Source: Granulosicoccus sp. (GTDB lineage: Bacteria > Pseudomonadota > Gammaproteobacteria > Granulosicoccales > Granulosicoccaceae). Taken from it: 64,000 nt of DNA. Location of the stretch: the NCBI GenBank assembly GCA_020627685.1, contig JAHDGK010000019.1, forward strand, positions 1 through 64,000. Direction: 5' to 3'. Of this stretch, positions 1 through 64,000 are shown in pieces. Made by a program: the position numbers and the translations under genes. Positions within the stretch are counted from its first letter, which is position 1. Each line of letters begins with the position of its first letter. The notes below the pieces were generated by a model that saw nothing but the letters and a program-made list of their open reading frames with translations, ran no database searches and was not told the DNA's origin.

Positions 1-49
1 GTTCCACTTAATCAGGATTTGAGTAAAGTGAGTAGATGGAACGGAGTTA

Positions 50-142
50 CTATAAGACGCTGCAAGCGAAGCGTGACGACTCTTTCCCTGCGCTGCCGCT
101 CCGGTCAACCGCAGTCAAGCTCGCATGAGCTAGGCGTTATAT
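50..142 (+). repeat. attC site 1 (left core degenerate)
   Basis: The right core GTTATAT is at 136-142, preceded by GAGCTAGGC. The left end, near CTATAAG at 49-55, lacks the usual AAC. The interior is closely similar to the site at 1519-1613, including GCTCCGGTC, CGCAGTCAAG and the GAGCTAGGCGTTAT end. It belongs to a cassette whose gene lies left of the window; bases 1-49 show no recognisable coding sequence. Confidence 0.75.
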
Positions 143-145
143 TTC

Positions 146-538
146 TTAGATTGCAGCTTTTAACTTGAGCTTCTCAACGAAAGGAATAAAGTCACGATCT
201 TGAAAGAGAAGTGGTAGTTTATTCTTGATACAGAAGGTGGCAATAACTACGTCAGTGGTACGCCGAATAGTAATGCCACTTTTTCTGAGTGTTCGATAGT
301 TACTGGCACAATCAGCAACCATTGCAGTGCCAAGCATTGGGAAGTGATCAAGGGTGCTAAGGGTTCTTTGTGCTTGTTTGTAGTCACTATCATTTCTAAA
401 GCCTTGTAATATTTCCAGAAAAATTACATCGCCGATTACGACCAAGCCGTCGATCAAAGCATTGTCCAGCGTTTCCGTCTGTTTTGTGTCATTGCCATTG
501 AAATAGTCGACCCAAACGCTGGTGTCGACCATAATCAC
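146..538 (-). CDS. vapC: VapC-type PIN-domain ribonuclease toxin
   Basis: This 130-residue PIN-domain protein is the toxin of a type II toxin-antitoxin pair; VapC enzymes are Mg-dependent RNases that cut tRNA or rRNA. The acidic PIN residues are visible: Asp in MVDTSVWVDYF near the start, Glu in EILQGFR around residue 43, Asp in TDVVIA around 96 and Asp in FQDRDF around 114. The start codon overlaps the stop of vapB by 4 bases, so the two are translationally coupled. The pair lies antisense to the other cassettes and so cannot rely on the integron promoter. The RNA target cannot be told from the sequence. Confidence 0.9.
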   Translation of the reverse strand: MIMVDTSVWVDYFNGNDTKQTETLDNALIDGLVVIGDVIFLEILQGFRNDSDYKQAQRTLSTLDHFPMLGTAMVADCASNYRTLRKSGITIRRTTDVVIATFCIKNKLPLLFQDRDFIPFVEKLKLKAAI

Positions 539-729
539 TTCGCGCCCCTCATCTCATCTAGATCTCCTTCCCATTTGAGCTTTCCGCGTAATTTTCTGAT
601 CGCTTGTTGTTTATTTCGGATAATTAGTAATCTAAGTCCTTCTTCTACGGCTTCTCTTTTCGTGGTTAAACCTGTAGATTTCAGGGCATCGCTCATTAAT
701 TTGTCATCAATTACGATGTTAGTTCGCAT
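535..729 (-). CDS. vapB: VapB-type antitoxin
   Basis: A 64-residue antitoxin for the adjacent VapC. The chosen start (MRTNIVIDDKLM) matches the usual beginning of this VapB family; the open frame extends 12 codons further upstream, through the operator-like repeat, so the longer start is unlikely. The N-terminal half (residues 1-45) should be a ribbon-helix-helix-like DNA-binding and dimerisation segment. The charged tail ending WEGDLDEMRGAK would fill the VapC active site. It probably represses its own promoter through the inverted repeat just upstream. Confidence 0.88.
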   Translation of the reverse strand: MRTNIVIDDKLMSDALKSTGLTTKREAVEEGLRLLIIRNKQQAIRKLRGKLKWEGDLDEMRGAK

Positions 730-740
730 AAAGTCACCAT

Positions 741-765
741 GTGTATAATGATATTTAGAATACAC
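741..765 (-). promoter_or_regulatory. Candidate vapBC operator and promoter
   Basis: A perfect inverted repeat GTGTAT-N13-ATACAC lies 12 bases upstream of the vapB start. On the minus strand TATACA (742-747) could serve as the -10 box, placing the transcription start only a few bases before the ATG. The position fits autoregulation by VapBC, but binding is inferred. Confidence 0.5.
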
Positions 766-785
766 ATGCTAGCATTGGGCCAGAA

Positions 786-889
786 ATATAACAATACGCA
801 GCAGACGGACAACTTGAGCCAGCCTGCGGACCTGGGCGATGCCCAGAGCCGCGGGCTGGTTCAAGTCGCCGCTGTGCTTCGCGTTATGC
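786..889 (+). repeat. attC site 2
   Basis: Left core ATATAAC (786-792) and right core GTTATGC (883-889). The interior folds on itself almost completely: ACTTGAGCCAGCCTGCGG pairs with the complementary arm ending in GGTTCAAGT, and CTGGGC-GAT-GCCCAG forms the tip. It is the 3' site of the vapBC cassette and is more divergent in the middle than sites 1 and 3. Confidence 0.88.
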
Positions 890-918
890 GGCTTATCACA
901 CATTTTTTGCACCGACAG

Positions 919-946
919 ATGTGCGCGATGCGCAACATGCTATAAT
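919..946 (+). promoter_or_regulatory. Candidate higBA promoter and operator
   Basis: An extended -10 box TGCTATAAT is at 938-946, and just upstream is the palindrome TGCGC-GAT-GCGCA (922-934). The ATG of the toxin gene begins at 953, about where transcription would start, so the message may be leaderless. The cassette thus seems to carry its own repressible promoter. Confidence 0.5.
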
Positions 947-952
947 TCTTGA

Positions 953-1231
953 ATGATAACCAGTATTCGACATAAAGGCCTCAGACAGTTTTATGAGTCT
1001 GGCGTTAAGAAAGGAATACAGGCAAACCATGAAAAACGCTTGCGTCTGATGCTGACAGCATTTGATACTGCGCAGTCAATAGAGGATATGGATATCCCTG
1101 GATACAGATTGCATGCGTTAAAGGGGAAACTAAAAGGTCGTTGGTCCACTTTTGTAAGTGGGAATTGGCGACTAACGTTTGAATTCAAGAACGGCAACGT
1201 AGAGTTGTTGGACTATGAGGATTACCACTAG
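953..1231 (+). CDS. higB: HigB/RelE-family mRNA interferase toxin
   Basis: A 92-residue RelE/ParE-superfamily toxin; HigB enzymes cut mRNA on the ribosome. Family features include the central GYRLHALKGKLKGRWS segment with its basic residues, followed by the strand NWRLTFEF and the tail VELLDYEDYH. The stop overlaps the antitoxin start by one base, the reverse toxin-antitoxin order typical of higBA. There is no ribosome-binding site because the ATG lies just after the putative -10 box. It occupies one integron cassette with its antitoxin. Confidence 0.9.
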   Translation: MITSIRHKGLRQFYESGVKKGIQANHEKRLRLMLTAFDTAQSIEDMDIPGYRLHALKGKLKGRWSTFVSGNWRLTFEFKNGNVELLDYEDYH

Positions 1232-1524
1232 TGAAGATGCACAATCCACCACATCCGGGTGAGTTTATTCGAGAGACTTATATAGAGCCGTTTGAGATAA
1301 GCGTACGGGCAATAGCGGAAAGCTTAGACGTGTCTCCCTCAACACTGAATCGATTGATTAATGGGCAAAGTGGTATTAGCCCTGCAATGGCTTTGCGTCT
1401 TGCAAAAGCGTTAGGTCGATCTCCTGAGAGTTGGTTAGCAATGCAGTACAACTATGATCTATGGTTTGCTAGAAAGTCGACGGATTTGTCAGATGTACAG
1501 AAGATCAAATTCCGCGCCGCATAA
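1231..1524 (+). CDS. higA: HigA-family antitoxin
   Basis: A 97-residue helix-turn-helix antitoxin. The start MHNPPHPGEFIRE is diagnostic of the HigA family. The XRE-type helix-turn-helix is at about residues 28-60 (VRAIAESLDVSPSTLNRLIN). Translation probably starts at GTG 1231 or ATG 1237, coupled to the toxin stop. HigA neutralises HigB and with it represses the operon. The gene ends inside the left core of attC site 3, as is usual for compact cassettes. Confidence 0.9.
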   Translation: MKMHNPPHPGEFIRETYIEPFEISVRAIAESLDVSPSTLNRLINGQSGISPAMALRLAKALGRSPESWLAMQYNYDLWFARKSTDLSDVQKIKFRAA

Positions 1525-1613
1525 CCAATCGCTACAAGCGAAAATGACAGCTCGGTCCCTTCGTTACCGCTCCGGTCGGTCGCAGTCAAGTTCGCGTGAG
1601 CTAGGCGTTATGC
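1519..1613 (+). repeat. attC site 3
   Basis: Left core GCATAAC (1519-1525) and right core GTTATGC (1607-1613) are perfect complements. Inside them, GCTACAAGCGAA pairs with TTCGCGTGAGC apart from single-base bulges, the standard L boxes. It shares much of its length with site 1. Confidence 0.92.
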
Positions 1614-1628
1614 AGCTCTGTCCAAGTC

Positions 1629-1670
1629 TTGACATACCATATTAGTTATTACATACTTTTTATAGTATGT
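1629..1670 (+). promoter_or_regulatory. Promoter and operator of the second RelE cassette
   Basis: TTGACA (1629-1634) and CATACT (1652-1657) are separated by exactly 17 bases. The -10 box is the left arm of a perfect inverted repeat, ACATACT-N6-AGTATGT (1651-1670), whose right arm covers the toxin start codon at 1667. A repressor bound here would block both RNA polymerase and the start codon. The leader would be only a few bases long. Confidence 0.6.
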
Positions 1671-1948
1671 GGCAAATCCTAGAACATAAGCGACTTTCTC
1701 GAAAATTCGTAAAAATACCGATTGAGGTATTGAAACGGTATGAGAAATGGAAAGATATCGTCTATCTCTCAGGCCCAGTGGGATTAGGAGAGATTAAAGG
1801 ATTCCACGACGAAGCATTAAGTGGTGAGAGGAAAGGGCAGCGATCCAGTAGATTAGGGCTGCAATACCGCGTGATTTATCGAGTAAAAGGCCAGGAGGTC
1901 ATAGTTGAGGTGATAGATCTCACCGCACATGATTACAGAACAAAATGA
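1667..1948 (+). CDS. RelE/ParE-superfamily toxin
   Basis: A 93-residue toxin of the RelE/HigB superfamily, unrelated at sequence level to the toxin at 953. The middle GEIKGFHDEALSGERKGQRSSRLG, followed by YRVIYRV, is the pattern seen in HigB-2/RelE-type RNases, where the basic and tyrosine residues handle the mRNA. The last four bases overlap the next gene (ATGA), which encodes a helix-turn-helix antitoxin. The toxin-first order and own promoter are as in the previous cassette. Confidence 0.85.
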   Translation: MWQILEHKRLSRKFVKIPIEVLKRYEKWKDIVYLSGPVGLGEIKGFHDEALSGERKGQRSSRLGLQYRVIYRVKGQEVIVEVIDLTAHDYRTK

Positions 1949-2205
1949 GTGATTACAGAGTAGCGAAAAAGCGGGTAGATGTTTCACCGGGCGAATCTGT
2001 CCGAATTCTACGAGAGCTTCAAGAGTTAAGTCAGTCCGAGTTATCAGCGTTGACGAATATTCCGCAGTCCACAATTTCTGCGATTGAGAATGATCGGATA
2101 AATTTGGGGGTTGAGCGTGCAAAAGTATTTGCTCGTGCCCTAAGGTGTCATCCCGCAGTATTGGTATTTCCAGGTTGGGATGTCAGTCGTGAATCCGCCG
2201 CATAA
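1945..2205 (+). CDS. XRE-family HTH antitoxin
   Basis: An 86-residue protein with a helix-turn-helix at about residues 20-72 (ILRELQELSQSELSALTNIPQSTISAIEN). It is the expected antitoxin and autorepressor for the RelE-type toxin, with which it shares a 4-base overlap. The short tail HPAVLVFPGWDVSRESAA may bind the toxin. The gene ends in the left core of attC site 4. Confidence 0.87.
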   Translation: MSDYRVAKKRVDVSPGESVRILRELQELSQSELSALTNIPQSTISAIENDRINLGVERAKVFARALRCHPAVLVFPGWDVSRESAA

Positions 2206-2303
2206 CCATACACCGCCGCAAAGGACAAATTGCCAAAGCCATGGAATGTGGCTGCGCCACAACCCACAACTTAGGTCATTTGTCGATGGGCTAGGCGTTA
2301 GTT
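2200..2303 (+). repeat. attC site 4
   Basis: Left core GCATAAC (2200-2206) and right core GTTAGTT (2297-2303), the latter preceded by the conserved CTAGGC. Inner stems include GACAAATTG with CATTTGTC-like bases near 2276-2284 and TGTGGCTGCGCCACA in the middle. The interior is unlike sites 1 and 3. Confidence 0.85.
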
Positions 2304-2310
2304 TGCAAAC

Positions 2311-2664
2311 ATGTCTATAGACAAGAATTGGATATTCCGAGAACTTCAGCAGGCAACTGCGGATTTAACGATATCTAAAAGGTCTGATCTATTCGAAACG
2401 ATTGGCGAAGGTTCAGTTGATGATCTAGCGATAGACTTTAACAATTTTCTGCATGCGGCAAAGCCGTATTTGAAATTGTCTGATCGTTCAGGTCTGGAGC
2501 TTCTTATCGCAATTGATGAGAAACTGAATAGAATCTCTGGTGGAGAGAATGTTGAGCTTTGGACAGTCGATGCTTTTATCAACAATGATGTGTGGAATGA
2601 GATTAGAGATAATGCGACTATAGCGATCGAACATTTTAGATGGTCTAATCGCCATGCAAACTAA
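2311..2664 (+). CDS. Unknown integron-cassette protein
   Basis: A 117-residue soluble acidic protein that I do not recognise. It looks fully helical, with no signal peptide, membrane segment or cysteine motif. It fills cassette 2298-2740 alone, starting eight bases after the right core; no good ribosome-binding site is seen. It could be an immunity-like or regulatory protein, as its size and composition recall such proteins, but nothing in the sequence proves this. The stop codon falls inside the left core of attC site 5. Confidence 0.75.
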   Translation: MSIDKNWIFRELQQATADLTISKRSDLFETIGEGSVDDLAIDFNNFLHAAKPYLKLSDRSGLELLIAIDEKLNRISGGENVELWTVDAFINNDVWNEIRDNATIAIEHFRWSNRHAN

Positions 2665-2746
2665 CCAACCGCTGCAAGCGAAACGAGAAAGATCGTCCCT
2701 GTGCCGCAGCTCCAGTCAGCCTCCGTCAACCGGTGAAGTGTTAGAA
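2659..2746 (+). repeat. attC site 5 (right half diverged)
   Basis: Left core AACTAAC (2659-2665) continues with CAACCGCTGCAAGCGAA, nearly identical to sites 1 and 3. The right core GTTAGAA (2740-2746) is intact, but the usual GAGCTAGGC before it is replaced by CGGTGAAGT, so the right L box no longer pairs well. This is the last convincing attC in the window. Confidence 0.8.
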
Positions 2747-2765
2747 ATCGAGAGGTCTTAAAAGC

Positions 2766-3227
2766 ATGGAAATTACATACGAGGTATCTTCGCCTACTGA
2801 TATAGGGTGTATCGTCGATATGAAACTCGAAATGTTCCGTGAATTTTGTTACGACAAGTACTTGGCCGAGAATGCACGTGAAATGATCGTAGAAGATTAC
2901 GATAAAATGTATAAGGAAAATATGGCCATTCACTTTCTGGCTAAAGTGGATAACCGTATCGTAGGAATGGTAGGTGCCTTTATTAAATCAGATATTCCTT
3001 TTCGATACTTTACCAAGGGGCACTATGGGTTTATTGGTGATGTATATACAAGCCGACCATACAGAAAACATGGAGTATCGATGAAGCTGAATCAAGACGC
3101 TTTAATTTGGTTAAAAAACTATGGCGTGAGCTTTGTTCGACTACTAGCTTCAGACGCGGGTCGCCCGATATATGAGCGGCTTGGATTTTCTCCTGATGTT
3201 GATATGGTATTAAAATTTAGTAATTAA
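2766..3227 (+). CDS. GNAT-family N-acetyltransferase
   Basis: A 153-residue acetyltransferase of the GNAT fold, using acetyl-CoA; the substrate is unknown. The central strand GFIGDVYTSRPYRKHGVSMKL (residues 88-108) carries the acetyl-CoA-binding signature, here RPYRKHGV in place of the usual Q/RxxGxG/A, with Lys-His where small residues are common. The end YERLGFSPDVDMVLKF is typical. It starts 25 bases after the cassette boundary with AGAGG as a weak ribosome-binding site, so it may be read from upstream transcription. No attC follows it. Confidence 0.85.
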   Translation: MEITYEVSSPTDIGCIVDMKLEMFREFCYDKYLAENAREMIVEDYDKMYKENMAIHFLAKVDNRIVGMVGAFIKSDIPFRYFTKGHYGFIGDVYTSRPYRKHGVSMKLNQDALIWLKNYGVSFVRLLASDAGRPIYERLGFSPDVDMVLKFSN

Positions 3228-3551
3228 AAAGCAATCATGAAGTAATACTAGCCGTTTGAGTATTCGAATTATGTTCAGCTCAAAGCCCCACATATTCTGT
3301 GAATGTTCTTTTAATAGCCTGTCTTTAAGGGGGCTAAAATTAGTCGCTAGTCGTGTAAACACGACATAAACATCCGAGGATGGTTTCTCAGGTCGTGGTA
3401 GTGATTGTTCTCGTGATTTTTACTCAGAATAGTGTGTGAACTGATATTCTTATTCCCGCATCTCCCGCGAATAGGTCTGGTTTGTTCTGACCAATGATCA
3501 GAGTGCAGCCGGGATGAGAATAGTAAATACCAATGAAACAAGGAGATTACG
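3228..3551. other. Non-coding stretch with two inverted repeats
   Basis: No plausible gene on either strand. It holds a perfect 16-base palindrome GTCGTGTAAACACGAC (3350-3365). A long imperfect hairpin (3445-3522) has arms TATTCTTATTCCCG and CGGGATGAGAATA, with an inner GGTC/GACC. The second could be a degraded recombination site or the leader of the next gene; it lacks recognisable attC cores. Confidence 0.5.
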
Positions 3552-3923
3552 ATGTCTGATAGCAAAGACCCCTTTCCAAACAAAGATTTTCGAGGGCACG
3601 AGTTTGAAAGGGCAGACATGAGCAGCGCATTTTTCAATGGCGTAAATTTAAGCGATTCTAGGTTTTGGGCAGTTATTGAGAACGGTAGATTCAACGATTC
3701 GAACCTTCGAAAATCAACCTTTGATGACGTCAACCTCGAGGAATGCTCCTACGAAAATGTCAATTTAAATGGTGCTAGATACAATAACGTAAATCTTGCG
3801 AATGCATCATTTTCAAATTTAAATCTTTCGAACGTGGAAATCAATGATGCAAATCTTCAAGGAATGAAGATAAATGGCGTATTGGTTTCAGATTTATTCG
3901 AAGCATGGGAAAAGAGCAAATAA
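3552..3923 (+). CDS. Pentapeptide-repeat protein
   Basis: A 123-residue protein made almost wholly of pentapeptide repeats A(D/N)LxX, from about residue 10 (DFRGHEFERADMSSAFF) to 112 (NLQGMKINGVLV). It should form a short right-handed quadrilateral beta-helix. It is about half the length of Qnr/MfpA proteins that protect DNA gyrase, so quinolone resistance should not be assumed. A good AAGGAG site lies seven bases before the ATG. It stands alone on the plus strand, like the integron cassettes to its left. Function unknown. Confidence 0.85.
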   Translation: MSDSKDPFPNKDFRGHEFERADMSSAFFNGVNLSDSRFWAVIENGRFNDSNLRKSTFDDVNLEECSYENVNLNGARYNNVNLANASFSNLNLSNVEINDANLQGMKINGVLVSDLFEAWEKSK

Positions 3924-3991
3924 ATAATATTTGCGATGTCGCGAAAAAGAAAAAATAACTAAAAACCTTCTAAGAGGGGCATAAAGTACTG

Positions 3992-4066
3992 TATGGCCGC
4001 TCTTGTGTGTTTAAACAGACAGTAACCAAAGTGCCTATTTTGTGATGGCCATAAGCTAGGCTTCCA
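3992..4066 (+). repeat. Possible degenerate attC remnant
   Basis: TATGGCC (3992-3998) pairs with GGCCATA (4047-4053), and the next bases CATAAGCTAGGCTT resemble the conserved attC end CATGAGCTAGGCGTTA found at 125-140. The right core itself is lost. TAAC at 3956 might be the old left core. Weak evidence taken alone. Confidence 0.35.
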
Positions 4067-4090
4067 AAAACAATAGTAGTAATTTCGTCA

Positions 4091-4879
4091 GTGACATCAA
4101 CTCATAGTGAAATGCGAGAATCAATAACATTTGTAATGCGCGTGTTTCGGGTAGCTGTTCTCGTGTATATCGGATTAGGTGGTTATCTGTATTTTATGCA
4201 GCGTAGCTTCATCTATTTCCCATCACCTGAAACACCTAATCAGTTTAGTACCAGAGCATTTCATAACGAAGGTGAGGTTATAAAAACCCATGTGCTCAAC
4301 GAGGGTAGAGGTAAAGCCATCCTATATTTTGGTGGTAATGCAGAAAATGTATCGTTTAATGCTAAAGCATTTAGCAACCTATTTGCGGACTACGGTGTTT
4401 ACCTAGTGAACTATCGCGGTTATGGTGGAAGTTCTGGTAATCCTTCGGAGGAAGGAATCTACTCCGATGCTTTGTCGATATACGATGAAATGATAAAGAC
4501 GCATGATAGTGTGTCTGTGATAGGCAGAAGCCTTGGCAGTGCCGTGGCGACTCACGTGGCTTATCAAAGAGCTGTGGATAGACTAGTGTTGATAACTCCG
4601 TTCGACAGTATTCAAAGTATAGCGCAAGAGCAGTTTCCAATTTATCCTATGGAGTTTATGTTAAAGGACAAACACGACTCGTATAGCAGAGTGAAAGCTA
4701 TACGATCGGATACGTTAATCATAGTGGCACAGAACGATACAGTAGTTGAAATGCATCATACGCGACGGTTGATAGAGGGTTTCGATATACCCGTTTTGGT
4801 TCAAGTTGTTGAGGGGGCAGGGCACAATACAATATCTAATTCACAACAGTATGTTGAGGCTCTAGAAGCGTTTCTTTAA
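4091..4879 (+). CDS. Membrane-anchored alpha/beta hydrolase
   Basis: A 262-residue serine hydrolase of the alpha/beta fold, similar in layout to YfhR/BEM46 proteins. An N-terminal membrane helix at about residues 15-33 is followed by the BEM46-like QRSFIYFPSPE. The nucleophile is in GRSLGS (about residue 147); Asp in AQNDTVV (about 215) and His in GAGHNT (about 244) complete the triad. Substrate unknown. GTG at 4091 is the longest start; ATG 4112 is an alternative that keeps the membrane helix. Confidence 0.85.
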   Translation: MTSTHSEMRESITFVMRVFRVAVLVYIGLGGYLYFMQRSFIYFPSPETPNQFSTRAFHNEGEVIKTHVLNEGRGKAILYFGGNAENVSFNAKAFSNLFADYGVYLVNYRGYGGSSGNPSEEGIYSDALSIYDEMIKTHDSVSVIGRSLGSAVATHVAYQRAVDRLVLITPFDSIQSIAQEQFPIYPMEFMLKDKHDSYSRVKAIRSDTLIIVAQNDTVVEMHHTRRLIEGFDIPVLVQVVEGAGHNTISNSQQYVEALEAFL

Positions 4880-5028
4880 GGGCCCCTAATCTTCCTAAGA
4901 TCCTCTAAGAGAGTTCAATACAAAAAACATCGGGCTGTGGCTCTCTATAATGACGCTTGTATTTCTACACCAAGTTTTTGATGAGGGATCAAAGACGAAT
5001 TTAGTTATATTTCAAAACGAGGGGAAAA

Positions 5029-5382
5029 ATGGACCTGAAGGAAATGTCCGATCAAGAAATATGTGATTTGGCAAAGCCGATTCTTTTGGATACGATTATT
5101 GGTGCGAACAATAAAGATTGGGAGCAATTTTCTAAACACATGCCGGAACGGGACGCATCAGACCTCGAAAGTAAGTTAGATGTAGAGCGTCAGTGGGATG
5201 AAGATGAATACTTAACAAAATTTACGGACAAACCCGAGTTCCTTGGAGTCCTCCGGAAAAAGGATTGTGTGGTGGTTTTGTGGAAATTAAGAACCTCAGT
5301 CAATGACGACGAATATCTCGAAAGACTGTATCTTGAGGTAAAGGATAATACGGTCTCCCAGATTGGTATCTGGACAGATTGA
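5029..5382 (+). CDS. Unknown small acidic protein
   Basis: A 117-residue cytoplasmic protein without recognised motif. The first half is helical and acidic; the second half alternates strands (FLGVLRKKDCVVVLWKLRT, then LYLEVKDNTVSQIGIW), which together recalls a cystatin- or NTF2-like alpha+beta fold. GAGGGG precedes the ATG, so translation is well supported. It sits alone between an alpha/beta hydrolase and a GNAT gene, all on the same strand with 100-150-base gaps. Confidence 0.7.
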   Translation: MDLKEMSDQEICDLAKPILLDTIIGANNKDWEQFSKHMPERDASDLESKLDVERQWDEDEYLTKFTDKPEFLGVLRKKDCVVVLWKLRTSVNDDEYLERLYLEVKDNTVSQIGIWTD

Positions 5383-5480
5383 ATGCTGTCGGATATACGG
5401 TACAGATAAGCCAGCCTGAATCTCGTTTGCCAGTTTCTATTTTATGACAATGCAGGTGCAATGATTCAAACTAAGCTTCT

Positions 5481-5987
5481 ATGACTGAGTATTTTATAAA
5501 AGAACTTGCCGAAAGCGACTGGTTACAATACAAAGCCTTAAGACTGAGATCGCTGCAAGATTCTCCCGATTCATTCGGATCCACCTACGAACGAGAGTCA
5601 GCGTTTCAGACTGAACAATGGAAATCAAGGTTGAAAGTTCCTTCCTCAGCCCGTGATGCTGTAATGTTTGTTGCAGTGGTAGGAGGCACCTACGTTGGGC
5701 TTGTTTCTTGTGTCATAAACGGCACCGTTGTTCATAGCGCAACGTTATATCAAATGTGGGTTGCCCCTGAGTATAGAAAAGATGGTATCGGTAGGGCCTT
5801 GTTAGAAGACGCATGTAGATGGGCGATTGGACAGAATGTCCGATACCTGTCTTTATCTGTGAGCACCACCAATGTTGCGGCAATCTCCCTTTACACTAGT
5901 ATTGGATTCGAACCGACAGGGGAAGTTGAATTGCTACGACCGGGTTCAGAGATAGAAAGCCAAACAATGAAGGCTTTGCTAGATTAG
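5481..5987 (+). CDS. GNAT-family N-acetyltransferase
   Basis: A 168-residue GNAT protein. The acetyl-CoA loop is canonical: MWVAPEYRKDGIGRALLEDA (residues 92-111), with the RxxGIG motif. Then comes a strand-helix ending in NVAAISLYTSIGFEPTGE, typical of RimI-like and general amine acetyltransferases. The N-terminal SLQDSPDSFGSTYERE resembles acetyltransferases often annotated in genomic islands. Substrate unknown. No strong ribosome-binding site is seen. Confidence 0.87.
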   Translation: MTEYFIKELAESDWLQYKALRLRSLQDSPDSFGSTYERESAFQTEQWKSRLKVPSSARDAVMFVAVVGGTYVGLVSCVINGTVVHSATLYQMWVAPEYRKDGIGRALLEDACRWAIGQNVRYLSLSVSTTNVAAISLYTSIGFEPTGEVELLRPGSEIESQTMKALLD

Positions 5988-6073
5988 GCAGGTTCATAAT
6001 GAGGCGCTGTAATCGCTGAATTTGTTATGGTTTACGATTCTATGCATTCTCCCGTTCACGAGAGGTTCTCAAA

Positions 6074-6487
6074 GTGAAGTCAATGCAAAATGCGGTTAAG
6101 AAACGATTTGATGAATATCCGGAAAATGCCCGGTCACGGCTTAAGGAGCTTAGGGGGATAGTCTTTAGTATTGCTGAAGAGTTAGAACTAGGCGATATAG
6201 ACGAGTCGCTCAAATGGGGTGAGCCGAGCTACAGCGTTAAATCAGGAAGTCCGCTCAGGATGGATTGGAAGCTAAAGTCTCCAGCCCACTGTTTCCTCTA
6301 TTTCAACTGTCAAACTAAGTTGGTTGATACTTATCGAGAGTTGTACGGTGACGTGCTGGAATTTCAGGGAAATAGAGCGATAGTATTGCCCTTGTCAAAC
6401 CCGTGGCCAGAAGAGGCTGTCAAGCATTGTATAAAGCTGGCCTTGACTTATCAGCAGCGCAAACACTTACCTTTACTTGGGGCGTGA
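6074..6487 (+). CDS. DUF1801 family protein
   Basis: A 137-residue protein of the DUF1801 (YdhG-like) fold. The hallmark is the segment DESLKWGEPSYSVKSGSPLRM (residues 43-63), followed by YFNCQTKLVDTYRELY. The family has a small alpha/beta fold and no proven biochemical role. GTG at 6074 is used because GAGAGG lies eight bases upstream; ATG 6083 is possible. Members of this family are often met as single-gene integron cassettes, which fits the setting, though no clear attC flanks it. Confidence 0.82.
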   Translation: MKSMQNAVKKRFDEYPENARSRLKELRGIVFSIAEELELGDIDESLKWGEPSYSVKSGSPLRMDWKLKSPAHCFLYFNCQTKLVDTYRELYGDVLEFQGNRAIVLPLSNPWPEEAVKHCIKLALTYQQRKHLPLLGA

Positions 6488-6616
6488 GGGTATCTAACAA
6501 ATTGGGTGTGTTTTTTTGCTTAATAGGTAACTCTTTGAATAAACAGAATATCTTATAGGGCGTTATACTTTTTGTAGGCGAGGCGATATCAGGCCATCAA
6601 AACCTAGAGAAGAAAT

Positions 6617-6892
6617 ATGTCTAAAGAAATAGCCAGAGCTAGAACTAAAGAAATTGATAACGAGCAGAAAAAGCTTGAAAAGATATCGTTCCCATCGCAA
6701 CTGCTGTTGTTTTGCGCTGTGATAGCAAACTTGTTTTCCGGGAGAGACGTGCTTCCTGAGATGCTGACAAGCGACACTCTAATTCATGTCCTGCTGGTGT
6801 TTGCGTGTGTGGGGATCGCTTGGACGTCGGTAAAATCATGGAAACTCAATCGAGAACGGAATGCTATTTTGAGTAAATATGGCATATGGTAA
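6617..6892 (+). CDS. Small two-helix membrane protein
   Basis: A 91-residue protein with a charged, probably coiled-coil N-terminus (residues 1-24), two hydrophobic segments at about 28-44 and 57-72, and a basic tail. This suggests a hairpin in the inner membrane with both ends in the cytoplasm. Not recognised. AGAAGAA precedes the ATG. It is 17 bases upstream of the TfoX-like gene and may be co-transcribed with it. Confidence 0.65.
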   Translation: MSKEIARARTKEIDNEQKKLEKISFPSQLLLFCAVIANLFSGRDVLPEMLTSDTLIHVLLVFACVGIAWTSVKSWKLNRERNAILSKYGIW

Positions 6893-6909
6893 AGGCTGAC
6901 TAGGAGTCG

Positions 6910-7200
6910 ATGGTGGACTCAGTAAAACTACTGTCCAAGCAGTTGCGAAATGTTGGTCCCAAGCTGGCAGAGAAAATGGTTCTCGCAGGCATAGAGAGCC
7001 CAGAGCATTTGAGGCGCATTGGTTCTATTGAGGCGTTTCGCATGATGTATCCCGAAGGTGATGCATATGGTGATTTCAATGCAGCCTACCTGTATGCGCT
7101 TGAAGGTGCTATACGTGACTGTGACTGGTTGGACGTGCCAGAAACAGATAAATCAGCGTTTAAATCAATTGCGAAGGAACTTCAGGAGCAGCGTAAATAA
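6910..7200 (+). CDS. TfoX C-terminal domain protein
   Basis: A 96-residue stand-alone copy of the TfoX/Sxy C-terminal domain, a helix-hairpin-helix-like fold. Key features are LRNVGPKLAEKMVLAGIESPEHLRRIG (residues 11-37) and then RMMYPEGDAYGDFNAAYLYALEGAIRDCDW. Full-length Sxy/TfoX switches on competence genes; lone C-terminal domains have no settled role. There is no N-terminal TfoX domain here. AGGAG lies four bases before the ATG, close but usable. Confidence 0.85.
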   Translation: MVDSVKLLSKQLRNVGPKLAEKMVLAGIESPEHLRRIGSIEAFRMMYPEGDAYGDFNAAYLYALEGAIRDCDWLDVPETDKSAFKSIAKELQEQRK

Positions 7201-7354
7201 AGTTATTTTGCCCTATGAAGAAAGAGCGACAGAAAGTGCGGTTAAAAAAAATCCAATCGGTCAAGGGTTGATCGATACACCATGCTTGTAGTATTTTTTA
7301 TGTTTGAAGCTGAAATTTGACCAGAAATAATCACTTCTTATGTATGAGGAAATC

Positions 7355-7540
7355 ATGCAAGAAAATCACAAAGAAGAAGAAAGAAATATTACCCGTCGAA
7401 GAGCGTCAAGAAGGCATCAGGGGCCTGGACATTGGCACGTTGAGAAGCGCTCAAACGTAATTATCTGCAGTAGTTGTGATGCCCGCATTCCAAAATGGAA
7501 AAACCCTAAGCATTGTCCCGATTGTGGTGCTGGAAGGTAG
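7355..7540 (+). CDS. Small zinc-ribbon protein
   Basis: A 61-residue basic protein (from the ATG after GAGGAA; a longer frame begins at 7340). The C-terminal half has two CxxC knuckles, ICSSCDARIP and HCPDCGAG, making a four-cysteine zinc ribbon. The N-terminal part is rich in Arg, Lys and Glu. It might bind nucleic acid or a protein partner; no closer assignment is possible. Last gene of the accessory stretch, convergent with the LysR gene. Confidence 0.7.
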   Translation: MQENHKEEERNITRRRASRRHQGPGHWHVEKRSNVIICSSCDARIPKWKNPKHCPDCGAGR

Positions 7541-7637
7541 ATGTCGCTGACATTAAGATATCATTAAGTCATGTATAAAATCTCGCCATATAAATCGGTT
7601 GGTACTGTCTCAAGGTACTCGAAGTAGCTTGCACCAA

Positions 7638-8531
7638 TCACGCAATCATCGATTCCGCTTCCAAAAGAAGCCAATCACGAAATACTTGGTACTGGCGAAT
7701 GCCTTCGGCTTGATTGCTGTACACGAGATAATATCCGTAGCCCTCTAAGCGTATATCAAAGGGTTCGCAGAGCGCCCCTTCAGATATCGTTGAATCTAAT
7801 AAGGGGTTGGCAAGGGTCATACCGTGCCCGTCAATAGCAGACTGAACGCGCACATTGGGGTCTACTATCACAGGGCCAGTTGCTAATGGTTGTTCTAGGT
7901 TGGCTTTCTTTAACCATTCTGGCCAATAATCCGTACTTGCTTGATCTCGGAGCATTGTGTGATGCTTTATGTTGTTCAAAGAGCGCAAGCCGTGTTTACC
8001 GTTTAATAGTTCAGGCGAGCAAACTGCAATCATGGGCATCGAAAATAGTAAGTGTGCGTTGCTACCTGGCCATGATCCGTCTCCCCAACGGATAGCAACA
8101 TCAGTGTCATCTACGTTGAAATCCGGGTCATTGACCGAGTGTTGCAAACGTATTGTGATATCCGGGTGGCTATTCAGGAATTTCCCAAGGCGTGGCGATA
8201 GCCACCGGGTTACGAAATAAGTACTCACCGAAACGGTCAGCGGTGTATTTTGCTTGGCAGGGGCAATACTGGATAGCGCCGAGTCGAGTTCCTGAAATTG
8301 CCTATGCGTTATTTGGAAAAGTGTCTGTCCTGCGCTGGTCAATTCCACGCTGCGTGTTTTACGCTTGAAAAGGGGAGTTGATAAAGCCTCTTCCAGCTTT
8401 TTTATCTGATAACTAATGGCTCCCGGAGACACAGAAAGCTCGTTTGCTGCATCTGCAAAACTTAACAGCCGGGCCGCCGATTCGAAGGCCTGAAGCGCTT
8501 TTAGAGAGGGTAGATGACTAAACATCCTCAT
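7638..8531 (-). CDS. LysR-family regulator, GcvA-like
   Basis: A 297-residue LysR-type regulator. The winged helix-turn-helix is at residues 6-65 (LPSLKALQAFESAARLLSFADAANELSVSPGAISYQIKKLE), with the start LPSLKALQAFE typical of GcvA-like members. The effector-binding domain covers about 95-290 (NTPLTVSVSTYFVTRWLSPRL onward). It is transcribed divergently from the membrane hydroxylase at 8666, with 134 bases between, so it probably controls that gene and itself. The effector is unknown. Confidence 0.92.
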   Translation of the reverse strand: MRMFSHLPSLKALQAFESAARLLSFADAANELSVSPGAISYQIKKLEEALSTPLFKRKTRSVELTSAGQTLFQITHRQFQELDSALSSIAPAKQNTPLTVSVSTYFVTRWLSPRLGKFLNSHPDITIRLQHSVNDPDFNVDDTDVAIRWGDGSWPGSNAHLLFSMPMIAVCSPELLNGKHGLRSLNNIKHHTMLRDQASTDYWPEWLKKANLEQPLATGPVIVDPNVRVQSAIDGHGMTLANPLLDSTISEGALCEPFDIRLEGYGYYLVYSNQAEGIRQYQVFRDWLLLEAESMIA

Positions 8532-8592
8532 AGACTAAATTATTTGATGCATAAGTGAAACAAATTCAGTTGTGTACGCTCGATTTTCGGTT

Positions 8593-8634
8593 GTAGACTT
8601 AAAAATCTACGGCATAGTGGCCTCCGGACCGTAG
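8593..8634. promoter_or_regulatory. Inverted repeats in the divergent promoter region
   Basis: GTAGA-N8-TCTAC (8593-8610) is a plausible LysR-type operator, centred about 70 bases from the LysR gene. Its right arm overlaps another repeat, CTACGG (8607-8612) with CCGTAG (8629-8634). Which of these matters is not known. Confidence 0.4.
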
Positions 8635-8665
8635 CGAAATTGCCCCACGCACTTGAGTTAAGCGA

Positions 8666-9661
8666 ATGACTAAAAAAACGGCGAGTGAATCAGACACGGC
8701 GAGAAAAACATGGAATTTCACACCACCGGTACCTGTGGCCGTGTCCCCCTATTTTCGATGGCCACCTGATATACGCAGTATTGTTCGATGGATGATTAGC
8801 GGTTGGTTTCCTGTGTCGGAACGCTCTATTATTTTGCTATTCGCCATTGCGGCATCTGTCATTTTTGAGCCTCAGCTTTCCCAAACACAAACTTTAGCCC
8901 CGGGTTGGATTGCACATCTTCTAATTCGAAACCTGCTGCTCATGGGATTGGTCGCAGGTGGCTTGCATTGGTATTTTTATATTGCTCGTAAGCAAGGTGA
9001 TGAGCGTCGTTACGATGCCAGGCCGTTTGCGAGTAACAGCCGACAATTCACTTTTAAGTCTCAGGTACATGACAACATGTTTTGGACGCTGGTGAGTGGG
9101 GTCTCCATTTGGACAGCCTATGAAGCTTTGATGTTGTGGGCCTTGGCGAATGGCTATGCACCTGCGTTGTCTATGCCTGAGCAGTGGCTCTGGTTAGTGT
9201 TACTCATTTTTTTACTACCGATGTGGGAGACAACGCATTTCTTTTTAATTCACCGACTCATTCATACTTCAAAGCTGTATCAGAGGGTGCATGCGCTTCA
9301 TCATAGAAATACCAATGTCGGACCGTGGTCAGGTTTATCCATGCATCCCGTGGAGCATCTTATTTATCTAAGCACGGTGTTGATTCATTTCGTTATTCCG
9401 TCAACACCTTTACTTATTGCGTTTCATTTAATGTACTTCACGTTGTCTGCTGCCACTACGCACACTGGCTACCAAGGCATCGTGATTGGCGGTAAGTTGG
9501 TTTTGCCGTTGGGCACCTTTCATCATCAGCTTCACCATCGTTACTTTACCTGCAACTATGGCGGGCTGGAAATGCCATGGGATCAGTGGACTGGATCGTT
9601 TCACGACGGGACCGCTGAATCGCATCAGGCGTTTATGAATAAGCGAAAACAGAATGTTTAG
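8666..9661 (+). CDS. Sterol desaturase/fatty acid hydroxylase family membrane enzyme
   Basis: A 331-residue di-iron membrane oxygenase. Membrane segments are at about residues 50-70, 85-105, 135-160 and 168-190, plus a pair near 235-265. The histidine clusters are HRLIH (191-195), HALHH (206-210), a single His before IYLST, and HHQLHHRYF (282-290), which would hold the iron pair. Such enzymes insert a hydroxyl or double bond into lipid chains; the substrate cannot be told. Divergent from a LysR regulator. Confidence 0.88.
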   Translation: MTKKTASESDTARKTWNFTPPVPVAVSPYFRWPPDIRSIVRWMISGWFPVSERSIILLFAIAASVIFEPQLSQTQTLAPGWIAHLLIRNLLLMGLVAGGLHWYFYIARKQGDERRYDARPFASNSRQFTFKSQVHDNMFWTLVSGVSIWTAYEALMLWALANGYAPALSMPEQWLWLVLLIFLLPMWETTHFFLIHRLIHTSKLYQRVHALHHRNTNVGPWSGLSMHPVEHLIYLSTVLIHFVIPSTPLLIAFHLMYFTLSAATTHTGYQGIVIGGKLVLPLGTFHHQLHHRYFTCNYGGLEMPWDQWTGSFHDGTAESHQAFMNKRKQNV

Positions 9662-9679
9662 ACAAAGTGCTTTTGAGAC

Positions 9680-9720
9680 TGCACACATAAATTGAGGTGG
9701 AAGTTCCACCTAGCTGTGCA
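9680..9720 (+). terminator. Strong hairpin after the hydroxylase gene
   Basis: AGGTGGAA-G-TTCCACCT (9695-9711) is a perfect palindrome, nested inside TGCACA (9680-9685) and TGTGCA (9715-9720). It begins 19 bases after the stop codon. No T-run follows, so termination would be factor-assisted, or the hairpin may instead stabilise the mRNA end. Confidence 0.5.
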
Positions 9721-9871
9721 TGCTTGTGAGAAAGAGCCAAGACGGAATATTCAATAAACTGCCTGAGGGTATTTTCACAAGACTTAAGTGTTAAAAAGGT
9801 ATGATATGGCGTTGTAGCACCGTATGTTCTGAATTAGGCTTCAGACCTCGGCTTTCCCGGATACCCTATCA

Positions 9872-11104
9872 ATGTTTGGTCGGCAAACCTCAGCGTTGAC
9901 TGAAGAAACTCGCGTCGCCACGTACTACGCAGTTTTTTTCTTGGCCATCGGTAGTGTCATGCCTTTTGTGGCCATCTGGTTTGAGTCCATCGGAATCTCA
10001 GCCTCTATGAGCGGGGTTATTCTCGCAGCGCCTCCATTTGCAATCGTACTGTTCAATATTGTGATTGGAAGTGCAGCTGACAGATTGAAGGACTGGCGTT
10101 CGGCGATCATCGCTTGCAATGCGATCGCACTGGTGGTCGGGGGCTGGTTGCTGTTCCGAGTAGAGCCTATACACGTTCTGGTTGTTTGGACCATATCCGG
10201 GCTATTTATCATCGCCAGCTCTCCCATAACGGACGCTGCCGCTTTAGATATGACACGTCGGCGTGGCAGTGATTATGGACGCATTCGGGCGTTAGGCTCT
10301 GTAGGGTTTGTCGTGGGCATCATTTTAGCCGGCGCCCTGTTTGATAAAATAGGCATGGGAGCGTTTGCCTGGATCATTTTGTTAACGGCAGCATTTCGTT
10401 TGCTTGCGGCTTATCTGTTGCCAACTTTTCGTGAGCGTCCACAGTCTCAGCACCAGGCCGCGACAGCCGATATCCATAAGAAGTCTGTTAACCAGAGGTT
10501 GTTTGGTGGTCTGATGGCCGGAATGGACCTGTTTCGACAACCTGGTATTTGTTCTGTGATTTTCGGGGCAGCACTACTCAACGCATCGCACAGTTTTAAC
10601 AACGTCTACTCCGTTTTACATTGGGGGCAGTTGGGAATTTCCAACACGGTGTCTTCACTACTCTGGTCCGCAGGCGTTGTTGCTGAAATTGCCTTAATGT
10701 GGGGATTTACGGGAATTGCGAAAAAGGTATCTGCCAGGCACTGTCTACTATTGGCCTGTTTCACTTGTATAGTTCGCTGGTGCATAACGGGGATGGATCC
10801 AAGCGTTTGGGTGCTGTTTATACTGCAAACACTACACGCCATTACATTCGGGCTCACCTTCCTCGCATCCGTGAATTTTATTTCTAGAAGAGTTGATCCT
10901 AACCATGCGGCGCAAGCACAAAGTGTACTGGCTACTCTAACGACATTGTTTATGGCTATTGGAATTTGGTTGTCAGGCCAGTTTTACCAAAACTTTGGTG
11001 GCCAAACTTACTGGGCCATGGCTATTATGGCTCTACTGGGCGGTGCACTTGTGCTAAATAGCTATCGCACGAAGCTAAGCGATGTTGCCGCAGAGTATCG
11101 CTAG
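9872..11104 (+). CDS. Major facilitator transporter, MFS_1-like
   Basis: A 410-residue, 12-helix transporter of the major facilitator superfamily, closest in pattern to the phenylpropionate-permease-like (HcaT/LacY-related) group. Visible are the helix 1 start TRVATYYAVFFLAIGSVMPFVAIWFESIG, the inter-helix motif GSAADRLKDWR (residues 67-77) and DYGRIRALGSVGFVVG. A hydrophilic loop at 190-210 splits the two six-helix halves. Substrate unknown. It is followed 48 bases later by a TauE-type exporter. Confidence 0.88.
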   Translation: MFGRQTSALTEETRVATYYAVFFLAIGSVMPFVAIWFESIGISASMSGVILAAPPFAIVLFNIVIGSAADRLKDWRSAIIACNAIALVVGGWLLFRVEPIHVLVVWTISGLFIIASSPITDAAALDMTRRRGSDYGRIRALGSVGFVVGIILAGALFDKIGMGAFAWIILLTAAFRLLAAYLLPTFRERPQSQHQAATADIHKKSVNQRLFGGLMAGMDLFRQPGICSVIFGAALLNASHSFNNVYSVLHWGQLGISNTVSSLLWSAGVVAEIALMWGFTGIAKKVSARHCLLLACFTCIVRWCITGMDPSVWVLFILQTLHAITFGLTFLASVNFISRRVDPNHAAQAQSVLATLTTLFMAIGIWLSGQFYQNFGGQTYWAMAIMALLGGALVLNSYRTKLSDVAAEYR

Positions 11105-11152
11105 CGGTCCAGAGTAAAATTGAAGTATTCAACAGAGCGATAGTAAATAACA

Positions 11153-11980
11153 ATGGCTGGATTTTCGTTTTCAGTATTGATCGGACTCACGTTAGGCCTA
11201 ATGCTAACCGGCGCCATTGCGGGTGTTCTCGCCGGGCTTTTGGGAGTAGGTGGCGGCATCGTAATTGTCCCGGTCTTAATTGTCATCGTAGAGCTTTTTG
11301 ACATACACGATAGTATTGCCATGTTGCTCGTAGTCGGCACATCGCTCGCCACTATTATTCCCACGTCGATCTCATCAGCTAGGGCCCACCGTAAACGCGG
11401 TGCCATCGATGTAGACATTTTGAAAGGCTGGATTCCAGCAGTTTTTATCGGTGCGTTAATAGGGGGCATCGCGTCTAAATATATTGGATCGGGTGGACTT
11501 ACCCTTATCTTTGGAGTTGTGGCTCTGATTGTCTCGGTTAACTTGGCCATCAAGAAAACAATCACCCTAGCGTCTGCGCCGCCAGTATCACGCATCTCTC
11601 AAAGTGCAATCGCGCTACCCATAGGTTTTACATCCGCATTGATGGGAATTGGCGGGGGAACCTTATCGGTGCCAGTCTTATCCATGTTGTCCGTGCCAGT
11701 TCACAGGGCTGTGGCTACGGCGTCGGTTTTCGGTCTGGCCATCGCGTTGCCTGCCGTTTGCGGATTCATTTGGGCGGGTATTGGTGTTGAAGGCCGTCCA
11801 CCGGGTTCTATAGGGTTTGTCAATCTGCCAGCAGCGGTTTTATTATTTTCCATGAGTGTTGTGACCGCACCCTACGGTGTTCGACTGGCTCATTCGTTGG
11901 AGCCTCGTAAGCTGAAAGTGGCGTTTGCAATTTTTTTAGGCCTTAGCGCTTTACGAATGTTGTGGAAGTATTTCGGGTAA
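11153..11980 (+). CDS. TauE/SafE family exporter
   Basis: A 275-residue membrane protein of the TauE/SafE (DUF81) family, predicted to move small organosulfur or other anions. The family hallmark appears twice: LLGVGGGIVIVPVL (residues 28-42) and MGIGGGTLSVPVL (163-176), one per repeat. About eight membrane helices. The stop codon is directly followed by the TTG start of the HD-domain gene, so both are in one transcript. The substrate is not known; there is no sulfur enzyme next to it. Confidence 0.9.
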   Translation: MAGFSFSVLIGLTLGLMLTGAIAGVLAGLLGVGGGIVIVPVLIVIVELFDIHDSIAMLLVVGTSLATIIPTSISSARAHRKRGAIDVDILKGWIPAVFIGALIGGIASKYIGSGGLTLIFGVVALIVSVNLAIKKTITLASAPPVSRISQSAIALPIGFTSALMGIGGGTLSVPVLSMLSVPVHRAVATASVFGLAIALPAVCGFIWAGIGVEGRPPGSIGFVNLPAAVLLFSMSVVTAPYGVRLAHSLEPRKLKVAFAIFLGLSALRMLWKYFG

Positions 11981-12631
11981 TTGCACTTGAAGCAGAATGA
12001 TAACCTTCAGAATTGGGACGATACATTTTCCAAAAAAATGCGTGAGCTGGCAGCTGTTGATTCAGCACACGACTTCCTGCATTTTCAGCGAGTAGTTAAT
12101 ACAGCTAAGCGCTTGTGCAGGGAACACCAAGGTGATTTGAACATCGTCCTACCCGCAGCCTGGCTACACGATTTAGTATCGCTCCCTAAAGATCATCCTG
12201 ATCGATCAAAAGCTTCTTATTTTTCTGCTCAGGCCGCCATAGATTACCTAAAATCGGTCGGCTACCCAGATAGTTTTTTGGATCCAATCTTCCACGCTAT
12301 CGAAAGCCATAGTTTTAGTGCCAACATGGCGCCGCTAACACTTGAGGCGAAGATTGTTCAAGACGCGGATAGATTGGATGCGCTTGGTGCCATTGGCATA
12401 TCACGATGTTTCGCCGTTGGCGGAATGCTAAACAGAGCTATATACAGTGGAGATGATCCCTTCTGTGAGCATCGAATTCCCGATGATTCCAGGTATACCA
12501 TTGACCACTTCTTTAGCAAACTGTTTTCCATTGCGAAAACGCTTCAAACCGACTCTGGAAAGGCTGAGGGTGAAAAGCGTGTTCATGCTATGAAGGAGTA
12601 TCTGCGACAGCTTGAAAGCGAAATATTTTGA
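11981..12631 (+). CDS. HD-domain phosphohydrolase
   Basis: A 216-residue metal-dependent phosphohydrolase of the YedJ/YfbR-like HD group. Metal ligands are seen as H in HDFLHFQRVV (residues 28-37), HD in AAWLHDLV (about 62-63), H in IESHS and D in QDADRLDALGA (about 130). These enzymes act on nucleotides or similar phosphates; the substrate is not assignable. The TTG start immediately after the upstream stop is the longest frame; ATG at 12038 is less likely as it would come just before the first motif. Confidence 0.87.
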   Translation: MHLKQNDNLQNWDDTFSKKMRELAAVDSAHDFLHFQRVVNTAKRLCREHQGDLNIVLPAAWLHDLVSLPKDHPDRSKASYFSAQAAIDYLKSVGYPDSFLDPIFHAIESHSFSANMAPLTLEAKIVQDADRLDALGAIGISRCFAVGGMLNRAIYSGDDPFCEHRIPDDSRYTIDHFFSKLFSIAKTLQTDSGKAEGEKRVHAMKEYLRQLESEIF

Positions 12632-12792
12632 GACTTTAGTAGGTATGCGTCGTATTCAGGTCTTAGGCCGCATCGCGCCGACTACTGATAATTTGAAGAC
12701 CCCATCACATAAAAGCTGCGACCCAGACTGGTGTAATCAGTAAATAGGCGTAGCGTTTCAAAGTCTGTGCTTGTTCAGATCTCCATTTGGCG

Positions 12793-12856
12793 CCAACGGC
12801 AGCCGATACAGCCGTAACAGCGTTGGTGTGTGTCAGAAAATGCCCGAAAACACACC
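12793..12856 (+). promoter_or_regulatory. Leader hairpins before the receiver gene
   Basis: CCAACG (12793-12798) pairs with CGTTGG (12821-12826), with CGGC/GCCG inside. GGTGTGT (12825-12831) pairs with ACACACC (12850-12856). The two stems share GG, so they may be mutually exclusive. Together they occupy the 100 bases before the start at 12894. It does not match a riboswitch class that I know. Confidence 0.35.
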
Positions 12857-12893
12857 GTGTGGTTGCTCTATCGGGGCTATAGGGTTAGGCAAA

Positions 12894-13352
12894 ATGGAAA
12901 CTTACATACTTTTTGTTGATGACGAGCCGTCTATTTTAGGTGCCATAAAACGCGTATTTCGTCGTTCATCTTATACGGTGCTGACTGCAAACACTGCCGA
13001 AAAAGCATTAGAGCTTATACATTCAACCCCCATTTCAGTATTGGTCTCTGATTACACGATGCCGGGTCAAACCGGTGCAGAGCTTCTCGAAACCGCAAAA
13101 AAAGTACGACCAGATATGACTCGAATAATTTTAAGCGGAAATGGGGATCAGGAAGCGACGATTCAGTCGATAAACCGTGGAGCAGCAAGTCGGTTTTTGA
13201 CAAAACCTTGGGACGATGCCGTTTTGTTGCAAGAAATTGATAAAGCGGTAGAAGAGTGGGAAGAATCGAAATTTCAGATGTCAGCCAGTCATGCAAAGGT
13301 TGGCTTGAAGTTTTTAAAGAAAAACGGTGCGACGCTCTCTGTTACCAAATGA
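12894..13352 (+). CDS. Stand-alone CheY-like response regulator
   Basis: A 152-residue receiver domain with no output domain. Phosphoacceptor Asp53 is in VLVSDYTMPG; the acidic pair is DDE (9-11) and the conserved Lys is in LTKPWDD. The open frame extends upstream to 12771, but ATG 12894 begins at the usual place (METYILFVDDE) and the earlier part looks non-coding. Over the first 115 residues it is highly similar to the receiver of the next gene, so the two arose by duplication. The C-terminal tail (about residues 122-152) is basic and unassigned. Confidence 0.88.
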   Translation: METYILFVDDEPSILGAIKRVFRRSSYTVLTANTAEKALELIHSTPISVLVSDYTMPGQTGAELLETAKKVRPDMTRIILSGNGDQEATIQSINRGAASRFLTKPWDDAVLLQEIDKAVEEWEESKFQMSASHAKVGLKFLKKNGATLSVTK

Positions 13353-13438
13353 CTGTGTTTTGTACAGCCCGATGGCTGAATAGACTCAAATTTTTTAAAT
13401 AAGACATCGGTGATAGACGAATAAGACGTGAGAATACA

Positions 13439-15133
13439 ATGAAAAATCACATTCTTTTTGTTGATGATGAGCGATCAATTCTTAGCTCAATTAAGCGCGC
13501 ATTTCGTAAAACACCGCTGAATATACTCACAACCGATTCAGTCGAAGAAGCGCTTGAACTGATCGAGAGTAAAACGATATCTGTGTTGGTGTCCGACTAC
13601 ACGATGCCGGGATCCACCGGCGCCGACCTGTTGGAGAAAGCGAAAGCTATCCGACCGGAAATGACTCGTATCATCCTTAGCGGAAACGGCGATCAGGAAG
13701 CTACAGTTGAGTCGATAAACCGTGGGGCTGCGAGCCGATTTCTGGCTAAGCCGTGGGATGATGCGCAGCTCATTAACGAAATAACCGATGCAGTCTCTGA
13801 ATGGAAAAAAAGAGTTTTCCTGGATACTGAGAAAAACCTTCTAAATCACACATCTTTTTTAGAGATAGTGGACGGTAAGATATCCGCAAAATCTGCAGAG
13901 AACTATGCCTTAGCTTACTTTGGATTTCATGATTTTGAGAGAATTCAAGATCGAATTGGTCGTGTAAAAATCGTCGAATTCATGAAGCATATTGTTCCTG
14001 CCTCTATGAATGTAGATGCGTGTGTGGCCTTAGGTGCGTTGGATACTCATCGCTATTGTGCATTGGTCTCACTATCTGAAAGTTGTGTAGACGTTGAAAG
14101 CGAAGTAAGAGAACTGGTTGATCAATTTCCACTATCAACTGAGTTCGACGATCAAAAAATTAAATTTTCCTATGATATTGGCTTTGTAGCCGTTGACTCC
14201 GTAAATACTACAGCGTCTAGTTTGTTAGAGAAGTCGATTACTGCATATCGGCATTCCTGTGACCTCAATGGGCAGACTGTTATTGAATACAAAGCCTGCA
14301 TGGATGAACGCAAAAACAGTTTAAATGCGTTAGAAAACGGATTGGATGCCGCGCTAAGCGACAATGAATTTGTTTTATATTATCAACCGAAAATCAATGC
14401 GAACGATGGCTCAGTACATGGTGCTGAGGCACTGATACGTTGGAATAGTAAAGAGCTTGGATTAGTGCAGCCAAACGACTTCATTCCAATAATCGAAAGA
14501 GACAAGGCAATAATTGACGTTGGGCAGTGGGTGCTAGGAGAAGCGGCTCAACAATGGATGAGTTGGTACGGGGTTTTAGACGAGAACTCCACTGTGTCCG
14601 TAAATGTATCCCCAAAGCAGCTGCAGGACAATACATTCATAAAGCGTCTTGAAACCGTACTTACGGAGACGGGTATCAAAGCATCCAATCTGGAGTTGGA
14701 GATTACCGAGAGCCTCATGATGGAGGATATCTGGAAAACTATAAGCATGTTGAAAGATATTAAGTCTTTAGGTGTCATGCTTTCGATTGATGATTTTGGG
14801 ACTGGTTATTCGTCGTTAAGCCATTTGAGCTTAATGCCTGTTGATCTTCTTAAAATTGATCGCTCGTTTATATCGCCAATGTCTGAATCTAAAGAGTCGA
14901 GAAACCTTGTCAATAACCTGATTCGAATGGGACACGATCTAGGTGTAGAGATAGTTGCGGAAGGGGTAGAGGATGAAAACCAACTTAATATCCTCAAAGA
15001 ATATGGCTGCGATTTTATTCAGGGGTATTACTACAGCCCACCTGTTCCAGCGGAAGAGTTTACTAAATTGGTTGGTCAGTTTGAAGTAAGCCGCGTTGAA
15101 TCTGAGTTAGTGGGTTTCAGAGCTGCCGGTTAG
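13439..15133 (+). CDS. Response regulator with degenerate GGDEF-like region and active EAL domain
   Basis: A 564-residue cyclic-di-GMP phosphodiesterase. The receiver (1-125) has Asp53. Residues about 135-290 look like a GGDEF fold without the GGDEF motif, so no cyclase activity is expected. The EAL domain (about 300-550) keeps every catalytic element: EALIRW, VNVSPKQL, ELEITES, IDDFGTGYSSL, LLKIDRSF, IVAEGVED and FIQGYYYSPP. Phosphorylation by the kinase encoded downstream probably controls c-di-GMP breakdown. It is followed 78 bases later by the binding-protein gene. Confidence 0.93.
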   Translation: MKNHILFVDDERSILSSIKRAFRKTPLNILTTDSVEEALELIESKTISVLVSDYTMPGSTGADLLEKAKAIRPEMTRIILSGNGDQEATVESINRGAASRFLAKPWDDAQLINEITDAVSEWKKRVFLDTEKNLLNHTSFLEIVDGKISAKSAENYALAYFGFHDFERIQDRIGRVKIVEFMKHIVPASMNVDACVALGALDTHRYCALVSLSESCVDVESEVRELVDQFPLSTEFDDQKIKFSYDIGFVAVDSVNTTASSLLEKSITAYRHSCDLNGQTVIEYKACMDERKNSLNALENGLDAALSDNEFVLYYQPKINANDGSVHGAEALIRWNSKELGLVQPNDFIPIIERDKAIIDVGQWVLGEAAQQWMSWYGVLDENSTVSVNVSPKQLQDNTFIKRLETVLTETGIKASNLELEITESLMMEDIWKTISMLKDIKSLGVMLSIDDFGTGYSSLSHLSLMPVDLLKIDRSFISPMSESKESRNLVNNLIRMGHDLGVEIVAEGVEDENQLNILKEYGCDFIQGYYYSPPVPAEEFTKLVGQFEVSRVESELVGFRAAG

Positions 15134-15211
15134 CCTAAAAATAATTAAAAAAAGTGCTGAGGGGCATCCAGTCCCTAACTCTGCACAGAATAGATAAGGA
15201 GTTTTTATATC

Positions 15212-16024
15212 ATGAGAAAGTCTGTTTTATTATTGGCCGCGGGAATGTTGCTGGGTACGAGCGTAGTTGCTCAGGCACAGGAATATACGTTTGGGATAGT
15301 GCCGCAGCAATCTTCAAAGAAATTAGCGCGATTATGGGGACCCATACTAAAACAACTGAGTGAGGAGACTGGTTTAACCATAAAGTTTGCGACCGCAAAA
15401 GATATTCCTACTTTTGAAAAACGATTGGCAGCTGGCGAATACGATTTTTCGTATATGAATCCTTATCACTTTACCGTTTATAACCAGTCTCCCGGATATA
15501 TTGCCTTGGCTAAACAGCGTAACAAGGAAATCAAAGGAATCATTGTTGTTAAGAAGGATAGTGAATACGAGACACTGAAAGATCTTGATGGAAAAACTCT
15601 TGCCTTTCCGTCACCGGCCGCATTTGCCGCGACTATTCTGTCTCAAGCCGAGTTAAATAAACAAGATATTGAATTCTCACCTAAGTATGTTTCTTCACAC
15701 GACTCTGTATACCTATCTGTTGCTCGTGGTCTGCTACCTGCGGGTGGCGGGATTGTCCGTACATTCAATAATATCGATCCAGCCGTCCGAGATAAATTGA
15801 AAATATTCTGGACCTCTGACGGTTTTACACCGCATGCGTTTGCGGCCCACCCAGAAGTACCTGAGCAGGACCGAGAACTCGTTGCTAATGCTTTAGCGGG
15901 TTTGGAAGGTAGTGACTCTGGGGTTGAGCTTTTGAAAAGTTTAAATTTTAAAGGCATTCAAAGCGCTGAAGATAAAGACTGGGATGATGTGCGCAAGCTT
16001 CAAATCACAGCGCTGGATGACTAA
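15212..16024 (+). CDS. PhnD-like periplasmic substrate-binding protein
   Basis: A 270-residue periplasmic protein of the phosphate/phosphonate (PhnD) binding family. The signal peptide is MRKSVLLLAAGMLLGTSVVAQA with cleavage near residue 22; the mature protein opens with YTFGIVPQQSSKKLARLWGP, typical of the family. The two-lobe signature EYDFSYMNPYHF is at about residue 73. No ABC permease or ATPase is nearby; instead a membrane kinase gene follows 25 bases on, so it likely feeds a signal to that kinase. GGAG precedes the ATG. The ligand may be an oxyanion but is unproven. Confidence 0.88.
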   Translation: MRKSVLLLAAGMLLGTSVVAQAQEYTFGIVPQQSSKKLARLWGPILKQLSEETGLTIKFATAKDIPTFEKRLAAGEYDFSYMNPYHFTVYNQSPGYIALAKQRNKEIKGIIVVKKDSEYETLKDLDGKTLAFPSPAAFAATILSQAELNKQDIEFSPKYVSSHDSVYLSVARGLLPAGGGIVRTFNNIDPAVRDKLKIFWTSDGFTPHAFAAHPEVPEQDRELVANALAGLEGSDSGVELLKSLNFKGIQSAEDKDWDDVRKLQITALDD

Positions 16025-16049
16025 GAAAAAGCATAACTAACTATTCACT

Positions 16050-17678
16050 ATGTCTCTTCGTTTTAAAACTATTATTGGGGTGGCGTTGATCGAGGCGATT
16101 TTGCTTGCCTTGCTCATCGTCACCGTCATGGGTTTTATGCGTGAAAACGCACATGAAGAGCTCACAAAGCGAGCCTCTACTACCGTCAAACTGTTCGCAT
16201 CCACCGCTAAGGACCCCGTCTTGTCCTACGACCTAGCATCTTTGGATACTTTTAGTAGGGAGCTTGCCAGTAATCCGGATATTGCCTATGTGAGAATTCG
16301 AGAGACAGGTGGAACGATTTTGAGTACCACTGAAGTCGATAGTAAAGCCGAAAAGCCATTTGTTGAAGACACTGATTTAGCCGATGTGGACGATGGTGTT
16401 TTTGATGCCTCAGCGAGTATCTCCGAAGGTGGCATCGAATACGCTCGCGTAGAGCTGGGTATTAACACCAGTAGCATCAATTATAAGATAGAGCAGGCTA
16501 GGCAACTGACTACATTCATAGCGGTTGTAGAAATGACGCTTGTAGCATTGTTCTCCTTGTTGTTAGGAAACTACCTAACTAAAAACCTGGGCGGGTTAAG
16601 GTCGGCTGCCAAGTCTATTTCTGAGGGTGATTATTCAAGGCAGCTGGTTGTTAAAAGTCGCGATGAGATTGGTGAGGCGCTCATAGCGTTTAACCACATG
16701 TCCACAGCACTTAGAGAAACAGAGGCTGCCAGAAACGAGTTTGAAAAAGAACTGATTGATCTGAATCATTCTCTAGAAGATCATGTCGAACGTAGAACCG
16801 AAAAAATAAATGCGCAGATGCTTGAGCTACAAGCTGCAAATCAGACCATTGCCGATACGCAAGCGAAGCTGCTACAGTCAGAAAAATTGGCCTCTTTGGG
16901 ACAACTCTCTGCGGGGATAGCTCATGAGATCAATAACCCCATTGCATTCATCCACAGTAACGTAAAATCACTGTCGGAATACGTCGACGTTTATCAAAGT
17001 CTTCTCAAGTTATTTCAGAGCAGTAGGGATGTTGATCAAGAAGAGCTCGCTGCTCTGATGACAAAAATAGCCGAGCTGGAAGAAGAGGAAGATATCGAGT
17101 TTATCAATGAAGATATTAACTCCTTATTGGGCGATACCATAGACGGCGCCTTAAGAGTAAAAGAGATCGTCAAAGGGCTGCAAGAGTTCTCTCACATCAA
17201 CGGTGATGAGAAAACAGCGTGTGATATCAACAGCTGTCTAGAATCGACTCTGAAGATTGTTAAAAACGATTTTAAAAATCGTTGTGAGGTGGTTTCAGAT
17301 TTTGACGAGATTCCTCTAGTTCATGCTAATCAAGGAGAAATCAACCAAGTACTGTTAAACCTATTGGTCAATGCCGGCCATGCGGTTGAAATTGGCGGAC
17401 ATGTTCAACTAAAGACGCGAGTAATTGAAGGATATGTTGTTATATCGATTCAAGACGATGGCTATGGCATTGAACAGGAAAACTTAGACAAAATATTCGA
17501 CCCCTTCTTTACGACAAAAGAAGTTGGGGTTGGGACAGGCTTAGGGCTTTCTATTTCCTACGGCATTATAAAAGATCACGGTGGAACAATTACTGTAAAT
17601 TCTGAAATCGGGCAGGGGACCACGTTTGAAATACGCTTACCTGCTATCGAGATGATTCTACAACAAGAGGCTGCATAA
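16050..17678 (+). CDS. Membrane sensor histidine kinase (HAMP, ATP-binding)
   Basis: A 542-residue kinase. The first membrane helix is at about 8-30, the periplasmic sensor at 31-152, the second helix at 153-175 and HAMP at about 176-230. A coiled coil of about 45 residues leads to the dimerisation helix with phospho-His292 in SAGIAHEINNPIAF. The N box is NLLVNAGHAV and the G boxes are DDGYGI and GTGLGLSIS. It lacks a receiver, so phosphate must go to the two receivers encoded upstream. The partner sensor is probably the PhnD-like protein. Confidence 0.93.
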   Translation: MSLRFKTIIGVALIEAILLALLIVTVMGFMRENAHEELTKRASTTVKLFASTAKDPVLSYDLASLDTFSRELASNPDIAYVRIRETGGTILSTTEVDSKAEKPFVEDTDLADVDDGVFDASASISEGGIEYARVELGINTSSINYKIEQARQLTTFIAVVEMTLVALFSLLLGNYLTKNLGGLRSAAKSISEGDYSRQLVVKSRDEIGEALIAFNHMSTALRETEAARNEFEKELIDLNHSLEDHVERRTEKINAQMLELQAANQTIADTQAKLLQSEKLASLGQLSAGIAHEINNPIAFIHSNVKSLSEYVDVYQSLLKLFQSSRDVDQEELAALMTKIAELEEEEDIEFINEDINSLLGDTIDGALRVKEIVKGLQEFSHINGDEKTACDINSCLESTLKIVKNDFKNRCEVVSDFDEIPLVHANQGEINQVLLNLLVNAGHAVEIGGHVQLKTRVIEGYVVISIQDDGYGIEQENLDKIFDPFFTTKEVGVGTGLGLSISYGIIKDHGGTITVNSEIGQGTTFEIRLPAIEMILQQEAA

Positions 17679-17757
17679 CTGCTTGCTCGGTCCTAGTCGT
17701 ATATCTAAGTAGATCAGATGGCGTGACATAGAAAATCTAACAGTTCATAATCACCTT

Positions 17758-18186
17758 ATGGATAAGGTATTCGTAGATCCGCCCATCGCAGAAATATTAA
17801 GCCTGCTCACTTCACAGGGTCTTACAACTGAAGATCTCTCCGAGCGAGGAGAAATGTGTTTCTTCGGCTTCGGCCAACCGGGGTGTGTGAGAGGTGTCGT
17901 AGGCTTGGAAGTTCACGGGCGTTTCGGGTTACTACGTTCATTAGCAGTTTCCAAAGACTTTCAGCGGAAAGGAACGGCAACGATTTTGGTAAATACCTTG
18001 GAAATCCATGCGCACAAGGTTGGGATAACTGAACTCTACCTCTTAACTGAAACCGCACAAATCTATTTTTCACATCGTGGATTTTCGGTTATTCCACGCG
18101 AATTAGTACCAAGAGAAATTAGAGAAACTCATCAGTTTTCCTCACTCTGTCCGGATAGTGCTACTTTAATGCGAAAGCGCTTATAG
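17758..18186 (+). CDS. GNAT acetyltransferase, ArsN2-like
   Basis: A 142-residue GNAT protein resembling ArsN2-type acetyltransferases: LRSLAVSKDFQRKGTATILVN (residues 61-81) with acetyl-CoA motif QRKGTA, and ETAQIYFSHRGFSVIPRELVP near the end. ArsN enzymes acetylate arsenic-containing antibiotics such as arsinothricin in some bacteria. However, no other arsenic gene is seen here, so only the fold is firm. Twenty bases separate it from the next gene. Confidence 0.8.
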   Translation: MDKVFVDPPIAEILSLLTSQGLTTEDLSERGEMCFFGFGQPGCVRGVVGLEVHGRFGLLRSLAVSKDFQRKGTATILVNTLEIHAHKVGITELYLLTETAQIYFSHRGFSVIPRELVPREIRETHQFSSLCPDSATLMRKRL

Positions 18187-18205
18187 GTTTTATTAAGGAG
18201 CTACG

Positions 18206-18712
18206 TTGGAGAAAGACGAAAACCAAGCAACATTGCATCTAGTTTGTGGAAAGATGGCCTCCGGAAAATCCACGTTTGCGAACGAGCTGGCTGAGAAGAT
18301 GCACCTCATTTGCCTTAGTGAAGATGATCTTCTGGCTAATCTCTATCCGGGCGAGATTACGGATCTGCCTGCCTATATTGAAAAGTCTGGCAAACTAAAA
18401 GCTGGCCTAAAGGCTGTCATCGTTCAACTATTGCGCAACGGTATTTCCGTCGTATTAGATTTTCCCGCGAATACGGTAAAACAGCGCCAATGGTTGGTGG
18501 GTCTTGCAATCGAATCAGATGCTTTGCATGTTTTGCATTTTATCGATCAGCCTGATGACGTGTGCAAAATTCAATTAAAAAAACGAGCTGCAGAAAACCC
18601 GGATAGGGCGGCTACTGATACAGAAGAAATGTTTGATGCTGTAACGCCGTACTTTGTGGCACCGGGTACCGATGAAAATATAAACGTTAAGTGGGTGACC
18701 AAGACTGATTGA
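18206..18712 (+). CDS. P-loop kinase-like ATPase
   Basis: A 168-residue protein of the AAA_33/zeta-toxin-like nucleotide kinase group. The Walker A loop is CGKMASGKSTFA (residues 14-25). A Walker B-like strand is VVLDFPANT at about 87, and a basic segment LKKRAAENPDR follows at about 130, like the lid of these kinases. The TTG start follows AAGGAG by seven bases. The phosphate acceptor is unknown; without a partner antitoxin a toxin role is unlikely. Confidence 0.82.
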   Translation: MEKDENQATLHLVCGKMASGKSTFANELAEKMHLICLSEDDLLANLYPGEITDLPAYIEKSGKLKAGLKAVIVQLLRNGISVVLDFPANTVKQRQWLVGLAIESDALHVLHFIDQPDDVCKIQLKKRAAENPDRAATDTEEMFDAVTPYFVAPGTDENINVKWVTKTD

Positions 18713-18755
18713 GGGCGGTTACTACTTAAAAGCTTGTCGTTCTAAATATCTTGTA

Positions 18756-18788
18756 GTCCTACTACCTCCAACGTGAAGGCAGTAGGAC
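18756..18788. terminator. Hairpin between convergent genes
   Basis: GTCCTACT (18756-18763) pairs perfectly with AGTAGGAC (18781-18788), with CCT/AGG continuing the stem. It lies between the stops of the kinase gene and the TauD-like gene. There is no T-run on either strand, so it is a weak or factor-assisted terminator. Confidence 0.45.
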
Positions 18789-18809
18789 ACAGCAGTCTAC
18801 TTCGCCATT

Positions 18810-19790
18810 CTAGTTATTCCAAACGCGAATAACGTGTCTGGTCTTTTCCTCTGGTGTTTGTTCTGTGTCTGCAAATGCTTCGCGGGCATGCAGTACCGTC
18901 CAATTGTTCAAGTACTGAAATTGACCACCAGACATTTCAAAACGAATATCAGGCTGTTCTGAGATTACCGTTTTCATGGTGTTCAATGCGGCGTCCAGAT
19001 TAGCCGGCAGCTCTTCACCTTTAACACGGTAGCCGTTTCTTACATAGCTGTCGTAGTACCGCGATACGAACTGATTGTCATAGGACTCGAACATAGGGTT
19101 CATTAAGAATCCAGGTTCGTCTTTAGCATGTTCACCCTGCATGTCCCAGGGGCTGCTGACTAGAAGTGTCTTTAAGTGTTCAGGATGAGACTCGACCATC
19201 GCCTTATAGGCGCTCAACATACTGGTGATCTTACTCCCGCCGCCGGATTGGGCATTTCGTACACAATACAAACCCACGTATTTAGCAGGAACTCTGTGCC
19301 AGCCGCCGTCGGTATGGTACGGCTGAGCATGGTTCGTTATGGACTTACGAACTTTTTCAGGATTCTTTGGGTTTGTGTTCTTGACGTCGTACAGCGTTAG
19401 GCCTGCGAAGTTCTGTGCCATGAGTGGGCCGACAAACGAGGAGAACATGCCGCAGACTCGTCTGTTGTCGAGTTCGTGGTACCGCTCAGATGGAATACGG
19501 TCGACGATTACAGCACCCAGTGCATTACTGTCTAACCGTTGCAGTAGTTGCTCGGAAAATTCCACACAATGCTTAAAGTGCTCACGGTTGGATGTATCAG
19601 GTATTTCTACATCACCTGTTCGTGCTAGCGCTTTATCGAATTCATCGATGCAAGCATCGGGTAAGTTCAGAAGTAATGTATCCGCGGAGAGTGATTCGCT
19701 GTGCCAAGCATTTAAATGTGGCTCGGAAATATACCCACTAAGTGCCGAGATGTCTGAAGCGCTGTTGTCTAAATCAGTTTTTATGCTCAT
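18810..19790 (-). CDS. TauD/TfdA-like Fe(II)/2-oxoglutarate dioxygenase
   Basis: A 326-residue oxygenase of the TauD/TfdA family. Iron ligands are H and D in QPYHTDGGW (about residues 156-164) and the distal His in VLHAREAF (about 301); the 2-oxoglutarate-binding Arg is in TRHVIRVW near the end. The family hydroxylates small acids such as taurine, often to release sulfite. Seven bases after the stop of a TauE/SafE permease gene, so the two form an operon, and a sulfonate-type substrate is plausible. It is longer than E. coli TauD (283 residues). Confidence 0.88.
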   Translation of the reverse strand: MSIKTDLDNSASDISALSGYISEPHLNAWHSESLSADTLLLNLPDACIDEFDKALARTGDVEIPDTSNREHFKHCVEFSEQLLQRLDSNALGAVIVDRIPSERYHELDNRRVCGMFSSFVGPLMAQNFAGLTLYDVKNTNPKNPEKVRKSITNHAQPYHTDGGWHRVPAKYVGLYCVRNAQSGGGSKITSMLSAYKAMVESHPEHLKTLLVSSPWDMQGEHAKDEPGFLMNPMFESYDNQFVSRYYDSYVRNGYRVKGEELPANLDAALNTMKTVISEQPDIRFEMSGGQFQYLNNWTVLHAREAFADTEQTPEEKTRHVIRVWNN

Positions 19791-19796
19791 ATTTAT

Positions 19797-20525
19797 TTAC
19801 CTGGTTAATAATCTGTATCCACTCAGTACCAGCAATAGGCTAATAAAGTACTTAAATGTTTTAGGAGATAAACTGGTGTGAACTTTCCCGCCGATCAAAA
19901 GCCCGATAGCCGCGGCGGGTAACCAGTACAGTAATGTTTTCATTTGAAGTAATCCGATTAGTCCGATTACAACAAATCCAATTATTCTGATACTGCCGTC
20001 TATAAAAAAGTAAGTTGCAAAGCTCGCACGCGTCTGCGTCTTATCCAAGCCGCGTAAGTTCAGGTAGATCATGTAGAAGGGGCCACCCGTTCCGAATAGC
20101 GTGCCGACTAAACCTCCAAAAAAACCGATGGGTGCTGACCAAATTTTGCTTCCTTTAAGATCGGGTAGGGGAAGCAGCTGATAGATCGCGAAAATAACAA
20201 TAAACACCGCCATTGCACTGGTGAGCAAGTTGATATCTATGGAGTTGAATGCGTATAACGCTGACAAGCATCCGATGAGCGTAAACGGAAGCAATGGCAG
20301 GATTTCAGGCCAAGCGATAGAAGAGCGGTTTTTCACGCCCTGTGCTGCTGATCCCATAAAATCCAAGATAACCACAAGTGGTACCACTAAGGTCAATGGA
20401 TGTACGAGTGTTAGTAAAGGAATGGCAATCAACCCGGAGCCAAAACCCGATATACCTCTGACAAGGTAGGCTACAAACAGTACGACTCCTGTGTAGGCAA
20501 TCGATCCAAGCTCCGTTGGTATCAT
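19797..20525 (-). CDS. TauE/SafE family permease
   Basis: A 242-residue integral membrane protein with about seven to eight helices. The family glycine-rich motifs are present: GISGFGSGLIAIPLLTLV (residues 24-41) and GTLFGTGGPFYMIYL (140-154). In other bacteria TauE exports sulfite or sulfoacetate formed from sulfonates. Here it is first in an operon with a TauD-like dioxygenase. It is not closely related to the TauE-type protein at 11153. Confidence 0.88.
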   Translation of the reverse strand: MIPTELGSIAYTGVVLFVAYLVRGISGFGSGLIAIPLLTLVHPLTLVVPLVVILDFMGSAAQGVKNRSSIAWPEILPLLPFTLIGCLSALYAFNSIDINLLTSAMAVFIVIFAIYQLLPLPDLKGSKIWSAPIGFFGGLVGTLFGTGGPFYMIYLNLRGLDKTQTRASFATYFFIDGSIRIIGFVVIGLIGLLQMKTLLYWLPAAAIGLLIGGKVHTSLSPKTFKYFISLLLVLSGYRLLTR

Positions 20526-21226
20526 GGTTCTGTTGACTAATAATCGGGTGGCGAGAATATTATCGTGTTTTTAATGGTGATGTGATTGAAATGAAGTAAT
20601 AATCAACTGCTGTGAAACTAAGACTATGAAAAAGCACTTTTTAATGCCGGTTGCTCTTACTGAGGGCACCAGTCTAGTCAAAACACGTCAAGAAATTAAC
20701 GCTGATGTAACCTTAAAAATGTATCCTCGTAAATTTTTTGATTGATGTCACGGCCAATGGCCTCAATTGTCGCTGAAGGTGAGTGCTAAAAGCGCCAGAC
20801 TAAAGTGGCCGCCTTTAGAAAGGATTACTTTTTTAGTAAGAAGCACTTATAACTAAGTCATAGTGCATTAGAGACATCTCTAATTAAAATTGAATAGCTG
20901 AATAGAATCGGAAATGCGCTGGGTCAATATAATGTCTTCCGTTGCAGTTCCATTGCGTTCGCCCTAAACCTTTCAGTGAAGCTCAACTGGAGCGTAGTGG
21001 GCTAACTACACGCAGCTTCGCCTATCTTGACACACGCGATTGTTCCACCCGTTCAACAAAGTCTGCTTAAGCAAGCACTTATAAATTACTTGTTAGCAGA
21101 AATCACATGATAAAGCGTCATTAGCGGGCTGATATGTACCAGTGGAAAGGTATCCCCAACGAACAGTTTCTTCACCTAAACGCAAACTGTGATTAAATAA
21201 TTTTTTGACAATCATGTAGCAAGCAT
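20526..21226. other. 700-base intergenic region with little content
   Basis: No supported gene on either strand. It contains a 39-codon reading frame that looks like a gene fragment (20626-20745) and a bulged hairpin (20978-21019) with arms GAAGCT and AGCTTC around GCGTAGT/ACTACACGC. The promoters of the flanking divergent genes must also lie here. Otherwise nothing is recognised. Confidence 0.6.
20626..20745 (+). pseudogene. Possible C-terminal fragment of a hydrolase
   Basis: A 39-codon frame whose end VKTRQEINADVTLKMYPR resembles the last part of carboxylesterase/dienelactone-hydrolase-type proteins, just before their GH catalytic motif (usually ADVTLHEYPG.GH). The catalytic part and the His are absent. 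It may be a decayed remnant or a chance match. Confidence 0.25.
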
Positions 21227-21853
21227 ATGGTCGATCAAGTCAATCTTCCGTTGATACTGTTGGCAGCATTAGTTTCCACCGCCAGTCCCGGGCCTGCCAC
21301 GCTGGCTATTGCGGGGGCGTCCATGAGTAATGGGCGTCGAAACGGTTTGGCGATGGCTGCTGGAATAACGACAGGCTCATGGCTATGGTCCGTATCGGCC
21401 GCAATGGGGCTTGGAGCCATCATGTTGGCTAATGCTTGGGCGTTTGAAGTTATTCGTTACATGGGTGCCTGCTATCTCTTGTATCTGGCATTTCGATCAG
21501 CACGTTCGGCATTTGTCGGGTCTTCTAGCGTGGAAATTTCCGGCCGGGTGCAATCGACAAAGTCAGCTTACTTTCACGGACTGGGGCTGCATATAACGAA
21601 TCCCAAGGCTATCCTGTTTTTTGGGGCGCTTTTTTCAATTGGGATGCCGGCGGGTGCCTCGGGTAGCACTTTGGCTTTAGTTATCGTGGCTGTAGGGCTT
21701 CAGAGTTGTCTGGTCTTTCATTCCTATGCCATTTTATTTTCGAACAGCTCGATGTCTAGACGCTACACCCGGCTGCAAAAATGGTTTGACTGCGCGTTTG
21801 CAGTTGCATTTGGAGTGGCGGGTATCAAGGTTCTTACGACGCGAATTTCATGA
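21227..21853 (+). CDS. LysE/RhtB-type amino acid exporter
   Basis: A 208-residue, six-helix exporter of the LysE superfamily. The family N-terminus is clear: LVSTASPGPATLAIAGASMSNGRRNGLAMAAGI (residues 15-47), and GLHITNPKAILFFGALFS (about 118-135) is the second signature. It should expel an amino acid or related amine in exchange for protons; the substrate is unknown. Its stop overlaps the longest possible frame of the next gene. Confidence 0.92.
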   Translation: MVDQVNLPLILLAALVSTASPGPATLAIAGASMSNGRRNGLAMAAGITTGSWLWSVSAAMGLGAIMLANAWAFEVIRYMGACYLLYLAFRSARSAFVGSSSVEISGRVQSTKSAYFHGLGLHITNPKAILFFGALFSIGMPAGASGSTLALVIVAVGLQSCLVFHSYAILFSNSSMSRRYTRLQKWFDCAFAVAFGVAGIKVLTTRIS

Positions 21854-21864
21854 AGGGAAATACG

Positions 21865-22485
21865 ATGAAACTTAAACTAAACGCGGTGCATAAGTCTGTT
21901 CAGTCGTTTGCTCTATTAGCTTTACTGCTCTCCGTTTTAAGCCTTCAGACTATTAACGCAGCTCAGGCAGAAGACACAGCAAGCACTGACTCATGGCAAC
22001 AAGTTAATGAGGGTAAAGCCATTATCATTATGAGACATGCTTTAGCTCCTGGTATTGGTGACCCTGCAGAATTCAATATTGATCAATGTGAAACTCAGCG
22101 AAACTTATCGGATGTTGGTAGAGCACAAGCTAAAAATATTGGCAATGTGCTTCGTGAAAATGGTGTAGAAAAAGCCGATATCTTGAGTAGTCAATGGTGT
22201 CGTTGTGTTGAAACCGCAGTACTACTGAATTTTGGAGAGCCTGTTGAGTTTCCAGTTATAAATTCGTTTTTCCAAGATAGGAGTACAGAGCCTGCACAAA
22301 CCTCTGCGCTTCGTCAGCACATAAAGGACTGGATTAGCGATGGAGATGAAACGGTTCGGGTTTTAGTTTCACATCAGGTCAACATCAGTGCGCTGACCAG
22401 CACCTACGCTAATTCTGGCGATATGCTGATTGTGACGATGAAAAATAATGAAATAGTCGTCTTAGATCAGATTCAAACTCAGTAA
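21865..22485 (+). CDS. Secreted histidine phosphatase (SixA/PGM-like)
   Basis: A 206-residue protein of the histidine phosphatase superfamily, with signal peptide (hydrophobic 16-32, cleavage near AAQAED). The RH motif is in IIMRHALAPG; the second His is in VSHQVNIS near the end. Cysteines in CETQ and SQWCRCVE could form disulfides in the periplasm. The ATG at 21865 follows GAAGGGA; an earlier ATG at 21850 overlaps the exporter gene. The substrate is unknown. Confidence 0.87.
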   Translation: MKLKLNAVHKSVQSFALLALLLSVLSLQTINAAQAEDTASTDSWQQVNEGKAIIIMRHALAPGIGDPAEFNIDQCETQRNLSDVGRAQAKNIGNVLRENGVEKADILSSQWCRCVETAVLLNFGEPVEFPVINSFFQDRSTEPAQTSALRQHIKDWISDGDETVRVLVSHQVNISALTSTYANSGDMLIVTMKNNEIVVLDQIQTQ

Positions 22486-22497
22486 CTGAAGATTCCA

Positions 22498-23001
22498 ATG
22501 TCTGATACCACTCGTCCATCGATCAAACAACTCGTAGAGCACTGGAAGCTAGAGCCGATGGGTACAGAAAATGTTCTGTTCACACAAACCTACCAGTCTG
22601 CTGTTGCCACTGCCGAAGGCAGGCCTCAATACACCGCCATCATTGCACTCATGACGCGCGATGCCGGCTCATTCTCCGATATGCATAGACTGGCTAGCGA
22701 TGAGCTTTGGCATTTTTATCTGGGTGACCCTATCGAGCTTCTACTGCTTCACCCTGATGGGCGTCATGAACTCATTGTCTTGGGTCAAAATGTGCTTTTT
22801 AGTGAAAAGTTGCAACATCTAGTGCCTGCGGGTACTTGGATGGGGGCCCGCGTCAAACCCGGAGGGGAGTACAGTGTTTTTGGAAATACCATGGCACCGG
22901 GTTTTACTGAAAACGACTTTGAGTTGGGAGACAGAGACGCCCTTAGCCAACAGTGGCCACAGCACAGCGACCTAATAGTCGCTCTAACTCGAACACCCTA
23001 A
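22498..23001 (+). CDS. DUF985 cupin protein
   Basis: A 167-residue single-domain cupin of the DUF985 (Cupin_5) family. The signature FSDMHRLASDELWHFYLGDPIELLLL (residues 60-85) contains His and Glu positions of the first cupin motif; VPAGTWMGARV is the second. The biochemical role of the family is not firmly known; sugar-nucleotide epimerase-like folds are related. It begins 12 bases after the phosphatase gene, probably in one operon. Confidence 0.88.
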   Translation: MSDTTRPSIKQLVEHWKLEPMGTENVLFTQTYQSAVATAEGRPQYTAIIALMTRDAGSFSDMHRLASDELWHFYLGDPIELLLLHPDGRHELIVLGQNVLFSEKLQHLVPAGTWMGARVKPGGEYSVFGNTMAPGFTENDFELGDRDALSQQWPQHSDLIVALTRTP

Positions 23002-23107
23002 CCCCTCCGTAGGGCAGTCCACTTTTAGAAAGAATGTCCGTGCGCATCTTCAGGGCGTGAGATTTAAAAGTTGATACGGATAACGATCTAGATATTTGCG
23101 AATCAGA

Positions 23108-23133
23108 ATATCTATCTATCAATAGGTAGATAT
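23108..23133. promoter_or_regulatory. 26-base near-perfect palindrome
   Basis: ATATCTA-T-CTAT-CA-ATAG-G-TAGATAT has one mismatched pair. Situated about 100 bases before the VOC gene, it looks like an operator for a dimeric repressor of TetR, MarR or ArsR type; no such gene is adjacent. Confidence 0.5.
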
Positions 23134-23151
23134 GCTATCTTCTTTCCTGGA

Positions 23152-23188
23152 GGTCGCGTCGATATTTGTCATTTGGCAAAACGCGACC
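23152..23188 (+). promoter_or_regulatory. Stem-loop in the leader of the VOC gene
   Basis: GGTCGCGT (23152-23159) pairs with ACGCGACC (23181-23188), and inside TTGTC pairs with GGCAA with one wobble. It ends 43 bases before the start codon. It could act at the RNA level or as a second operator; no T-run follows. Confidence 0.45.
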
Positions 23189-23230
23189 CGGAAAAATATG
23201 TTTCAAACCGCGATATAGAGAGAGTTAAGC

Positions 23231-23605
23231 ATGATCGGATATACAACTATAGGTACGAAAAACCTTGAAAAAGCGCTGAGCTTTTATGACGCCTTGCTCG
23301 AGCTGGTTAATGGTAAACAGCTGATGGGCCTGGATCGAATAAAGTTCTACGGAACTGATGCGGGCGGGGCTATGCTTGCTGTCTGCACTCCGGCAGACGA
23401 GTCAGATCACCAGTGTGGTAACGGTCAAATGGTAGCCATACCCGGAGGCTCTCCTGAGGGGGCTGACGCGCTGTATGCAAAAGCCATTGAACTTGGCGCC
23501 ACGGATGAAGGGGCACCCGGACAACGGTTTCCGTTTTTCTACGGCGGCTATGTGAGAGATCCCGATGGAAACAAACTCTGCTTCTTTCACATGACCCCGG
23601 CATAG
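23231..23605 (+). CDS. VOC-family (glyoxalase-like) protein
   Basis: A 124-residue vicinal oxygen chelate protein. It opens IGYTTIGTKNLEKALSFYDALL and closes YVRDPDGNKLCFFH, the usual strand-helix and metal-site strand of the fold. The first metal His expected near residue 5 is Tyr/Thr here, so metal binding is uncertain. GAGAG precedes the ATG. Preceded by an unusual palindrome and a stem-loop that may regulate it. Confidence 0.87.
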   Translation: MIGYTTIGTKNLEKALSFYDALLELVNGKQLMGLDRIKFYGTDAGGAMLAVCTPADESDHQCGNGQMVAIPGGSPEGADALYAKAIELGATDEGAPGQRFPFFYGGYVRDPDGNKLCFFHMTPA

Positions 23606-23718
23606 TTACGTACAACTCGGTTAAGCACTGATATGCTTAGAGCGTCGCCGCAAAAATTTGGATGTCGGCGCTTTAAGCCTTATCAGTCAACTTTACCTCA
23701 CGAGTTTTTGTATCTGTT

Positions 23719-24204
23719 ATGAGTACAATTAATGTTCGCCAAGCCGTCAAATCAGATGCAGAAACTATCCATCGTTTTATTATGGAGCTCGCCATATACG
23801 AAAAGGCTGAGCATGAAGTTAAGTCAACCGTTGCGGACATTGAAGCTACCCTGTTCACAGACGGTTGCACAGCACATGCCCTAATCTGCGAGCTGGATGC
23901 TGAACCGGTGGGCATGGCGGTCTACTTTTTTAACTATTCAACGTGGCTTGGTCAAAATGGTATTTATCTAGAGGATCTATACGTATCCCCTAATAATCGC
24001 GGCCATGGTTTAGGCAAAAAGTTAATGGCCGGGCTCGCCCGTATTGCTGTAGAAAAGAATTGCGGTCGAATGGACTGGAGTGTGCTGGATTGGAATCAAC
24101 CCGCCATTGATGTCTACGATGCGATTGGTGCGAAACCGCAGTCTGAGTGGATAGGGTATAGGCTCTCCGGCACAGCTCTTAATGACTTGGCAGCAACAGA
24201 GTGA
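23719..24204 (+). CDS. GNAT acetyltransferase, diamine N-acetyltransferase-like
   Basis: A 161-residue GNAT protein in the spermidine/spermine N1-acetyltransferase-like subgroup. The diagnostic segment is TWLGQNGIYLEDLYVSPNNRGHGLGKKL (residues 75-102), with RGHGLG binding acetyl-CoA, then RMDWSVLDWNQPAIDVYDAIGA. It is expected to acetylate an amine such as a polyamine or thialysine. The stop overlaps the alternative GTG start of the next gene, so they are translationally linked. Confidence 0.88.
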   Translation: MSTINVRQAVKSDAETIHRFIMELAIYEKAEHEVKSTVADIEATLFTDGCTAHALICELDAEPVGMAVYFFNYSTWLGQNGIYLEDLYVSPNNRGHGLGKKLMAGLARIAVEKNCGRMDWSVLDWNQPAIDVYDAIGAKPQSEWIGYRLSGTALNDLAATE

Positions 24205-24209
24205 GCGAA

Positions 24210-24602
24210 ATGCGTGAATATCATGGCTCATGCCATTGTGGAAACGTGAAGTTTCTTTTGAACACGACCATTTCGGAATTTACAACTTGCGATTGCTCGT
24301 TGTGTGTAAAGAAAAACGCACATATGCTTAAAGTGCATGAGTCTGAGTTCACGCTTCAATCAGATTGGGATACTGTTTCGGAATACCAGTGGAACACTCG
24401 AGTTGCCAGACATTATTTCTGCAAACGTTGTGGCATTTATACATTTCATCGTAAACGTTCAGCGCCTGAGTTTTTTGGTATCAATGTTTACTGTATCGAC
24501 AATTTGGATGCTTCATCCATAAACACGGTTGCGACGGAAGGGGCCAACATGACTATCGAATGCACAGAGCCAAGAGATGTTTGGCCCGGTCCTGTCAGGT
24601 AG
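24210..24602 (+). CDS. GFA-family zinc protein (CENP-V/GFA domain)
   Basis: A 130-residue protein of the GFA (glutathione-dependent formaldehyde-activating-like) family. Its zinc cysteines are GSCHCGNVKF (residues 6-15), CDCSLCVKKNAH (29-40) and CKRCGIYTFH (70-79). The ATG at 24210 gives the usual short lead into CHCG; GTG 24201 would overlap the acetyltransferase stop. Catalysis by this family is doubtful; binding of thiols or adducts is assumed. Confidence 0.87.
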   Translation: MREYHGSCHCGNVKFLLNTTISEFTTCDCSLCVKKNAHMLKVHESEFTLQSDWDTVSEYQWNTRVARHYFCKRCGIYTFHRKRSAPEFFGINVYCIDNLDASSINTVATEGANMTIECTEPRDVWPGPVR

Positions 24603-24609
24603 AAACGAT

Positions 24610-25539
24610 ATGTATAATTTTCATACTGTTGATGTTTTTACATCGCGCAAATTTACCGGAAACTCTTTAGCGATAGTTGAGCAAGCAGACGATCTAACTG
24701 ATTCGCAAATGCAGACTTTGGCCCGCGAATTTAATTTGCCGGAAACTATTTTCATTCAACGCCCTGATAGTCCAGCCAATACAGCCAAAGTAAGAATTTT
24801 TTTGCCATTAAAAGAAATTCCTTTTGCAGGCCATCCCACTATTGGTTGTGCGATTTTTATCGCCCAGAAAATATACGGCGCGGAAGGTGATTTTGAAACC
24901 GAGGTAAGGCTTGAGGAACAAGCAGGTCTTGTTCCCGTGATGGTTGAGCGGAAATCAGGGGAGATAAGAGCTCAACTCACTGCACCAGTTGTTCCGTATC
25001 CTGTCGACGCGCCCGCTAGCGAAGGGCAGCTTGTTCTTGACGTAAAAAATGCAGCAGCAGCTTATGGCTTGGAAGAGGCTGACGTTCTGAAGGAACCGAT
25101 GGGGCCGTCAGCTCATGCTGGTGGACCCACGTTCATTTTTATACCCGTAGCCAGCCGTGAAGCTTTGTCTCGGGCCCGTGCTTGCGAACCGCTTTGCACA
25201 ACGCTGCCTCAGTTGTATGGAGGGACTGGCGGATATCTTTATTGCATCGATTCAGATAGCCGTGTTATCCACGCCAGAATGTTTGCGCCAAGTGGTGGTA
25301 TTCCTGAAGACCCTGCGACAGGCTCAGCCATTGCTTTGTTGGCGTCACAACTCAATGTTTCCGGCTTGCTCCATGAAGGCTCACAGACATTTGAAATACA
25401 GCAAGGCTACGACATGGGCAGACCCAGTCAGATTCAATTGGAAATTGATGTGGCTGGCACGCGTTTGGAAGCCGTGCGTGTTTCCGGTACCAGTGTTCCT
25501 ATCAGCCAAGGTCAAATAGTTGTTCCTGACAACAATTAA
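24610..25539 (+). CDS. PhzF-family isomerase-like protein
   Basis: A 309-residue PhzF-family protein. The fold has two hot-dog-like halves; key parts are DVFTSRKFTGNSLAIVE (residues 8-24), FNLPETIFI with the conserved Glu (about 46), FAGHPTIGCA (about 75-84) and GIPEDPATGSA (about 236-246). True PhzF makes phenazine precursors, but no other phenazine gene is here, so the substrate is open. The ATG at 24610 lies just after the GFA stop. Confidence 0.9.
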   Translation: MYNFHTVDVFTSRKFTGNSLAIVEQADDLTDSQMQTLAREFNLPETIFIQRPDSPANTAKVRIFLPLKEIPFAGHPTIGCAIFIAQKIYGAEGDFETEVRLEEQAGLVPVMVERKSGEIRAQLTAPVVPYPVDAPASEGQLVLDVKNAAAAYGLEEADVLKEPMGPSAHAGGPTFIFIPVASREALSRARACEPLCTTLPQLYGGTGGYLYCIDSDSRVIHARMFAPSGGIPEDPATGSAIALLASQLNVSGLLHEGSQTFEIQQGYDMGRPSQIQLEIDVAGTRLEAVRVSGTSVPISQGQIVVPDNN

Positions 25540-25754
25540 GACGCATGGCCGGCTTGCTCCAATGCTTATCTGAAGAATCCGTGTAGTTTTAATATGAGCC
25601 TTAAGGTGCCTTCAACATACAGTGGATCAATAGATTGGGTAGAAGTGTATAGACAGCACTATTCAATTGACACGATCGAAACCCGACTGTCCGGGTACAA
25701 AAAAACGCTGTTCCGCTAACTGCAGAATAGTCATTTTTTGCTCAAACTTACGGA

Positions 25755-25760
25755 TATAAT
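25755..25760 (+). promoter_or_regulatory. TATAAT box just before the patatin gene
   Basis: A consensus -10 hexamer ends nine bases before the ATG at 25769, with no clear -35 box and no Shine-Dalgarno sequence after it. If used, the transcript would begin about at the start codon and be leaderless. Confidence 0.35.
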
Positions 25761-25768
25761 CTGTGCCA

Positions 25769-27568
25769 ATGGACGCACATGATCAAATTTCTGTTATCGA
25801 GGCATTGGCTTGTTTAGGGGATCTACCCCTCAACCAATTGTCTGAATTGATCAAGCGGCTTGAGTCCAAACGTATAGCGGCTCAGCAGCCGGTATATTCA
25901 AAAGGAGACGATGCGGATTGGGTCTATTTCGTCGGTTCTGGACGCTTAGCCAGATTTGATGAAGAAACCTACCAGGGCCAGCTTTCTCGAGGTGATATGG
26001 CCGGGTGGGACAGCTTTTATCACCAGTGCCCACGTGATCACACTCTGTTAGCGCAAAATGACTGTTTCGTTTACGGCCTTGACAGGCAAAATCTGCAAGA
26101 ACTGATTAAGGATGTGCCGGAAATACTCGCTGGATTTCTCAGCGCGGCCACGCCTGTTCCGACAACAGGTAAGCCTGCATCGAATGTGGCCGTCAATCGG
26201 CAGATCGGCGTTTTTATGTTCGAGGATTTGGAATCGGTCAGCGAACTCGTTACGCAAAAATTTATGCAGAGCTATTCCGATAATCCTCGAGTGGCCAGTT
26301 TTAATTGCGAGGCTTTTTGCCAATTGGCAGGTATTGGTCAAGCGTATGAGAATCTGTCCGGTCACTTAGCGGCCGATGTATTTGCTCATTTGGAGAGCGA
26401 TCACGACACTGTTGTCTATTTAGCGAACGCTCATGAGCCGCAAACCTGGATGGATAAAATTGTGCACCAGGTGGACACGCTAGTCGTCATTGTTAAAGAT
26501 GGAACAAGCGCATTACCTGCGTGGTTTGAAAACCTGCTTAAAGCAACAGGCAAGCGACCAGGCCTTGTCGTGCTGCGCACAGGATCGGCTGAATTCGGTC
26601 AATCGTCCAGAGCGCTTTGGAATGTGTTCGAACCGGAATGGCACTACCGCTTGCACATTGATGATACTCGTCGATGGGCATCGGTTGGTCGAATGGCGCA
26701 GGGGCGGGCTATTAACCTCGTGCTTTCCGGCGGCGGTTGTCTGGGCGCCATCCATTGTGGAATTTTGCAAGCTTTAAATGACGGTAATTTTCCCATCGAC
26801 ACCATTGGCGGAACTTCGGCCGGGGCCGGAGTTGCGATTGGCTATGCGCTTGGTGATACGACTGAAGAAATTTCCAGAAAATTTCGTTATGCGTTTACTG
26901 AGCAGAAGCCGTTTAGCGCTTACACGCTACCGTTCTACGGATTGCTCAGCCCTAAGAAGCTAGATCGTGTTCTGAAGGAAATCTCTGAAGATCGCTGGTT
27001 GGAGGAGAGTCATATACCGATTCATGCAACCGTTACAAATCTCACCCAATCCACTGCGGAAGTGCTGACAACCGGGCCAGCCTGGGAAGCCATGCGGATG
27101 TCGGGATCATTACCAGGGATATTGCCGCCGTTCATCCGAAACGGCTATTCCTACATAGACGGTGGGGTAATGAACAATTTTCCGATCTCAGTCGCTAAGC
27201 AGAAGTACGGAGGACGCTTCGTCGGTGTGACGTTTAAAATCCCCAGTGATGACCTCATACAGTGTCGTTACGAGGACCGCCCAAATTCGTTTCAGGCCGT
27301 GTTGTCTAAGCTCAATCTAGCGAAAGCAAACGACTACCCCGGTTTGGGAGGGGTTTTGGCAAATTCCCTAATGCTAAGCAACTCCTCTGTTCTTAAGGAC
27401 GCGATCAACCGTGTTGACTTGCTCCTGCATCCGCCGGTGCCTCATAACGTCGGTGTGACCTCGTTTGAGCGTTTTGACGAACTTTACGAAATAGGTGTAG
27501 AGTACGGACGTCAGTATATCGCTGACCTAAAAAAGTCCGGATCCGCGGACGATTGGATCGATTTTTAA
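25769..27568 (+). CDS. Patatin-like phospholipase with N-terminal cNMP-binding-type domain
   Basis: A 599-residue NTE-type lipase. Residues 12-125 are a cyclic-nucleotide-binding-type beta barrel, but the phosphate cassette is changed (GDMAGWDSFYHQCPRDH instead of GExALL.xxPRxA), so it may not bind cAMP. Residues about 145-300 are a Rossmann-like linker. The patatin domain has the oxyanion loop SGGGCLGAIH (about 320), nucleophile Ser350 in GGTSAG and Asp464 in DGG. It should cleave phospholipid or lysophospholipid at the membrane. First gene of a six-gene signalling cluster. Confidence 0.92.
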   Translation: MDAHDQISVIEALACLGDLPLNQLSELIKRLESKRIAAQQPVYSKGDDADWVYFVGSGRLARFDEETYQGQLSRGDMAGWDSFYHQCPRDHTLLAQNDCFVYGLDRQNLQELIKDVPEILAGFLSAATPVPTTGKPASNVAVNRQIGVFMFEDLESVSELVTQKFMQSYSDNPRVASFNCEAFCQLAGIGQAYENLSGHLAADVFAHLESDHDTVVYLANAHEPQTWMDKIVHQVDTLVVIVKDGTSALPAWFENLLKATGKRPGLVVLRTGSAEFGQSSRALWNVFEPEWHYRLHIDDTRRWASVGRMAQGRAINLVLSGGGCLGAIHCGILQALNDGNFPIDTIGGTSAGAGVAIGYALGDTTEEISRKFRYAFTEQKPFSAYTLPFYGLLSPKKLDRVLKEISEDRWLEESHIPIHATVTNLTQSTAEVLTTGPAWEAMRMSGSLPGILPPFIRNGYSYIDGGVMNNFPISVAKQKYGGRFVGVTFKIPSDDLIQCRYEDRPNSFQAVLSKLNLAKANDYPGLGGVLANSLMLSNSSVLKDAINRVDLLLHPPVPHNVGVTSFERFDELYEIGVEYGRQYIADLKKSGSADDWIDF

Positions 27569-27601
27569 CGGCAACTCTAGGTAATCAGGTAGCAACTGAC
27601 G

Positions 27602-27943
27602 ATGGCACTAGGAATTGAAAAGCATGTCAGTAACGGCGTTACGACTCTCAAACTTACTGGAGACTTAGACACCGCTACAGCCGGTCAGTTGGAAAGTACC
27701 GTTAAGGAAATTATCGCCGGTGAGCGCCCTGGCATCGTCTTTGACATGGGCGGAATATCGTATGTGTCGAGTTTCGGGTTGCGCGTGATCGTCTACACCT
27801 CCAAAGCTATGCGTGCTCACGGCGATCGGTTTGCCATGCACAGTATCCAGCAGGACGTGATGGAGATTCTAAACATCAGTGGGCTTAACCGATTGCTCAA
27901 GGTCGTTGAGACTCAAGATGATGCTATTGCCTTAATCGACTGA
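27602..27943 (+). CDS. STAS-domain anti-sigma-factor antagonist
   Basis: A 113-residue single STAS domain, RsbV/SpoIIAA type. The phosphorylated serine is expected in GGISYVSSFGLRVIV (about residues 50-64), where VSSFG replaces the common DSSG. In partner switching it is phosphorylated by an RsbW-type kinase and restored by a PP2C phosphatase; both are encoded downstream. Its start is 33 bases after the patatin stop. Confidence 0.92.
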   Translation: MALGIEKHVSNGVTTLKLTGDLDTATAGQLESTVKEIIAGERPGIVFDMGGISYVSSFGLRVIVYTSKAMRAHGDRFAMHSIQQDVMEILNISGLNRLLKVVETQDDAIALID

Positions 27944-27959
27944 TCCCGGAGTATCTTCG

Positions 27960-28388
27960 ATGACTGCGGCCGAAAAATCGATAAGCAATTCTATAGAAAA
28001 ACTGGAAGAGCTGGTCAGCTGGTTGACCCAATGGCTTTCAGACCATGAGGTTTCCGGCTCCATTGCGTACAAGCTACGTTTTGCGATGGAAGAAATCACC
28101 ACTAACGCGGTGTATTACGGATTCCCGACCGGAACGAGCGGGACTGTCACTGTGCGTATTCATGAAGAAGTACGCCATGAGAAGTATCGTTTAGACATTC
28201 TTGACGATGGAGAGGCTTTTAATCCTCTAGAGGAGGCGCCTGAAGCCGACCCAACATTGGAACTCGACGATCGTGAATTAGGTGGTTTGGGAGTTTTTCT
28301 GGTTAAAAATCTCAGTGAAGATTGCAGTTATAAGCGTGAGAATGGATGGAATCATTTGACCATCGTTATCGATGCGGAATCAGCTTAG
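27960..28388 (+). CDS. RsbW-like serine kinase (HATPase)
   Basis: A 142-residue ATP-binding protein of the RsbW/SpoIIAB group. The N box is MEEITTNAVYYGF (about residues 43-55), the first G box LDDGEAFNP (about 80) and the second GGLGVFLVKNL (about 106). It should phosphorylate the STAS protein and hold an output partner when the STAS protein is phosphorylated. No sigma factor gene lies nearby, so the partner is unknown. It starts 17 bases after the STAS gene. Confidence 0.92.
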   Translation: MTAAEKSISNSIEKLEELVSWLTQWLSDHEVSGSIAYKLRFAMEEITTNAVYYGFPTGTSGTVTVRIHEEVRHEKYRLDILDDGEAFNPLEEAPEADPTLELDDRELGGLGVFLVKNLSEDCSYKRENGWNHLTIVIDAESA

Positions 28389-28442
28389 TCGTTGTATTTT
28401 TGGCTGCGTATTTGGGTAGATATCAATGATGGAATTGAAATA

Positions 28443-29648
28443 ATGTACACACTCCTACGGTCGGGAAAAGCTGCTCTAATGGCTGCTATGGCACTTGCAG
28501 CCTTATCGGCAAACGCCGAAACAAAAATAGGTGCACCATTTGCTCTCTCAGGCTCGGTTGCGGCATTAGCCGCTGATATGAAAGCCGGTGCTGCGCTCGC
28601 AGCTACGCACGTAAACGCACAGGGTGGAGTGCTGGGTGAGAACTACGAGTTGCTATACAGGGATTCCGCGTGTGAGCCTGGTAAAGCCGTTGAGGTCGTT
28701 AAATCGCTGATTGAAGAAGACGGTGTCAGTGCGCTCGTTGGCCCTGTGTGTTCTGGGGCCACACTCAGGCAGGCGCAATCTGTCTCTATTCCGGCGGGAG
28801 TGGTTACCCTTTCGGTGGCCTCAGCATCTCATCTCATCACCAATTTGCGCGATCGGGATTTAGTTTTTAGAACAGCCCTATCGGACTCCTATAAGGGTGA
28901 GGCGATGGCCGCCTATGTTTTCGAGCAAGGTGTCTCGTCTTTATCGGTGAGTTTTGCCAGCGATGCGTACAATACAAGCTTGGCAAAAGTTTTTACACAA
29001 GCTTTTGAAAAGCTTGGTGGGGAGGTTGTCATCAATCAGGTTCATCAGCCTGAGAAATCTGATTACAAACGAGAGGTTGACGCCTTGGCAGGTGGCTCAG
29101 AAAATCTAGCCTTGTTTGCTTACTACGGCTCGAGTGGCACCCAGCTCTTGAAAGATGCTGCTGTGGGCGGAAAAATAACAACGGTATTCGGATCAGATGG
29201 CCTATTGTCGCAAGAACTTATCGATACTATCGACGCGGCGTTGTTGTCTGGTATTAGTATTTTAACCACTTCAGCAGATGAATCACGTCAGTCATTCAAG
29301 ATATGGCAATCACTAGCGGATGAAGCCGGTATACCTGCTTCGGGACCTTTCGTTGCAAACTCCTACGACGCAGCCTTTATGATGGCTTTAGCGATTGAGG
29401 CAGTGCAATCGTCAAACCGCGACATGATATCTGAAGGCTTACGCCAGATATCCGGGCCGGAGGGAGAGGTCATTTATCCCGGAGAATTTGCCAAAGCAGC
29501 AGCCATTTTGAAATCGGGTGGTAGCGTCAACTATGAAGGAGCTTCTGGCACAGTGGACTTTGATGCCAAAGGGGATATTGCCGGTTTCGTTAGTATTAAC
29601 AAAGTCGTCGATGGGCAGTGGGTTGCACAACTGATGACGTCTCAATAA
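28443..29648 (+). CDS. LivJ-like periplasmic ligand-binding protein
   Basis: A 401-residue periplasmic protein of the branched-chain amino acid (Peripla_BP_6) family. The signal peptide comprises SGKAALMAAMALAALSANAETK with cleavage before ETK; the mature part opens IGAPFALSGSVAALA. Lobes meet near LVGPVCSGATL (about 100) and FVANSYDAAFM (about 308). ATG 28443 is chosen; a frame from 28392 would add 17 residues before the signal. No ABC transporter is nearby: it is followed 20 bases on by a membrane kinase and probably acts as its sensor. Confidence 0.92.
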   Translation: MYTLLRSGKAALMAAMALAALSANAETKIGAPFALSGSVAALAADMKAGAALAATHVNAQGGVLGENYELLYRDSACEPGKAVEVVKSLIEEDGVSALVGPVCSGATLRQAQSVSIPAGVVTLSVASASHLITNLRDRDLVFRTALSDSYKGEAMAAYVFEQGVSSLSVSFASDAYNTSLAKVFTQAFEKLGGEVVINQVHQPEKSDYKREVDALAGGSENLALFAYYGSSGTQLLKDAAVGGKITTVFGSDGLLSQELIDTIDAALLSGISILTTSADESRQSFKIWQSLADEAGIPASGPFVANSYDAAFMMALAIEAVQSSNRDMISEGLRQISGPEGEVIYPGEFAKAAAILKSGGSVNYEGASGTVDFDAKGDIAGFVSINKVVDGQWVAQLMTSQ

Positions 29649-29667
29649 GTCTGCGCAAGGGCTTACG

Positions 29668-31236
29668 ATGTCGTTTTTCAAGCGTTTGTGGTTCAGGGCA
29701 GGAGTTCAGCTGAAATTTTTGCTGATCATCGTGCCTCTTATGCTTGCACTTACCCTGCTGGGTGTTGCGCTTGTTCAGTTAAAGGCGAGTGAAACAGCCA
29801 CTCAACGTGCAATTACACAATTTGACAAAGTGGGCATCAGCGCGTCAGATGCGCTGGCTGTAGAATTTTGGAACTACAACGTCACGCAGGCTCAAGCGAT
29901 CTTAGAAGCACTCTTGTTAATTCCTGATGTGCTTAGCGTCGCCACAGTTGAGATTGCAGACAATACGCCGGTTGAAAACAGCGGGTTCATGTTCAGCTTT
30001 GAAGTACCCAAAGAGAACATATCGGTCGGAGTGCTCGAGGATACAAAAGCGATTCAATCTGCTGCCTTTGACATCGTGAACAACAAAGGTACCGCGGAGG
30101 CTGAAGTTATCGGGCAACTCACCATCGAGTACAGTTTGCATAGTCTGCTGGCGAAAAACCGATCTGATTTATACCGTACGCTTCTTGCCTCTTTACCCAT
30201 AGCCTTAGCGCTTATTATTGGAACCACAGTCGCACTTAACAGGCTTATCTTAAAGCCCATTTCTGCGGTGACCAAAAGCTCCTTGGCCGGTTATAACAAT
30301 CTCTCACCAGATTATGAATATGAACCTGTCCAGTGGGATTCCGGGGATCAGCTAGGCGTATTGGTCTCCTCTTTTAATGAATTGCGCGAACGGCAAATTC
30401 AAAACACGCGACAGCTAGAGCAAGAACAAAAAGCATTGGCGCAGCACGCAATAGAAATGGAGGAGCTGTCCACAGTTGCGCAGGATGCGAGAGATGAGGC
30501 AGTCGCCGCAAATGCCGCTAAATCCAGGTTTTTAGCCGTCATGAGTCATGAGCTTAGAACACCGTTAAATACCATCATCGGCTTGAGCGAAACCATAGAA
30601 AAAAACTACGACAGGCTTAGTGACGACAAACGAAAAAGCAGTTTAGGGCGAATAAAATCAGCTGGCCGGCATCTATTATCTATGATCAATGAGATTCTAG
30701 ATTTGTCGAAAATCGAAGCTGGAAAAATGGAGCTTGAACTTGCTGAGAGCTCCATTCAGGACATATTGGCCGATTCTGTATCTATGTCTGAATCACTTAC
30801 GACCGATAACAAGAATAAACTTTCGCTCGATGTCGCGTCCGACTTACATACTGCGTGGGTAGACGGTCGGCGAGTGAAACAAATTATGCTCAACTTAATA
30901 TCTAACGCCACGAAGTTTACAAAAGACGACGACATACAAATCGTTGCACGGAACGCATCCGACTCTACTATCCAAATCTCGGTAGAAGATCACGGTATCG
31001 GTATTCGTGAAGAGCAGCAGGAAAAATTATTCCAAGACTTTCAACAAGCAGAAAACTCTACGGCGAGAAAGTACGGTGGTACCGGTCTAGGCTTGTCTAT
31101 AAGTCGTAAGCTTGCCAGAGCTATGGGAGGAGACATCACTTTGTGGTCAGAGAGTGGGGTCGGCACGCGTTTTACGGTAGTTCTTCCAGCCTTCTCCGGT
31201 CAGACCAACGACTCTAAAGCCCACAAGGTTTTATAA
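29668..31236 (+). CDS. Membrane sensor histidine kinase
   Basis: A 522-residue kinase. First membrane helix at 15-38, periplasmic region 39-168, second helix 170-192, then HAMP and a coiled coil. His294 lies in VMSHELRTPLNTIIG. ATP-binding boxes are NLISNATKFT, DHGIGI and GGTGLGLSIS. There is no receiver domain, so the phosphate should pass to the receiver-PP2C protein, whose gene starts five bases after this stop. The periplasmic region is short enough to act through a bound partner such as the LivJ-like protein. Confidence 0.93.
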   Translation: MSFFKRLWFRAGVQLKFLLIIVPLMLALTLLGVALVQLKASETATQRAITQFDKVGISASDALAVEFWNYNVTQAQAILEALLLIPDVLSVATVEIADNTPVENSGFMFSFEVPKENISVGVLEDTKAIQSAAFDIVNNKGTAEAEVIGQLTIEYSLHSLLAKNRSDLYRTLLASLPIALALIIGTTVALNRLILKPISAVTKSSLAGYNNLSPDYEYEPVQWDSGDQLGVLVSSFNELRERQIQNTRQLEQEQKALAQHAIEMEELSTVAQDARDEAVAANAAKSRFLAVMSHELRTPLNTIIGLSETIEKNYDRLSDDKRKSSLGRIKSAGRHLLSMINEILDLSKIEAGKMELELAESSIQDILADSVSMSESLTTDNKNKLSLDVASDLHTAWVDGRRVKQIMLNLISNATKFTKDDDIQIVARNASDSTIQISVEDHGIGIREEQQEKLFQDFQQAENSTARKYGGTGLGLSISRKLARAMGGDITLWSESGVGTRFTVVLPAFSGQTNDSKAHKVL

Positions 31237-31240
31237 GACT

Positions 31241-32452
31241 ATGGACAGTGATATGCCCGCCTATAAAATTCTGATTGTTGATGATATTGAAAACAATCGG
31301 TTTACTTTAGACATCATGTTGTCAGTACTGGGTGAGTTCGATGTGGATGAGGCCGAGTCGGGCCCTGAAGCGTTAGAAAAACTCGAACAAACAACCTACG
31401 ACCTAGTGCTGCTCGATATCATGATGCCAGGCATGACGGGTATTGAGGTACTGGAAAAACTCGATTTAGCAACGTCTAGCTTAAACACAAAATTTATCGT
31501 TGTGTCTGCTTTGCAGGATATGGAAATCATTGTTAAGGCGCTAGAGCTCGGGGCGTTAGATTACCTGCCTAAGCCTATTGAAGAGGCACTTCTCGCCGCA
31601 CGATTAAAGCAGTTATTAGAGCGTCGCGAAGCTGATGAAGAACTACGTAAAAACAAGGAGCGAATTGATTCAGATTTAAAGAAAGCGGCGGATATTCAAA
31701 AATCATTGTGTCCAGAACAAACCCTTTCTTTCAAGTCTTCGAGCGGAGAGATTTGCTGCGAGTTGGCTGGCAGTATGCAGCCTGCATACGAGGTGGGCGG
31801 GGACTTTTATGACTACTTTGAACTGCCTGATGGCAACATCGTCGTGGTCATCGCCGATGCTTGTGGAAAAGGAGCTCCTGCTGCCATATACGCCAGTAGA
31901 GTTCACGATTTGCTCAGAATGGTTGCATTTAACAAAGCATCGGAGACAAAAAGTAACGGCGAGGAAAGCTTGCTTGCCATGCTAACTGCCGTTAACACGA
32001 TTCTGAGCGAAAACAACGATGCGTGTTGGTTCGTAACCACATGGGCCGGTATTTATTCCCCAGAAGATCGTGTGTTGACTTGGTGTTCGGCTGGGCATTG
32101 TGATGCGTTGTTGCAGAATCCGGATAACAGTGTAGAACCATTGAGTATAGAAACGGGTTTGCCTATCGGGCTTGACGAGATGTTCTCAGCAAAGGTTGAC
32201 TCCAGAATCCTGTCGGCAGGTTCTAAGTTGCACTTGTATACAGACGGCATCACTGAGCATAGAAAAGAAGACGGAGATTTTGTTGGGGAGGACGGCCTTA
32301 TCCAGCTGTTTGAAAAACTTGCTCCGAAAAATTTGTCGATTAAAGATAACGTTAAAGCCGTAACAGACAGCGTAGTGGGATTGAATTCTAAGCAGCCGCC
32401 CGAGGATGACATTACGCTGTTAAGCCTTTCTGTTATGGATACAAGTTCTTAA
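31241..32452 (+). CDS. Response regulator with PP2C/SpoIIE phosphatase domain
   Basis: A 403-residue RsbU-type regulator. The receiver (8-128) has Asp59 in LVLLDIMMPG and Lys in YLPKPIEE. A helical linker with the IQKSLCPEQ signature leads to the PP2C domain (about 175-400). Metal-binding motifs are intact: GGDFYDYFEL, ADACGKGAPAA and PEDDITLLSL. When phosphorylated it should dephosphorylate the STAS protein. The last gene of the cluster; ten bases from the convergent kinase gene. Confidence 0.94.
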   Translation: MDSDMPAYKILIVDDIENNRFTLDIMLSVLGEFDVDEAESGPEALEKLEQTTYDLVLLDIMMPGMTGIEVLEKLDLATSSLNTKFIVVSALQDMEIIVKALELGALDYLPKPIEEALLAARLKQLLERREADEELRKNKERIDSDLKKAADIQKSLCPEQTLSFKSSSGEICCELAGSMQPAYEVGGDFYDYFELPDGNIVVVIADACGKGAPAAIYASRVHDLLRMVAFNKASETKSNGEESLLAMLTAVNTILSENNDACWFVTTWAGIYSPEDRVLTWCSAGHCDALLQNPDNSVEPLSIETGLPIGLDEMFSAKVDSRILSAGSKLHLYTDGITEHRKEDGDFVGEDGLIQLFEKLAPKNLSIKDNVKAVTDSVVGLNSKQPPEDDITLLSLSVMDTSS

Positions 32453-32461
32453 AGAAGGTAA

Positions 32462-33874
32462 CTATTGCTCTGCTAACGGTAGATGTAATGTTGCTCTGAA
32501 ACCCGGCGTTAGATTCTCAAGCTTCAGTGCGCCGCCATGTCCTAATGCCACCGACTGAACAATAGATAGGCCTAATCCAATACCTCCAGTATTTCGATTT
32601 CTTGACGTCTCTAACCGGGTAAAAGGTGTAAGCACCGCGTCCAGTTTTTCTTCAGGGATTCCCGGGCCGGAGTCGTCAACATTGATATCGACGTAGCCCT
32701 CGCTTATCACGCTAATGCTGAGTCTTGCGTTTCCAGCATATTTTAAAGCATTGTCTATCAAGTTAACGATAGCTCTTCTTAGCGCTACGCGTCGGCAATT
32801 TAGAATTATTGCATCATCGAACTCGCGAAACGATACGTCTTTTTTCTGGTCGGAGTAATCATCAGAAATACTGGAGACAAGAGCGGTTAAATCGACGGGT
32901 GCCATCTCTTCTACCGAAGAGACATCTTTTGCCCAGCGTAGAATCTCTTCTGTCATGACGGTTAAATCATCAAGAGTGGCTATGAATTTGTCTCTTCCGT
33001 TTTCAGCAGGAATATCTTCCGCTCTTATTCGCAAAGCTGTAATAGGTGTTCGTAAATCATGTCCGACTGCGCGTAACGTAGATCGCTGCGTATCGATTAG
33101 CCTTTCGAGGTTTTCCTGCATACCATTAAAGGCCTTTATCGCCACTTGAATATCATGTGGGCCCGATACCGGAACACGCTGTGCATTGACGCCACGACCG
33201 AAACGTTTTGCAGCACTGGTAAGGTCTTGAATGGGTCTGACTAAACGTCGGGTGAGCACAAGGGCTGCGAGAATGGCGGCCAACAGAGTAATCCCAGTTG
33301 CTGCAAACGCACCTAATGTAAATGTTGCATCCGCAGTATGTGGGTGCATTGCGTTGAGCCAGATTCCCGGGCTAACTTCAGCGGAGGCTATAGCTTCTAA
33401 CTTGCCGGGAGGCGGAGGACGGCCTCTGTTTGAAGGCCTATCGCCGGATTGTCTACCGTGGGGTAGTGGGGGTCTAATGTTTTGCCCTCTACCCACTTTG
33501 CGATTTATTAGAACGGCATCAATATCTCGCCCAAGAGCTTCAGACAGCGATTCAGACAGTTTTTTCTGATAGGAAGGAACCTCCTCAGGATTCCAAGCAA
33601 GTCCTGCAAGATTCTCTACCGACAAAAATATATTGCCACGGCCATTGGATAAGCGACTGACCAATAGAGGTAATTCTTCTTTTGTGTGGGGCGGCAGATT
33701 TTTCGCAGCGTTGGTGAAATCATCAATCAGCATTGAGTATCGATCTGTCCTGATACTCAGTTTACGATCACCCATCAAAAACAGAATGTTGAGTATCTGC
33801 GAGGTTAAGATCGTAACCACGAGTAACAGAATAAACTGTCCCGACAAGTTAAATCGTGAGAACCAAGTCTTCAC
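32462..33874 (-). CDS. EnvZ/CpxA-type sensor histidine kinase
   Basis: A 470-residue kinase. First membrane helix at 11-31, periplasmic domain to about 185 with a proline/arginine/glycine-rich stretch (GRPPPPG and neighbours, residues 135-155), second helix about 186-208 and HAMP (LVRPIQDL). The phospho-His is in VGHDLRTPITALRI; ATP boxes are NLIDNALKYA, DSGPGI and GGIGLGLSIV. Its start overlaps the regulator stop by four bases. The signal is unknown. Confidence 0.93.
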   Translation of the reverse strand: MKTWFSRFNLSGQFILLLVVTILTSQILNILFLMGDRKLSIRTDRYSMLIDDFTNAAKNLPPHTKEELPLLVSRLSNGRGNIFLSVENLAGLAWNPEEVPSYQKKLSESLSEALGRDIDAVLINRKVGRGQNIRPPLPHGRQSGDRPSNRGRPPPPGKLEAIASAEVSPGIWLNAMHPHTADATFTLGAFAATGITLLAAILAALVLTRRLVRPIQDLTSAAKRFGRGVNAQRVPVSGPHDIQVAIKAFNGMQENLERLIDTQRSTLRAVGHDLRTPITALRIRAEDIPAENGRDKFIATLDDLTVMTEEILRWAKDVSSVEEMAPVDLTALVSSISDDYSDQKKDVSFREFDDAIILNCRRVALRRAIVNLIDNALKYAGNARLSISVISEGYVDINVDDSGPGIPEEKLDAVLTPFTRLETSRNRNTGGIGLGLSIVQSVALGHGGALKLENLTPGFRATLHLPLAEQ

Positions 33875-34593
33875 GATTGAATATCGTCTGTATTAGTGAC
33901 CAGTTTGTAGCCATCACCTCTAACTGTTTTGATTAGTCTAGGAGAAGATGCATCAATTTCTACTTTTCGCCGTAGACGAGATATCGTGTTGTCGATACTG
34001 CGTTCATAGGCATGCGTCTCGCGACCTTGTAGTAAGCGCATCAAGTCGTCTCTGGACAGTACCTCATCAGGATGGGCGAGCAGTACTAGCAGCAATTTAA
34101 GTTCTCCACTGCTCAGAGACACAATCAAACCATCATTTCGAGTCAGTTCACTCTGCGATTCATTCAACCGCCAATGACCGAATTCGGGAAAGTCTTTGCG
34201 TTTTACAGAGTAGTCTTCACGGCCATTGACTCGTCGTAGCACGGCGCGAATTCTTGCAACTAGTTCGCGGGGGTTAAACGGCTTAGTGACGTAATCATCT
34301 GCACCCATTTCCAGGCCGACAATTCTGTCAGTGTCGTCTGCAAGTGCCGTTAAAAGAATGACAGGTGTTCCGTCGTTTTCTCGTATGAAGCGACACAGGC
34401 TTAGCCCGTCTTCGCCAGGCATCATAATGTCGAGAATGATTAAATCAATGTCTCCACTTTGTAGGCGGGCTCTTGCCGTTTCAGCATTTGCAGCCGATTC
34501 GGCAATGAATCCTGAACGCTCTAGGTTGGTGCACAAAGAATCATTGATTTCTGAATCATCATCTACGACCAGTATCTTCTGCCGATCTAGCAA
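33871..34593 (-). CDS. OmpR-family response regulator
   Basis: A 240-residue regulator: the receiver (residues 5-118) has the acidic pair DDDSE and phospho-Asp in LIILDIMMPGEDG, with Lys in YVTKPFNPRE. The winged helix (about 140-233) includes LSSGELKLLLVLLAHPDEVLSRD and the recognition segment RSIDNTISRLRRKVE. It is translated together with the kinase and binds DNA when phosphorylated. Targets are not evident. Confidence 0.94.
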   Translation of the reverse strand: MLDRQKILVVDDDSEINDSLCTNLERSGFIAESAANAETARARLQSGDIDLIILDIMMPGEDGLSLCRFIRENDGTPVILLTALADDTDRIVGLEMGADDYVTKPFNPRELVARIRAVLRRVNGREDYSVKRKDFPEFGHWRLNESQSELTRNDGLIVSLSSGELKLLLVLLAHPDEVLSRDDLMRLLQGRETHAYERSIDNTISRLRRKVEIDASSPRLIKTVRGDGYKLVTNTDDIQS

Positions 34594-34725
34594 CGTGGAT
34601 TACTCCAGCCAAAGGAGTGAGAGTTTTGCACAAGCTTTATGCTTAAACCACGCTACGATTGTCGCATTCCGACGCTTATTTGATACAGACTGATACAAAG
34701 TAGGCCGTCTGCCACAAAAACCGAT

Positions 34726-35037
34726 TTAAATGCTTCCTTTCCTTTCAATTACCAACACCCTCGCTTCTCCCACCGGGTGCGCCACGTGTTCGTCACCCTC
34801 TTCAGCATGGAAAATGTCGCCCTCATTAAGTTGATAGGAGACAACTTTAGCGTTCTGTCTTGTTCGCATTTCAACTTGTCCGCGTAGTACGACAAACACC
34901 TCAGGCCCATCATTCACGTGCCATTGGTACGGTGTGCTTGTCCAATGTAATTTGATACTGGCGTTTTCGATATCATCGATCGGCAAGGCATCCCAAGGTC
35001 GAGAACCGGTGTAGGTTTCTGGTTTAATTACTTTCAT
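34726..35037 (-). CDS. Small cupin protein
   Basis: A 103-residue single-domain cupin. The metal-site strands are WHVNDGPEVFVVLRGQVEMR (His and Glu, residues 39-58) and HAEEGDEHVAHP (72-83). It is divergent from an Lrp/AsnC-type regulator, 113 bases apart, and may be controlled by it. Substrate unknown; such proteins can be isomerases or sensors. Confidence 0.85.
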   Translation of the reverse strand: MKVIKPETYTGSRPWDALPIDDIENASIKLHWTSTPYQWHVNDGPEVFVVLRGQVEMRTRQNAKVVSYQLNEGDIFHAEEGDEHVAHPVGEARVLVIERKGSI

Positions 35038-35150
35038 CTGGCGTTACCCATGCTTGGAGTCAATGTTGACTCACAAGCTAACAGCTTTGCCTGTTGGGGC
35101 AACCAGTCGATGTGACGTAATATGGCGTCATATCGTTGGAATTTTGATTT

Positions 35151-35597
35151 ATGGAACTCGATAGAATTAATCAAAAGATTATTGCGCAGCTTCAGACCAA
35201 TGCGCGTATGCCGACGGCTGAAATTGGACGGCGTATTGGTTTATCAAGAACGGCAGTACAGGAGAGAATAAACAGGCTTGAATCTCAGGAATTGATACAA
35301 GGATATCGTGTGGTTTTAAACGAGCACGCAGGCTTGGATGTCAGGGCGCTGGTCTTCGTGAAATTTTCAACAAAGCCGTGTGCTCCCATCGTCAGTCGTT
35401 TATTGAAAATTGATGGCGTGACGGAAATTTATTCGCTCGCAGGAAGTTGGGACGCCATTGTGAAAGTGGCGTGTCGCTCAGCCGAGGCGCTCTCCACACT
35501 GAATGATGAAATAGCCGCAGACGCGTCAGTTTGTGAGACAACCTCCCAACTCATTTTGAGCGAACATCCCGCGCTTCAGGAGCAGGGGGAGACGTGA
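35151..35597 (+). CDS. Lrp/AsnC-family regulator
   Basis: A 148-residue regulator. The helix-turn-helix is at residues 4-50 (INQKIIAQLQTNARMPTAEIGRRIGLSRTAVQERINRLE). The ligand-binding RAM domain follows (residues 65-140), with VTEIYSLAGSWDAIVKV typical. It should bind amino acids or related effectors as an octamer. The neighbouring divergent cupin gene is its likeliest target. Confidence 0.92.
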   Translation: MELDRINQKIIAQLQTNARMPTAEIGRRIGLSRTAVQERINRLESQELIQGYRVVLNEHAGLDVRALVFVKFSTKPCAPIVSRLLKIDGVTEIYSLAGSWDAIVKVACRSAEALSTLNDEIAADASVCETTSQLILSEHPALQEQGET

Positions 35598-35601
35598 TGT
35601 G

Positions 35602-35649
35602 TGTCAGCGCCGTCAACTGGCGGACGCAGCTTAGAAAGTTAAGCTGACA
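35602..35649 (+). terminator. Multi-stem structure after the Lrp-type gene
   Basis: TGTC (35602-35605) pairs with GACA (35646-35649) and encloses GCC/GGC and AGCTTA/TAAGCT (35628-35645) stems, a compact three-way fold. It begins four bases after the stop. No T-run directly follows. It may end the lrp-like transcript. Confidence 0.4.
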
Positions 35650-35809
35650 GCACCATTATTCGGGTCTTGGTGACTATTTTTGCGCTGCCCAGACTCAAGA
35701 ATGTCTTAGATTGTCTGGGGAAAGCGGTGTAAAATCATCGCATGGGCTTGCAACATTTAAATTCTGAAACTGACAAGCTAGTGGGTGCGAAGCGTCGAGG
35801 TCGCAGGTA

Positions 35810-36979
35810 GTGGTAGCCATCTCGCACAATCTATTTCTGGTGTTCGCATCTATAGCAATATCGCTGTTGGCTGCGTTCACAGGATTAGCCATTACCAACA
35901 ATATTGCCTCCCTCCCGGAATATAAGCGTAAAACCCTTGTCATCATGTCCGCATTTATTTTAGGCGGCGGTATCTGGTCTATGCATTTTGTGGCAATGCT
36001 CGCCCATGAGTTTGCAGTCCCTGTGTACTACGATTCCTTACAGACGCTGGGCTCGGCTCTTATCGCAATATTGGTCGTCGGAACAGCGCTGCTCATGTTG
36101 CATTATTCCGCGAGAACTCCCGCTCGATTGATTGCGTCGGGATTGGTTCTGGGCGGTGGTGTCATCGTGATGCATTACGTTGGCATGTACGCCATCCGCG
36201 GCATGATTCCCCAGTTCAACCTACTATCGGTCGCGCTGGCGGTGCTGGTGGCGGCAATTGCCGGTATCACGGCCATCAGGGTCGCGTACGGCGAACGCAC
36301 CCGTCAAAATATCATCTTGGGTTCAGTGGTCTTTGGTCTGTCCGTTGCGGCCGTTCACTTTGCGGCAATGCTGGGTACTACTTTTCTGTTAGATGAGAGC
36401 TTCCAGCCGCTGCCGGTGGTCATGGCTAATCATACGTTGGCGCTAACCGTCACCATTGCCTCTTTTGTTATCTGCGGGACATTTCTATTAGTAACGACGA
36501 ACTTTCTCACAAACGTTCCGATAACTAGGGTAGCCCCAGCGGCATCTGACCTGAGCCCGCCGGCAACGCCAAAGCCTGCAGCGAGCGATACGTCTGCCCC
36601 GGACTCAACGGCATCGACTGTCCAATTGCCTTTCGAAAAAAATAAGAAAATTAACTATCTTGATCTTGACCAGGTGGCAGCTGCCAGAGCCGACGGGCAT
36701 TACACGCAGCTGTACACGAAATCGGGGCTGTTATTCTGCCCATGGTCGATAAGCGAGATTGACAAAAAAATGTCGCCTCACGGTTTCCATAGAACGCATC
36801 GCAGCTACCTCGTCAATATCCATGCTGTGAATGCTTTTGAAAAGCGAGGCGAAACCGGTGTCTGTTTATTTGAAGATTATCCCTCGCTAGAGAGTGTGCC
36901 GGTGAGTCGCAATCGGGTTATCGGCTTGCTACAAGTGCTGGAAAATAATTCCGGCGATGCTATCCACGAACCTGTCTAA
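35810..36979 (+). CDS. MHYT-LytTR membrane regulator, CoxC/CoxH-like
   Basis: A 389-residue integral membrane DNA-binding protein. The N-terminal 225 residues form seven helices with MHYT-type motifs: MHFVAMLAHEF, MHYVGMYA and VHFAAMLG. These are proposed to hold copper and sense CO, O2 or NO. A Pro/Ala/Ser linker (about 240-270) leads to a LytTR DNA-binding domain (about 278-378; KKINYLDLDQVAAARADGHYT, FHRTHRSYLVNI). The same layout occurs in CoxC and CoxH of Oligotropha carboxidovorans. Placed 235 bases before coxM, it is the probable regulator of the CO operon. GTG start. Confidence 0.88.
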   Translation: MVAISHNLFLVFASIAISLLAAFTGLAITNNIASLPEYKRKTLVIMSAFILGGGIWSMHFVAMLAHEFAVPVYYDSLQTLGSALIAILVVGTALLMLHYSARTPARLIASGLVLGGGVIVMHYVGMYAIRGMIPQFNLLSVALAVLVAAIAGITAIRVAYGERTRQNIILGSVVFGLSVAAVHFAAMLGTTFLLDESFQPLPVVMANHTLALTVTIASFVICGTFLLVTTNFLTNVPITRVAPAASDLSPPATPKPAASDTSAPDSTASTVQLPFEKNKKINYLDLDQVAAARADGHYTQLYTKSGLLFCPWSISEIDKKMSPHGFHRTHRSYLVNIHAVNAFEKRGETGVCLFEDYPSLESVPVSRNRVIGLLQVLENNSGDAIHEPV

Positions 36980-37094
36980 ATTGAGTCTGCCGGTTCCATT
37001 GTTAGACTGAGCGAGTACGGTTGGATTAGTTTGATTCGCAATTGGTTGCGTTAAAATACTTCAACTATTTCATAAAGATAGGTGTTATCTGCAC

Positions 37095-37105
37095 GAACGT
37101 CGTTC
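37095..37105. promoter_or_regulatory. Candidate operator upstream of coxM (site 1)
   Basis: The 11-base palindrome GAACG-T-CGTTC, followed by a related ACGAG, lies 109 bases before coxM. LytTR proteins read paired short elements with about ten-base spacing, so this region is a reasonable binding place; no promoter boxes can be fixed. Confidence 0.35.
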
Positions 37106-37164
37106 ATTCAAACGAGCGTAGTTGGTGAATTAGACACCGTGTTCCTGCAATAGCGCTTAGCCGA

Positions 37165-37182
37165 TTACGGCTTTTATCGTAA
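37165..37182. promoter_or_regulatory. Candidate operator or leader hairpin upstream of coxM (site 2)
   Basis: TTACG-N8-CGTAA lies 31 bases before the coxM start. It could be a protein site near the promoter or an RNA hairpin in the leader. Confidence 0.35.
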
Positions 37183-37213
37183 CCTTCTGATAACCACAAT
37201 TTCAGGAGGGGTT

Positions 37214-38071
37214 ATGATCACCGGAAACTTTGAGTACCACCAACCTAGCAGCGTGCCGGAGGCGTTAGCCTTACTCTCCGACCTGGGGGACGAAGCCCGT
37301 GTAATCGCTGGCGGGCACAGTTTGATTCCCACGATGAAACTTCGACTGGCCATGCCGGAGCATCTTATAGATCTTCAGGGCATTAAAGAGTTGAAGAACA
37401 TTGATGTCTCCAACGGGGAAGTCCGCATTGGTGCGATGACCACCCAAGCCGAACTTATCGGGAGCGACGAGCTGTTCCAGGCAGCGCCAATCATCAGAGA
37501 GACCGCACTGCAGATTGCTGATCCGCAGGTTCGTTATATGGGCACTATCGGCGGCAACGTAGCCAATGGAGATCCGGGAAATGACATGCCGGCAGTGATG
37601 CAATGTTTGGACGCGACGTTCTTGCTCCAAGGGCCAGATGGTGAAAGATCGGTAGCGGCCCGTGAGTTTTACGAGGCAGCCTACTTTACGGCACGCGATG
37701 AATTGGAAATCCTGACAGAGATTCGCTTCTCTGCGTGTGAAGGCGGCTATTCCTACGGCAAGCAGAAACGCAAGATCGGAGACTACGCCACCGCGGCTGC
37801 GGCAGTTTTATTGACCAAGGGCGCCGATGGAAGTTGCACCGCTGCATCTATCGCTCTGACAAATCTTGCAGATACGCCGCTTTATTGCGCCGACGCTTCG
37901 TCTCACTTGCAAAGTAATGGCGTGTCTGAGGACAGTATTGCCAGCGCCGTTGCTTCCGCCATGGAGCAGATTGAGCCGGTGGATGACAACCGAGGGCCCG
38001 CAGAATTCAAAAAGCACGCGGCTGCCATCATTCTAACAAGCACTATTCGCCAAGCTTGGGCTAGAGCGTAA
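37214..38071 (+). CDS. coxM: Aerobic CO dehydrogenase medium (FAD) subunit
   Basis: A 285-residue flavoprotein that passes electrons from the iron-sulfur subunit to the quinone pool. FAD-binding motifs are intact: AGGHSLIP (residues 33-40) and TIGGNVANGDPGND (110-123). AGGAGG lies six bases before the ATG. It is first of the seven-gene coxMSLDEFG order typical of form I CO dehydrogenase, with coxS starting 15 bases later. Confidence 0.95.
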   Translation: MITGNFEYHQPSSVPEALALLSDLGDEARVIAGGHSLIPTMKLRLAMPEHLIDLQGIKELKNIDVSNGEVRIGAMTTQAELIGSDELFQAAPIIRETALQIADPQVRYMGTIGGNVANGDPGNDMPAVMQCLDATFLLQGPDGERSVAAREFYEAAYFTARDELEILTEIRFSACEGGYSYGKQKRKIGDYATAAAAVLLTKGADGSCTAASIALTNLADTPLYCADASSHLQSNGVSEDSIASAVASAMEQIEPVDDNRGPAEFKKHAAAIILTSTIRQAWARA

Positions 38072-38086
38072 GCGGAGGAGATGATA

Positions 38087-38575
38087 ATGTCGAAACAAAC
38101 CATTACGTTAAATGTTAACGGCTCGAGCGTCAGTACTGAGGCCGAACCACGAGAACTATTAATTCATGTGCTGCGCGAGCAGCTTGAGATTACCGGTCCG
38201 CACATTGGTTGTGAAACCTCACACTGCGGAGCATGCACCGTCGAGATCGATGGCATGTCCGTTAAGTCATGTACGTTGTTTGCTGTGCAGGCACAAGGCA
38301 AAGAGATAACCACCATCGAAGGTCTGGGCGATCCGGACAAGCTCCATGTGCTGCAGGAAAAATTCAAAGAGCATCACGGGTTGCAGTGTGGTTATTGCAC
38401 ACCGGGAATGATCACACGTGCGCATCGCTTGCTTGAAGAAAACCCGAATCCGACTGAGGAAGACGTACGTTTTGGAATCGCAGGCAACCTATGTCGTTGT
38501 ACCGGATATCAAAACATTGTCAAAGCCGTTCTAGCTGCGGCGGACGAACTCAATCAATCGGAGACAGCGGCATGA
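38087..38575 (+). CDS. coxS: Aerobic CO dehydrogenase small (2Fe-2S) subunit
   Basis: A 162-residue ferredoxin-like subunit carrying two [2Fe-2S] clusters. The plant-type cluster has [15 protein letters not shown] plus a later Cys in SCTLF. The all-helical domain has QCGYCTPGM and [16 protein letters not shown] is eight bases from ATG 38087 but only two from ATG 38081, which decides the start. The stop overlaps the coxL start by four bases (ATGA). Confidence 0.95.
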
Positions 38576-40992
38576 GTGCGACAGCAGAAACTGTTCAAGA
38601 TAGAAAAGCGGCGCTGAAAGGCCTAGGTACATCGAGAAAACGTGTAGAAGATGCCCGCTTTACCCAAGGCAAAGGTAATTACGTCGATGACATAAAACTA
38701 CCTGACATGCTGTTTGGAGATTTCGTTCGCTCGCAGCATGCGCACGCACGAGTTATATCAATTGATACTTCCGCAGCCATGGCGTTACCGGGAGTGGTAG
38801 CCGTGCTGACTGCGGCAGACCTTGAACCATTAAATCTTCATTGGATGCCAACGTTGGCTGGTGATAAGCAAATGGTGCTGGCCGATGGCAAAGTTTTGTT
38901 CCAAGGCCAGGAGGTCGCTTTCGTTATTGCGGAGGATCGTTACATCGCCGCGGACGCTGTCGATCTAGTGCAAGTTAAGTATGAAGAACTGCCGGTGCTG
39001 GTTGACCCCTTTAAAGCAGAGCTTCCTGATGCTCCCATTCTGCGAGAAGACATCGCCGACGCCAAAGAAGGTGCACATGGAGCGCGTCGTCATCCAAACC
39101 ATATATTTACGTGGGAGCAAGGCGACAAGCCGGGCACTGAAGCCATACTGAGCGAAGCGCCAGTCGTTGCAGAAGAGATGGTGTACTACCATCGCACGCA
39201 CCCATGCCCCATGGAAACGTGCGGATCGGTTGCATCGATGGACAAGGTCAACGGCAAACTCACGTTGTGGGGGACGTTTCAGGCACCGCATGTTGTAAGA
39301 ACCGTTGCCTCCTTGTTGTCAGGCATTGCTGAGCACAACATAAGGGTGGTATCTCCGGACATTGGTGGTGGCTTTGGTAACAAGGTGGGAGTCTATCCCG
39401 GCTACGTTTGCTCTATCGTTGCATCGATTGTGACGGGCAAGCCTGTCAAGTGGGTAGAAGACAGGATGGAAAATCTTAGTTCCACAGCATTTGCGCGGGA
39501 CTACTGGATGAACGGCAAAATAGCGGCAACCGAAGACGGGAAAATCTTAGGCTTGTGGTGTCATACAACGGCTGATCATGGTGCGTTCGATGCGTGTGCC
39601 GATCCCACTAAATACCCAGCCGGGTTCATGAACATCTGTACCGGATCGTACGATATCCCGACGGCTTACTTGGCGGTTGATGGCATCTATACCAACAAAG
39701 CCCCGGGTGGTGTTGCGTATCGTTGTTCTTTCCGTGTAACGGAGGCGGCATACTTCATTGAAAGAATGATTGAAGTGCTAGCCATAAAGTTGAACATGGA
39801 TGCAGCTGAGCTTCGCGCTAAGAATTTTATACGCAAAGAACAGTTTCCCTATCAGTCAGCGTTAGGTTGGGAATACGACTCGGGCGACTACCATACCGCT
39901 TGGAACAAAGCACTGGAAGCCGTCGGCTACAAAGAGCTTCGCGAAGAGCAGGCAAAACAAGTTGAGGAATTCAAAGCTGGTAATACCCGAAAATTAATGG
40001 GCATTGGCTTGTGTCACTTCACTGAAATCGTAGGTGCTGGCCCCGTTAAAAACTGCGACATTCTCGGAATGGGTATGTTCGATAGTTGTGAAATACGGAT
40101 CCACCCCACGGGTTCCGCATTGGCTCGTCTAGGGACGATTTCACAAGGACAGGGGCACGCGACGACGTTTGCTCAAATACTGGCCACTGAAATTGGTATA
40201 TCTGCTGATGACATCACCATAGAAGAAGGTGATACGGATACGGCACCCTATGGTTTAGGTACTTACGGGTCGCGGTCAACACCTGTTGCCGGTGCAGCTA
40301 CGGCCATGGCAGGACGAAAGATTCGTGCGAAAGCGCAGATGATCGCTGCGTACTTGTTAGAAGTGCATGACAACGATATCGAGTGGGAAGTGGATCGCTT
40401 TGTTGTTAAAGGTGCGCCGGAACGTTTCAAAACGATGAAAGAAATAGCCTTTGCGTCGTATACACAAGCTATCCCGGGTGTTGAGCCGGGATTGGAAGCA
40501 GTGAGCTACTATGATCCGCCGAATATGACCTATCCCTTTGGCGCCTACATCTGCGTCATGGATATAGACGTTGATACGGGTGTTTCTGATGTGCGTAAGT
40601 TTTACGCGCTGGATGATTGTGGTACTCGCATAAATCCCATGATCATCGAGGGACAAGTTCACGGTGGTCTGACAGAAGCATTGGCTATCGCCATGGGGCA
40701 GGAAATTGCCTACGACGAACTGGGCAACATTAAGACTGGTACGTTAATGGATTTCTTTATCCCCACAAGCTGGGAGACGCCAAACTATCAGACTGACTTT
40801 ACCGAGACACCAAGCCCGCATCATCCTATTGGTGCAAAGGGGGTTGGTGAAAGTCCAAATGTGGGTGGAGTGCCCGCGTTTTCAAACGCCATTAACGATG
40901 CGTTCAGGGCCTTTGGTTTAACCCACACACATATGCCTCACGATCATTGGCGTGTTTGGAAGACAGCCAATAAGCTTGGCTTACACGGGTAG
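38572..40992 (+). CDS. coxL: Aerobic CO dehydrogenase large (Mo-Cu) subunit, form I
   Basis: An 806-residue catalytic subunit that oxidises CO to CO2 at a molybdenum-copper centre with molybdopterin cytosine dinucleotide. The form I active loop AYRCSFR is at residues 382-388, with copper-binding Cys385 matching Cys388 of Oligotropha; form II has AYRGAGR. The general base is Glu760 in GVGESPN. GGGFGNK and QGQGH cofactor motifs are also present. An upstream in-frame extension to 38491 runs inside coxS and is rejected. It forms a (LMS)2 complex with CoxM and CoxS. Confidence 0.96.
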
Positions 40993-41019
40993 TTTTTTCA
41001 CACTATTACGTTATACGTT

Positions 41020-41892
41020 ATGAGTTGGAAGAAACTTCAGCAAGACTTAGCGACAGCGTGCTACATCGCCAGCGATGAGCTGGCGATGGCTGTCTATCTT
41101 GCGATGAAACAGCAGCGCCCTCTGTTACTGGAGGGGGCTGCCGGTGTTGGAAAAACCGAGATCGCCCGGCAGTTGTCCAAGCTGCGAGGCACTAACCTGA
41201 TTCGTTTGCAATGCTATGAAGGGTTGGATGCCAACACGGCAATCTATGAGTGGAACTATCAAAAGCAGTTATTGCGTGTTCAAGCATCAAGCGGTGAGGC
41301 AGCCGATAGGCTCGAGTCGCAAATCTTCTCAGAGGAGTATTTACTGAAGCGGCCTCTACTTGAGGCGATTACCCAAGCTACGGCTCCGGTCTTGTTAATA
41401 GACGAAATAGATCGTGCTGATGAGGAGTTTGAAGCGTATCTATTGGAGGTGTTGTCTGAGTACCAAGTATCCGTTCCCGAGCTTGGAACAATATCAGCAA
41501 CGTCAAAGCCTTTAGTGGTTCTGACTTCCAACGGTACGCGAGATCTATCCGATGCTTTAAGGCGTCGTTGTTTTTATAGTTACGTCGGGTATCCCGATGC
41601 CAGTACCGAGTTGGCAATTTTGAATGCGCGTTTGCCGGAAATAAATCAAAGTCTTGCTCAGCAAATCATTGGTTTTGTTCAAGCGTTGCGCAAAGAGGAT
41701 CTTGAGAAAAAGCCCGGTGTTGCCGAAATGCTGGACTGGGCGGCAGCTCTTTCCGGGCTTGGAATTGCAAAGCTCAGCGACGATCCAGTTGAGCTTCAAG
41801 CAACGCTCGTTTGTTTATTGAAAACACAGGCCGATCAGTTTTCCATGCCCCGGGAAATTACTGAACGACTGGTCGGCAAGGTGGTGGAGTGA
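41020..41892 (+). CDS. coxD: CoxD, MoxR-type AAA+ ATPase
   Basis: A 290-residue AAA+ protein needed to insert sulfur and copper into the CO dehydrogenase centre in known carboxydotrophs. Walker A is GAAGVGKT (39-46), Walker B LLIDEIDRAD (about 127-136), and sensor 1 LTSNGTRDL is near 170. The arginine-rich DALRRRCF follows. It starts 28 bases after coxL and overlaps coxE by four bases; CoxD and CoxE probably act as a MoxR-VWA pair. Confidence 0.94.
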   Translation: MSWKKLQQDLATACYIASDELAMAVYLAMKQQRPLLLEGAAGVGKTEIARQLSKLRGTNLIRLQCYEGLDANTAIYEWNYQKQLLRVQASSGEAADRLESQIFSEEYLLKRPLLEAITQATAPVLLIDEIDRADEEFEAYLLEVLSEYQVSVPELGTISATSKPLVVLTSNGTRDLSDALRRRCFYSYVGYPDASTELAILNARLPEINQSLAQQIIGFVQALRKEDLEKKPGVAEMLDWAAALSGLGIAKLSDDPVELQATLVCLLKTQADQFSMPREITERLVGKVVE

Positions 41893-43085
41893 AAACAACG
41901 CAATTCCCGGCCACGGTGTCCGGTGTTTCTGAAAGGATGTCAGGATTCGTTGCTCATTTGCGCTACAACGGGTTCCACACAAGTGTTGCTGAAACCGAGG
42001 CGACACTGCAAGCACTAAAACTTGTACAAATAGAGGAGCATCGTGACGTAAGGCTTGCGTGTAAGGCTGTTTGTGCCAGCAGTCAGGATGGCTTTGAAAA
42101 ATTTGATGAGCTCTTTGATAGCTATTGGTTTAACCGTGGCCGTGAGAGAGCAGGTGAGAGCTCAATTGACGAACACGCCAAAAACGAAAAGCGTAAGAAT
42201 CAACACACACCTGGCTTAGATGAATTTCAGAATGCTGAGGGCAGCGGAAGCGTAGATCAGCCTGATGCTGATGGTTCTAATGACGGTGAAGCTAGTCAGC
42301 AAGGAGAAGGGCGACTCATTGCATCGAAAATCCGAAACTTAGATAAAACAGATTTTAGGGAGTTTGTCACGTCGGAGTCTTTACAGCAGGCTGAGAAATT
42401 AGCCTATATGGTTGCCAAGGCGATACGTGATCGTCGTTCACGGCGACAACGGATAGCGAAGCGTGCCGCGCGTATTAACTTGCGAAAAACTATTCGTAAA
42501 AGCATTAAGTACGGCGGTGCACCCATAGAACTACATTGGCAGAACCGTCCCGATAGACCGGTAAACATAGTCGCTTTGCTGGATGTATCCGGCTCCATGA
42601 CAGTCTATGCAAAAGTATTTTTATCATTCTTGAAAGGATTAATAGCCCGCGATACACGAGCAGATGCGTATCTGTTTCATACAAAACTTGTGCGTATTGG
42701 TGACACCTTGCGAGATCATGACACCATGAGGGCGATGAACAGGCTCTCCCTAATGGCTCAGGGCTTTGGCGGTGGTACGAAGATAGGCAGTAACTTAAAG
42801 CAGTTTAATGATCAGTACGCGATGAGCTGTGTCGACGGTAGAACTGTCGTAATCATTATGTCGGATGGCTATGACACAGACCCGCCAGAGGTTTTGTCAG
42901 AAGCTCTTGAGCGTTTAGCAAAACGTAACTGCAAAATTATCTGGTTAAACCCTTTAAAAGGCTGGAAAGATTATGCACCGGTTGCACAAGGAATGGCTGC
43001 GGCAATGCCTTGGCTAGATCTGTTTGCAGCAGCCAATACCTTAGATAGTTTGGCAGAGCTTGAACCGGCTTTGCAAAGGTTGTGA
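41889..43085 (+). CDS. coxE: CoxE, VWA-domain partner of CoxD
   Basis: A 398-residue protein with a C-terminal von Willebrand A domain (about 226-395). The metal site begins at Asp232 in LLDVSGSM (DxSxS), with Thr in GGGTKIGS and Asp in IMSDGYDTD. Residues 85-150 are charged and low in complexity. The arginine-rich RDRRSRRQRIAKRAA lies near 182. It cooperates with CoxD in maturation. The GTG start overlaps coxD. Confidence 0.93.
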   Translation: MKTTQFPATVSGVSERMSGFVAHLRYNGFHTSVAETEATLQALKLVQIEEHRDVRLACKAVCASSQDGFEKFDELFDSYWFNRGRERAGESSIDEHAKNEKRKNQHTPGLDEFQNAEGSGSVDQPDADGSNDGEASQQGEGRLIASKIRNLDKTDFREFVTSESLQQAEKLAYMVAKAIRDRRSRRQRIAKRAARINLRKTIRKSIKYGGAPIELHWQNRPDRPVNIVALLDVSGSMTVYAKVFLSFLKGLIARDTRADAYLFHTKLVRIGDTLRDHDTMRAMNRLSLMAQGFGGGTKIGSNLKQFNDQYAMSCVDGRTVVIIMSDGYDTDPPEVLSEALERLAKRNCKIIWLNPLKGWKDYAPVAQGMAAAMPWLDLFAAANTLDSLAELEPALQRL

Positions 43086-43119
43086 ATTTAAAGATCAAAA
43101 ATCTCGATGAGAACAACGA

Positions 43120-43959
43120 GTGAATAACGCCGAAATAAATCCGATGGCTTTTGATATTGAAGCAAAAGTACAAAGCATGCGTGCCGAGGGTGATCAGTTT
43201 GCGATTGCAACGGTTGTCCGTACGATATCTGTCACGGCTGCAAAGCCCGGCGCCAAAGCCATTATCAATTCATCTGGTGAGATCGTAGAGGGTTGGATTG
43301 GCGGTGGATGTGCGAAAGGCGCAGTAGTCAAGGCTGCAGTTCAAGCATTGAGCGATGGCGAGCCTAAGTTGGTTAGTTTAAAACCTGAGGAATTTTTGAA
43401 AGAAAACGGCCTGACTGCCGGTGAGGAAATAGATGGTGTACTGGCGGCCCGCAATATGTGTCCCAGCCGCGGGTCTATGGATATATTTGTCGAACCCATT
43501 CTATGTGAACCCGCTTTGTTGATTCTGGGTGTCAGCCCCGTTGCTAGGATGCTTGCATCGTTGGCAGAACCGTTTGCTTTTAAGGTGAGCTGGGCGTGTG
43601 CAGAGCCTAGCAAGATCTCCGATAGTGGTAATGAATTAATCGGTTTTGATGACTTGCTTGATAATCATGAGCATCGGTATGTCGTAGTGGCGACTCAGGG
43701 AAGTGGTGATGCCGCTGCATTAGAAAAAGCGCTCACACTTCAGTCTCGATTAGTCAGTTTTGTGGGTAGCAGGCGGAAAACTCAACATCTTCAAGAAAAG
43801 CTACTGAACAGCGGTCTTCCAGAAGAAAAAGTTAAGGCGATTAAAGGCCCTGCTGGATTAGATATCGGTGGAATCACCCCTCAGGAAATAGCGTTGTCGA
43901 TATTGGCAGAGCTTGTTGCGTATCGCAGGACTCAATCGATACCCGTTCTCACAAAATAA
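43120..43959 (+). CDS. coxF: CoxF, XdhC-family maturation protein
   Basis: A 279-residue XdhC/CoxI-family protein. The N-terminal half (15-95) has ATVVRTISVTAAKPGAKAII and WIGGGCAKGAVV, where XdhC proteins carry a conserved Cys. The C-terminal half is a Rossmann-like domain (LILGVSPVARML, then GPAGLDIGGITPQEIALSILAEL). XdhC-type proteins handle sulfuration or delivery of the molybdenum cofactor. GTG 43120 is the longest start; ATG 43144 is possible. Confidence 0.9.
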   Translation: MNNAEINPMAFDIEAKVQSMRAEGDQFAIATVVRTISVTAAKPGAKAIINSSGEIVEGWIGGGCAKGAVVKAAVQALSDGEPKLVSLKPEEFLKENGLTAGEEIDGVLAARNMCPSRGSMDIFVEPILCEPALLILGVSPVARMLASLAEPFAFKVSWACAEPSKISDSGNELIGFDDLLDNHEHRYVVVATQGSGDAAALEKALTLQSRLVSFVGSRRKTQHLQEKLLNSGLPEEKVKAIKGPAGLDIGGITPQEIALSILAELVAYRRTQSIPVLTK

Positions 43960-43994
43960 AATTTACTAACGATTACTTTATTGGAGCAATACTT

Positions 43995-44447
43995 ATGATC
44001 TTAACGGAAGAAGTTCAGATTCCATTGGACCGTCAATCAGTATTTGAAGCGCTTAACGACCTTGAAATTTTAAAAAAGAGCATACCGGGATGTGAAGAGC
44101 TTACTCAGGTGAGTGAACGGGAACTAGAGGCACTGGTCGTTGTGAAATTCGGACCTATGAAGGCAAGCTTTAATAGCAATGTTGAAATAGACCCGAGTCA
44201 GGGCCCGGAGCTTTTTAAACTGAGTGGCAGTGGAGATGCAGGGGTTGCTGGATTCGCTAACGGTGGCGCTGATGTTAACTTAGCTGAAAACCCGGATGGC
44301 ACCACTGCACTGACCTACACAGTGAACATAGACATTAGCGGCAAGCTCGCTCAAGTGGGTGGTCGACTCATAGAGGGTACCTCTAAACGATTAGCGAAAA
44401 AATTCTTCTCAAACTTCGAAGAAGCATTGCTGGAAAAGCACGCTTAG
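43995..44447 (+). CDS. coxG: CoxG, SRPBCC-domain protein
   Basis: A 150-residue SRPBCC (START-like) protein of the CoxG group. The opening ILTEEVQIPLDRQSVFEALNDLEILKKSIPGCEEL and the hydrophobic-pocket strands are as in known CoxG. CoxG is thought to recruit CO dehydrogenase to the membrane and help deliver quinone. The gene is last in the plus-strand operon, 20 bases from the convergent ABC exporter gene; no terminator is seen between them. Confidence 0.93.
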   Translation: MILTEEVQIPLDRQSVFEALNDLEILKKSIPGCEELTQVSERELEALVVVKFGPMKASFNSNVEIDPSQGPELFKLSGSGDAGVAGFANGGADVNLAENPDGTTALTYTVNIDISGKLAQVGGRLIEGTSKRLAKKFFSNFEEALLEKHA

Positions 44448-44467
44448 AAACTCAAGGTAGTGTTTAA

Positions 44468-46318
44468 TTAGTCTGATGTATTGATAAACCCATCAGACTG
44501 TTGACTCCAAAAGTTTGCGTAAGCTCCGCCATTTTCGATAAGCGTTGCGTGGTTGCCTTCTTCAATTATTCTTCCTTTGTCCATCACTATTATGCGATCC
44601 ATACGAGCGATGGTTGATAGTCGATGAGCGATGGCGATGACTGTTTTGTCTTGCATAACATTGATCAGGGTTTCCTGAATCTCAGACTCTACTTCGCTAT
44701 CAAGTGCACTGGTGGCCTCATCAAGAATCAAGATGGGGGCATCTTTTAGAATGACCCGGCCGATGGCAATACGTTGCCGTTGGCCGCCTGAGAGTTTTAC
44801 TCCACGTTCGCCAACGTGAGCGTCGTATCCTTTTCTACCTTTTTTGTCGCTTAAATTCTCGATAAAAGAATGTGCTCGAGCCTGGGTAGCAACCGAGATG
44901 AGTTCTTCTTCCGAAACATCTTTACGACCTAGCAGAATATTGTCTTTGACAGATCGGTTAAGCAATGCCGCTTGTTGTGCAACCATGCCGACAGCTGCGC
45001 GAAGGCTGTCTTGATCGACTTCTGTGATGTTTTGCCCGTCTATGCTGATACTGCCTTTTTCAGCTTCAAAAAAGCGCAGGACAAGATTAACCAGCGTTGA
45101 TTTTCCTGATCCGGATCGACCGACAAGGCCTATCTTTTCACCGGGTTTTATCGACAAAGAGATTCCTGCGAGTCCCCCTTGGCCTAATCCGTAGTGGTGA
45201 TGTAAATCCTTGATCTCAACGGCCCCCTCAGAAACTTTTAATGTCGGGGCATCGTCGCTTTCTGGGATCTCGATGGGTTGACCGATAGTCAGTAGTGCTT
45301 CACGCAAAGAACCGACTCGTTGGAATAGCCACCAGATAGAATCAAGAATCCAATCAGCCATGGTGGTTATCCTCAGCGATAGTGCAATGGCTGACGAGAT
45401 GACACCAATAGTGGCAGCGTCGACCGTCCAAAGCCAAATGCCATAGCCTACGAAACCTGCAATCACAATAGCCTCAAGGGTTATTAACGTGGTGCGTAAC
45501 GCAATGCCAATTTGACGGGTTCTAAACAGGGCTTGTCGTGTATCTTCTAGTGAGTGCCGTTGTTCTGATGCAATCTGGTGTTTAGGGGCAAATAGCTTTA
45601 ACGTTTCAATGTTGGAGAAGCTATCGACAACGGTACCGACAAGACCGGATTTAGCGGCTTGAAAATTATGCTGCGCATCGATCATTCGAGGCATGATCCA
45701 AGCCAGTACGCTGATATAAAGACCTAACCAAAGCAACAGTGGTAAAGCGAGCCAAATTTGTGTACCTGCCATCAAAGCGACTACTCCCACCATATACACA
45801 AGACCAAAAGCAACTGTATTAAGCGCTGTGTGTATTGAGTCGGAGACATGGTTGCCGATGTCAACAAGCCGGCCGGATGTTCGCCCGGTTAGATCTTCCT
45901 GAAACCAACCGACTGATTGACGAATGAGATGATCGTAGGCACGCCAGCGAACCAATGTGGCCACATTACAATTAAAGGAAATATCATTGACAGAGAGTCG
46001 TAAAAATTGCGCTAAGGGTCTTAGCAGCAATACAACAAGCGCGGCCCCCAGTAGTCCAAGGCCCTCATTTTTCCAAAACGTATCAGTATCGCTGGATACG
46101 AGTTTGTCAACGATTGTGCCCGCATACTGAATAAGCCAGACCTCAATAGTGGCTGCGAATACAGTAACCAATACGCTGAAGAAAATAATCCGCCGCATTG
46201 GCTTGATATGAGATTTTAGGTAGCGCCAAAGATCTCTATCGGGCGGCGCATCTGACAACGTGTAGGGGTCGAATGCATGCAGAAACCATCGAGTGACCTT
46301 TTCGTATAGTTGTCGCAT
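44468..46318 (-). CDS. ABC exporter, membrane-ATPase fusion
   Basis: A 616-residue half-transporter: six membrane helices in residues about 35-340 and an ATPase domain at about 365-605. Walker A is GLVGRSGSGKST, the signature LSGGQRQRIAIG and Walker B PILILDEATSALD. It works as a dimer and exports a substrate (lipid, peptide or drug) that cannot be named. It is third in an operon behind the XdhC-like and molybdenum-cofactor genes; a link to CO oxidation is only positional. Confidence 0.92.
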   Translation of the reverse strand: MRQLYEKVTRWFLHAFDPYTLSDAPPDRDLWRYLKSHIKPMRRIIFFSVLVTVFAATIEVWLIQYAGTIVDKLVSSDTDTFWKNEGLGLLGAALVVLLLRPLAQFLRLSVNDISFNCNVATLVRWRAYDHLIRQSVGWFQEDLTGRTSGRLVDIGNHVSDSIHTALNTVAFGLVYMVGVVALMAGTQIWLALPLLLWLGLYISVLAWIMPRMIDAQHNFQAAKSGLVGTVVDSFSNIETLKLFAPKHQIASEQRHSLEDTRQALFRTRQIGIALRTTLITLEAIVIAGFVGYGIWLWTVDAATIGVISSAIALSLRITTMADWILDSIWWLFQRVGSLREALLTIGQPIEIPESDDAPTLKVSEGAVEIKDLHHHYGLGQGGLAGISLSIKPGEKIGLVGRSGSGKSTLVNLVLRFFEAEKGSISIDGQNITEVDQDSLRAAVGMVAQQAALLNRSVKDNILLGRKDVSEEELISVATQARAHSFIENLSDKKGRKGYDAHVGERGVKLSGGQRQRIAIGRVILKDAPILILDEATSALDSEVESEIQETLINVMQDKTVIAIAHRLSTIARMDRIIVMDKGRIIEEGNHATLIENGGAYANFWSQQSDGFINTSD

Positions 46319-46327
46319 TGACAGTCT

Positions 46328-47317
46328 TTATGAGTTCCTTGCTTTTATTAAATGAGCAACAATAGATATCGCAATTTCAGCTGACGTGCGGCTGCCAATG
46401 TCCAATCCTATCGGTCCGATTAAACGGTTAATTGCGTCGTCATCTAAACCCAGACCTGCGAGACGCTTTACACGCTTCTCGTAGTTGCGCTTTGAACCCA
46501 AGGCTCCAACATAAAATGCATTGGATGGAAGAGCCTCTAGCAGGGCAAGATCATCTAGATTGGGGTCGTGAGTGAGTGCGAGAACAGCGGCGTTTGAATC
46601 GGTTGCGTGTGCCAAAACGGCATCGTCAGGCGACATATCCAGCACTGGTATATCAGCCACTTGCCATGCTTGCTTAAACCCCGGACGCGGGTCGCAGACT
46701 AAAACGTCGTAGTCTAATGCCAGTGCGAATTCGGCTGTGTAACGCGATAGTTGGCCGGCACCGATGATAAGAATTCTCCAGTCGGGTCCAAAGACTTTAC
46801 TAACGATAGAGCCGTTGTACTCGAATCTAGTGTTAGGGTCCACTGTGCAATCGTCTAGCGGTTGAAGCTCTGTATGGCCGGTGTTCAGATTCACCGTACG
46901 ACGTAGCGTCTGCCTTTTCTGGGTCGCTTCGTTAAGTTCAGACAAAGCGTTTGCTGAAGTCAGCGGTTCAAAAACGAGTTCCAGCTCCCCGCCGCACGAT
47001 AAGCCGAAGCGTCGTGCCTGCTCATCATCGACGTGCAGGGTTGATATCTTCTGATTCATTGCAGACTCGGATGAAGCAACGTTCGATTTATTTTCTGCTT
47101 GTTCTCTTAGCAGTGATTCCACCAATTGTTTTTCGACGCACCCGCCTGATACGGATCCTACCAATTCGCCATCGGTTCTAACGGCCGCAATGGAGCCGAC
47201 AGGTCTGGGAGAGGAGCCCCAAGTGCGTACCACGGTAACCAAGTAAATAGCATGACCTGATTGAAGCCAATCGTTGGCAACTTCTATGACTTCCTGATCG
47301 CTGTTTCTGATACTCAT
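46328..47317 (-). CDS. XdhC/CoxI-family molybdenum enzyme maturation protein
   Basis: A 329-residue XdhC-type protein. It has the Cys-bearing SVSGGCVEKQLVESL (about residues 54-68), LSCGGELELVFEPL (about 105-118), the Rossmann motif ILIIGAGQLSRYTAEFA (about 182-198) and the family end GPIGLDIGSRTSAEIAISIVAHL. It is closer to XdhC/CoxI than the CoxF copy at 43120, giving two paralogues in one locus. It overlaps the fusion gene by four bases. Confidence 0.92.
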   Translation of the reverse strand: MSIRNSDQEVIEVANDWLQSGHAIYLVTVVRTWGSSPRPVGSIAAVRTDGELVGSVSGGCVEKQLVESLLREQAENKSNVASSESAMNQKISTLHVDDEQARRFGLSCGGELELVFEPLTSANALSELNEATQKRQTLRRTVNLNTGHTELQPLDDCTVDPNTRFEYNGSIVSKVFGPDWRILIIGAGQLSRYTAEFALALDYDVLVCDPRPGFKQAWQVADIPVLDMSPDDAVLAHATDSNAAVLALTHDPNLDDLALLEALPSNAFYVGALGSKRNYEKRVKRLAGLGLDDDAINRLIGPIGLDIGSRTSAEIAISIVAHLIKARNS

Positions 47318-49098
47318 TGACGGTCTTTTTTATTTGCTTGCAACTGCTCAGGTGTGTCGCAATCCAGAAAAATTCCAGCGTCATCAACGGCGACTTCCAT
47401 CACTGCCTCTGGGTTGGCCTGTAGTAAATGACGTGCTCCGAAATCACCGGAAAGATCCAGCAGTAGATCAAATAGTTCGGGCATCAATAAGACAGGATTA
47501 CCACGCTTACCCTTGTACGCGGGAACAAACGCGGAAGAAGATTGCGAATTCTCGTTTAAACGCGACTGACTGACTGATTCCATCAACTTATTAATGGTGG
47601 CCGGTTTAATCGATGGCATATCGGCTAGACAGACTAGCGCTGCATAAGGGTCGGTTGGGCACTCTCTTAAGTTGCGGTTTACCAGTGTCGATACACCAGC
47701 CTTTAGCGAGCTACCCATGCCGGACTCAAAATCGGTGTTCACCACATACTCAACGCAAATAGAGTTGTCTTCGATGTGTTTTTTTAAGTGCTCACTGCAA
47801 AGTTGTTTTACGCCTTGAGCATCGTACCCCAAGACAACAATCAATCGTCGCACTTCACTGTTTACTAGGTTGTCCAGCGCATGGCTAAGTAGAGGTCTAC
47901 CGCTACGATCTGCAAACAGTTTATTCTCGCGGCCAAACCGTTTGGAACTACCGCCTGCAAGCAAAACAGCAGTAACGCGATGGTAAGGACTAAGTTCGAG
48001 ACTCTCGGCAAGGACATTCATTGGTTTGGACTGCGATCTTGGTGTTGGTCTGTCAATAATCTCATCCATTAGCCCTCCGATTGCCAGGCTATTAATCCAG
48101 TCTTTGGTTATGGGTAAGTCGCAGGCGAGTCGATCCATGAATAGGTCGAGCCCGTTGTGCTTTGGAGATCGTGCGCAACCAGGTATACCTATAACCGTAT
48201 TGCCTTTTAGTTGCCCCAGCATGAGCAGGTTGCCTGGGTCGACAGGTATGCCGCATCGCTCAATTGATCCGCCAGCGGCTTCCAAGGCTTGCGGAATAAC
48301 ATCCCTTCTATCGCTTATTGCAGAGGCGCCGGAAATTAGAATCCAAGAGTTTGTGTGCGTATCGCTTGCAGAACTAATCCGCCCGGCCAAGGCCTTCAAA
48401 CGCTCTGTGAGAGCGTCAATTTCATGAGGGCAGTGTTCTGAACTGTCCAGTTGTACTTGGCGAAGTGCTAAACGCCGGCCTGTTACTCGTTCAGTTTTCT
48501 CAAGTATAGAGGGTGCCATGTCTTGCATGGTCGTCTGTAAAAGATGAGCGGTGCGTGCATTAGCCGTATGAACACTGAGCTTGTGACAGTGTTCCTGATT
48601 AGTGTCAGTTATTGTGTTTGTGGAGGAAGGTACAGAGTTGCAAGCCTCCACAGCAGCATTCAAATCCGTTTTTGAAACCGCGTACGGAATGATTTTGATG
48701 GTAGCCACCATTTTCCCGGCTTCAACCCATCGGTTTTCTTGCAAGGTGGACGCGGTTATGGATTCAGACACGCCGTTAATTGCCAGTACTTGTTGTCTGG
48801 GTATGCGGAGCAGTCCAGCTGATGTGGCAAAGCAATTCACTCGACCCGTGCTGGCTTTGCCGATTTTTATTCCGTCCCCAACCAGTGCCTCAGCCAGCGT
48901 TTGTGCAGCATCATCTTCATGGATATCACCCGGTTCCAGGCTGGCTACGGTTATTTCGTCGATGTTGTTCGACAGCAGGGCGTCGATATGAGCCGCGTTG
49001 AGTATCGTGCCTTTGCGGATTCTACCGTTTGACAGTTTTAGTGAGTGAGCAAGGATGGTATCGCTTGCCATTTGCGTCTGAACTTTTCCGAATTTCAT
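47314..49098 (-). CDS. Molybdopterin-binding/nucleotidyltransferase fusion (MocA-like)
   Basis: A 594-residue two-domain enzyme. Residues 1-330 are a MoeA/CinA-like molybdopterin-binding part (ISGASAISDRRDVIPQAL is its binding loop). Residues about 375-590 are a MobA/MocA-type nucleotidyltransferase, with AVLLAGGSSKRFGRENKL and LVCLADMPSI. It probably makes the molybdopterin cytosine dinucleotide that CoxL needs. First gene of the minus-strand operon. The fusion is known in other proteobacteria. Confidence 0.92.
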   Translation of the reverse strand: MKFGKVQTQMASDTILAHSLKLSNGRIRKGTILNAAHIDALLSNNIDEITVASLEPGDIHEDDAAQTLAEALVGDGIKIGKASTGRVNCFATSAGLLRIPRQQVLAINGVSESITASTLQENRWVEAGKMVATIKIIPYAVSKTDLNAAVEACNSVPSSTNTITDTNQEHCHKLSVHTANARTAHLLQTTMQDMAPSILEKTERVTGRRLALRQVQLDSSEHCPHEIDALTERLKALAGRISSASDTHTNSWILISGASAISDRRDVIPQALEAAGGSIERCGIPVDPGNLLMLGQLKGNTVIGIPGCARSPKHNGLDLFMDRLACDLPITKDWINSLAIGGLMDEIIDRPTPRSQSKPMNVLAESLELSPYHRVTAVLLAGGSSKRFGRENKLFADRSGRPLLSHALDNLVNSEVRRLIVVLGYDAQGVKQLCSEHLKKHIEDNSICVEYVVNTDFESGMGSSLKAGVSTLVNRNLRECPTDPYAALVCLADMPSIKPATINKLMESVSQSRLNENSQSSSAFVPAYKGKRGNPVLLMPELFDLLLDLSGDFGARHLLQANPEAVMEVAVDDAGIFLDCDTPEQLQANKKDRQ

Positions 49099-49485
49099 TC
49101 AAATTTCGGGTAGTCAGAGCACGTTAAACGTCTGAGATTCCGTCTATGCATGTGAACAATGCGAATCGCTGGAGAGTATCGTTTTTACGCATCCATCATA
49201 CGCTTTTGTTACCCATGAATCGATTAAGAATTTGAGAATAGTTTGTATTTAATTTGTGCAGATAACGGAAAACTACAAACCTGCGTCACGATGGCTGTAA
49301 CCCTATTTTCTCCCTGTTTACAGGGATAGCGTGATATGAGGTGCCACAAAAGCACCCTAGCCAATTGCGGGGTATTCAATCGCCTGATGCTTGTTTCGCG
49401 TGGTTTGCCGATCTTCTTCGTTTTGTGTCAGTAAATGCTTATACAATGGCCTTTGGTAAAGCTATGGTATGGCGCGAGACTCCTT
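49099..49485. other. Intergenic region with two small hairpins
   Basis: No gene is supported. Hairpins TCCCTG-TTTA-CAGGGA (49311-49326) and GGTGC-N7-GCACC (49340-49356) lie 160-130 bases before the NUDIX gene. There is no T-run and no riboswitch core that I can recognise. Promoters of the divergent fusion gene and NUDIX gene must lie here. Confidence 0.5.
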
Positions 49486-49881
49486 ATGCAGCAACTTATC
49501 GGTGTTGGTGTCATCATTAAAAATGATGGCAAAATCCTGTTGGGCAAAAGGATAGGATCGCACGGTGCTGGAACATGGGGCCTGCCTGGAGGACATTTGG
49601 AGCCGGGAGAAGAGGTTGAGATCTGTGCCGAACGGGAAGTCACGGAGGAGACCGGAATGGAAATCTCCAATATTGTTAGACGGGGATTTAGCGAAACGGT
49701 TTATGAAGATCTGCAACGCCAATACATCACACTGTTTGTCGCTGCGGTGTCATATACAGGCGAGCCGCAAAACTGTGAACCGGACAAATGTGGAGAGTGG
49801 CGGTGGTGTGACCCACAAGATTTACCAGAACCCTTATTTGCGCCCTTGCGTTCATTTTTAGGGCAGGGTCATACGCTTTAG
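49486..49881 (+). CDS. NUDIX hydrolase
   Basis: A 131-residue NUDIX enzyme that cleaves a nucleoside diphosphate linked to another group. The NUDIX box is at about residues 33-55 (GGHLEPGEEVEICAERE, then EETGM), complete with the REUXEE core. The start MQQLIGVGVIIKNDGKILL is normal for the family; the frame runs back to 49435 but the extra 17 residues look unlike it. It may sanitise oxidised nucleotides; the substrate is open. Confidence 0.9.
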   Translation: MQQLIGVGVIIKNDGKILLGKRIGSHGAGTWGLPGGHLEPGEEVEICAEREVTEETGMEISNIVRRGFSETVYEDLQRQYITLFVAAVSYTGEPQNCEPDKCGEWRWCDPQDLPEPLFAPLRSFLGQGHTL

Positions 49882-49928
49882 TTGGGGCACGCCAACGCGG
49901 TATTCATCCGTCAGTTATAGGTGTATTT

Positions 49929-50579
49929 GTGGCAAGAAAAAATAGTACTAAGCAGGGTAATCAATACAGCCTCATCATATTTGATATGGATGGCACCCTG
50001 GTGCAAAGCGAAGATTGCGCCTCTCAAGCCCTTAAAGATGTCATGCCCGGATTGTTGGATACCCGTGATGAGGTGACAGAGCGATATCGTGGAATGCGCC
50101 TTGCGCATATCTTTGAGGATATTGAGCTGCGTTATCCAGGTGCTGTGCCGGATGATTGCCTAGACAAATACCGCCTTCAGGAAGAACGCTTGAGTTCGGA
50201 CTATATTACAGCGTGCGACGGGGCTGCTGAGTTACTAAGTACATTGCTGACCCCGGTATGCATTGCTTCAAATGCGCCCGTGGAAAAAACACGGCGCTCG
50301 CTTAGCATAACGAACTTGGCTAAGCACTTTTCTTCGCCCGTATATAGTGCGTATGAAGTTATGGCTTGGAAACCGGACCCTGCGTTGTTTTTACATGCGG
50401 CCAATGAACATAAAACAGATGTTGAATCGTGCTTGGTTATAGAAGACAGTGACGTGGGGATTCAAGCGGGGCTTGCAGCAGGAATGGATGTCATTCATTA
50501 CGATCCACATGAGCAAGGGTCAAATCATTCGGTACCCTCAATTGGGTCTCTGCTTGAATTGCTGGAAATTGCATCGTAG
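49929..50579 (+). CDS. HAD-family phosphatase
   Basis: A 216-residue haloacid-dehalogenase-type hydrolase. Motif I is IIFDMDGTLVQSED (residues 18-31) with nucleophile Asp21. Motif II is CIASNAPVEKT, motif III Lys in AWKPDPALF, and motif IV IEDSDVGIQAGLAAGM. The cap is the beta-phosphoglucomutase/YieH-like helical type, so a sugar phosphate is likely. GTG start after a weak ribosome-binding site. Confidence 0.9.
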   Translation: MARKNSTKQGNQYSLIIFDMDGTLVQSEDCASQALKDVMPGLLDTRDEVTERYRGMRLAHIFEDIELRYPGAVPDDCLDKYRLQEERLSSDYITACDGAAELLSTLLTPVCIASNAPVEKTRRSLSITNLAKHFSSPVYSAYEVMAWKPDPALFLHAANEHKTDVESCLVIEDSDVGIQAGLAAGMDVIHYDPHEQGSNHSVPSIGSLLELLEIAS

Positions 50580-50612
50580 TTCGTAAAGTGGGGCTCCTAT
50601 CTATAAGCATGC

Positions 50613-50819
50613 TTGGTTGAGGCGGGCAGTATATTTACGCACGAATATATAGGGTGCGTAGTCCGGGTATGTCTGTTGGATGTCGCAAATGATGGTGCTT
50701 TGTTTGTCATTGGGGTAAATCGTCCATTTTTTTCTACGTTAGAATTCCGCGATGCGCTTGAAGACTTGATTCAGTCAAAGATGATTGATTTGTGTGGCTC
50801 CTGGGATATCACTAGTTAA
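50613..50819 (+). CDS. Possible small protein of unknown function
   Basis: A 68-residue frame from TTG with a strand-rich first half (GCVVRVCLLDVANDGALFVIGV) and an amphipathic helix (LEFRDALEDLIQSKMIDLC). Not recognised. There is no ribosome-binding site and the start codon is rare, so it may be a decayed or chance frame. Confidence 0.35.
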   Translation: MVEAGSIFTHEYIGCVVRVCLLDVANDGALFVIGVNRPFFSTLEFRDALEDLIQSKMIDLCGSWDITS

Positions 50820-50895
50820 TCTCATTAGGGACAATGTCAGTCTGACCATCAAGCGCGGGTTCTTAAGTAATAGAAAACGTGGTTGATAAAGCAGC

Positions 50896-51852
50896 ATGAT
50901 AAAAATTGTATTTCTGGATCGCGCCACAATGGGCCCCGATGTCGATCTCACTCGCCCTGAGTTCGAGCATGAATGGGTTGAATATGACAGAACCAGTCCA
51001 GATCAGGTGGCGGCGCGAGTAGAGGGTGCTGACATAGTTATCACCAATAAAGCCCCCATACGTGCGTCAACTATCGCTGCGCAACCACAATTGAAAATGA
51101 TCAGTGTCACTGCGACGGGCTACGATGTTATCGACGTGGATGCTTGTCGGCAGCACGGCGTGCAAGTATCAAATGTGCGTGGCTATGCGAAAAATACAGT
51201 CCCCGAGCATACCTTTGCATTGATTCTCGGTCTGCGGCGCTCGTTGAAGGCATATGTGGATGACGTCATAGACGGTGAATGGCAACGATCTAATCAGTTC
51301 TGCTTCTTCAATCATCCCATTAGTGACTTAGCCGGGTCGAGGCTTGGCATTATCGGTGCGGGATCAATCGGTCAATCGGTCGGTAAAATTGGCAGCGCTT
51401 TCGGTATGGAGGTCGTCTATGCCGCACGAAAAGGCGAGAGCCGATTTGGTGGTTTGTACACAGCCTGGGATGAGGTTATAGAAACCAGTGACATCTTGTC
51501 TATTCACGCGCCTTTAACGGATGCAACGAGAAACAGTATTAGTCGAGATGAGTTTTCCCGAATGCGACAGAAGCCGCTGCTAATTAATACCGCAAGAGGA
51601 GGTTTTGTAGACGAGCAGGCTGTGGTGGACGCCTTGTTGGCCGGGCAAATATCAGGGATTGGTTTTGATGTTCTTTCCAGCGAGCCGCCTGCCGCTGATA
51701 ATCCTTTGTTGAGTGTGCAGCATCGTCCAGATGTACTGCTCACTCCGCATGTCGGCTGGGCTAGTCGGCAGGCGCGCCAGGAAGTTTGGCGCCAGGCTAT
51801 TGAACATGTAGAGGCGTATGTTAACGGCATCCACTTGAACACTGTCACCTGA
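50896..51852 (+). CDS. D-2-hydroxyacid dehydrogenase
   Basis: A 318-residue NAD(P)-dependent dehydrogenase. The nucleotide loop is GIIGAGSIGQSVGKIGSAFGM (about residues 152-172). The catalytic Arg is in INTARGGFVDE (about 234), Glu in VLSSEPP and His in LTPHVGWAS (about 291). The order fits glycerate/glyoxylate/hydroxypyruvate-type enzymes. AYAKNTVPEHTFALILGL is typical. It may serve glyoxylate metabolism, but the glcB gene is 2.5 kb away in another unit. Confidence 0.92.
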   Translation: MIKIVFLDRATMGPDVDLTRPEFEHEWVEYDRTSPDQVAARVEGADIVITNKAPIRASTIAAQPQLKMISVTATGYDVIDVDACRQHGVQVSNVRGYAKNTVPEHTFALILGLRRSLKAYVDDVIDGEWQRSNQFCFFNHPISDLAGSRLGIIGAGSIGQSVGKIGSAFGMEVVYAARKGESRFGGLYTAWDEVIETSDILSIHAPLTDATRNSISRDEFSRMRQKPLLINTARGGFVDEQAVVDALLAGQISGIGFDVLSSEPPAADNPLLSVQHRPDVLLTPHVGWASRQARQEVWRQAIEHVEAYVNGIHLNTVT

Positions 51853-51899
51853 TTCATGATAATCGAACCACGGATGACAACGTTAGGAGCCGCAATTCA

Positions 51900-52439
51900 A
51901 TGACTGAACCCGAGATAATTCGTATAGACACCAAAATTGTCTATAAAAATCGTTGGATGCGTGTAAGAGAGGATAGGGTCAGGCGCCCCAATGGCGATCA
52001 TGGGTTGTTTGGCGTTGTTGACAAGCCGGACTACGCGTTAATAGTGCCATTTGACGGTGAAAAATTTCATATGGTGCAGCAATATCGCTATCCCGTCGAT
52101 GGTCGTTATTGGGAATTTCCGCAAGGCTCTTTGGAACTTTCGCCCGATGCTACGCCCGAACAAATTGCAACAAGTGAACTTGCTGAGGAAACCGGCCTGA
52201 CTGCAGGGTCGATGGTCAAGCTAGGTAAGTTGTTTCAAGCCTATGGTTACTCTAATCAGGCAGTGAACATTTTTAAAGCGACCGACCTGACGCAAGGTGA
52301 AAAAGATTTATCGGTCGAAGAGCAAGGGTTGGTTTCGGATACGTTCACCCGAACAGAAATTAATCAGATGATCAAGCAAGGCGAGATTAGTGATCTAGCC
52401 ACCATTGGTGCATTGCACTTATTTGATCAAAACACCTAA
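51900..52439 (+). CDS. NUDIX hydrolase, ADP-ribose pyrophosphatase-like
   Basis: A 179-residue NUDIX enzyme. The NUDIX box begins at GSLELSPDATPEQIA and ends SELAEETGL (about residues 77-100), with the WEFPQGSLE lead-in of ADP-ribose and nucleoside diphosphate-sugar pyrophosphatases. A DKPDYALIVPFDGEKFHMVQQYRYPV strand region precedes it. It probably hydrolyses ADP-ribose or a sugar nucleotide. A strong terminator follows six bases after the stop. Confidence 0.9.
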   Translation: MTEPEIIRIDTKIVYKNRWMRVREDRVRRPNGDHGLFGVVDKPDYALIVPFDGEKFHMVQQYRYPVDGRYWEFPQGSLELSPDATPEQIATSELAEETGLTAGSMVKLGKLFQAYGYSNQAVNIFKATDLTQGEKDLSVEEQGLVSDTFTRTEINQMIKQGEISDLATIGALHLFDQNT

Positions 52440-52444
52440 CGAGA

Positions 52445-52490
52445 AACAGCCGACCCCCGGTCGCAATTCGCAAGCGGGGAGTCGGCTGTT
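52445..52490. terminator. Bidirectional terminator
   Basis: AACAGCCGAC (52445-52454) pairs perfectly with GTCGGCTGTT (52481-52490), with CCCC/GGGG inside. It lies between the convergent NUDIX and GH16 genes. Downstream on the plus strand is a T-rich tract (TTAGTTTTT). Confidence 0.7.
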
Positions 52491-52518
52491 GTTCCGATCT
52501 TAGTTTTTACGTAATCCC

Positions 52519-54117
52519 TTATTGAGGATACAGTCCGTTGCTGTCGTAAGCGTCGCGCTGGTAAGCACGGATGTAGTCAATCTCGTACTGTAGTGGGAAG
52601 TCACCGTTAATATCGGGTGTCGGTGCCCATGCGCTACCTGCGACCAAATACGTCACGATGTTCATGCCTTGGCGGGAAACTTGAGGCCCCGTCAGTCGCT
52701 TGATTTCAACGCCATCGATGTACCAGATAACCAGCTGAGGCTCCCAGAGTACGCCGTATGTGTGGAATTCATCGCTGTACAATTCGCCGGTAGGGTTCTT
52801 GTGCAGCATGGTTGGTGCAGAGCGTATTTCTCCGGTGTTCACATCGGCGTAGTGATAAGTCTGGAATGCATCTTCATCACCAAACGGGTTTTCACCTAAG
52901 TATTCAACGATATCGATTTCCGGAGCGTGGAGGTTTACACCTTCACCAGGATAGCGGTGATACAGATAGAAGCTGGACAATGCACCTGACGTACCACTGG
53001 TTTTCATGCGGCCTTCAACGTAGCCGTATGTCATGTTGAACTTGTCATGGCTTGAAAGAGCGCCTGACAGGAATGCACAACGATCGTTGCCGGAAGGGTC
53101 GGCAGCCGAGCAGGCCTCTGGCAATTGTGAGCGCATCTCTGCAGGCGTTGGGACGGCTTCAATCGTTAACACCGAATTTTCAAGCTTGAATGGTTCGTAG
53201 TTAGGTGCTGAATCAGACTGCGTATCTACAAAGTACTGTTGTTCGCCATTAATGATCGTGTCGTCTCCCCATAACAGAGAGGTATTCCAACGAGCGGAGT
53301 CGATTTCAGTACCGTTAAAGTCATCTTCAAAAACGAGGTTGAACTTGTCCATAAAATAAGCGGTATTACTTAAATCATGCTTTTGTGCGAATTGACTCTC
53401 ATCGAGGTACGGGTCTGAATAGAGAGGTACCGCTGCGCCGCGTTCTGCGTGATAGTTAATCGTGATGGTATTAGACGGCGTTGATTCATTGCCTAAGTTG
53501 TCAACCGCAGTCACTTCATACGTGAAGATGTCGCCCGGTTCGGGACCATAGGTTCCGCACTCATGTACACGATCAAGAAATCGGGTGTAATTACAATCGA
53601 TAAACGATGTAGTACTCCAGAACTTATTGATCTCATCCTGGGTTCCACCTGCAGGATCAGTCTGGTCTCGGCCCACGGTATATACGTGGCCGTCGCTACG
53701 GTAAATTTTGTATTCAACGACTTCACCATCATCGTTGGCAGGTGCCCAGCTAAATTCAGCCCAATCGTTTGAAATTAAATCGACACGCAGGTTTTTAGGT
53801 TGAGTAGGTGCACCACCGGCAATGGGTGTTTCATTGTCTGTTTCCAACAATGAGCCGAACGGATCGTCTAGCGACGGACCGGGAATAGGGGGCGCGAGAA
53901 GATCGACCGGCGGAATCGTGGGATCAGGTAAATCACCGTAGTCCGGTGTCGTGTCCGGATCATCGCCTGTTGGAGGGTTGTCCGTAGGCGGAGTCGTTGT
54001 CGGCGTGTCGTTGGTCGGGTCGTCACCAGCAGGCGTTGAGCTTGTGCTGGAGGAGGAGCAAGCCGAGATGCTAGCGACGGCTAAACAGAGGGCTGTGTGG
54101 CGTATCCATGGTTTCAT
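52519..54117 (-). CDS. GH16 endo-beta-glucanase lipoprotein with FN3 domain
   Basis: A 532-residue secreted lipoprotein. The signal peptide ends in lipobox SISAC (Cys near residue 20). A Thr/Pro/Asp-rich linker spans about 21-80. A fibronectin type III domain is at about 105-225 (QPKNLRVDLISNDWAEFSW). The GH16 domain covers about 265-530, with the catalytic EIDIVEYLG and NGEQQYF, as in laminarinases. It should cut beta-1,3-glucans at the outer membrane. ATG at 54117 gives the proper signal peptide; the frame runs ten codons further. Confidence 0.9.
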   Translation of the reverse strand: MKPWIRHTALCLAVASISACSSSSTSSTPAGDDPTNDTPTTTPPTDNPPTGDDPDTTPDYGDLPDPTIPPVDLLAPPIPGPSLDDPFGSLLETDNETPIAGGAPTQPKNLRVDLISNDWAEFSWAPANDDGEVVEYKIYRSDGHVYTVGRDQTDPAGGTQDEINKFWSTTSFIDCNYTRFLDRVHECGTYGPEPGDIFTYEVTAVDNLGNESTPSNTITINYHAERGAAVPLYSDPYLDESQFAQKHDLSNTAYFMDKFNLVFEDDFNGTEIDSARWNTSLLWGDDTIINGEQQYFVDTQSDSAPNYEPFKLENSVLTIEAVPTPAEMRSQLPEACSAADPSGNDRCAFLSGALSSHDKFNMTYGYVEGRMKTSGTSGALSSFYLYHRYPGEGVNLHAPEIDIVEYLGENPFGDEDAFQTYHYADVNTGEIRSAPTMLHKNPTGELYSDEFHTYGVLWEPQLVIWYIDGVEIKRLTGPQVSRQGMNIVTYLVAGSAWAPTPDINGDFPLQYEIDYIRAYQRDAYDSNGLYPQ

Positions 54118-54403
54118 AGTCAAATCCGGCCCTAAAGGGCTGATCAATTTCGATGACGGAATAATAAACAGGTGTCGGATTATCCAACGGAACTGTGTCC
54201 CAACTTCGGTGTGAGCCTGTGCGCAGATCGCCGAAACGAGTGCGCTCTGCTAAAATTGCCCGCTTGAAAGCCGTTTAAACACGACTTAAGAGCGCGGCCG
54301 CTGGTCTATTGAAGGCAAATCTCTTCTTTTAGGAGATCTTTTGCATCAATTTCCCGCTGCTGCCGACTCAATATCTTCTAATTCGACATTATTTGAGATT
54401 TTT

Positions 54404-56575
54404 ATGACCGTTAAAACCTCCGGTGGGCTGACTGTTGCGCAATCCTTACATGACTTTATCGTTAATGAAGCGCTCCCTGGCACTGGGGTTGAAGCCGATG
54501 CATTGTTTGAGGCACTCGCATCCATCATTGACGATCTAGCCCCTCAGAATCAGGCCATGATGGATCGCCGGGATGATCTCCAAAGCCAGATCGATGCATG
54601 GCACAACGAAAACTCAGGTCCCATCGATGCGCCAGTCTATAAGCAATTCCTGACTGATATCGGGTACTTGCTACCCGTAGTGGATGACTTCAGCGTTCAG
54701 GTTTCCAACGTCGATGCTGAAATAGCAACCGTTGCCGGTCCCCAGCTGGTGGTACCTGTAAACAACGCTCGTTATGCGCTTAATGCGGCTAACGCACGTT
54801 GGGGTAGTCTCTATGACGCGCTCTACGGCACTGATGCAATAAGCGAAGCAGACGGTGCTGAGAAAGGCGGCGCCTACAACCCAGTGCGCGGCCAGCGGGT
54901 TGTCGCTCATGCGACGGCTTTATTAGATGCTGCTGTGCCGTTGGCACAAGGTTCTCACGCCGACGTGACTGCTTACAGCATTACTGATGGAGCTTTGCAG
55001 GTGACACTGGCTTCCGGAAGTCAGGTTGGGCTTGCAGATTCTGATAAATGCGTAGGCTATACCGGCGCAGCAAATGAGCCGACATCGGTATTGTTGAAGA
55101 ACAACGGCATTCATATCGAAATCATGTTTGATAAATCCAGTGTTGTCGGACAGGCGAGTGCGGCCGGGGTGAGTGATGTCATTATGGAATCTGCCTTGTC
55201 CACCATTCAAGATTGCGAAGACTCTGTGGCTGCGGTCGATGCCGATGACAAGGTGTTGGTTTATCGAAACTGGCTAGGTTTGATGAAAGGTACTTTGCAG
55301 GAAACTCTGCAAAAGGGCGGTCGTGAAGTGGTTCGAAAACTTAACGCTGACCGACAGTACTCCGATATGTCCGGTAACCCGCTAACACTACCTGGTCGTA
55401 GTGTTTTACTGGTTAGAAACGTCGGTACTCACATGATGACCGATTGCGTCTTAGACAAAAACGGTGATCTGGTGCCGGAGACTTACATCGACGCGATGAT
55501 TACCAGTTTGGCCGCTATGCACGATCTTAAAAAGACCGACTCGGATGCTCGTAATTCACGCACGGGCAGTGTTTACATTGTTAAGCCGAAGTTGCACGGT
55601 CCGGACGAAGTCGCATTGTCAGTTACGCTATTTGATCGAGTAGAGCAAGCGCTCGGACTTGCGAAAAACACGCTCAAAATGGGAATAATGGATGAAGAGC
55701 GACGCACCAGTGTGAATCTTAAAAACTGCATAGCAGCTGCGCGCGAACGTGTAATTTTCATCAACACCGGTTTTCTAGATCGTACAGGTGATGAAATGCA
55801 TACCAGCATGAACGCTGGTGTCATGGTGCCTAAAGGTGAAATGAAAAACGCAACGTGGCTCGGTAGCTACGAAAACAGCAACGTCGATGTCGGGCTTGCG
55901 TGTGGTCTTCAGGGCAATGGTCAAATCGGCAAAGGTATGTGGGCTATTCCTGATCAAATGTCTGCCATGCTCGATGCCAAACAGTCGCATCCGGAAGCCG
56001 GTGCGAACACGGCGTGGGTGCCATCGCCGACAGCTGCGACCTTGCATGCCACGCACTACCACAACGTGCATGTAAAAGGCGTTCAGGATGAACTTAAAAG
56101 CCGCGAAATGGCATCCGTTGATGACATCTTGCAAGTGCCGCTAAGTGAGCCGGGCAGAAACTACTCAACCGAAGAAATACAACACGAACTGGACAATAAC
56201 TCCCAAAGTATCCTGGGTTATGTTGTTCGCTGGGTAAACCAGGGTGTCGGTTGCTCAAAGGTGCCGGACATCAACAATGTCGGGTTAATGGAAGATCGGG
56301 CAACGCTGCGAATCTCCAGCCAATTCCTGGCTAATTGGATTCACCACGGAATCATCGATGCAGCGCAGGTTCGCGATTCAATGGAGCGTATGGCTCTGGT
56401 TGTCGATGGACAGAATGCCGGTGATCCTGAGTATTCGCCCATGGCTCCCGACTTTGATACCGATATCGCCTTCAATGCAGCTCTGGATCTCGTCTTATTG
56501 GGACGTGAGCAAGCTAACGGCTATACTGAGTTCCTATTAACGGAAAGACGTCGCCAAGTTAAGGCAAAAAGTTAA
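54404..56575 (+). CDS. glcB: Malate synthase G
   Basis: A 723-residue enzyme, the same length as E. coli GlcB, condensing glyoxylate with acetyl-CoA to malate. Signature stretches are [46 protein letters not shown] and [19 protein letters not shown] 54404 fits the known N-terminus; the frame extends to TTG 54341 without support. It serves growth on glycolate, C2 compounds or fatty acids. It is followed by a clear terminator. Confidence 0.96.
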
Positions 56576-56599
56576 TTAATTACGACGTGGAGCGTTTAA

Positions 56600-56621
56600 T
56601 CCCAGGGAGTTGGGAATTTTT
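56600..56621 (+). terminator. Rho-independent terminator of glcB
   Basis: TCCCA (56600-56604) pairs with TGGGA (56611-56615), followed directly by ATTTTTT. It lies 25 bases after the glcB stop and is flanked by two copies of TTAATTAATT. Confidence 0.7.
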
Positions 56622-56692
56622 TAATTAATTCGTAGTCAGTACCCACAGGCATACCGCTAAACACTGATTCAACTCATCCACAGGGGAACTTC

Positions 56693-57208
56693 GTGAAAAA
56701 GAGCACTCTCATCCAATTAGGCAGCGTTGTTGCTGCTAGCGTACTGGTCGCCAGCTGCAGTACGCTGACGGCACCTTTCAAAGAGGCCGATCCTCGTTGG
56801 GCTGATTTTAAATCCTGGACAAAGGTGACTGAGCTTGAGCCCAGCACTGGAAATCCGACGGGCTTTTTAGGCGGTCTGCATCAGGGCGATGAAGGCTATC
56901 GTGATGTTTACGTCAACGATATCGCGAAGGCTGTCCTGATGGGGAGTGCTCCTTATAACTACCCGGCTGGGTCGGTCATTGTGAAGGAGCAGTTTGCCAG
57001 CAAGTCTGACTGGGAAGAAGGCCGCAAACCAAGCCACACGGTTAGTGTGAAGGTGGCTGCGTCCGATTCGCTGTCAAAAGATAACTGGATTTGGGCTGAT
57101 AGCTACAAAGGAACAGCGGGCGAAAGCGCCTTTTGCTCTGGTTGTCATTCAATCGCTGCCAAAGACGATTACGTCTTTACACACGGTGATTTCTTAGCGA
57201 CTCAGTAG
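56693..57208 (+). CDS. Cytochrome P460-like haem lipoprotein
   Basis: A 171-residue exported lipoprotein: signal peptide with lipobox VASC (Cys about 22). The rest fits the cytochrome P460 family: FKSWTKVTEL, GSAPYNYPAGSVIVKEQF, and near the C-terminus the haem c motif CSGCH (about residues 154-158). P460 enzymes oxidise hydroxylamine or bind NO, and some members only transfer electrons. The P460 lysine crosslink cannot be judged here. GTG start; GGGGAA lies upstream. Confidence 0.85.
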   Translation: MKKSTLIQLGSVVAASVLVASCSTLTAPFKEADPRWADFKSWTKVTELEPSTGNPTGFLGGLHQGDEGYRDVYVNDIAKAVLMGSAPYNYPAGSVIVKEQFASKSDWEEGRKPSHTVSVKVAASDSLSKDNWIWADSYKGTAGESAFCSGCHSIAAKDDYVFTHGDFLATQ

Positions 57209-57266
57209 TTCTCTTCTCACGCTATGAGCGTTCGGCAGTTGCCGTTCGCTCATGGCTATTAGCGAG

Positions 57267-59576
57267 TCAAAACATCTGCATTTGTGCATCTGTGATAGCT
57301 GAAAAGCTGGTATCAAGAAATTGCAGGATGCCGTCCGCAGCCGGTGCCAATTGCTTGTCCATGTAGTGCTGGTAGTCTGGTAAAGATTCCAAGGCATCCA
57401 CAGGCTCTGGTCCGTTTCTGGTAATCACGTAGCGAATGGAACGACCGCTTTTGGGCAATTTTCTAGCGGCCTGTATATGTGGCGGCACGTTTTTCTGATA
57501 TTCACCCAGTGCACGCCGAATGCGCTTCTTGTAAATCAGTTGCTCATCGAGTTCGCCTGAGCGCAGCGCATCTGCCGTATCTCGTACAAATTCTTCGAAT
57601 GGAAGATCGTGGAATACGCGGTTGAATAACTCTCGTTGAAAATCACGTGCAAGCGGGGTCCAGTCCGTACGCGCTGCCTCCAGACCTTTCACAACCAGTT
57701 TGTCACCGTCGGCGCTTGCAATTAAGCCTGCGTAGCGTTTCTTGCTACCGGTTGGCATCCCACGCACCGTGGGCATTAAGAATCGTGTGTAGTGAGTTTC
57801 GTATTCGACTTCAAGGTGCGAGGTAATATCAAATTCTTCTCGTAGTTGATGGTCCCACCATTGGTTTAACGAATCCATAAGCTCGTTTCCAATGCGCTCG
57901 CAACTTGATTTGGCGTCGTTTTTTTCTCCGACTAACACGAAGACAGAATCAGTGTCGCCATAAATAACAGAGTAGCCTTGCTCCTCTATCCAGTCGCGGG
58001 TCTTTGTAATGATTTCATGACCGCGTCGTGTGATGCTGGACGCGAGTTGCTGACTGTAAAAGCGGCAGCCTGTTGTGCCAAGCACACCATAGAACGAGTT
58101 CATGATGATCTTGATGGCTTGAGAAAGCGCTGCGTTGTTTGTTTGCTTTGCCTCATCGCGCGCAGCCCAGAGTTCTTCAATGAGCCCTGGAAGTATGTGA
58201 TTTTCTCGAGAGAATTGTGCATCTACAAAACCTGGAAGGGGATTCTTGCCAGGGTTGGCAAGGCCCATGGGGTCAATAAAGAATGTGCGAATGATGCTTG
58301 GGTACAGGCTTTTAAAATCCAGCACTAGAACGTTTTGATATAAACCGGGTAGCGAATCCATGACGTAGCCGCCGGGGCTTCCAGCACCTTCATGGCGATT
58401 GTTTACATCGGGTGCTACGTATCCTGCCCTGTGAAGGCGTGGAAGGTATAAATTGTCAAAGGCTGCAACCGAGCCACCTAACCGGTCCAGCGATAATCCA
58501 GTGAGGTTTGCTCGCTGAATGGCGAACTCCAACAGTTTAGCCTTAACGAATATTTCGTTGACGAGTGTGCAGTCGCGGATGTTGTAATCGGCAAGTTGCG
58601 GCTTGTCGTGCTTAAACAGTCGATTTATTTCCGCCACCTTGTCTTGATCTGACGTAATCAGTTTTCCAACGCCCAACAGTTCGTGGGATACGTTATCTAG
58701 CGAAAAACTGTCGAACGACCAAAAACCGGCTTTTAATAAATCGATACCATCGAAAACTGCTCGCCCGGGGACTCTAGCGATTCTCGGTGATCCGGGGTTG
58801 CCAGGTTGCAGAACGGCAGCCGTTTCTCCGCCGCGCCCAAGGCGAAAAGGGATACCCAATGAGCGGCATTTTTGATCGATGAAGTTAAGGTCGAAGTTGA
58901 TCACTGCCCAGCCGCTGATGATGTCCGGGTCAATGTGCTCTATCCAGTCAAAAAATGCATTGAGTAGAGTTTTCTCATCGCGAGCGTAGATAAGCTCATA
59001 GCCTTCGCGCGTCTCATTTTCTGACTGGCCAATCATGAATACAACCGCAGCGGCATCATGTTCATCAGGCCCGGGCATCTGTGCGGCAGCAACCGAGTAG
59101 AGCGTCCGCGAGTGTCCGCGTGTCTCAATGTCTATAGCCACAGTATTGAAGTGTGGATGGAAATTTCCGGCCTGAACTCTAGGATTTTTAGCCAGTAGGT
59201 AGTGGCCTTTGTCGATCAGAGGTCCTTCGATAGTAATGGGTGCTTTAGCAAATCTCTCCATGAGAAATCGATCGGCCGGTTTAACATCGGACTCGCATAG
59301 GGGGAGGTCTGTGCTGCGCAGTTGTTGTAAATCCCGCTGCTGGCGGAAGTACAAACCGTCCACGGCTTCACCGTGAAGTAAGGACAGTGACAGCGGTTTT
59401 CGCGTTACATTGGCAGGTAGTTGAGCGTCCACATTCCGTTCTATAAAACAAACGGATTGCTGCCCGCTGACAACAATGTGGACGGCTCCTTTATCGGATG
59501 TTGCCCAATACGACAGCTCAACACCTTGCGGCGTATCTCGCCAATGTCGTGTCAATAGATAGGCATCTAAACTCAT
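57267..59576 (-). CDS. polB: DNA polymerase II (B-family)
   Basis: A 769-residue B-family polymerase with proofreading, used in DNA repair and damage bypass. It begins MSLDAYLLTRHWRDTPQGVEL, like E. coli PolB; the frame runs 28 codons further. Exonuclease motif I is AIDIETRG and motif II INFDLNFIDQ; polymerase motif A is LDFKSLYPSI, motif B IIMNSFYGVLG and motif C IYGDTDSVFV. All catalytic acids are present. It is usually controlled by LexA; no clear SOS box was found before it. Confidence 0.96.
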   Translation of the reverse strand: MSLDAYLLTRHWRDTPQGVELSYWATSDKGAVHIVVSGQQSVCFIERNVDAQLPANVTRKPLSLSLLHGEAVDGLYFRQQRDLQQLRSTDLPLCESDVKPADRFLMERFAKAPITIEGPLIDKGHYLLAKNPRVQAGNFHPHFNTVAIDIETRGHSRTLYSVAAAQMPGPDEHDAAAVVFMIGQSENETREGYELIYARDEKTLLNAFFDWIEHIDPDIISGWAVINFDLNFIDQKCRSLGIPFRLGRGGETAAVLQPGNPGSPRIARVPGRAVFDGIDLLKAGFWSFDSFSLDNVSHELLGVGKLITSDQDKVAEINRLFKHDKPQLADYNIRDCTLVNEIFVKAKLLEFAIQRANLTGLSLDRLGGSVAAFDNLYLPRLHRAGYVAPDVNNRHEGAGSPGGYVMDSLPGLYQNVLVLDFKSLYPSIIRTFFIDPMGLANPGKNPLPGFVDAQFSRENHILPGLIEELWAARDEAKQTNNAALSQAIKIIMNSFYGVLGTTGCRFYSQQLASSITRRGHEIITKTRDWIEEQGYSVIYGDTDSVFVLVGEKNDAKSSCERIGNELMDSLNQWWDHQLREEFDITSHLEVEYETHYTRFLMPTVRGMPTGSKKRYAGLIASADGDKLVVKGLEAARTDWTPLARDFQRELFNRVFHDLPFEEFVRDTADALRSGELDEQLIYKKRIRRALGEYQKNVPPHIQAARKLPKSGRSIRYVITRNGPEPVDALESLPDYQHYMDKQLAPAADGILQFLDTSFSAITDAQMQMF

Positions 59577-59684
59577 GCCCTTAGTGTACTTAAGCTGGCT
59601 TCCCGGGTTGTAAAAATTTGAGGGTGAAAGCTCGTGTACCATGGTCCTTCTGCAAATCAACCCTGACTAAGGACCCCCAGGATC

Positions 59685-60338
59685 ATGTTGCGCTATTTAC
59701 CGGGTATCGTGCTAGTCCAGATAGTGACGTTTACGCTATTTTGGGTTAACCAAGGTGCCAGCATAGAGCAGTTGCTACTGCGTGTCGGCCTACCTGCGGT
59801 GATGTTTAGTGCCGTTACAGCGTTGTGGCTCTCGCTCATTGGGCGTATGGATGCGGAACAGCGAAACAGCGCCCTGCGAGAGCAGCATGCGGAAGAGCGT
59901 ATGCAGTTAAACCGGGAAATTGAGCGAGTGCGCTCGGAAGCACTACAGGAGGCGAGTGCGGACAAAGCTCAGCTACTGGAAAGAGCTCACACTGAGAGAG
60001 AGCGTTTGGTCCGTCAGACGCATAAGGAAATCATGAAGCAAGAACGCAGCGCCAGCCGTCGTTCGAATATGAAGGTGGGCCTTGCCTTTATGGGACTTAC
60101 AGGCTTCGGTGTACTGATGCTGGTCACACAGTTCATGACATTGGGTTTACTGACCATTACGACTGCTGGCGGTGCCATGGGTGGGTATTTATTGCGTTGG
60201 AAGCAAAGCAAGAATGTCATGGATCGATTGGCAAAGCTGCCTGAGAATCCCGACCCTCGTGTCTTGCCATCACCTGAAAAAAACAACGACACATCTACAG
60301 ATGAACCGTTGTCATTGCCAGATTCAAAACGCTCTTAA
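59685..60338 (+). CDS. Membrane protein with coiled coil, unknown function
   Basis: A 217-residue protein with two N-terminal membrane helices (about 5-22 and 31-53), a long coiled coil (about 57-125, rich in Glu, Arg, Gln), two more helices (about 130-166) and a polar tail. Not recognised by name. It is divergent from polB with about 110 bases between. The layout suggests a scaffold or mechanical role at the inner membrane; no direct clue. Confidence 0.8.
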   Translation: MLRYLPGIVLVQIVTFTLFWVNQGASIEQLLLRVGLPAVMFSAVTALWLSLIGRMDAEQRNSALREQHAEERMQLNREIERVRSEALQEASADKAQLLERAHTERERLVRQTHKEIMKQERSASRRSNMKVGLAFMGLTGFGVLMLVTQFMTLGLLTITTAGGAMGGYLLRWKQSKNVMDRLAKLPENPDPRVLPSPEKNNDTSTDEPLSLPDSKRS

Positions 60339-60398
60339 AACGCCTGCGCGGCAACAGCATAATTAGCGTTTTACGATCGCACTGAGCACTTACTACTC

Positions 60399-61565
60399 TT
60401 AATCGAGTAGTTTCTCACGTTGATAAAGTCTTGCAGCAAGCCACAATAAAATAGCCGTTGCGCCGAGCGTGCCGACCACGGACAAAATGATGTGTAAGGT
60501 TGGTATTGAATCACCCAGAACTGCGCTCTCAAGAAGTTGATACTGGCTCAGCATGGGCAGCGGCATCGACACCAGGGTCGAGCGAATATTCAAAAACTGC
60601 AACAGAAAAAACGGGGCCATCGGAATCACCATCAGTAAGCCCAAGTATGTTTGTGCCTCCTTCGTACTGCGCGTTACCGCCGATACGGAGATAAGCAGTG
60701 CTGATATGAATGGAATGAGAGGGCTAACAAGCAAGAACGCGTGAGTCACTGTGGCTCCGTCAAACCGCACCTGTCCACCCATCAGCTCGACCGGGAAAAA
60801 TTTAAACAAGGTATAGATGCTCAGAGCAGTTAGCAGGCTGGATAACAGGACAAAGCACACGGTAGCCGCGTATTTGCCCATGACAACCATGGTTCTGGAT
60901 AAGGGAAGACTCAGAAGGGGTTCTAACGACTGGCGCTCTCGTTCTCCTGCAGTGGTGTCTATCGCGAGATAAAAACCACCCATGACCATCGACATGATAA
61001 AAAGAAAGGGGAGTATGGAAGCGAGCAGCTGTCCGTTGGCGCCTTCGCTTGAAACATCATTTTCTACCACGTTAAGGCTATCGAATACTGACGGGTCAAT
61101 GCCACGGTGTTGCAAGCGTAGATTGCTAAGCGTCTGCTCATAGACATTTAGAATGGTATTAACACGTCTAGCCGCTTTAACCGAATCTTTGTCGGCATTG
61201 TTGACGTGCAGAGTCAGCGGGGCAGGCGCACCGTCTCTTAGTGCCTGTCCGAAATCCTCAGTAATTTCCAACACAACGAGTGTTTCGCCATTGCGAACGC
61301 TGGACTGTATATTAGCTGGGGCATCGATTACATCGATATTGTTACTGTATAAAAACTCTATCAATGTGGGTGCTTTATCAGTGTTGGCGACGCTGAGCGT
61401 TGTCACCTGATCAAAGTCTATGGAGAGTTGCTTGAAGCTTGCAACCAAAGACCCTCCTAAAAGTAAAGGCAGGAGTACAGGGCCAAACAGTAGAGCGTAA
61501 AAAACCGTTTGCCTGTCGCGAAGGTTATCAACGATCTCCTTAAGCATGATGATAAATAAACTCAT
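60399..61565 (-). CDS. ABC transporter permease, NatB-like
   Basis: A 388-residue membrane permease of the ABC-2/NatB family. Helix one is at about residue 22-42, a large periplasmic domain covers 43-175, then five helices follow at about 180-380. The segment GEREROSLEPLL-like TTAGERERQSLEPLLSLP is diagnostic. With the ATPase encoded upstream it forms an exporter, for sodium or another substrate. The start overlaps the ATPase stop by four bases. Confidence 0.9.
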   Translation of the reverse strand: MSLFIIMLKEIVDNLRDRQTVFYALLFGPVLLPLLLGGSLVASFKQLSIDFDQVTTLSVANTDKAPTLIEFLYSNNIDVIDAPANIQSSVRNGETLVVLEITEDFGQALRDGAPAPLTLHVNNADKDSVKAARRVNTILNVYEQTLSNLRLQHRGIDPSVFDSLNVVENDVSSEGANGQLLASILPFLFIMSMVMGGFYLAIDTTAGERERQSLEPLLSLPLSRTMVVMGKYAATVCFVLLSSLLTALSIYTLFKFFPVELMGGQVRFDGATVTHAFLLVSPLIPFISALLISVSAVTRSTKEAQTYLGLLMVIPMAPFFLLQFLNIRSTLVSMPLPMLSQYQLLESAVLGDSIPTLHIILSVVGTLGATAILLWLAARLYQREKLLD

Positions 61566-62338
61566 TCATCATCTCCTTTACTCAGTGCCTGGGTAGCACT
61601 GACGAATGCATCTTCTAAATCTGTCTGGCCGGTTCGTCCTAATATCTCGTTTAAACTGCCCTCAATTGCCACGATACCGTCAGAAATAATGGCAATGTGA
61701 TCGCATAGAGCAGCCACTTCTTGCATGATGTGGCTTGAGAAAAGAATGCAGTGCCCATCGGCTGCCAGTTGCCTAATAATATCGCGTAGTCCGCGAGTGG
61801 CCATAACGTCTAAGCCGTTGGTTGGTTCGTCCAACATGATGGTCTGGGGCCGATGAACAAGAGCACGTGCAAGTGCCACTTTCGTTTTCTGTCCTTGAGA
61901 AAATCCGTTTGCGCGTCTGTCGGCAAATTTCGTCATCGTCAGTTGCTCGATCAACTCACCGCTACGCTGCAAAGAATCCTTGCGGTTTAGGCCGCACAGG
62001 CGTGCATAGTATTGGATGTTCTCCCGTGCCGTCAGGCGAGGATAGATGCCTGCGTTGTGTGGCATAAATCCAAGGTGCTGACGAACCTGCAATACGTGTT
62101 TACTAACGTCGTAGCCATCTATGCTGGCGGTTCCCGTCTCAGGCTTAACTAACGTTGCTAGCATACGCAGGGTGGTTGATTTACCTGCTCCATTAGGTCC
62201 TAGCAGGCCGGTTATGCACCCATCGTCAGCTTTGAAGCTCACCGAATTAACAGCAACAATTCGCTGTTCATGAGCTGGTTTTCTACGAGACGCACCAACG
62301 CGCTTAAAGCTCTTGTATAACTCTTCAGCGACTATCAT
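61562..62338 (-). CDS. ABC transporter ATPase, NatA-like
   Basis: A 258-residue ATPase. Walker A is GLLGPNGAGKST (about residues 44-55), the signature FSQGQKTKVALA (about 149-160, with SQGQ in place of SGGQ) and Walker B IMLDEPTNGLDV. It powers the NatB-like permease. The gene overlaps both neighbours by four bases, so the three genes are strictly coupled. Confidence 0.93.
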   Translation of the reverse strand: MIVAEELYKSFKRVGASRRKPAHEQRIVAVNSVSFKADDGCITGLLGPNGAGKSTTLRMLATLVKPETGTASIDGYDVSKHVLQVRQHLGFMPHNAGIYPRLTARENIQYYARLCGLNRKDSLQRSGELIEQLTMTKFADRRANGFSQGQKTKVALARALVHRPQTIMLDEPTNGLDVMATRGLRDIIRQLAADGHCILFSSHIMQEVAALCDHIAIISDGIVAIEGSLNEILGRTGQTDLEDAFVSATQALSKGDDE

Positions 62339-63924
62339 GGCAAAGGCCCGTTGGCATCAACAAAAAACGGGGTAGCTCTCAACCGGGTCAGGCACTCAAC
62401 GTTTAAGTTGTCGACAGAGCCTGTGCTAATAAATTGGGCTAGCAGCACAGGCATACAACCAAACGGTGCTTGCATATGCCCTTGATGTGCATTGACGATA
62501 TGTCGGGAGTGAGTCAAATGCTCCGCAACAGAATCTCCATAAGAAGGTGGGGTTATCGGATCCGCTTCGCCCGACAAAATAAGTGTCGGAACGTCTGATA
62601 CAACAGGGTCTTTAAAGTCATCGTCAATCCGACCGGCTGGCCATTGTTCGCAGCTGGCCATCAAAGATTGAATAACGCCTTCGCCAAGATAAGTGCCTGC
62701 GTCGTTGCCGGCACTGTCGTTATCGACAAACGGGGCGTCCTCTGTGCAAATCACCGCGTGGTGCATGCCGGTTGCCAGGGTGTTTCCGAGTGACTTGGTT
62801 TGTAGCTTTGCTTGCCGAGCCAATGGTGCAAAGTTATCGTTAACGATGGCATCGTGCAGCATCGACGGCAGTATGGCCGCAGTCTGTGCGCTATAGGACA
62901 TTAACCGTATCGTCACCGCCAGATGCTGACGGGTAAATTCCATGCTGGACAATTTGCCTGATGCCACGTCTTCAAAGCTGATGTTTCGAGGCGATGCTTC
63001 AAGCGACTCAAGCAGATCCATGGTGGCATCGGATAAATTTCCGAAAGCTTCATTGCAACCTTCATCTTCGGTGCAACGCTTAAAGATTAGATCTAATGCG
63101 CGTTGTGATAGTTGTGCGATTTCCGGTCCCAGTGAAATGTCGGGCGGTACGACGGCATCCAAGGTCAGTGTTCTCACAGCTTCCGGATAGCGACGCAGGT
63201 ATTGAAGAGCTACACGAGTTCCGTAGGAGATCCCGTACATATTCCATTGGCTGACCCCCAGGGTTTCGCGAACCCGTTCCAAGTCGTGTACAGCCATACT
63301 GGTGGTGAACCAGGTCGGGTCGTAGTCCAACGCATCCAAACATTCTTTCGATTGAGCTGACGTTTGAGCATCATCAACCTCAAAGGATAAGCCCATAGAG
63401 TCAGACGACTCTTCACACACGAGCTTAGCTGAACTGCCTGTGCCTCGTTGATCTATCAGAATGACATCATGATTTTGCATGATGTGTCTGAACGCAAACG
63501 ATACGCTCGGGAAGGTCTCAATGGCAGATTGACCGGGCCCACCGGCAATCAATGTAAATGCATCCTGTCGCTCAGATTGCCGCCTAGCGGGAATTCGAGC
63601 AATGGCTAGGTCTAGGCTGGCGCCTTCAGAGTTTGCATTTGAGCTGGCGTCTAATGGAACTTCTATAGTTGTGCACTGAGCAATAAGAGCGGTTGCCCCT
63701 GATCCTATCGTGCATTCATTGAAGCCAAGATCTGAGTCAAGCGACTTTTGTCCAGCGGCATGTAACCCGCCTGAGGCAACAGCACAGGTGCAAGCCAGTA
63801 GAAGTCTGGTAAAGCGGCCTAGGGGTGACGCCAAATAGCGTGCTTTCAAGTGTTCCAATGCCTTATTAGGACTATTACGCGAATAGCTGTACGCGTGCAA
63901 AGGCCGAGCCATCGCAACACGCAT
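62335..63924 (-). CDS. Exported S33-type peptidase (TAP-like alpha/beta hydrolase)
   Basis: A 529-residue secreted serine peptidase of the tripeptidyl/prolyl aminopeptidase group. A hydrophobic signal segment RLLLACTCAVASGGLHAA lies at about residue 40-57, so the true start may be later than the longest frame. The oxyanion region is LIDQRGTGSS, the nucleophile is in GISYGTRVALQYL (about 230), Asp in LSGEADPITP (about 455) and His in QGHMQAPFG. It may trim peptides in the periplasm. First gene of the NatAB-like operon. Confidence 0.88.
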   Translation of the reverse strand: MRVAMARPLHAYSYSRNSPNKALEHLKARYLASPLGRFTRLLLACTCAVASGGLHAAGQKSLDSDLGFNECTIGSGATALIAQCTTIEVPLDASSNANSEGASLDLAIARIPARRQSERQDAFTLIAGGPGQSAIETFPSVSFAFRHIMQNHDVILIDQRGTGSSAKLVCEESSDSMGLSFEVDDAQTSAQSKECLDALDYDPTWFTTSMAVHDLERVRETLGVSQWNMYGISYGTRVALQYLRRYPEAVRTLTLDAVVPPDISLGPEIAQLSQRALDLIFKRCTEDEGCNEAFGNLSDATMDLLESLEASPRNISFEDVASGKLSSMEFTRQHLAVTIRLMSYSAQTAAILPSMLHDAIVNDNFAPLARQAKLQTKSLGNTLATGMHHAVICTEDAPFVDNDSAGNDAGTYLGEGVIQSLMASCEQWPAGRIDDDFKDPVVSDVPTLILSGEADPITPPSYGDSVAEHLTHSRHIVNAHQGHMQAPFGCMPVLLAQFISTGSVDNLNVECLTRLRATPFFVDANGPLP

Positions 63925-64000
63925 AAAGTAGTCAGCCGGTATCAGAAAGTAACGTGGTTAACGTTGTCCCGTGGGATGTAAGCAGCTCTAGTGGTTTGAG

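Follow-up and report, generated by a model that had tools for sequence, protein, structure and literature searches.

In a stretch of 64,000 nucleotides from a Granulosicoccus sp. genome (hereafter the window), we identified four adjacent genes that probably encode a two-part receptor in the periplasm acting on a two-component c-di-GMP switch. The predicted path runs from a ligand to a PhnD-like protein, from there to a membrane histidine kinase, and finally to a phosphodiesterase. The genes are, in order:

12894 (ATG)-13352, + strand: lone receiver (REC1) of 152 aa with a short C-terminal tail (PF00072, E 1.5e-20, scanned from an upstream TTG)
13439-15133, + strand: REC - degenerate GGDEF - EAL response regulator (PF00072, E 2.3e-19; PF00563, E 2.3e-72)
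15212-16024, + strand: PhnD-like periplasmic binding protein (PF12974, E 5.7e-61; N-terminal signal sequence recognized by eye)
16050-17678, + strand: membrane histidine kinase, TM-periplasmic cache-TM-HAMP-HisKA-HATPase (PF00672 and PF02518 above cut-off, PF00512 just below)

The gaps between the four genes are 86, 78 and 25 bp. Coordinates and Pfam domains confirm the gene order given in a preliminary description of this DNA (receiver, receiver-EAL, PhnD-like protein, HAMP kinase). Its statement that no ABC permease or ATPase lies nearby also holds: flanking genes scanned with Pfam (11153-12631 and 17758-20525) belong to the families TauE, HD, GNAT, AAA_33, TauD and TauE, with no ABC permease or ABC ATPase among them. 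Matches to ABC ATPases within the window are located near 44.5 and 61.6 kb.

The REC-EAL protein is a predicted c-di-GMP phosphodiesterase. As previously described, a pattern search recovers all of the EAL catalytic motifs and no GGDEF motif. A profile seeded from a relative identifies the middle region (residues 155-284) as a degenerate GGDEF domain (E 2.5e-30); the Pfam scan did not detect GGDEF in this protein but detects it in the nearest relative (E 1.1e-8). Neighbouring REC-EAL proteins in Vibrio coralliilyticus and Salinivibrio fail several of the catalytic motif patterns, and the HD pair of REC-HD-GYP partners is altered at some loci (L007, L030) and intact at others.

Of 48 genomes in the family, single-sequence searches found orthologues of the binding protein in 15 (E<=1e-20); at class level, 17 of 369 genomes had one (E<=1e-60). 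A profile recovered them in 29 of 398 genomes of the phylum (E<=1e-40), where weaker matches probably represent other subfamilies. The neighbourhood check proposed in the preliminary description found a conserved gene order: the next or next-but-one gene carries the same cache-type sensor at 44 of 56 PhnD loci, and REC-EAL, PhnD and kinase genes are contiguous at eight of the 56, window included. A signalling gene adjoins PhnD at 55 of the 56 loci. Even where the sensor is lacking, 11 of the 12 PhnD genes adjoin another kinase, cyclase or regulator (L076 does not). By this 56-locus count, the association of the binding protein with signalling genes is not due to chance. Starting from the cache sensor instead, 38 of the 50 loci examined have a PhnD-like frame in the same orientation; the frame is absent from the other 12, one of which (L185) stops at a contig edge.

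The partners encoded with PhnD comprise 28 non-hybrid kinases, 10 hybrid kinases, three GGDEF proteins and three cut or split partners, besides the 12 loci without the sensor. REC-EAL and/or REC-HD-GYP genes occur within 7 kb of 21 of the 28 non-hybrid kinase loci and at none of the remaining 28 loci. Because all 21 such loci fall among those with non-hybrid kinases, the proposed path from ligand to kinase to EAL output, first put forward in the preliminary description, is well supported comparatively. The other seven kinase loci have neither gene within 7 kb, and some loci are short (e.g., L040). A REC-sigma54 regulator is encoded alongside six of the 10 hybrid kinases. In Vibrio mexicanus, a locus with a hybrid kinase and REC-sigma54 was seen, by eye, beside exopolysaccharide-like genes. 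Outputs are thus swapped between a kinase with REC-EAL/REC-HD-GYP, a hybrid kinase with a sigma-54 regulator, and GGDEF(-EAL). Since a PhnD tree of 80 rows requires 12 output changes among 66 labelled rows, the receptor pair has, by this phylogeny, been joined to new outputs repeatedly; the tree is a quick one with several long branches, and 33 of its loci were retrieved through the sensor rather than through PhnD.

Reception by a binding protein and a membrane partner is already known from XAC2383-XAC2382 and AioX-AioS, so the earlier claim that the combination is worth describing was overstated. XAC2383-XAC2382, reportedly described by Teixeira et al. 2018, couples a binding protein to a cyclase-type membrane partner that has a cache domain in the periplasm; the same work is said to include homologues whose outputs differ, perhaps kinases among them. 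Like this pair, the window encodes a PF12974-fold periplasmic protein beside a membrane protein with a periplasmic cache. Unlike the pair, with its GGDEF cyclase output, it has a kinase and a REC-EAL. The XAC2383 structure (5ub3) matches the model of the window binding protein with Z 24.3 and 2.4 A over 248 residues, tied with transport proteins, and the sequence kinship is weak (profile E 0.09), no closer than that of PtxB or ArrX.

In AioX-AioS-AioR and ArxX/ArrX, a PF12974-type protein is the first component of a kinase pathway and acts as an arsenic oxyanion co-sensor (PMC5908839). The window likewise pairs such a protein with a kinase pathway. Unlike AioX-AioS-AioR, in which the regulator drives RpoN transcription, the window output is a phosphodiesterase; no transcriptional response regulator accompanies the pair, the window regulators being REC and REC-EAL by Pfam. 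In HnoX-HnoK-HnoB-HnoD, a kinase feeds a REC-EAL phosphodiesterase, a REC-HD-GYP protein takes part, and at least two kinases provide input (PMC8846402 and PMC6335343). The window shares with this network a homologous kinase core and a REC-EAL phosphodiesterase, but the sensor side differs: the network uses cytoplasmic H-NOX, the window a membrane-bound kinase paired with a binding protein in the periplasm. In NosP-NosK-NosR, the kinase is under the control of an auxiliary sensor and acts on a regulator with a c-di-GMP connection (PMC12570481). The window resembles it in the auxiliary sensor on a kinase and in its lone receiver, for which NosR of this NO-sensing system is the best NCBIfam match (143.6 bits over the receiver part only; whole-protein cut-off 400). 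Unlike the window system, NosP is a FIST heme protein without a membrane kinase, and the output is REC-HD-GYP. In the open-licence literature searched, we found no system of this kind joining PhnD to a histidine kinase and c-di-GMP, to a diguanylate cyclase, or to biofilm, and none in which a PF12974 co-sensor occurs with both an H-NOX-kinase-like core and a REC-EAL. The Xanthomonas pair XAC2383-XAC2382 emerged solely from the structural comparison. According to a 2022 review on c-di-GMP sensing (PMC8846402), SBP_bac_3 is the only member of the binding-protein clan studied in c-di-GMP networks. New here are the paralogy with H-NOX kinases, the replacement of the AioX serines by alanines, and the lone receiver, which joins this arrangement only at the window.

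The AF2 model of the binding protein (mean pLDDT 93) matches HtxB, PtxB, XAC2383, ArrX and AioX with Z 21-25, and ArrX is the best sequence match among solved structures. Because binders of phosphite, hypophosphite, phosphonate, arsenate and sterol all score in this range, the fold cannot name the ligand, and we rejected naming it on that basis. The Ser-x-Ser of ArrX, PtxB, AioX and a Trichodesmium phosphonate/phosphite binder aligns with Ala-Phe-Ala in the window protein. In a profile alignment, with positions counted by hand and the AioX residues as named in PMC5908839, Ser161, Ser163 and Tyr88 correspond to A137, A139 and I65, and His192 is kept as H163. Among relatives, alanine occupies A137 in 38 of 38 sequences and A139 in at least 90% of 36, and histidine occupies H163 in 38 of 39. 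The window protein does not conserve the AioX-type anion pocket formed by these four residues, H163 alone being kept. Since the serine and tyrosine positions are replaced, the ligand is probably not a simple oxyanion. The name "PhnD-like" used in the preliminary description probably misnames the ligand and should not imply phosphonate-binding, because the anion-binding residues, including the two serines of AioX, are changed.

The kinase has a predicted cache-type sensor. Its residues 1-172 are modelled as a helix, a cache domain and a helix (mean pLDDT 86.5), closest to the periplasmic folds of WalK, LapD-type proteins and CitA (Z 11-14.5; CitA and LapD about 11). Pfam gave no cache match for the window kinase itself, and weak sCache_3 matches occur in 12 of 31 sensor family members. 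CitA-type cache domains bind ligands directly. The kinase could thus sense through its own cache domain, with the PhnD-like protein a passive or unrelated neighbour, as the 12 sensor loci without a PhnD frame would allow. This is improbable in view of the tight adjacency of PhnD and sensor across several outputs (gaps mostly -4 to 125 bp) and of the strong conservation of the sensor and first TM helix irrespective of output (31 sequences). We give very little credence to the idea that the binding protein serves a distant ABC transporter or is a general scavenger, its adjacency to the kinase reflecting only co-regulation. PF12974 proteins are mostly transporter subunits, and ABC ATPases are numerous in the genome, where the PhnC model has 153 matches. 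None of these reaches the NCBIfam cut-off (best 208.1 bits versus 266.1), nor does any match to PhnE (best 55.9 versus 216.7), so the distant transporter that the preliminary description named as counter-evidence did not emerge. A motif search in one set of PhnD loci gave six ABC ATPase-like genes, none of them adjacent to PhnD (L040 judged by coordinates); PhnD instead adjoins a signalling gene almost throughout and is co-distributed with one sensor domain. We rejected an ABC transport role on the PhnE/PhnC scores and the placement of these ATPase-like genes. The binding protein seems not to be transporter-bound, and the earlier co-sensor claim gains comparative support from the signalling neighbours and the sub-threshold PhnE/PhnC scores. 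PF12974 has three matches in the genome, of which the window protein scores highest; against the TIGR03431 PhnD model it reaches 85 bits (cut-off 261).

A further reading, which extends the bipartite receptor more than it opposes it, is tentative and yet deserves more weight than these two: the locus could be a periplasmic arm of the H-NOX/NosP c-di-GMP network that responds to NO. The PhnD-associated kinase and the H-NOX kinase would share a chassis and feed the same HnoB-like REC-EAL, tuned by an HnoD-like REC-HD-GYP. The closest paralogue of the window kinase core in its own genome is an HNOBA kinase beside H-NOX (40%, E 2.9e-53; the next match has E 1.2e-32), and the window REC-EAL, with its motifs intact, is followed by PhnD and then by the window kinase, itself of the H-NOX-kinase lineage. 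The closest paralogue is likewise the H-NOX neighbour in nine of 12 family genomes with both genes (G000, G001, G006, G008, G009, G015, G043, G044 and G045), the 12 being related to one another. H-NOX with an adjoining kinase occurs within six of the 56 PhnD loci (L007, L030, L034, L036, L038 and L196; Pfam HNOB confirmed at L007, L196, L030 and L036), and an HTH-receiver gene like HnoC is present at L007 and L075. H-NOX is also enriched in PhnD-positive genomes of the family (12 of 15, versus 13 of 33 others; Fisher p 0.013, relatedness not corrected). The NosR match of the lone receiver points the same way, and two kinases that converge on HnoB/C/D are known in Shewanella oneidensis (PMC6335343). 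Against this, the paralogue rule fails in G007, G032 and G037, G015 is a near tie (220 versus 212 bits), and the G006 locus has a broken H-NOX. No H-NOX was found in the stretch read at 50 of the 56 loci. The window locus is among those without H-NOX; in its genome H-NOX lies on two other contigs, C2 and C18, and the kinase on C2 contains an HNOBA domain and is encoded next to a REC-HDOD gene. In V. coralliilyticus, the kinase core is matched better by a soluble PAS kinase next to the EAL gene (44%) than by the local PhnD-kinase (31%).

Taken together, the paralogy and the H-NOX genes within PhnD loci suggest that the H-NOX c-di-GMP network has a periplasmic arm, and the likeness to NO-sensing kinases may mark a second input into the NO network. 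Slightly more speculative is a general scheme of one kinase chassis with interchangeable sensors (H-NOX and perhaps, judging from the receiver match, NosP). Here the chassis would carry a cache domain and a periplasmic protein, an external molecule and NO would converge on one REC-EAL, and the lost oxyanion pocket would reflect a new class of ligand. A widespread PF12974 co-sensor that has at least three outputs and is linked to NO kinases would open direct access to the question of which external signal bacteria integrate with NO when deciding on biofilm formation. One FIST (NosP-type) gene is present in the window's genome. The title of a 2019 paper links NosP to the HnoS network. We considered HnoS as the window kinase and did not adopt it; HnoS has an unknown signal according to PMC6335343.

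The preferred reading, a bipartite receptor upstream of a c-di-GMP switch, could operate as follows. The PhnD-like protein would bind a small periplasmic ligand and dock on the cache domain of the kinase. Docking would shift the kinase balance between autophosphorylation and phosphatase activity; we infer both the docking and the sign of the response. Phosphate exchange between the kinase and the REC-EAL receiver would then set c-di-GMP hydrolysis. The lone receiver could also accept phosphate from this kinase and would most likely act as a phosphate sink or as a competitor.

The preliminary description included a duplicated receiver in the combination, but this gene is outside the conserved arrangement: a lone receiver ahead of REC-EAL was found only at the window, one of 56 PhnD loci. 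It shares 71% protein identity and 65% nucleotide identity with the REC of the REC-EAL gene, with differences concentrated at codon position 3 (76 of 120, versus 49 of 240 at positions 1 and 2), and we rejected a recent duplication on the identities and the third-position changes. Of 13 other REC-EAL proteins, 12 have a receiver that is closer to the lone receiver than to that of the window REC-EAL, and one is tied. By this comparison the lone receiver is the more conserved of the two copies and, for that reason, is probably functional.

The window that holds the PhnD-like locus also contains a second cluster of the binding protein-kinase-regulator type, encoded entirely on the forward strand, and a patatin-like gene:

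25763-27568, patatin-like phospholipase with a cyclic-nucleotide-binding domain at the N-terminus
28392-32452 (+), Peripla_BP_6 protein, histidine kinase and REC-SpoIIE phosphatase

The second cluster may likewise be a co-sensor module, one whose output would be of the PP2C type.

Two H-NOX loci, one from the same genome and one from Vibrio coralliilyticus, have the following gene content:

5574-8818 of contig 2 (L228, own genome), consecutive genes for H-NOX, HNOBA-kinase and REC-HDOD
5275-18208 of plasmid pOCN014 (L196, V. coralliilyticus), PhnD-kinase, H-NOX with kinase, Hpt, REC-HD-GYP, REC-EAL, PAS kinase, CheC, receiver and HDOD

No EAL or HD-GYP gene was found beside the three-gene row on contig 2. 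The plasmid pOCN014, which carries the V. coralliilyticus gene group, has been typed as mobilizable.

In another Vibrio locus (L006, 3330-14137), genes encoding PhnD, a hybrid kinase and a sigma-54 regulator lie inside what looks like an exopolysaccharide locus, with Wza- and tyrosine-kinase-like genes upstream and glycosyltransferases downstream, as read by eye. Based on identical gene lengths, the arrangement is similar in a different Vibrio species (L005). In two further loci (L072 and L074), the PhnD-like gene directly follows, on the 3' side, a gene encoding a hybrid kinase of 1272-1334 aa, rather than preceding the gene for the cache partner, an adjacent signalling protein with a periplasmic cache sensor.

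What the first reader, a model, noticed from the sequence alone, without database searches (positions are those of the whole stretch)
25769..32452. Candidate new system: partner switching linked to a patatin lipase and a LivJ-like sensor
Six same-strand genes with gaps of 5-55 bases make a full chain: periplasmic ligand-binding protein, membrane histidine kinase, receiver-PP2C phosphatase, RsbW-like kinase, STAS antagonist, and a patatin phospholipase with an altered cNMP-type domain. There is no sigma factor and no transporter. Catalytic residues are intact in the kinase, phosphatase and lipase. The simplest reading is that an extracellular ligand alters STAS phosphorylation and so controls a lipase or another target through protein contact instead of transcription.
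Basis: partly seen in the sequence, partly recalled or inferred. Interest (0 to 1): 0.8.

Follow-up and report, generated by a model that had tools for sequence, protein, structure and literature searches.

The report
Lipase wired to a phosphorylation switch
A bacterium carries one block of genes that joins an outside-the-cell sensor and a protein-phosphorylation switch to a fat-splitting enzyme, and comparison with three relatives suggests that the switch protein acts on the enzyme itself and not on gene expression, which now needs a laboratory test.

Summary
The six genes are real, intact and same-strand: patatin (first), STAS, RsbW-like kinase, LivJ-like protein, histidine kinase, receiver-PP2C; gaps 33, 16, 54, 19 and 4 bases. 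The genome is a Granulosicoccaceae relative. The cluster is rare: 3 of 48 genomes of its order plus one Leucothrix-labelled MAG. Patatin and STAS are together in all four copies, in three upstream contexts. One relative keeps patatin-STAS with the phospho-serine but lacks the other four genes at the locus, and no RsbW homologue was found anywhere in its genome. So the smallest retained unit is patatin+STAS, and unphosphorylated STAS is probably its working form. The patatin's cyclic-nucleotide domain has lost the pocket glutamate (Trp in 4/4 copies, Glu in 55/55 homologues), so its old ligand input was probably abandoned. A PP2C-RsbW-LivJ-HK block without patatin exists elsewhere, so the input chain is a reusable module. 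Best reading: partner switching with an enzyme output, like SiaABCD of Pseudomonas but with a lipase as effector. Contact, lipase activity and ligand are untested. The HK is seen in two copies and PP2C in one, because other contigs end. New variant of a known kind.

The parts
25769..27568 (+). Patatin-family lipase of the cNMP-patatin (NTE-like) type: degenerate cNMP domain, alpha/beta middle domain, patatin domain (an alternative GTG start is at 25763)
   Evidence: Pfam cNMP_binding 1.5e-10 and Patatin 5.7e-29; catalytic Ser codon at 26816 and Asp codon at 27158; pocket Glu replaced by Trp, codon at 26006; orthologues start at the ATG 25769
27602..27943 (+). STAS-domain antagonist with conserved phospho-acceptor serine
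   Evidence: Pfam STAS 5.9e-19, TIGR00377 over cut-off; Ser57 (codon at 27770) aligns with the SpoIIAA phospho-serine and is conserved in 4/4 orthologues
27960..28388 (+). RsbW-like serine kinase (HATPase_c_2)
   Evidence: Pfam HATPase_c_2 9.2e-23; matches solved RsbW 6m36
28443..29648 (+). LivJ-like periplasmic binding protein with signal peptide, no permease genes beside it
   Evidence: Pfam Peripla_BP_6 3.7e-34; matches Leu/Ile/Val-binding proteins; nearest relatives elsewhere (39-42%) lie next to LivH/LivM-like permeases
29668..31236 (+). Membrane histidine kinase with periplasmic region, HisKA and HATPase_c
   Evidence: Pfam HisKA and HATPase_c; best NCBIfam similarity TorS, LuxQ and BarA, all below cut-off
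31241..32452 (+). Response regulator with PP2C (SpoIIE-type) phosphatase output
   Evidence: Pfam Response_reg and SpoIIE; full-length but sub-threshold match to Pseudomonas RssB and to solved 3eq2

Best explanation
A sigma-independent partner-switching system whose output is a cytoplasmic lipase. A periplasmic ligand bound by the LivJ-like protein changes the activity of the membrane histidine kinase, which phosphorylates the receiver of the PP2C protein. The PP2C removes phosphate from the STAS protein, and the RsbW-like kinase puts it back. Unphosphorylated STAS binds the cNMP-patatin protein, most likely through its N-terminal part where the cyclic-nucleotide pocket has been lost, and sets its lipase activity (activation is more likely than inhibition, by analogy with SiaC-SiaD). 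Shown: the parts, their motifs, the constant patatin-STAS pair, loss of the cNMP pocket residue, and retention of patatin+STAS after loss of the kinase. Inferred: ligand sensing, the direction of phosphate flow, STAS-patatin contact, and the effect on lipase activity.
For: Patatin directly precedes STAS in 4/4 orthologous loci with three different upstream neighbours (PhzF-like in the window and L033; HIT-like in L035; amidase in L034), so they travel together. Patatin and STAS orthologues are in the same 3 of 48 genomes of the order. In G006/L033 the pair persists (74% and 71% identity, serine intact), but RsbW, LivJ, HK and PP2C are gone from the locus, and no RsbW homologue was found in a 97% complete genome. 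So STAS has a use other than RsbW, and it is exerted unphosphorylated. STAS in that lineage still has low dN (0.19 at near-saturated dS) but evolves faster relative to patatin than in the others (linked versus unlinked branch lengths, 2dlnL 15-18, 4 d.f., P about 0.002-0.005), as expected if the RsbW interface was released. The cNMP phosphate-cassette Glu is Trp in 4/4 STAS-linked copies and Glu in 55/55 other homologues. Precedent: SiaC binds and activates SiaD (PMC8457831; PMC7647112).
Against: No interaction or activity data. Only four copies, all from metagenome-type or draft genomes. Receiver-PP2C is seen in one copy and HK in two, because contigs end; no PP2C orthologue was found elsewhere in G002 or G791. 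Adjacency and co-retention could reflect shared pathway membership without contact. RsbW may also bind a sigma factor encoded elsewhere.
Confidence: 0.58

Rival explanations
1. Ordinary anti-sigma partner switching: the RsbW-like protein holds a sigma factor (for example RpoS) encoded elsewhere, STAS releases it, and the patatin is a downstream or merely co-transcribed target.
For: The Gram-negative homologues CrsR-CrsA and HsbR-HsbA control RpoS (PMC6482189). The receiver-PP2C matches the Pseudomonas RssB model over its whole length, though below cut-off. RsbW-like proteins are often anti-sigma factors.
Against: No sigma gene in or beside the cluster. STAS is kept with patatin in a genome where no RsbW homologue was found, where an anti-anti-sigma role makes no sense. 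Patatin is in every copy. The dead cNMP pocket is specific to the STAS-linked patatins.
Confidence: 0.2
2. STAS acts on a third target (membrane, envelope or transport protein) in the same pathway as the lipase; patatin and STAS are functionally linked but do not touch.
For: Many STAS proteins have unknown targets (SypA, RbaV, HmpV; PMC8256260). MlaB-type STAS proteins act on a lipid transporter (own knowledge).
Against: No third gene is shared by all four loci. The altered cNMP domain points to a changed input of the patatin itself.
Confidence: 0.15
3. The six genes are two neighbouring units: patatin-STAS and an unrelated RsbW-LivJ-HK-PP2C sensor chain that sits next to it by chance or by recent insertion.
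For: L033 has only the first unit. A PP2C-RsbW-LivJ-HK block without patatin exists elsewhere (L087).
Against: Patatin-STAS-RsbW-LivJ in the same order in three loci with two or more different contexts, including the most divergent one (L034, 63% patatin identity), so the long form looks ancestral and L033 looks like a loss. Gaps are 54 bases or less. L087 has its own STAS genes nearby.
Confidence: 0.07

Closest known systems
SiaABCD of Pseudomonas aeruginosa
   Same: One operon joins a PP2C phosphatase, a kinase, a phosphorylated antagonist and an enzyme; the unphosphorylated antagonist binds and activates the enzyme (PMC7647112, PMC8457831).
   Different: The effector there is a diguanylate cyclase, here a patatin lipase. 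SiaA is itself membrane-bound; here a separate LivJ protein, HK and receiver-PP2C feed the switch.
HsbR-HsbA (P. aeruginosa) and CrsR-CrsA (Shewanella)
   Same: A receiver/PP2C/kinase activity and a STAS antagonist in a Gram-negative bacterium.
   Different: Those act on RpoS and FlgM (PMC6482189); here kinase and phosphatase are separate proteins and no sigma factor is linked.
RbaVWY of Rhodobacter capsulatus; SypE-SypA of Vibrio fischeri
   Same: Receiver-PP2C (RbaY), STAS and RsbW-like parts; STAS is probably the output and no sigma partner was found (PMC3999984, PMC8256260).
   Different: Their STAS targets are unknown; here a candidate target is encoded beside STAS.
Bacterial cNMP-patatin (NTE-like) phospholipases
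   Same: Domain order and catalytic dyad; 24-31% identity over most of the length.
   Different: The pocket glutamate of the cNMP domain is Trp; linked to STAS.
LuxP-LuxQ and TorT-TorS binding-protein/kinase pairs
   Same: A periplasmic binding protein encoded next to a membrane HK whose kinase core is most like TorS and LuxQ.
   Different: LivJ-type binding protein; the HK periplasmic region matches no solved structure; output is PP2C, not DNA binding.

Membership tests
RsbW/STAS/PP2C partner-switching systems | HATPase_c_2 kinase with N and G boxes | tested here: met
   Pfam 9.2e-23; aligned with RsbW 6m36
RsbW/STAS/PP2C partner-switching systems | STAS protein with phospho-acceptor serine | tested here: met
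   Aligned with SpoIIAA; conserved in 4/4
RsbW/STAS/PP2C partner-switching systems | PP2C (SpoIIE) phosphatase | tested here: met
   Pfam SpoIIE 2.3e-38; in this genome's copy only
Anti-sigma (RsbW/SpoIIAB proper) systems | Sigma factor gene in the cluster | tested here: not met
   None in 20000-38000
Anti-sigma (RsbW/SpoIIAB proper) systems | Kinase binds a sigma factor | not testable with these tools
   RsbW and SpoIIAB equivalog models are matched far below cut-off (32.8 of 145, 22.1 of 135 bits)
SiaABCD-type enzyme-output partner switch | Enzyme effector encoded with the switch | tested here: met
   Patatin beside STAS in 4/4 copies
SiaABCD-type enzyme-output partner switch | Effector is a diguanylate cyclase | tested here: not met
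   No GGDEF gene among the six; patatin instead
SiaABCD-type enzyme-output partner switch | Antagonist binds and regulates the effector | not testable with these tools
   Needs binding and enzyme assays
cNMP-patatin (NTE-like) phospholipases | Gly-rich loop, GXSXG serine and DG(G/A) aspartate | tested here: met
   Ser352 and Asp466 invariant in all 61 aligned sequences
cNMP-patatin (NTE-like) phospholipases | cNMP phosphate-cassette glutamate | tested here: not met
   Trp82 in 4/4 orthologues, Glu in 55/55 other homologues
E. coli RssA-RssB pair | RssA and RssB equivalog models over cut-off | tested here: not met
   RssA 59.3 of 272 bits; RssB_Pseudo 94.1 of 700; RssB 75.2 of 329
LivJHMGF ABC transporters | Permease and ATPase genes with the binding protein | tested here: not met
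   None in the cluster, whereas the nearest relatives lie beside LivH/LivM-like permeases

The most novel reading that the evidence does not exclude
The first partner switch that controls a phospholipase: a periplasmic ligand, through a STAS protein, allosterically switches a patatin whose cyclic-nucleotide domain has been turned into a STAS-docking site.
Probability: 0.4. Interest if true: 0.75.

Novelty: new variant of a known kind. Interest (0 to 1): 0.55.

Why it matters
The target of the STAS protein is unknown in several studied Gram-negative switches (SypA, RbaV, HmpV). Here the probable target is encoded next to STAS, and a natural minimal pair (patatin+STAS only, in G006) makes the question directly testable with two purified proteins. 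If true, partner switching would reach membrane-lipid enzymes, and a cNMP domain would have changed from small-molecule to protein input.

Tried and rejected
Fold prediction of the patatin with the five-row alignment was poor (mean pLDDT 50, pTM 0.48). Only the middle domain (about 146-300) was confident; it resembled SIMIBI-type alpha/beta NTPase folds weakly, and the patatin part matched PlpD. It is used only to describe the domain. A single-chain patatin-STAS docking was considered (the frames coincide through three stops) and not run, because the fold output gave no inter-domain error and the alignment is shallow. PDB search of the HK sensor region found nothing. Plasmid search found only distant cNMP-patatins (below 60%) and no evidence that the cluster is plasmid-borne. 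About 29 further homologues from 398 genomes of the phylum showed no STAS, RsbW or PP2C within about 1.5 kb, so the patatin-STAS link is not general in the family. RsbW homologues from 369 genomes of the class had STAS or PP2C beside them in most cases, and no patatin within about 1.5 kb. Literature searches for patatin with STAS domain, partner switching or anti-sigma factor antagonist gave no paper; subscription journals are mostly missing from that library. Promoter and terminator scans were uninformative.

Full report
Observation. The six genes are present with intact frames and the stated small gaps; Pfam confirms each domain. On the DNA the order is patatin, STAS, RsbW-like, LivJ-like, HK, receiver-PP2C. 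The patatin probably starts at ATG 25769, since the orthologues begin there; residue numbers below count from the upstream GTG at 25763. Promoter and terminator scans are at chance level, so the operon is inferred from spacing.

Where it is. Related contigs are labelled Granulosicoccus, Granulosicoccaceae and Leucothrix. All 48 held genomes of the order were searched: an orthologous patatin occurs in 3 (this genome, G002, G006), and an orthologous STAS in exactly the same 3 (the next STAS hits are 24-27% identical). A fourth copy lies in a MAG labelled Leucothrix (L034), outside the order set. Nearly every genus member also has a 690-830 aa NTE-like patatin with no STAS or RsbW beside it.

Copies compared. 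L035/G002: patatin-STAS-RsbW-LivJ, contig ends in LivJ. L034: patatin-STAS-RsbW-LivJ-HK, contig ends in HK. L033/G006: patatin-STAS, then NUDIX, HAD and dehydrogenase genes. Upstream neighbours differ: PhzF-like in the window and L033 (read from the L033 end sequence), HIT-like in L035, amidase in L034. No full-length receiver-PP2C orthologue was found in G002, G006 or G791, the genome of L034; for G002 and G791 this may be an assembly gap.

Natural minimal form. In G006 (97% complete) no RsbW homologue was found; the HATPase_c_2 hits there are weak and nearly all inside histidine-kinase-length frames. Yet patatin (74% identity to the window) and STAS (71%) persist, with all catalytic residues and the STAS serine. 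dN between window and G006 STAS is 0.19 at near-saturated synonymous change, so selection still holds it. Relative to patatin, STAS evolves faster in this lineage: unlinked branch lengths fit better than linked ones for all three tree shapes (2dlnL 15.0, 17.0 and 17.6; 4 degrees of freedom; P about 0.002-0.005), with the L033 STAS branch at 0.41-0.47 against 0.22-0.27 for patatin. The simplest inference is that RsbW was lost, its contact surface on STAS was released, and the remaining function of STAS is exerted unphosphorylated and with the patatin. With four sequences this is suggestive, not proof.

cNMP domain. In 61 aligned cNMP-patatin proteins the phosphate-cassette Gly-Glu is Gly-Trp in all four STAS-linked proteins and Gly-Glu in all 55 others with that position aligned (20 of 20 after removing those above 60% mutual identity). 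The pocket Arg is His in L034, but that position also varies in the other homologues. The patatin Ser and Asp are invariant. So the enzyme looks active while its cyclic-nucleotide input looks lost.

Input half. The LivJ-like protein is most similar (39-42%) to binding proteins next to LivH/LivM-like permeases, so it looks like a transporter protein recruited as a sensor. In another gammaproteobacterial genome (L087) a receiver-PP2C, RsbW, LivJ-like protein and an HK with a TorS-type sensor domain stand in a row without patatin, with STAS genes nearby. The LivJ-HK-PP2C-RsbW chain is therefore a reusable module, and the patatin is the lineage-specific output.

Mechanism. Ligand, LivJ, HK, receiver-PP2C, STAS (opposed by RsbW), patatin. 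SiaABCD is the proven precedent for a partner switch acting on a co-encoded enzyme by direct binding (PMC7647112; PMC8457831). Other STAS outputs in Gram-negatives have unknown targets (PMC8256260; PMC3999984). I put direct STAS control of the patatin at 0.58, with activation by the unphosphorylated form as the preferred version.

Membership and novelty. It meets the defining sequence features of partner-switching systems, but no sigma factor is linked. It is not SiaABCD (different enzyme) and not RssA-RssB (equivalog models far below cut-off). No paper linking patatin with STAS or partner switching was found in the open library. I class it as a new variant of a known kind: enzyme-output partner switching with a lipase as candidate effector.

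Limits. Few copies, draft genomes, no interaction data, a poor fold model, and the search of named genomes used close-relative patterns only.

Noticed in passing
L084 (G000:C18:8000-19000), 5176-7353: A second partner switch in the same genome: a haem-NO-binding (HNOB) protein, a PP2C phosphatase and an RsbW-like protein inside an exopolysaccharide locus, with a STAS gene about 9 kb away at G000:C18:22742. Possibly NO-controlled polysaccharide production.
   Followed up: partly
L108, L109, L110 (other Granulosicoccaceae genomes): Receiver-PP2C, STAS, RsbW-like and a family-2 glycosyltransferase in a row, again with no sigma factor seen: another possible enzyme-output partner switch.
   Followed up: partly
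L087, 6760-13183: Receiver-PP2C, RsbW, LivJ-like protein and HK with TorS-type sensor domain, plus several STAS genes on the other strand: the same input chain without patatin.
   Followed up: yes
G000:C3:196946-198721 (L086): A second cNMP-patatin with an intact cNMP pocket motif (GE...R), present in most genomes of the genus and without STAS: a good control protein.
   Followed up: partly
window 32462-34593 (-): An OmpR-type response regulator and histidine kinase run convergently into the end of the PP2C gene.
   Followed up: no
window 35810-36979 (+): A protein combining MHYT membrane sensor repeats with a LytTR DNA-binding domain.
   Followed up: no
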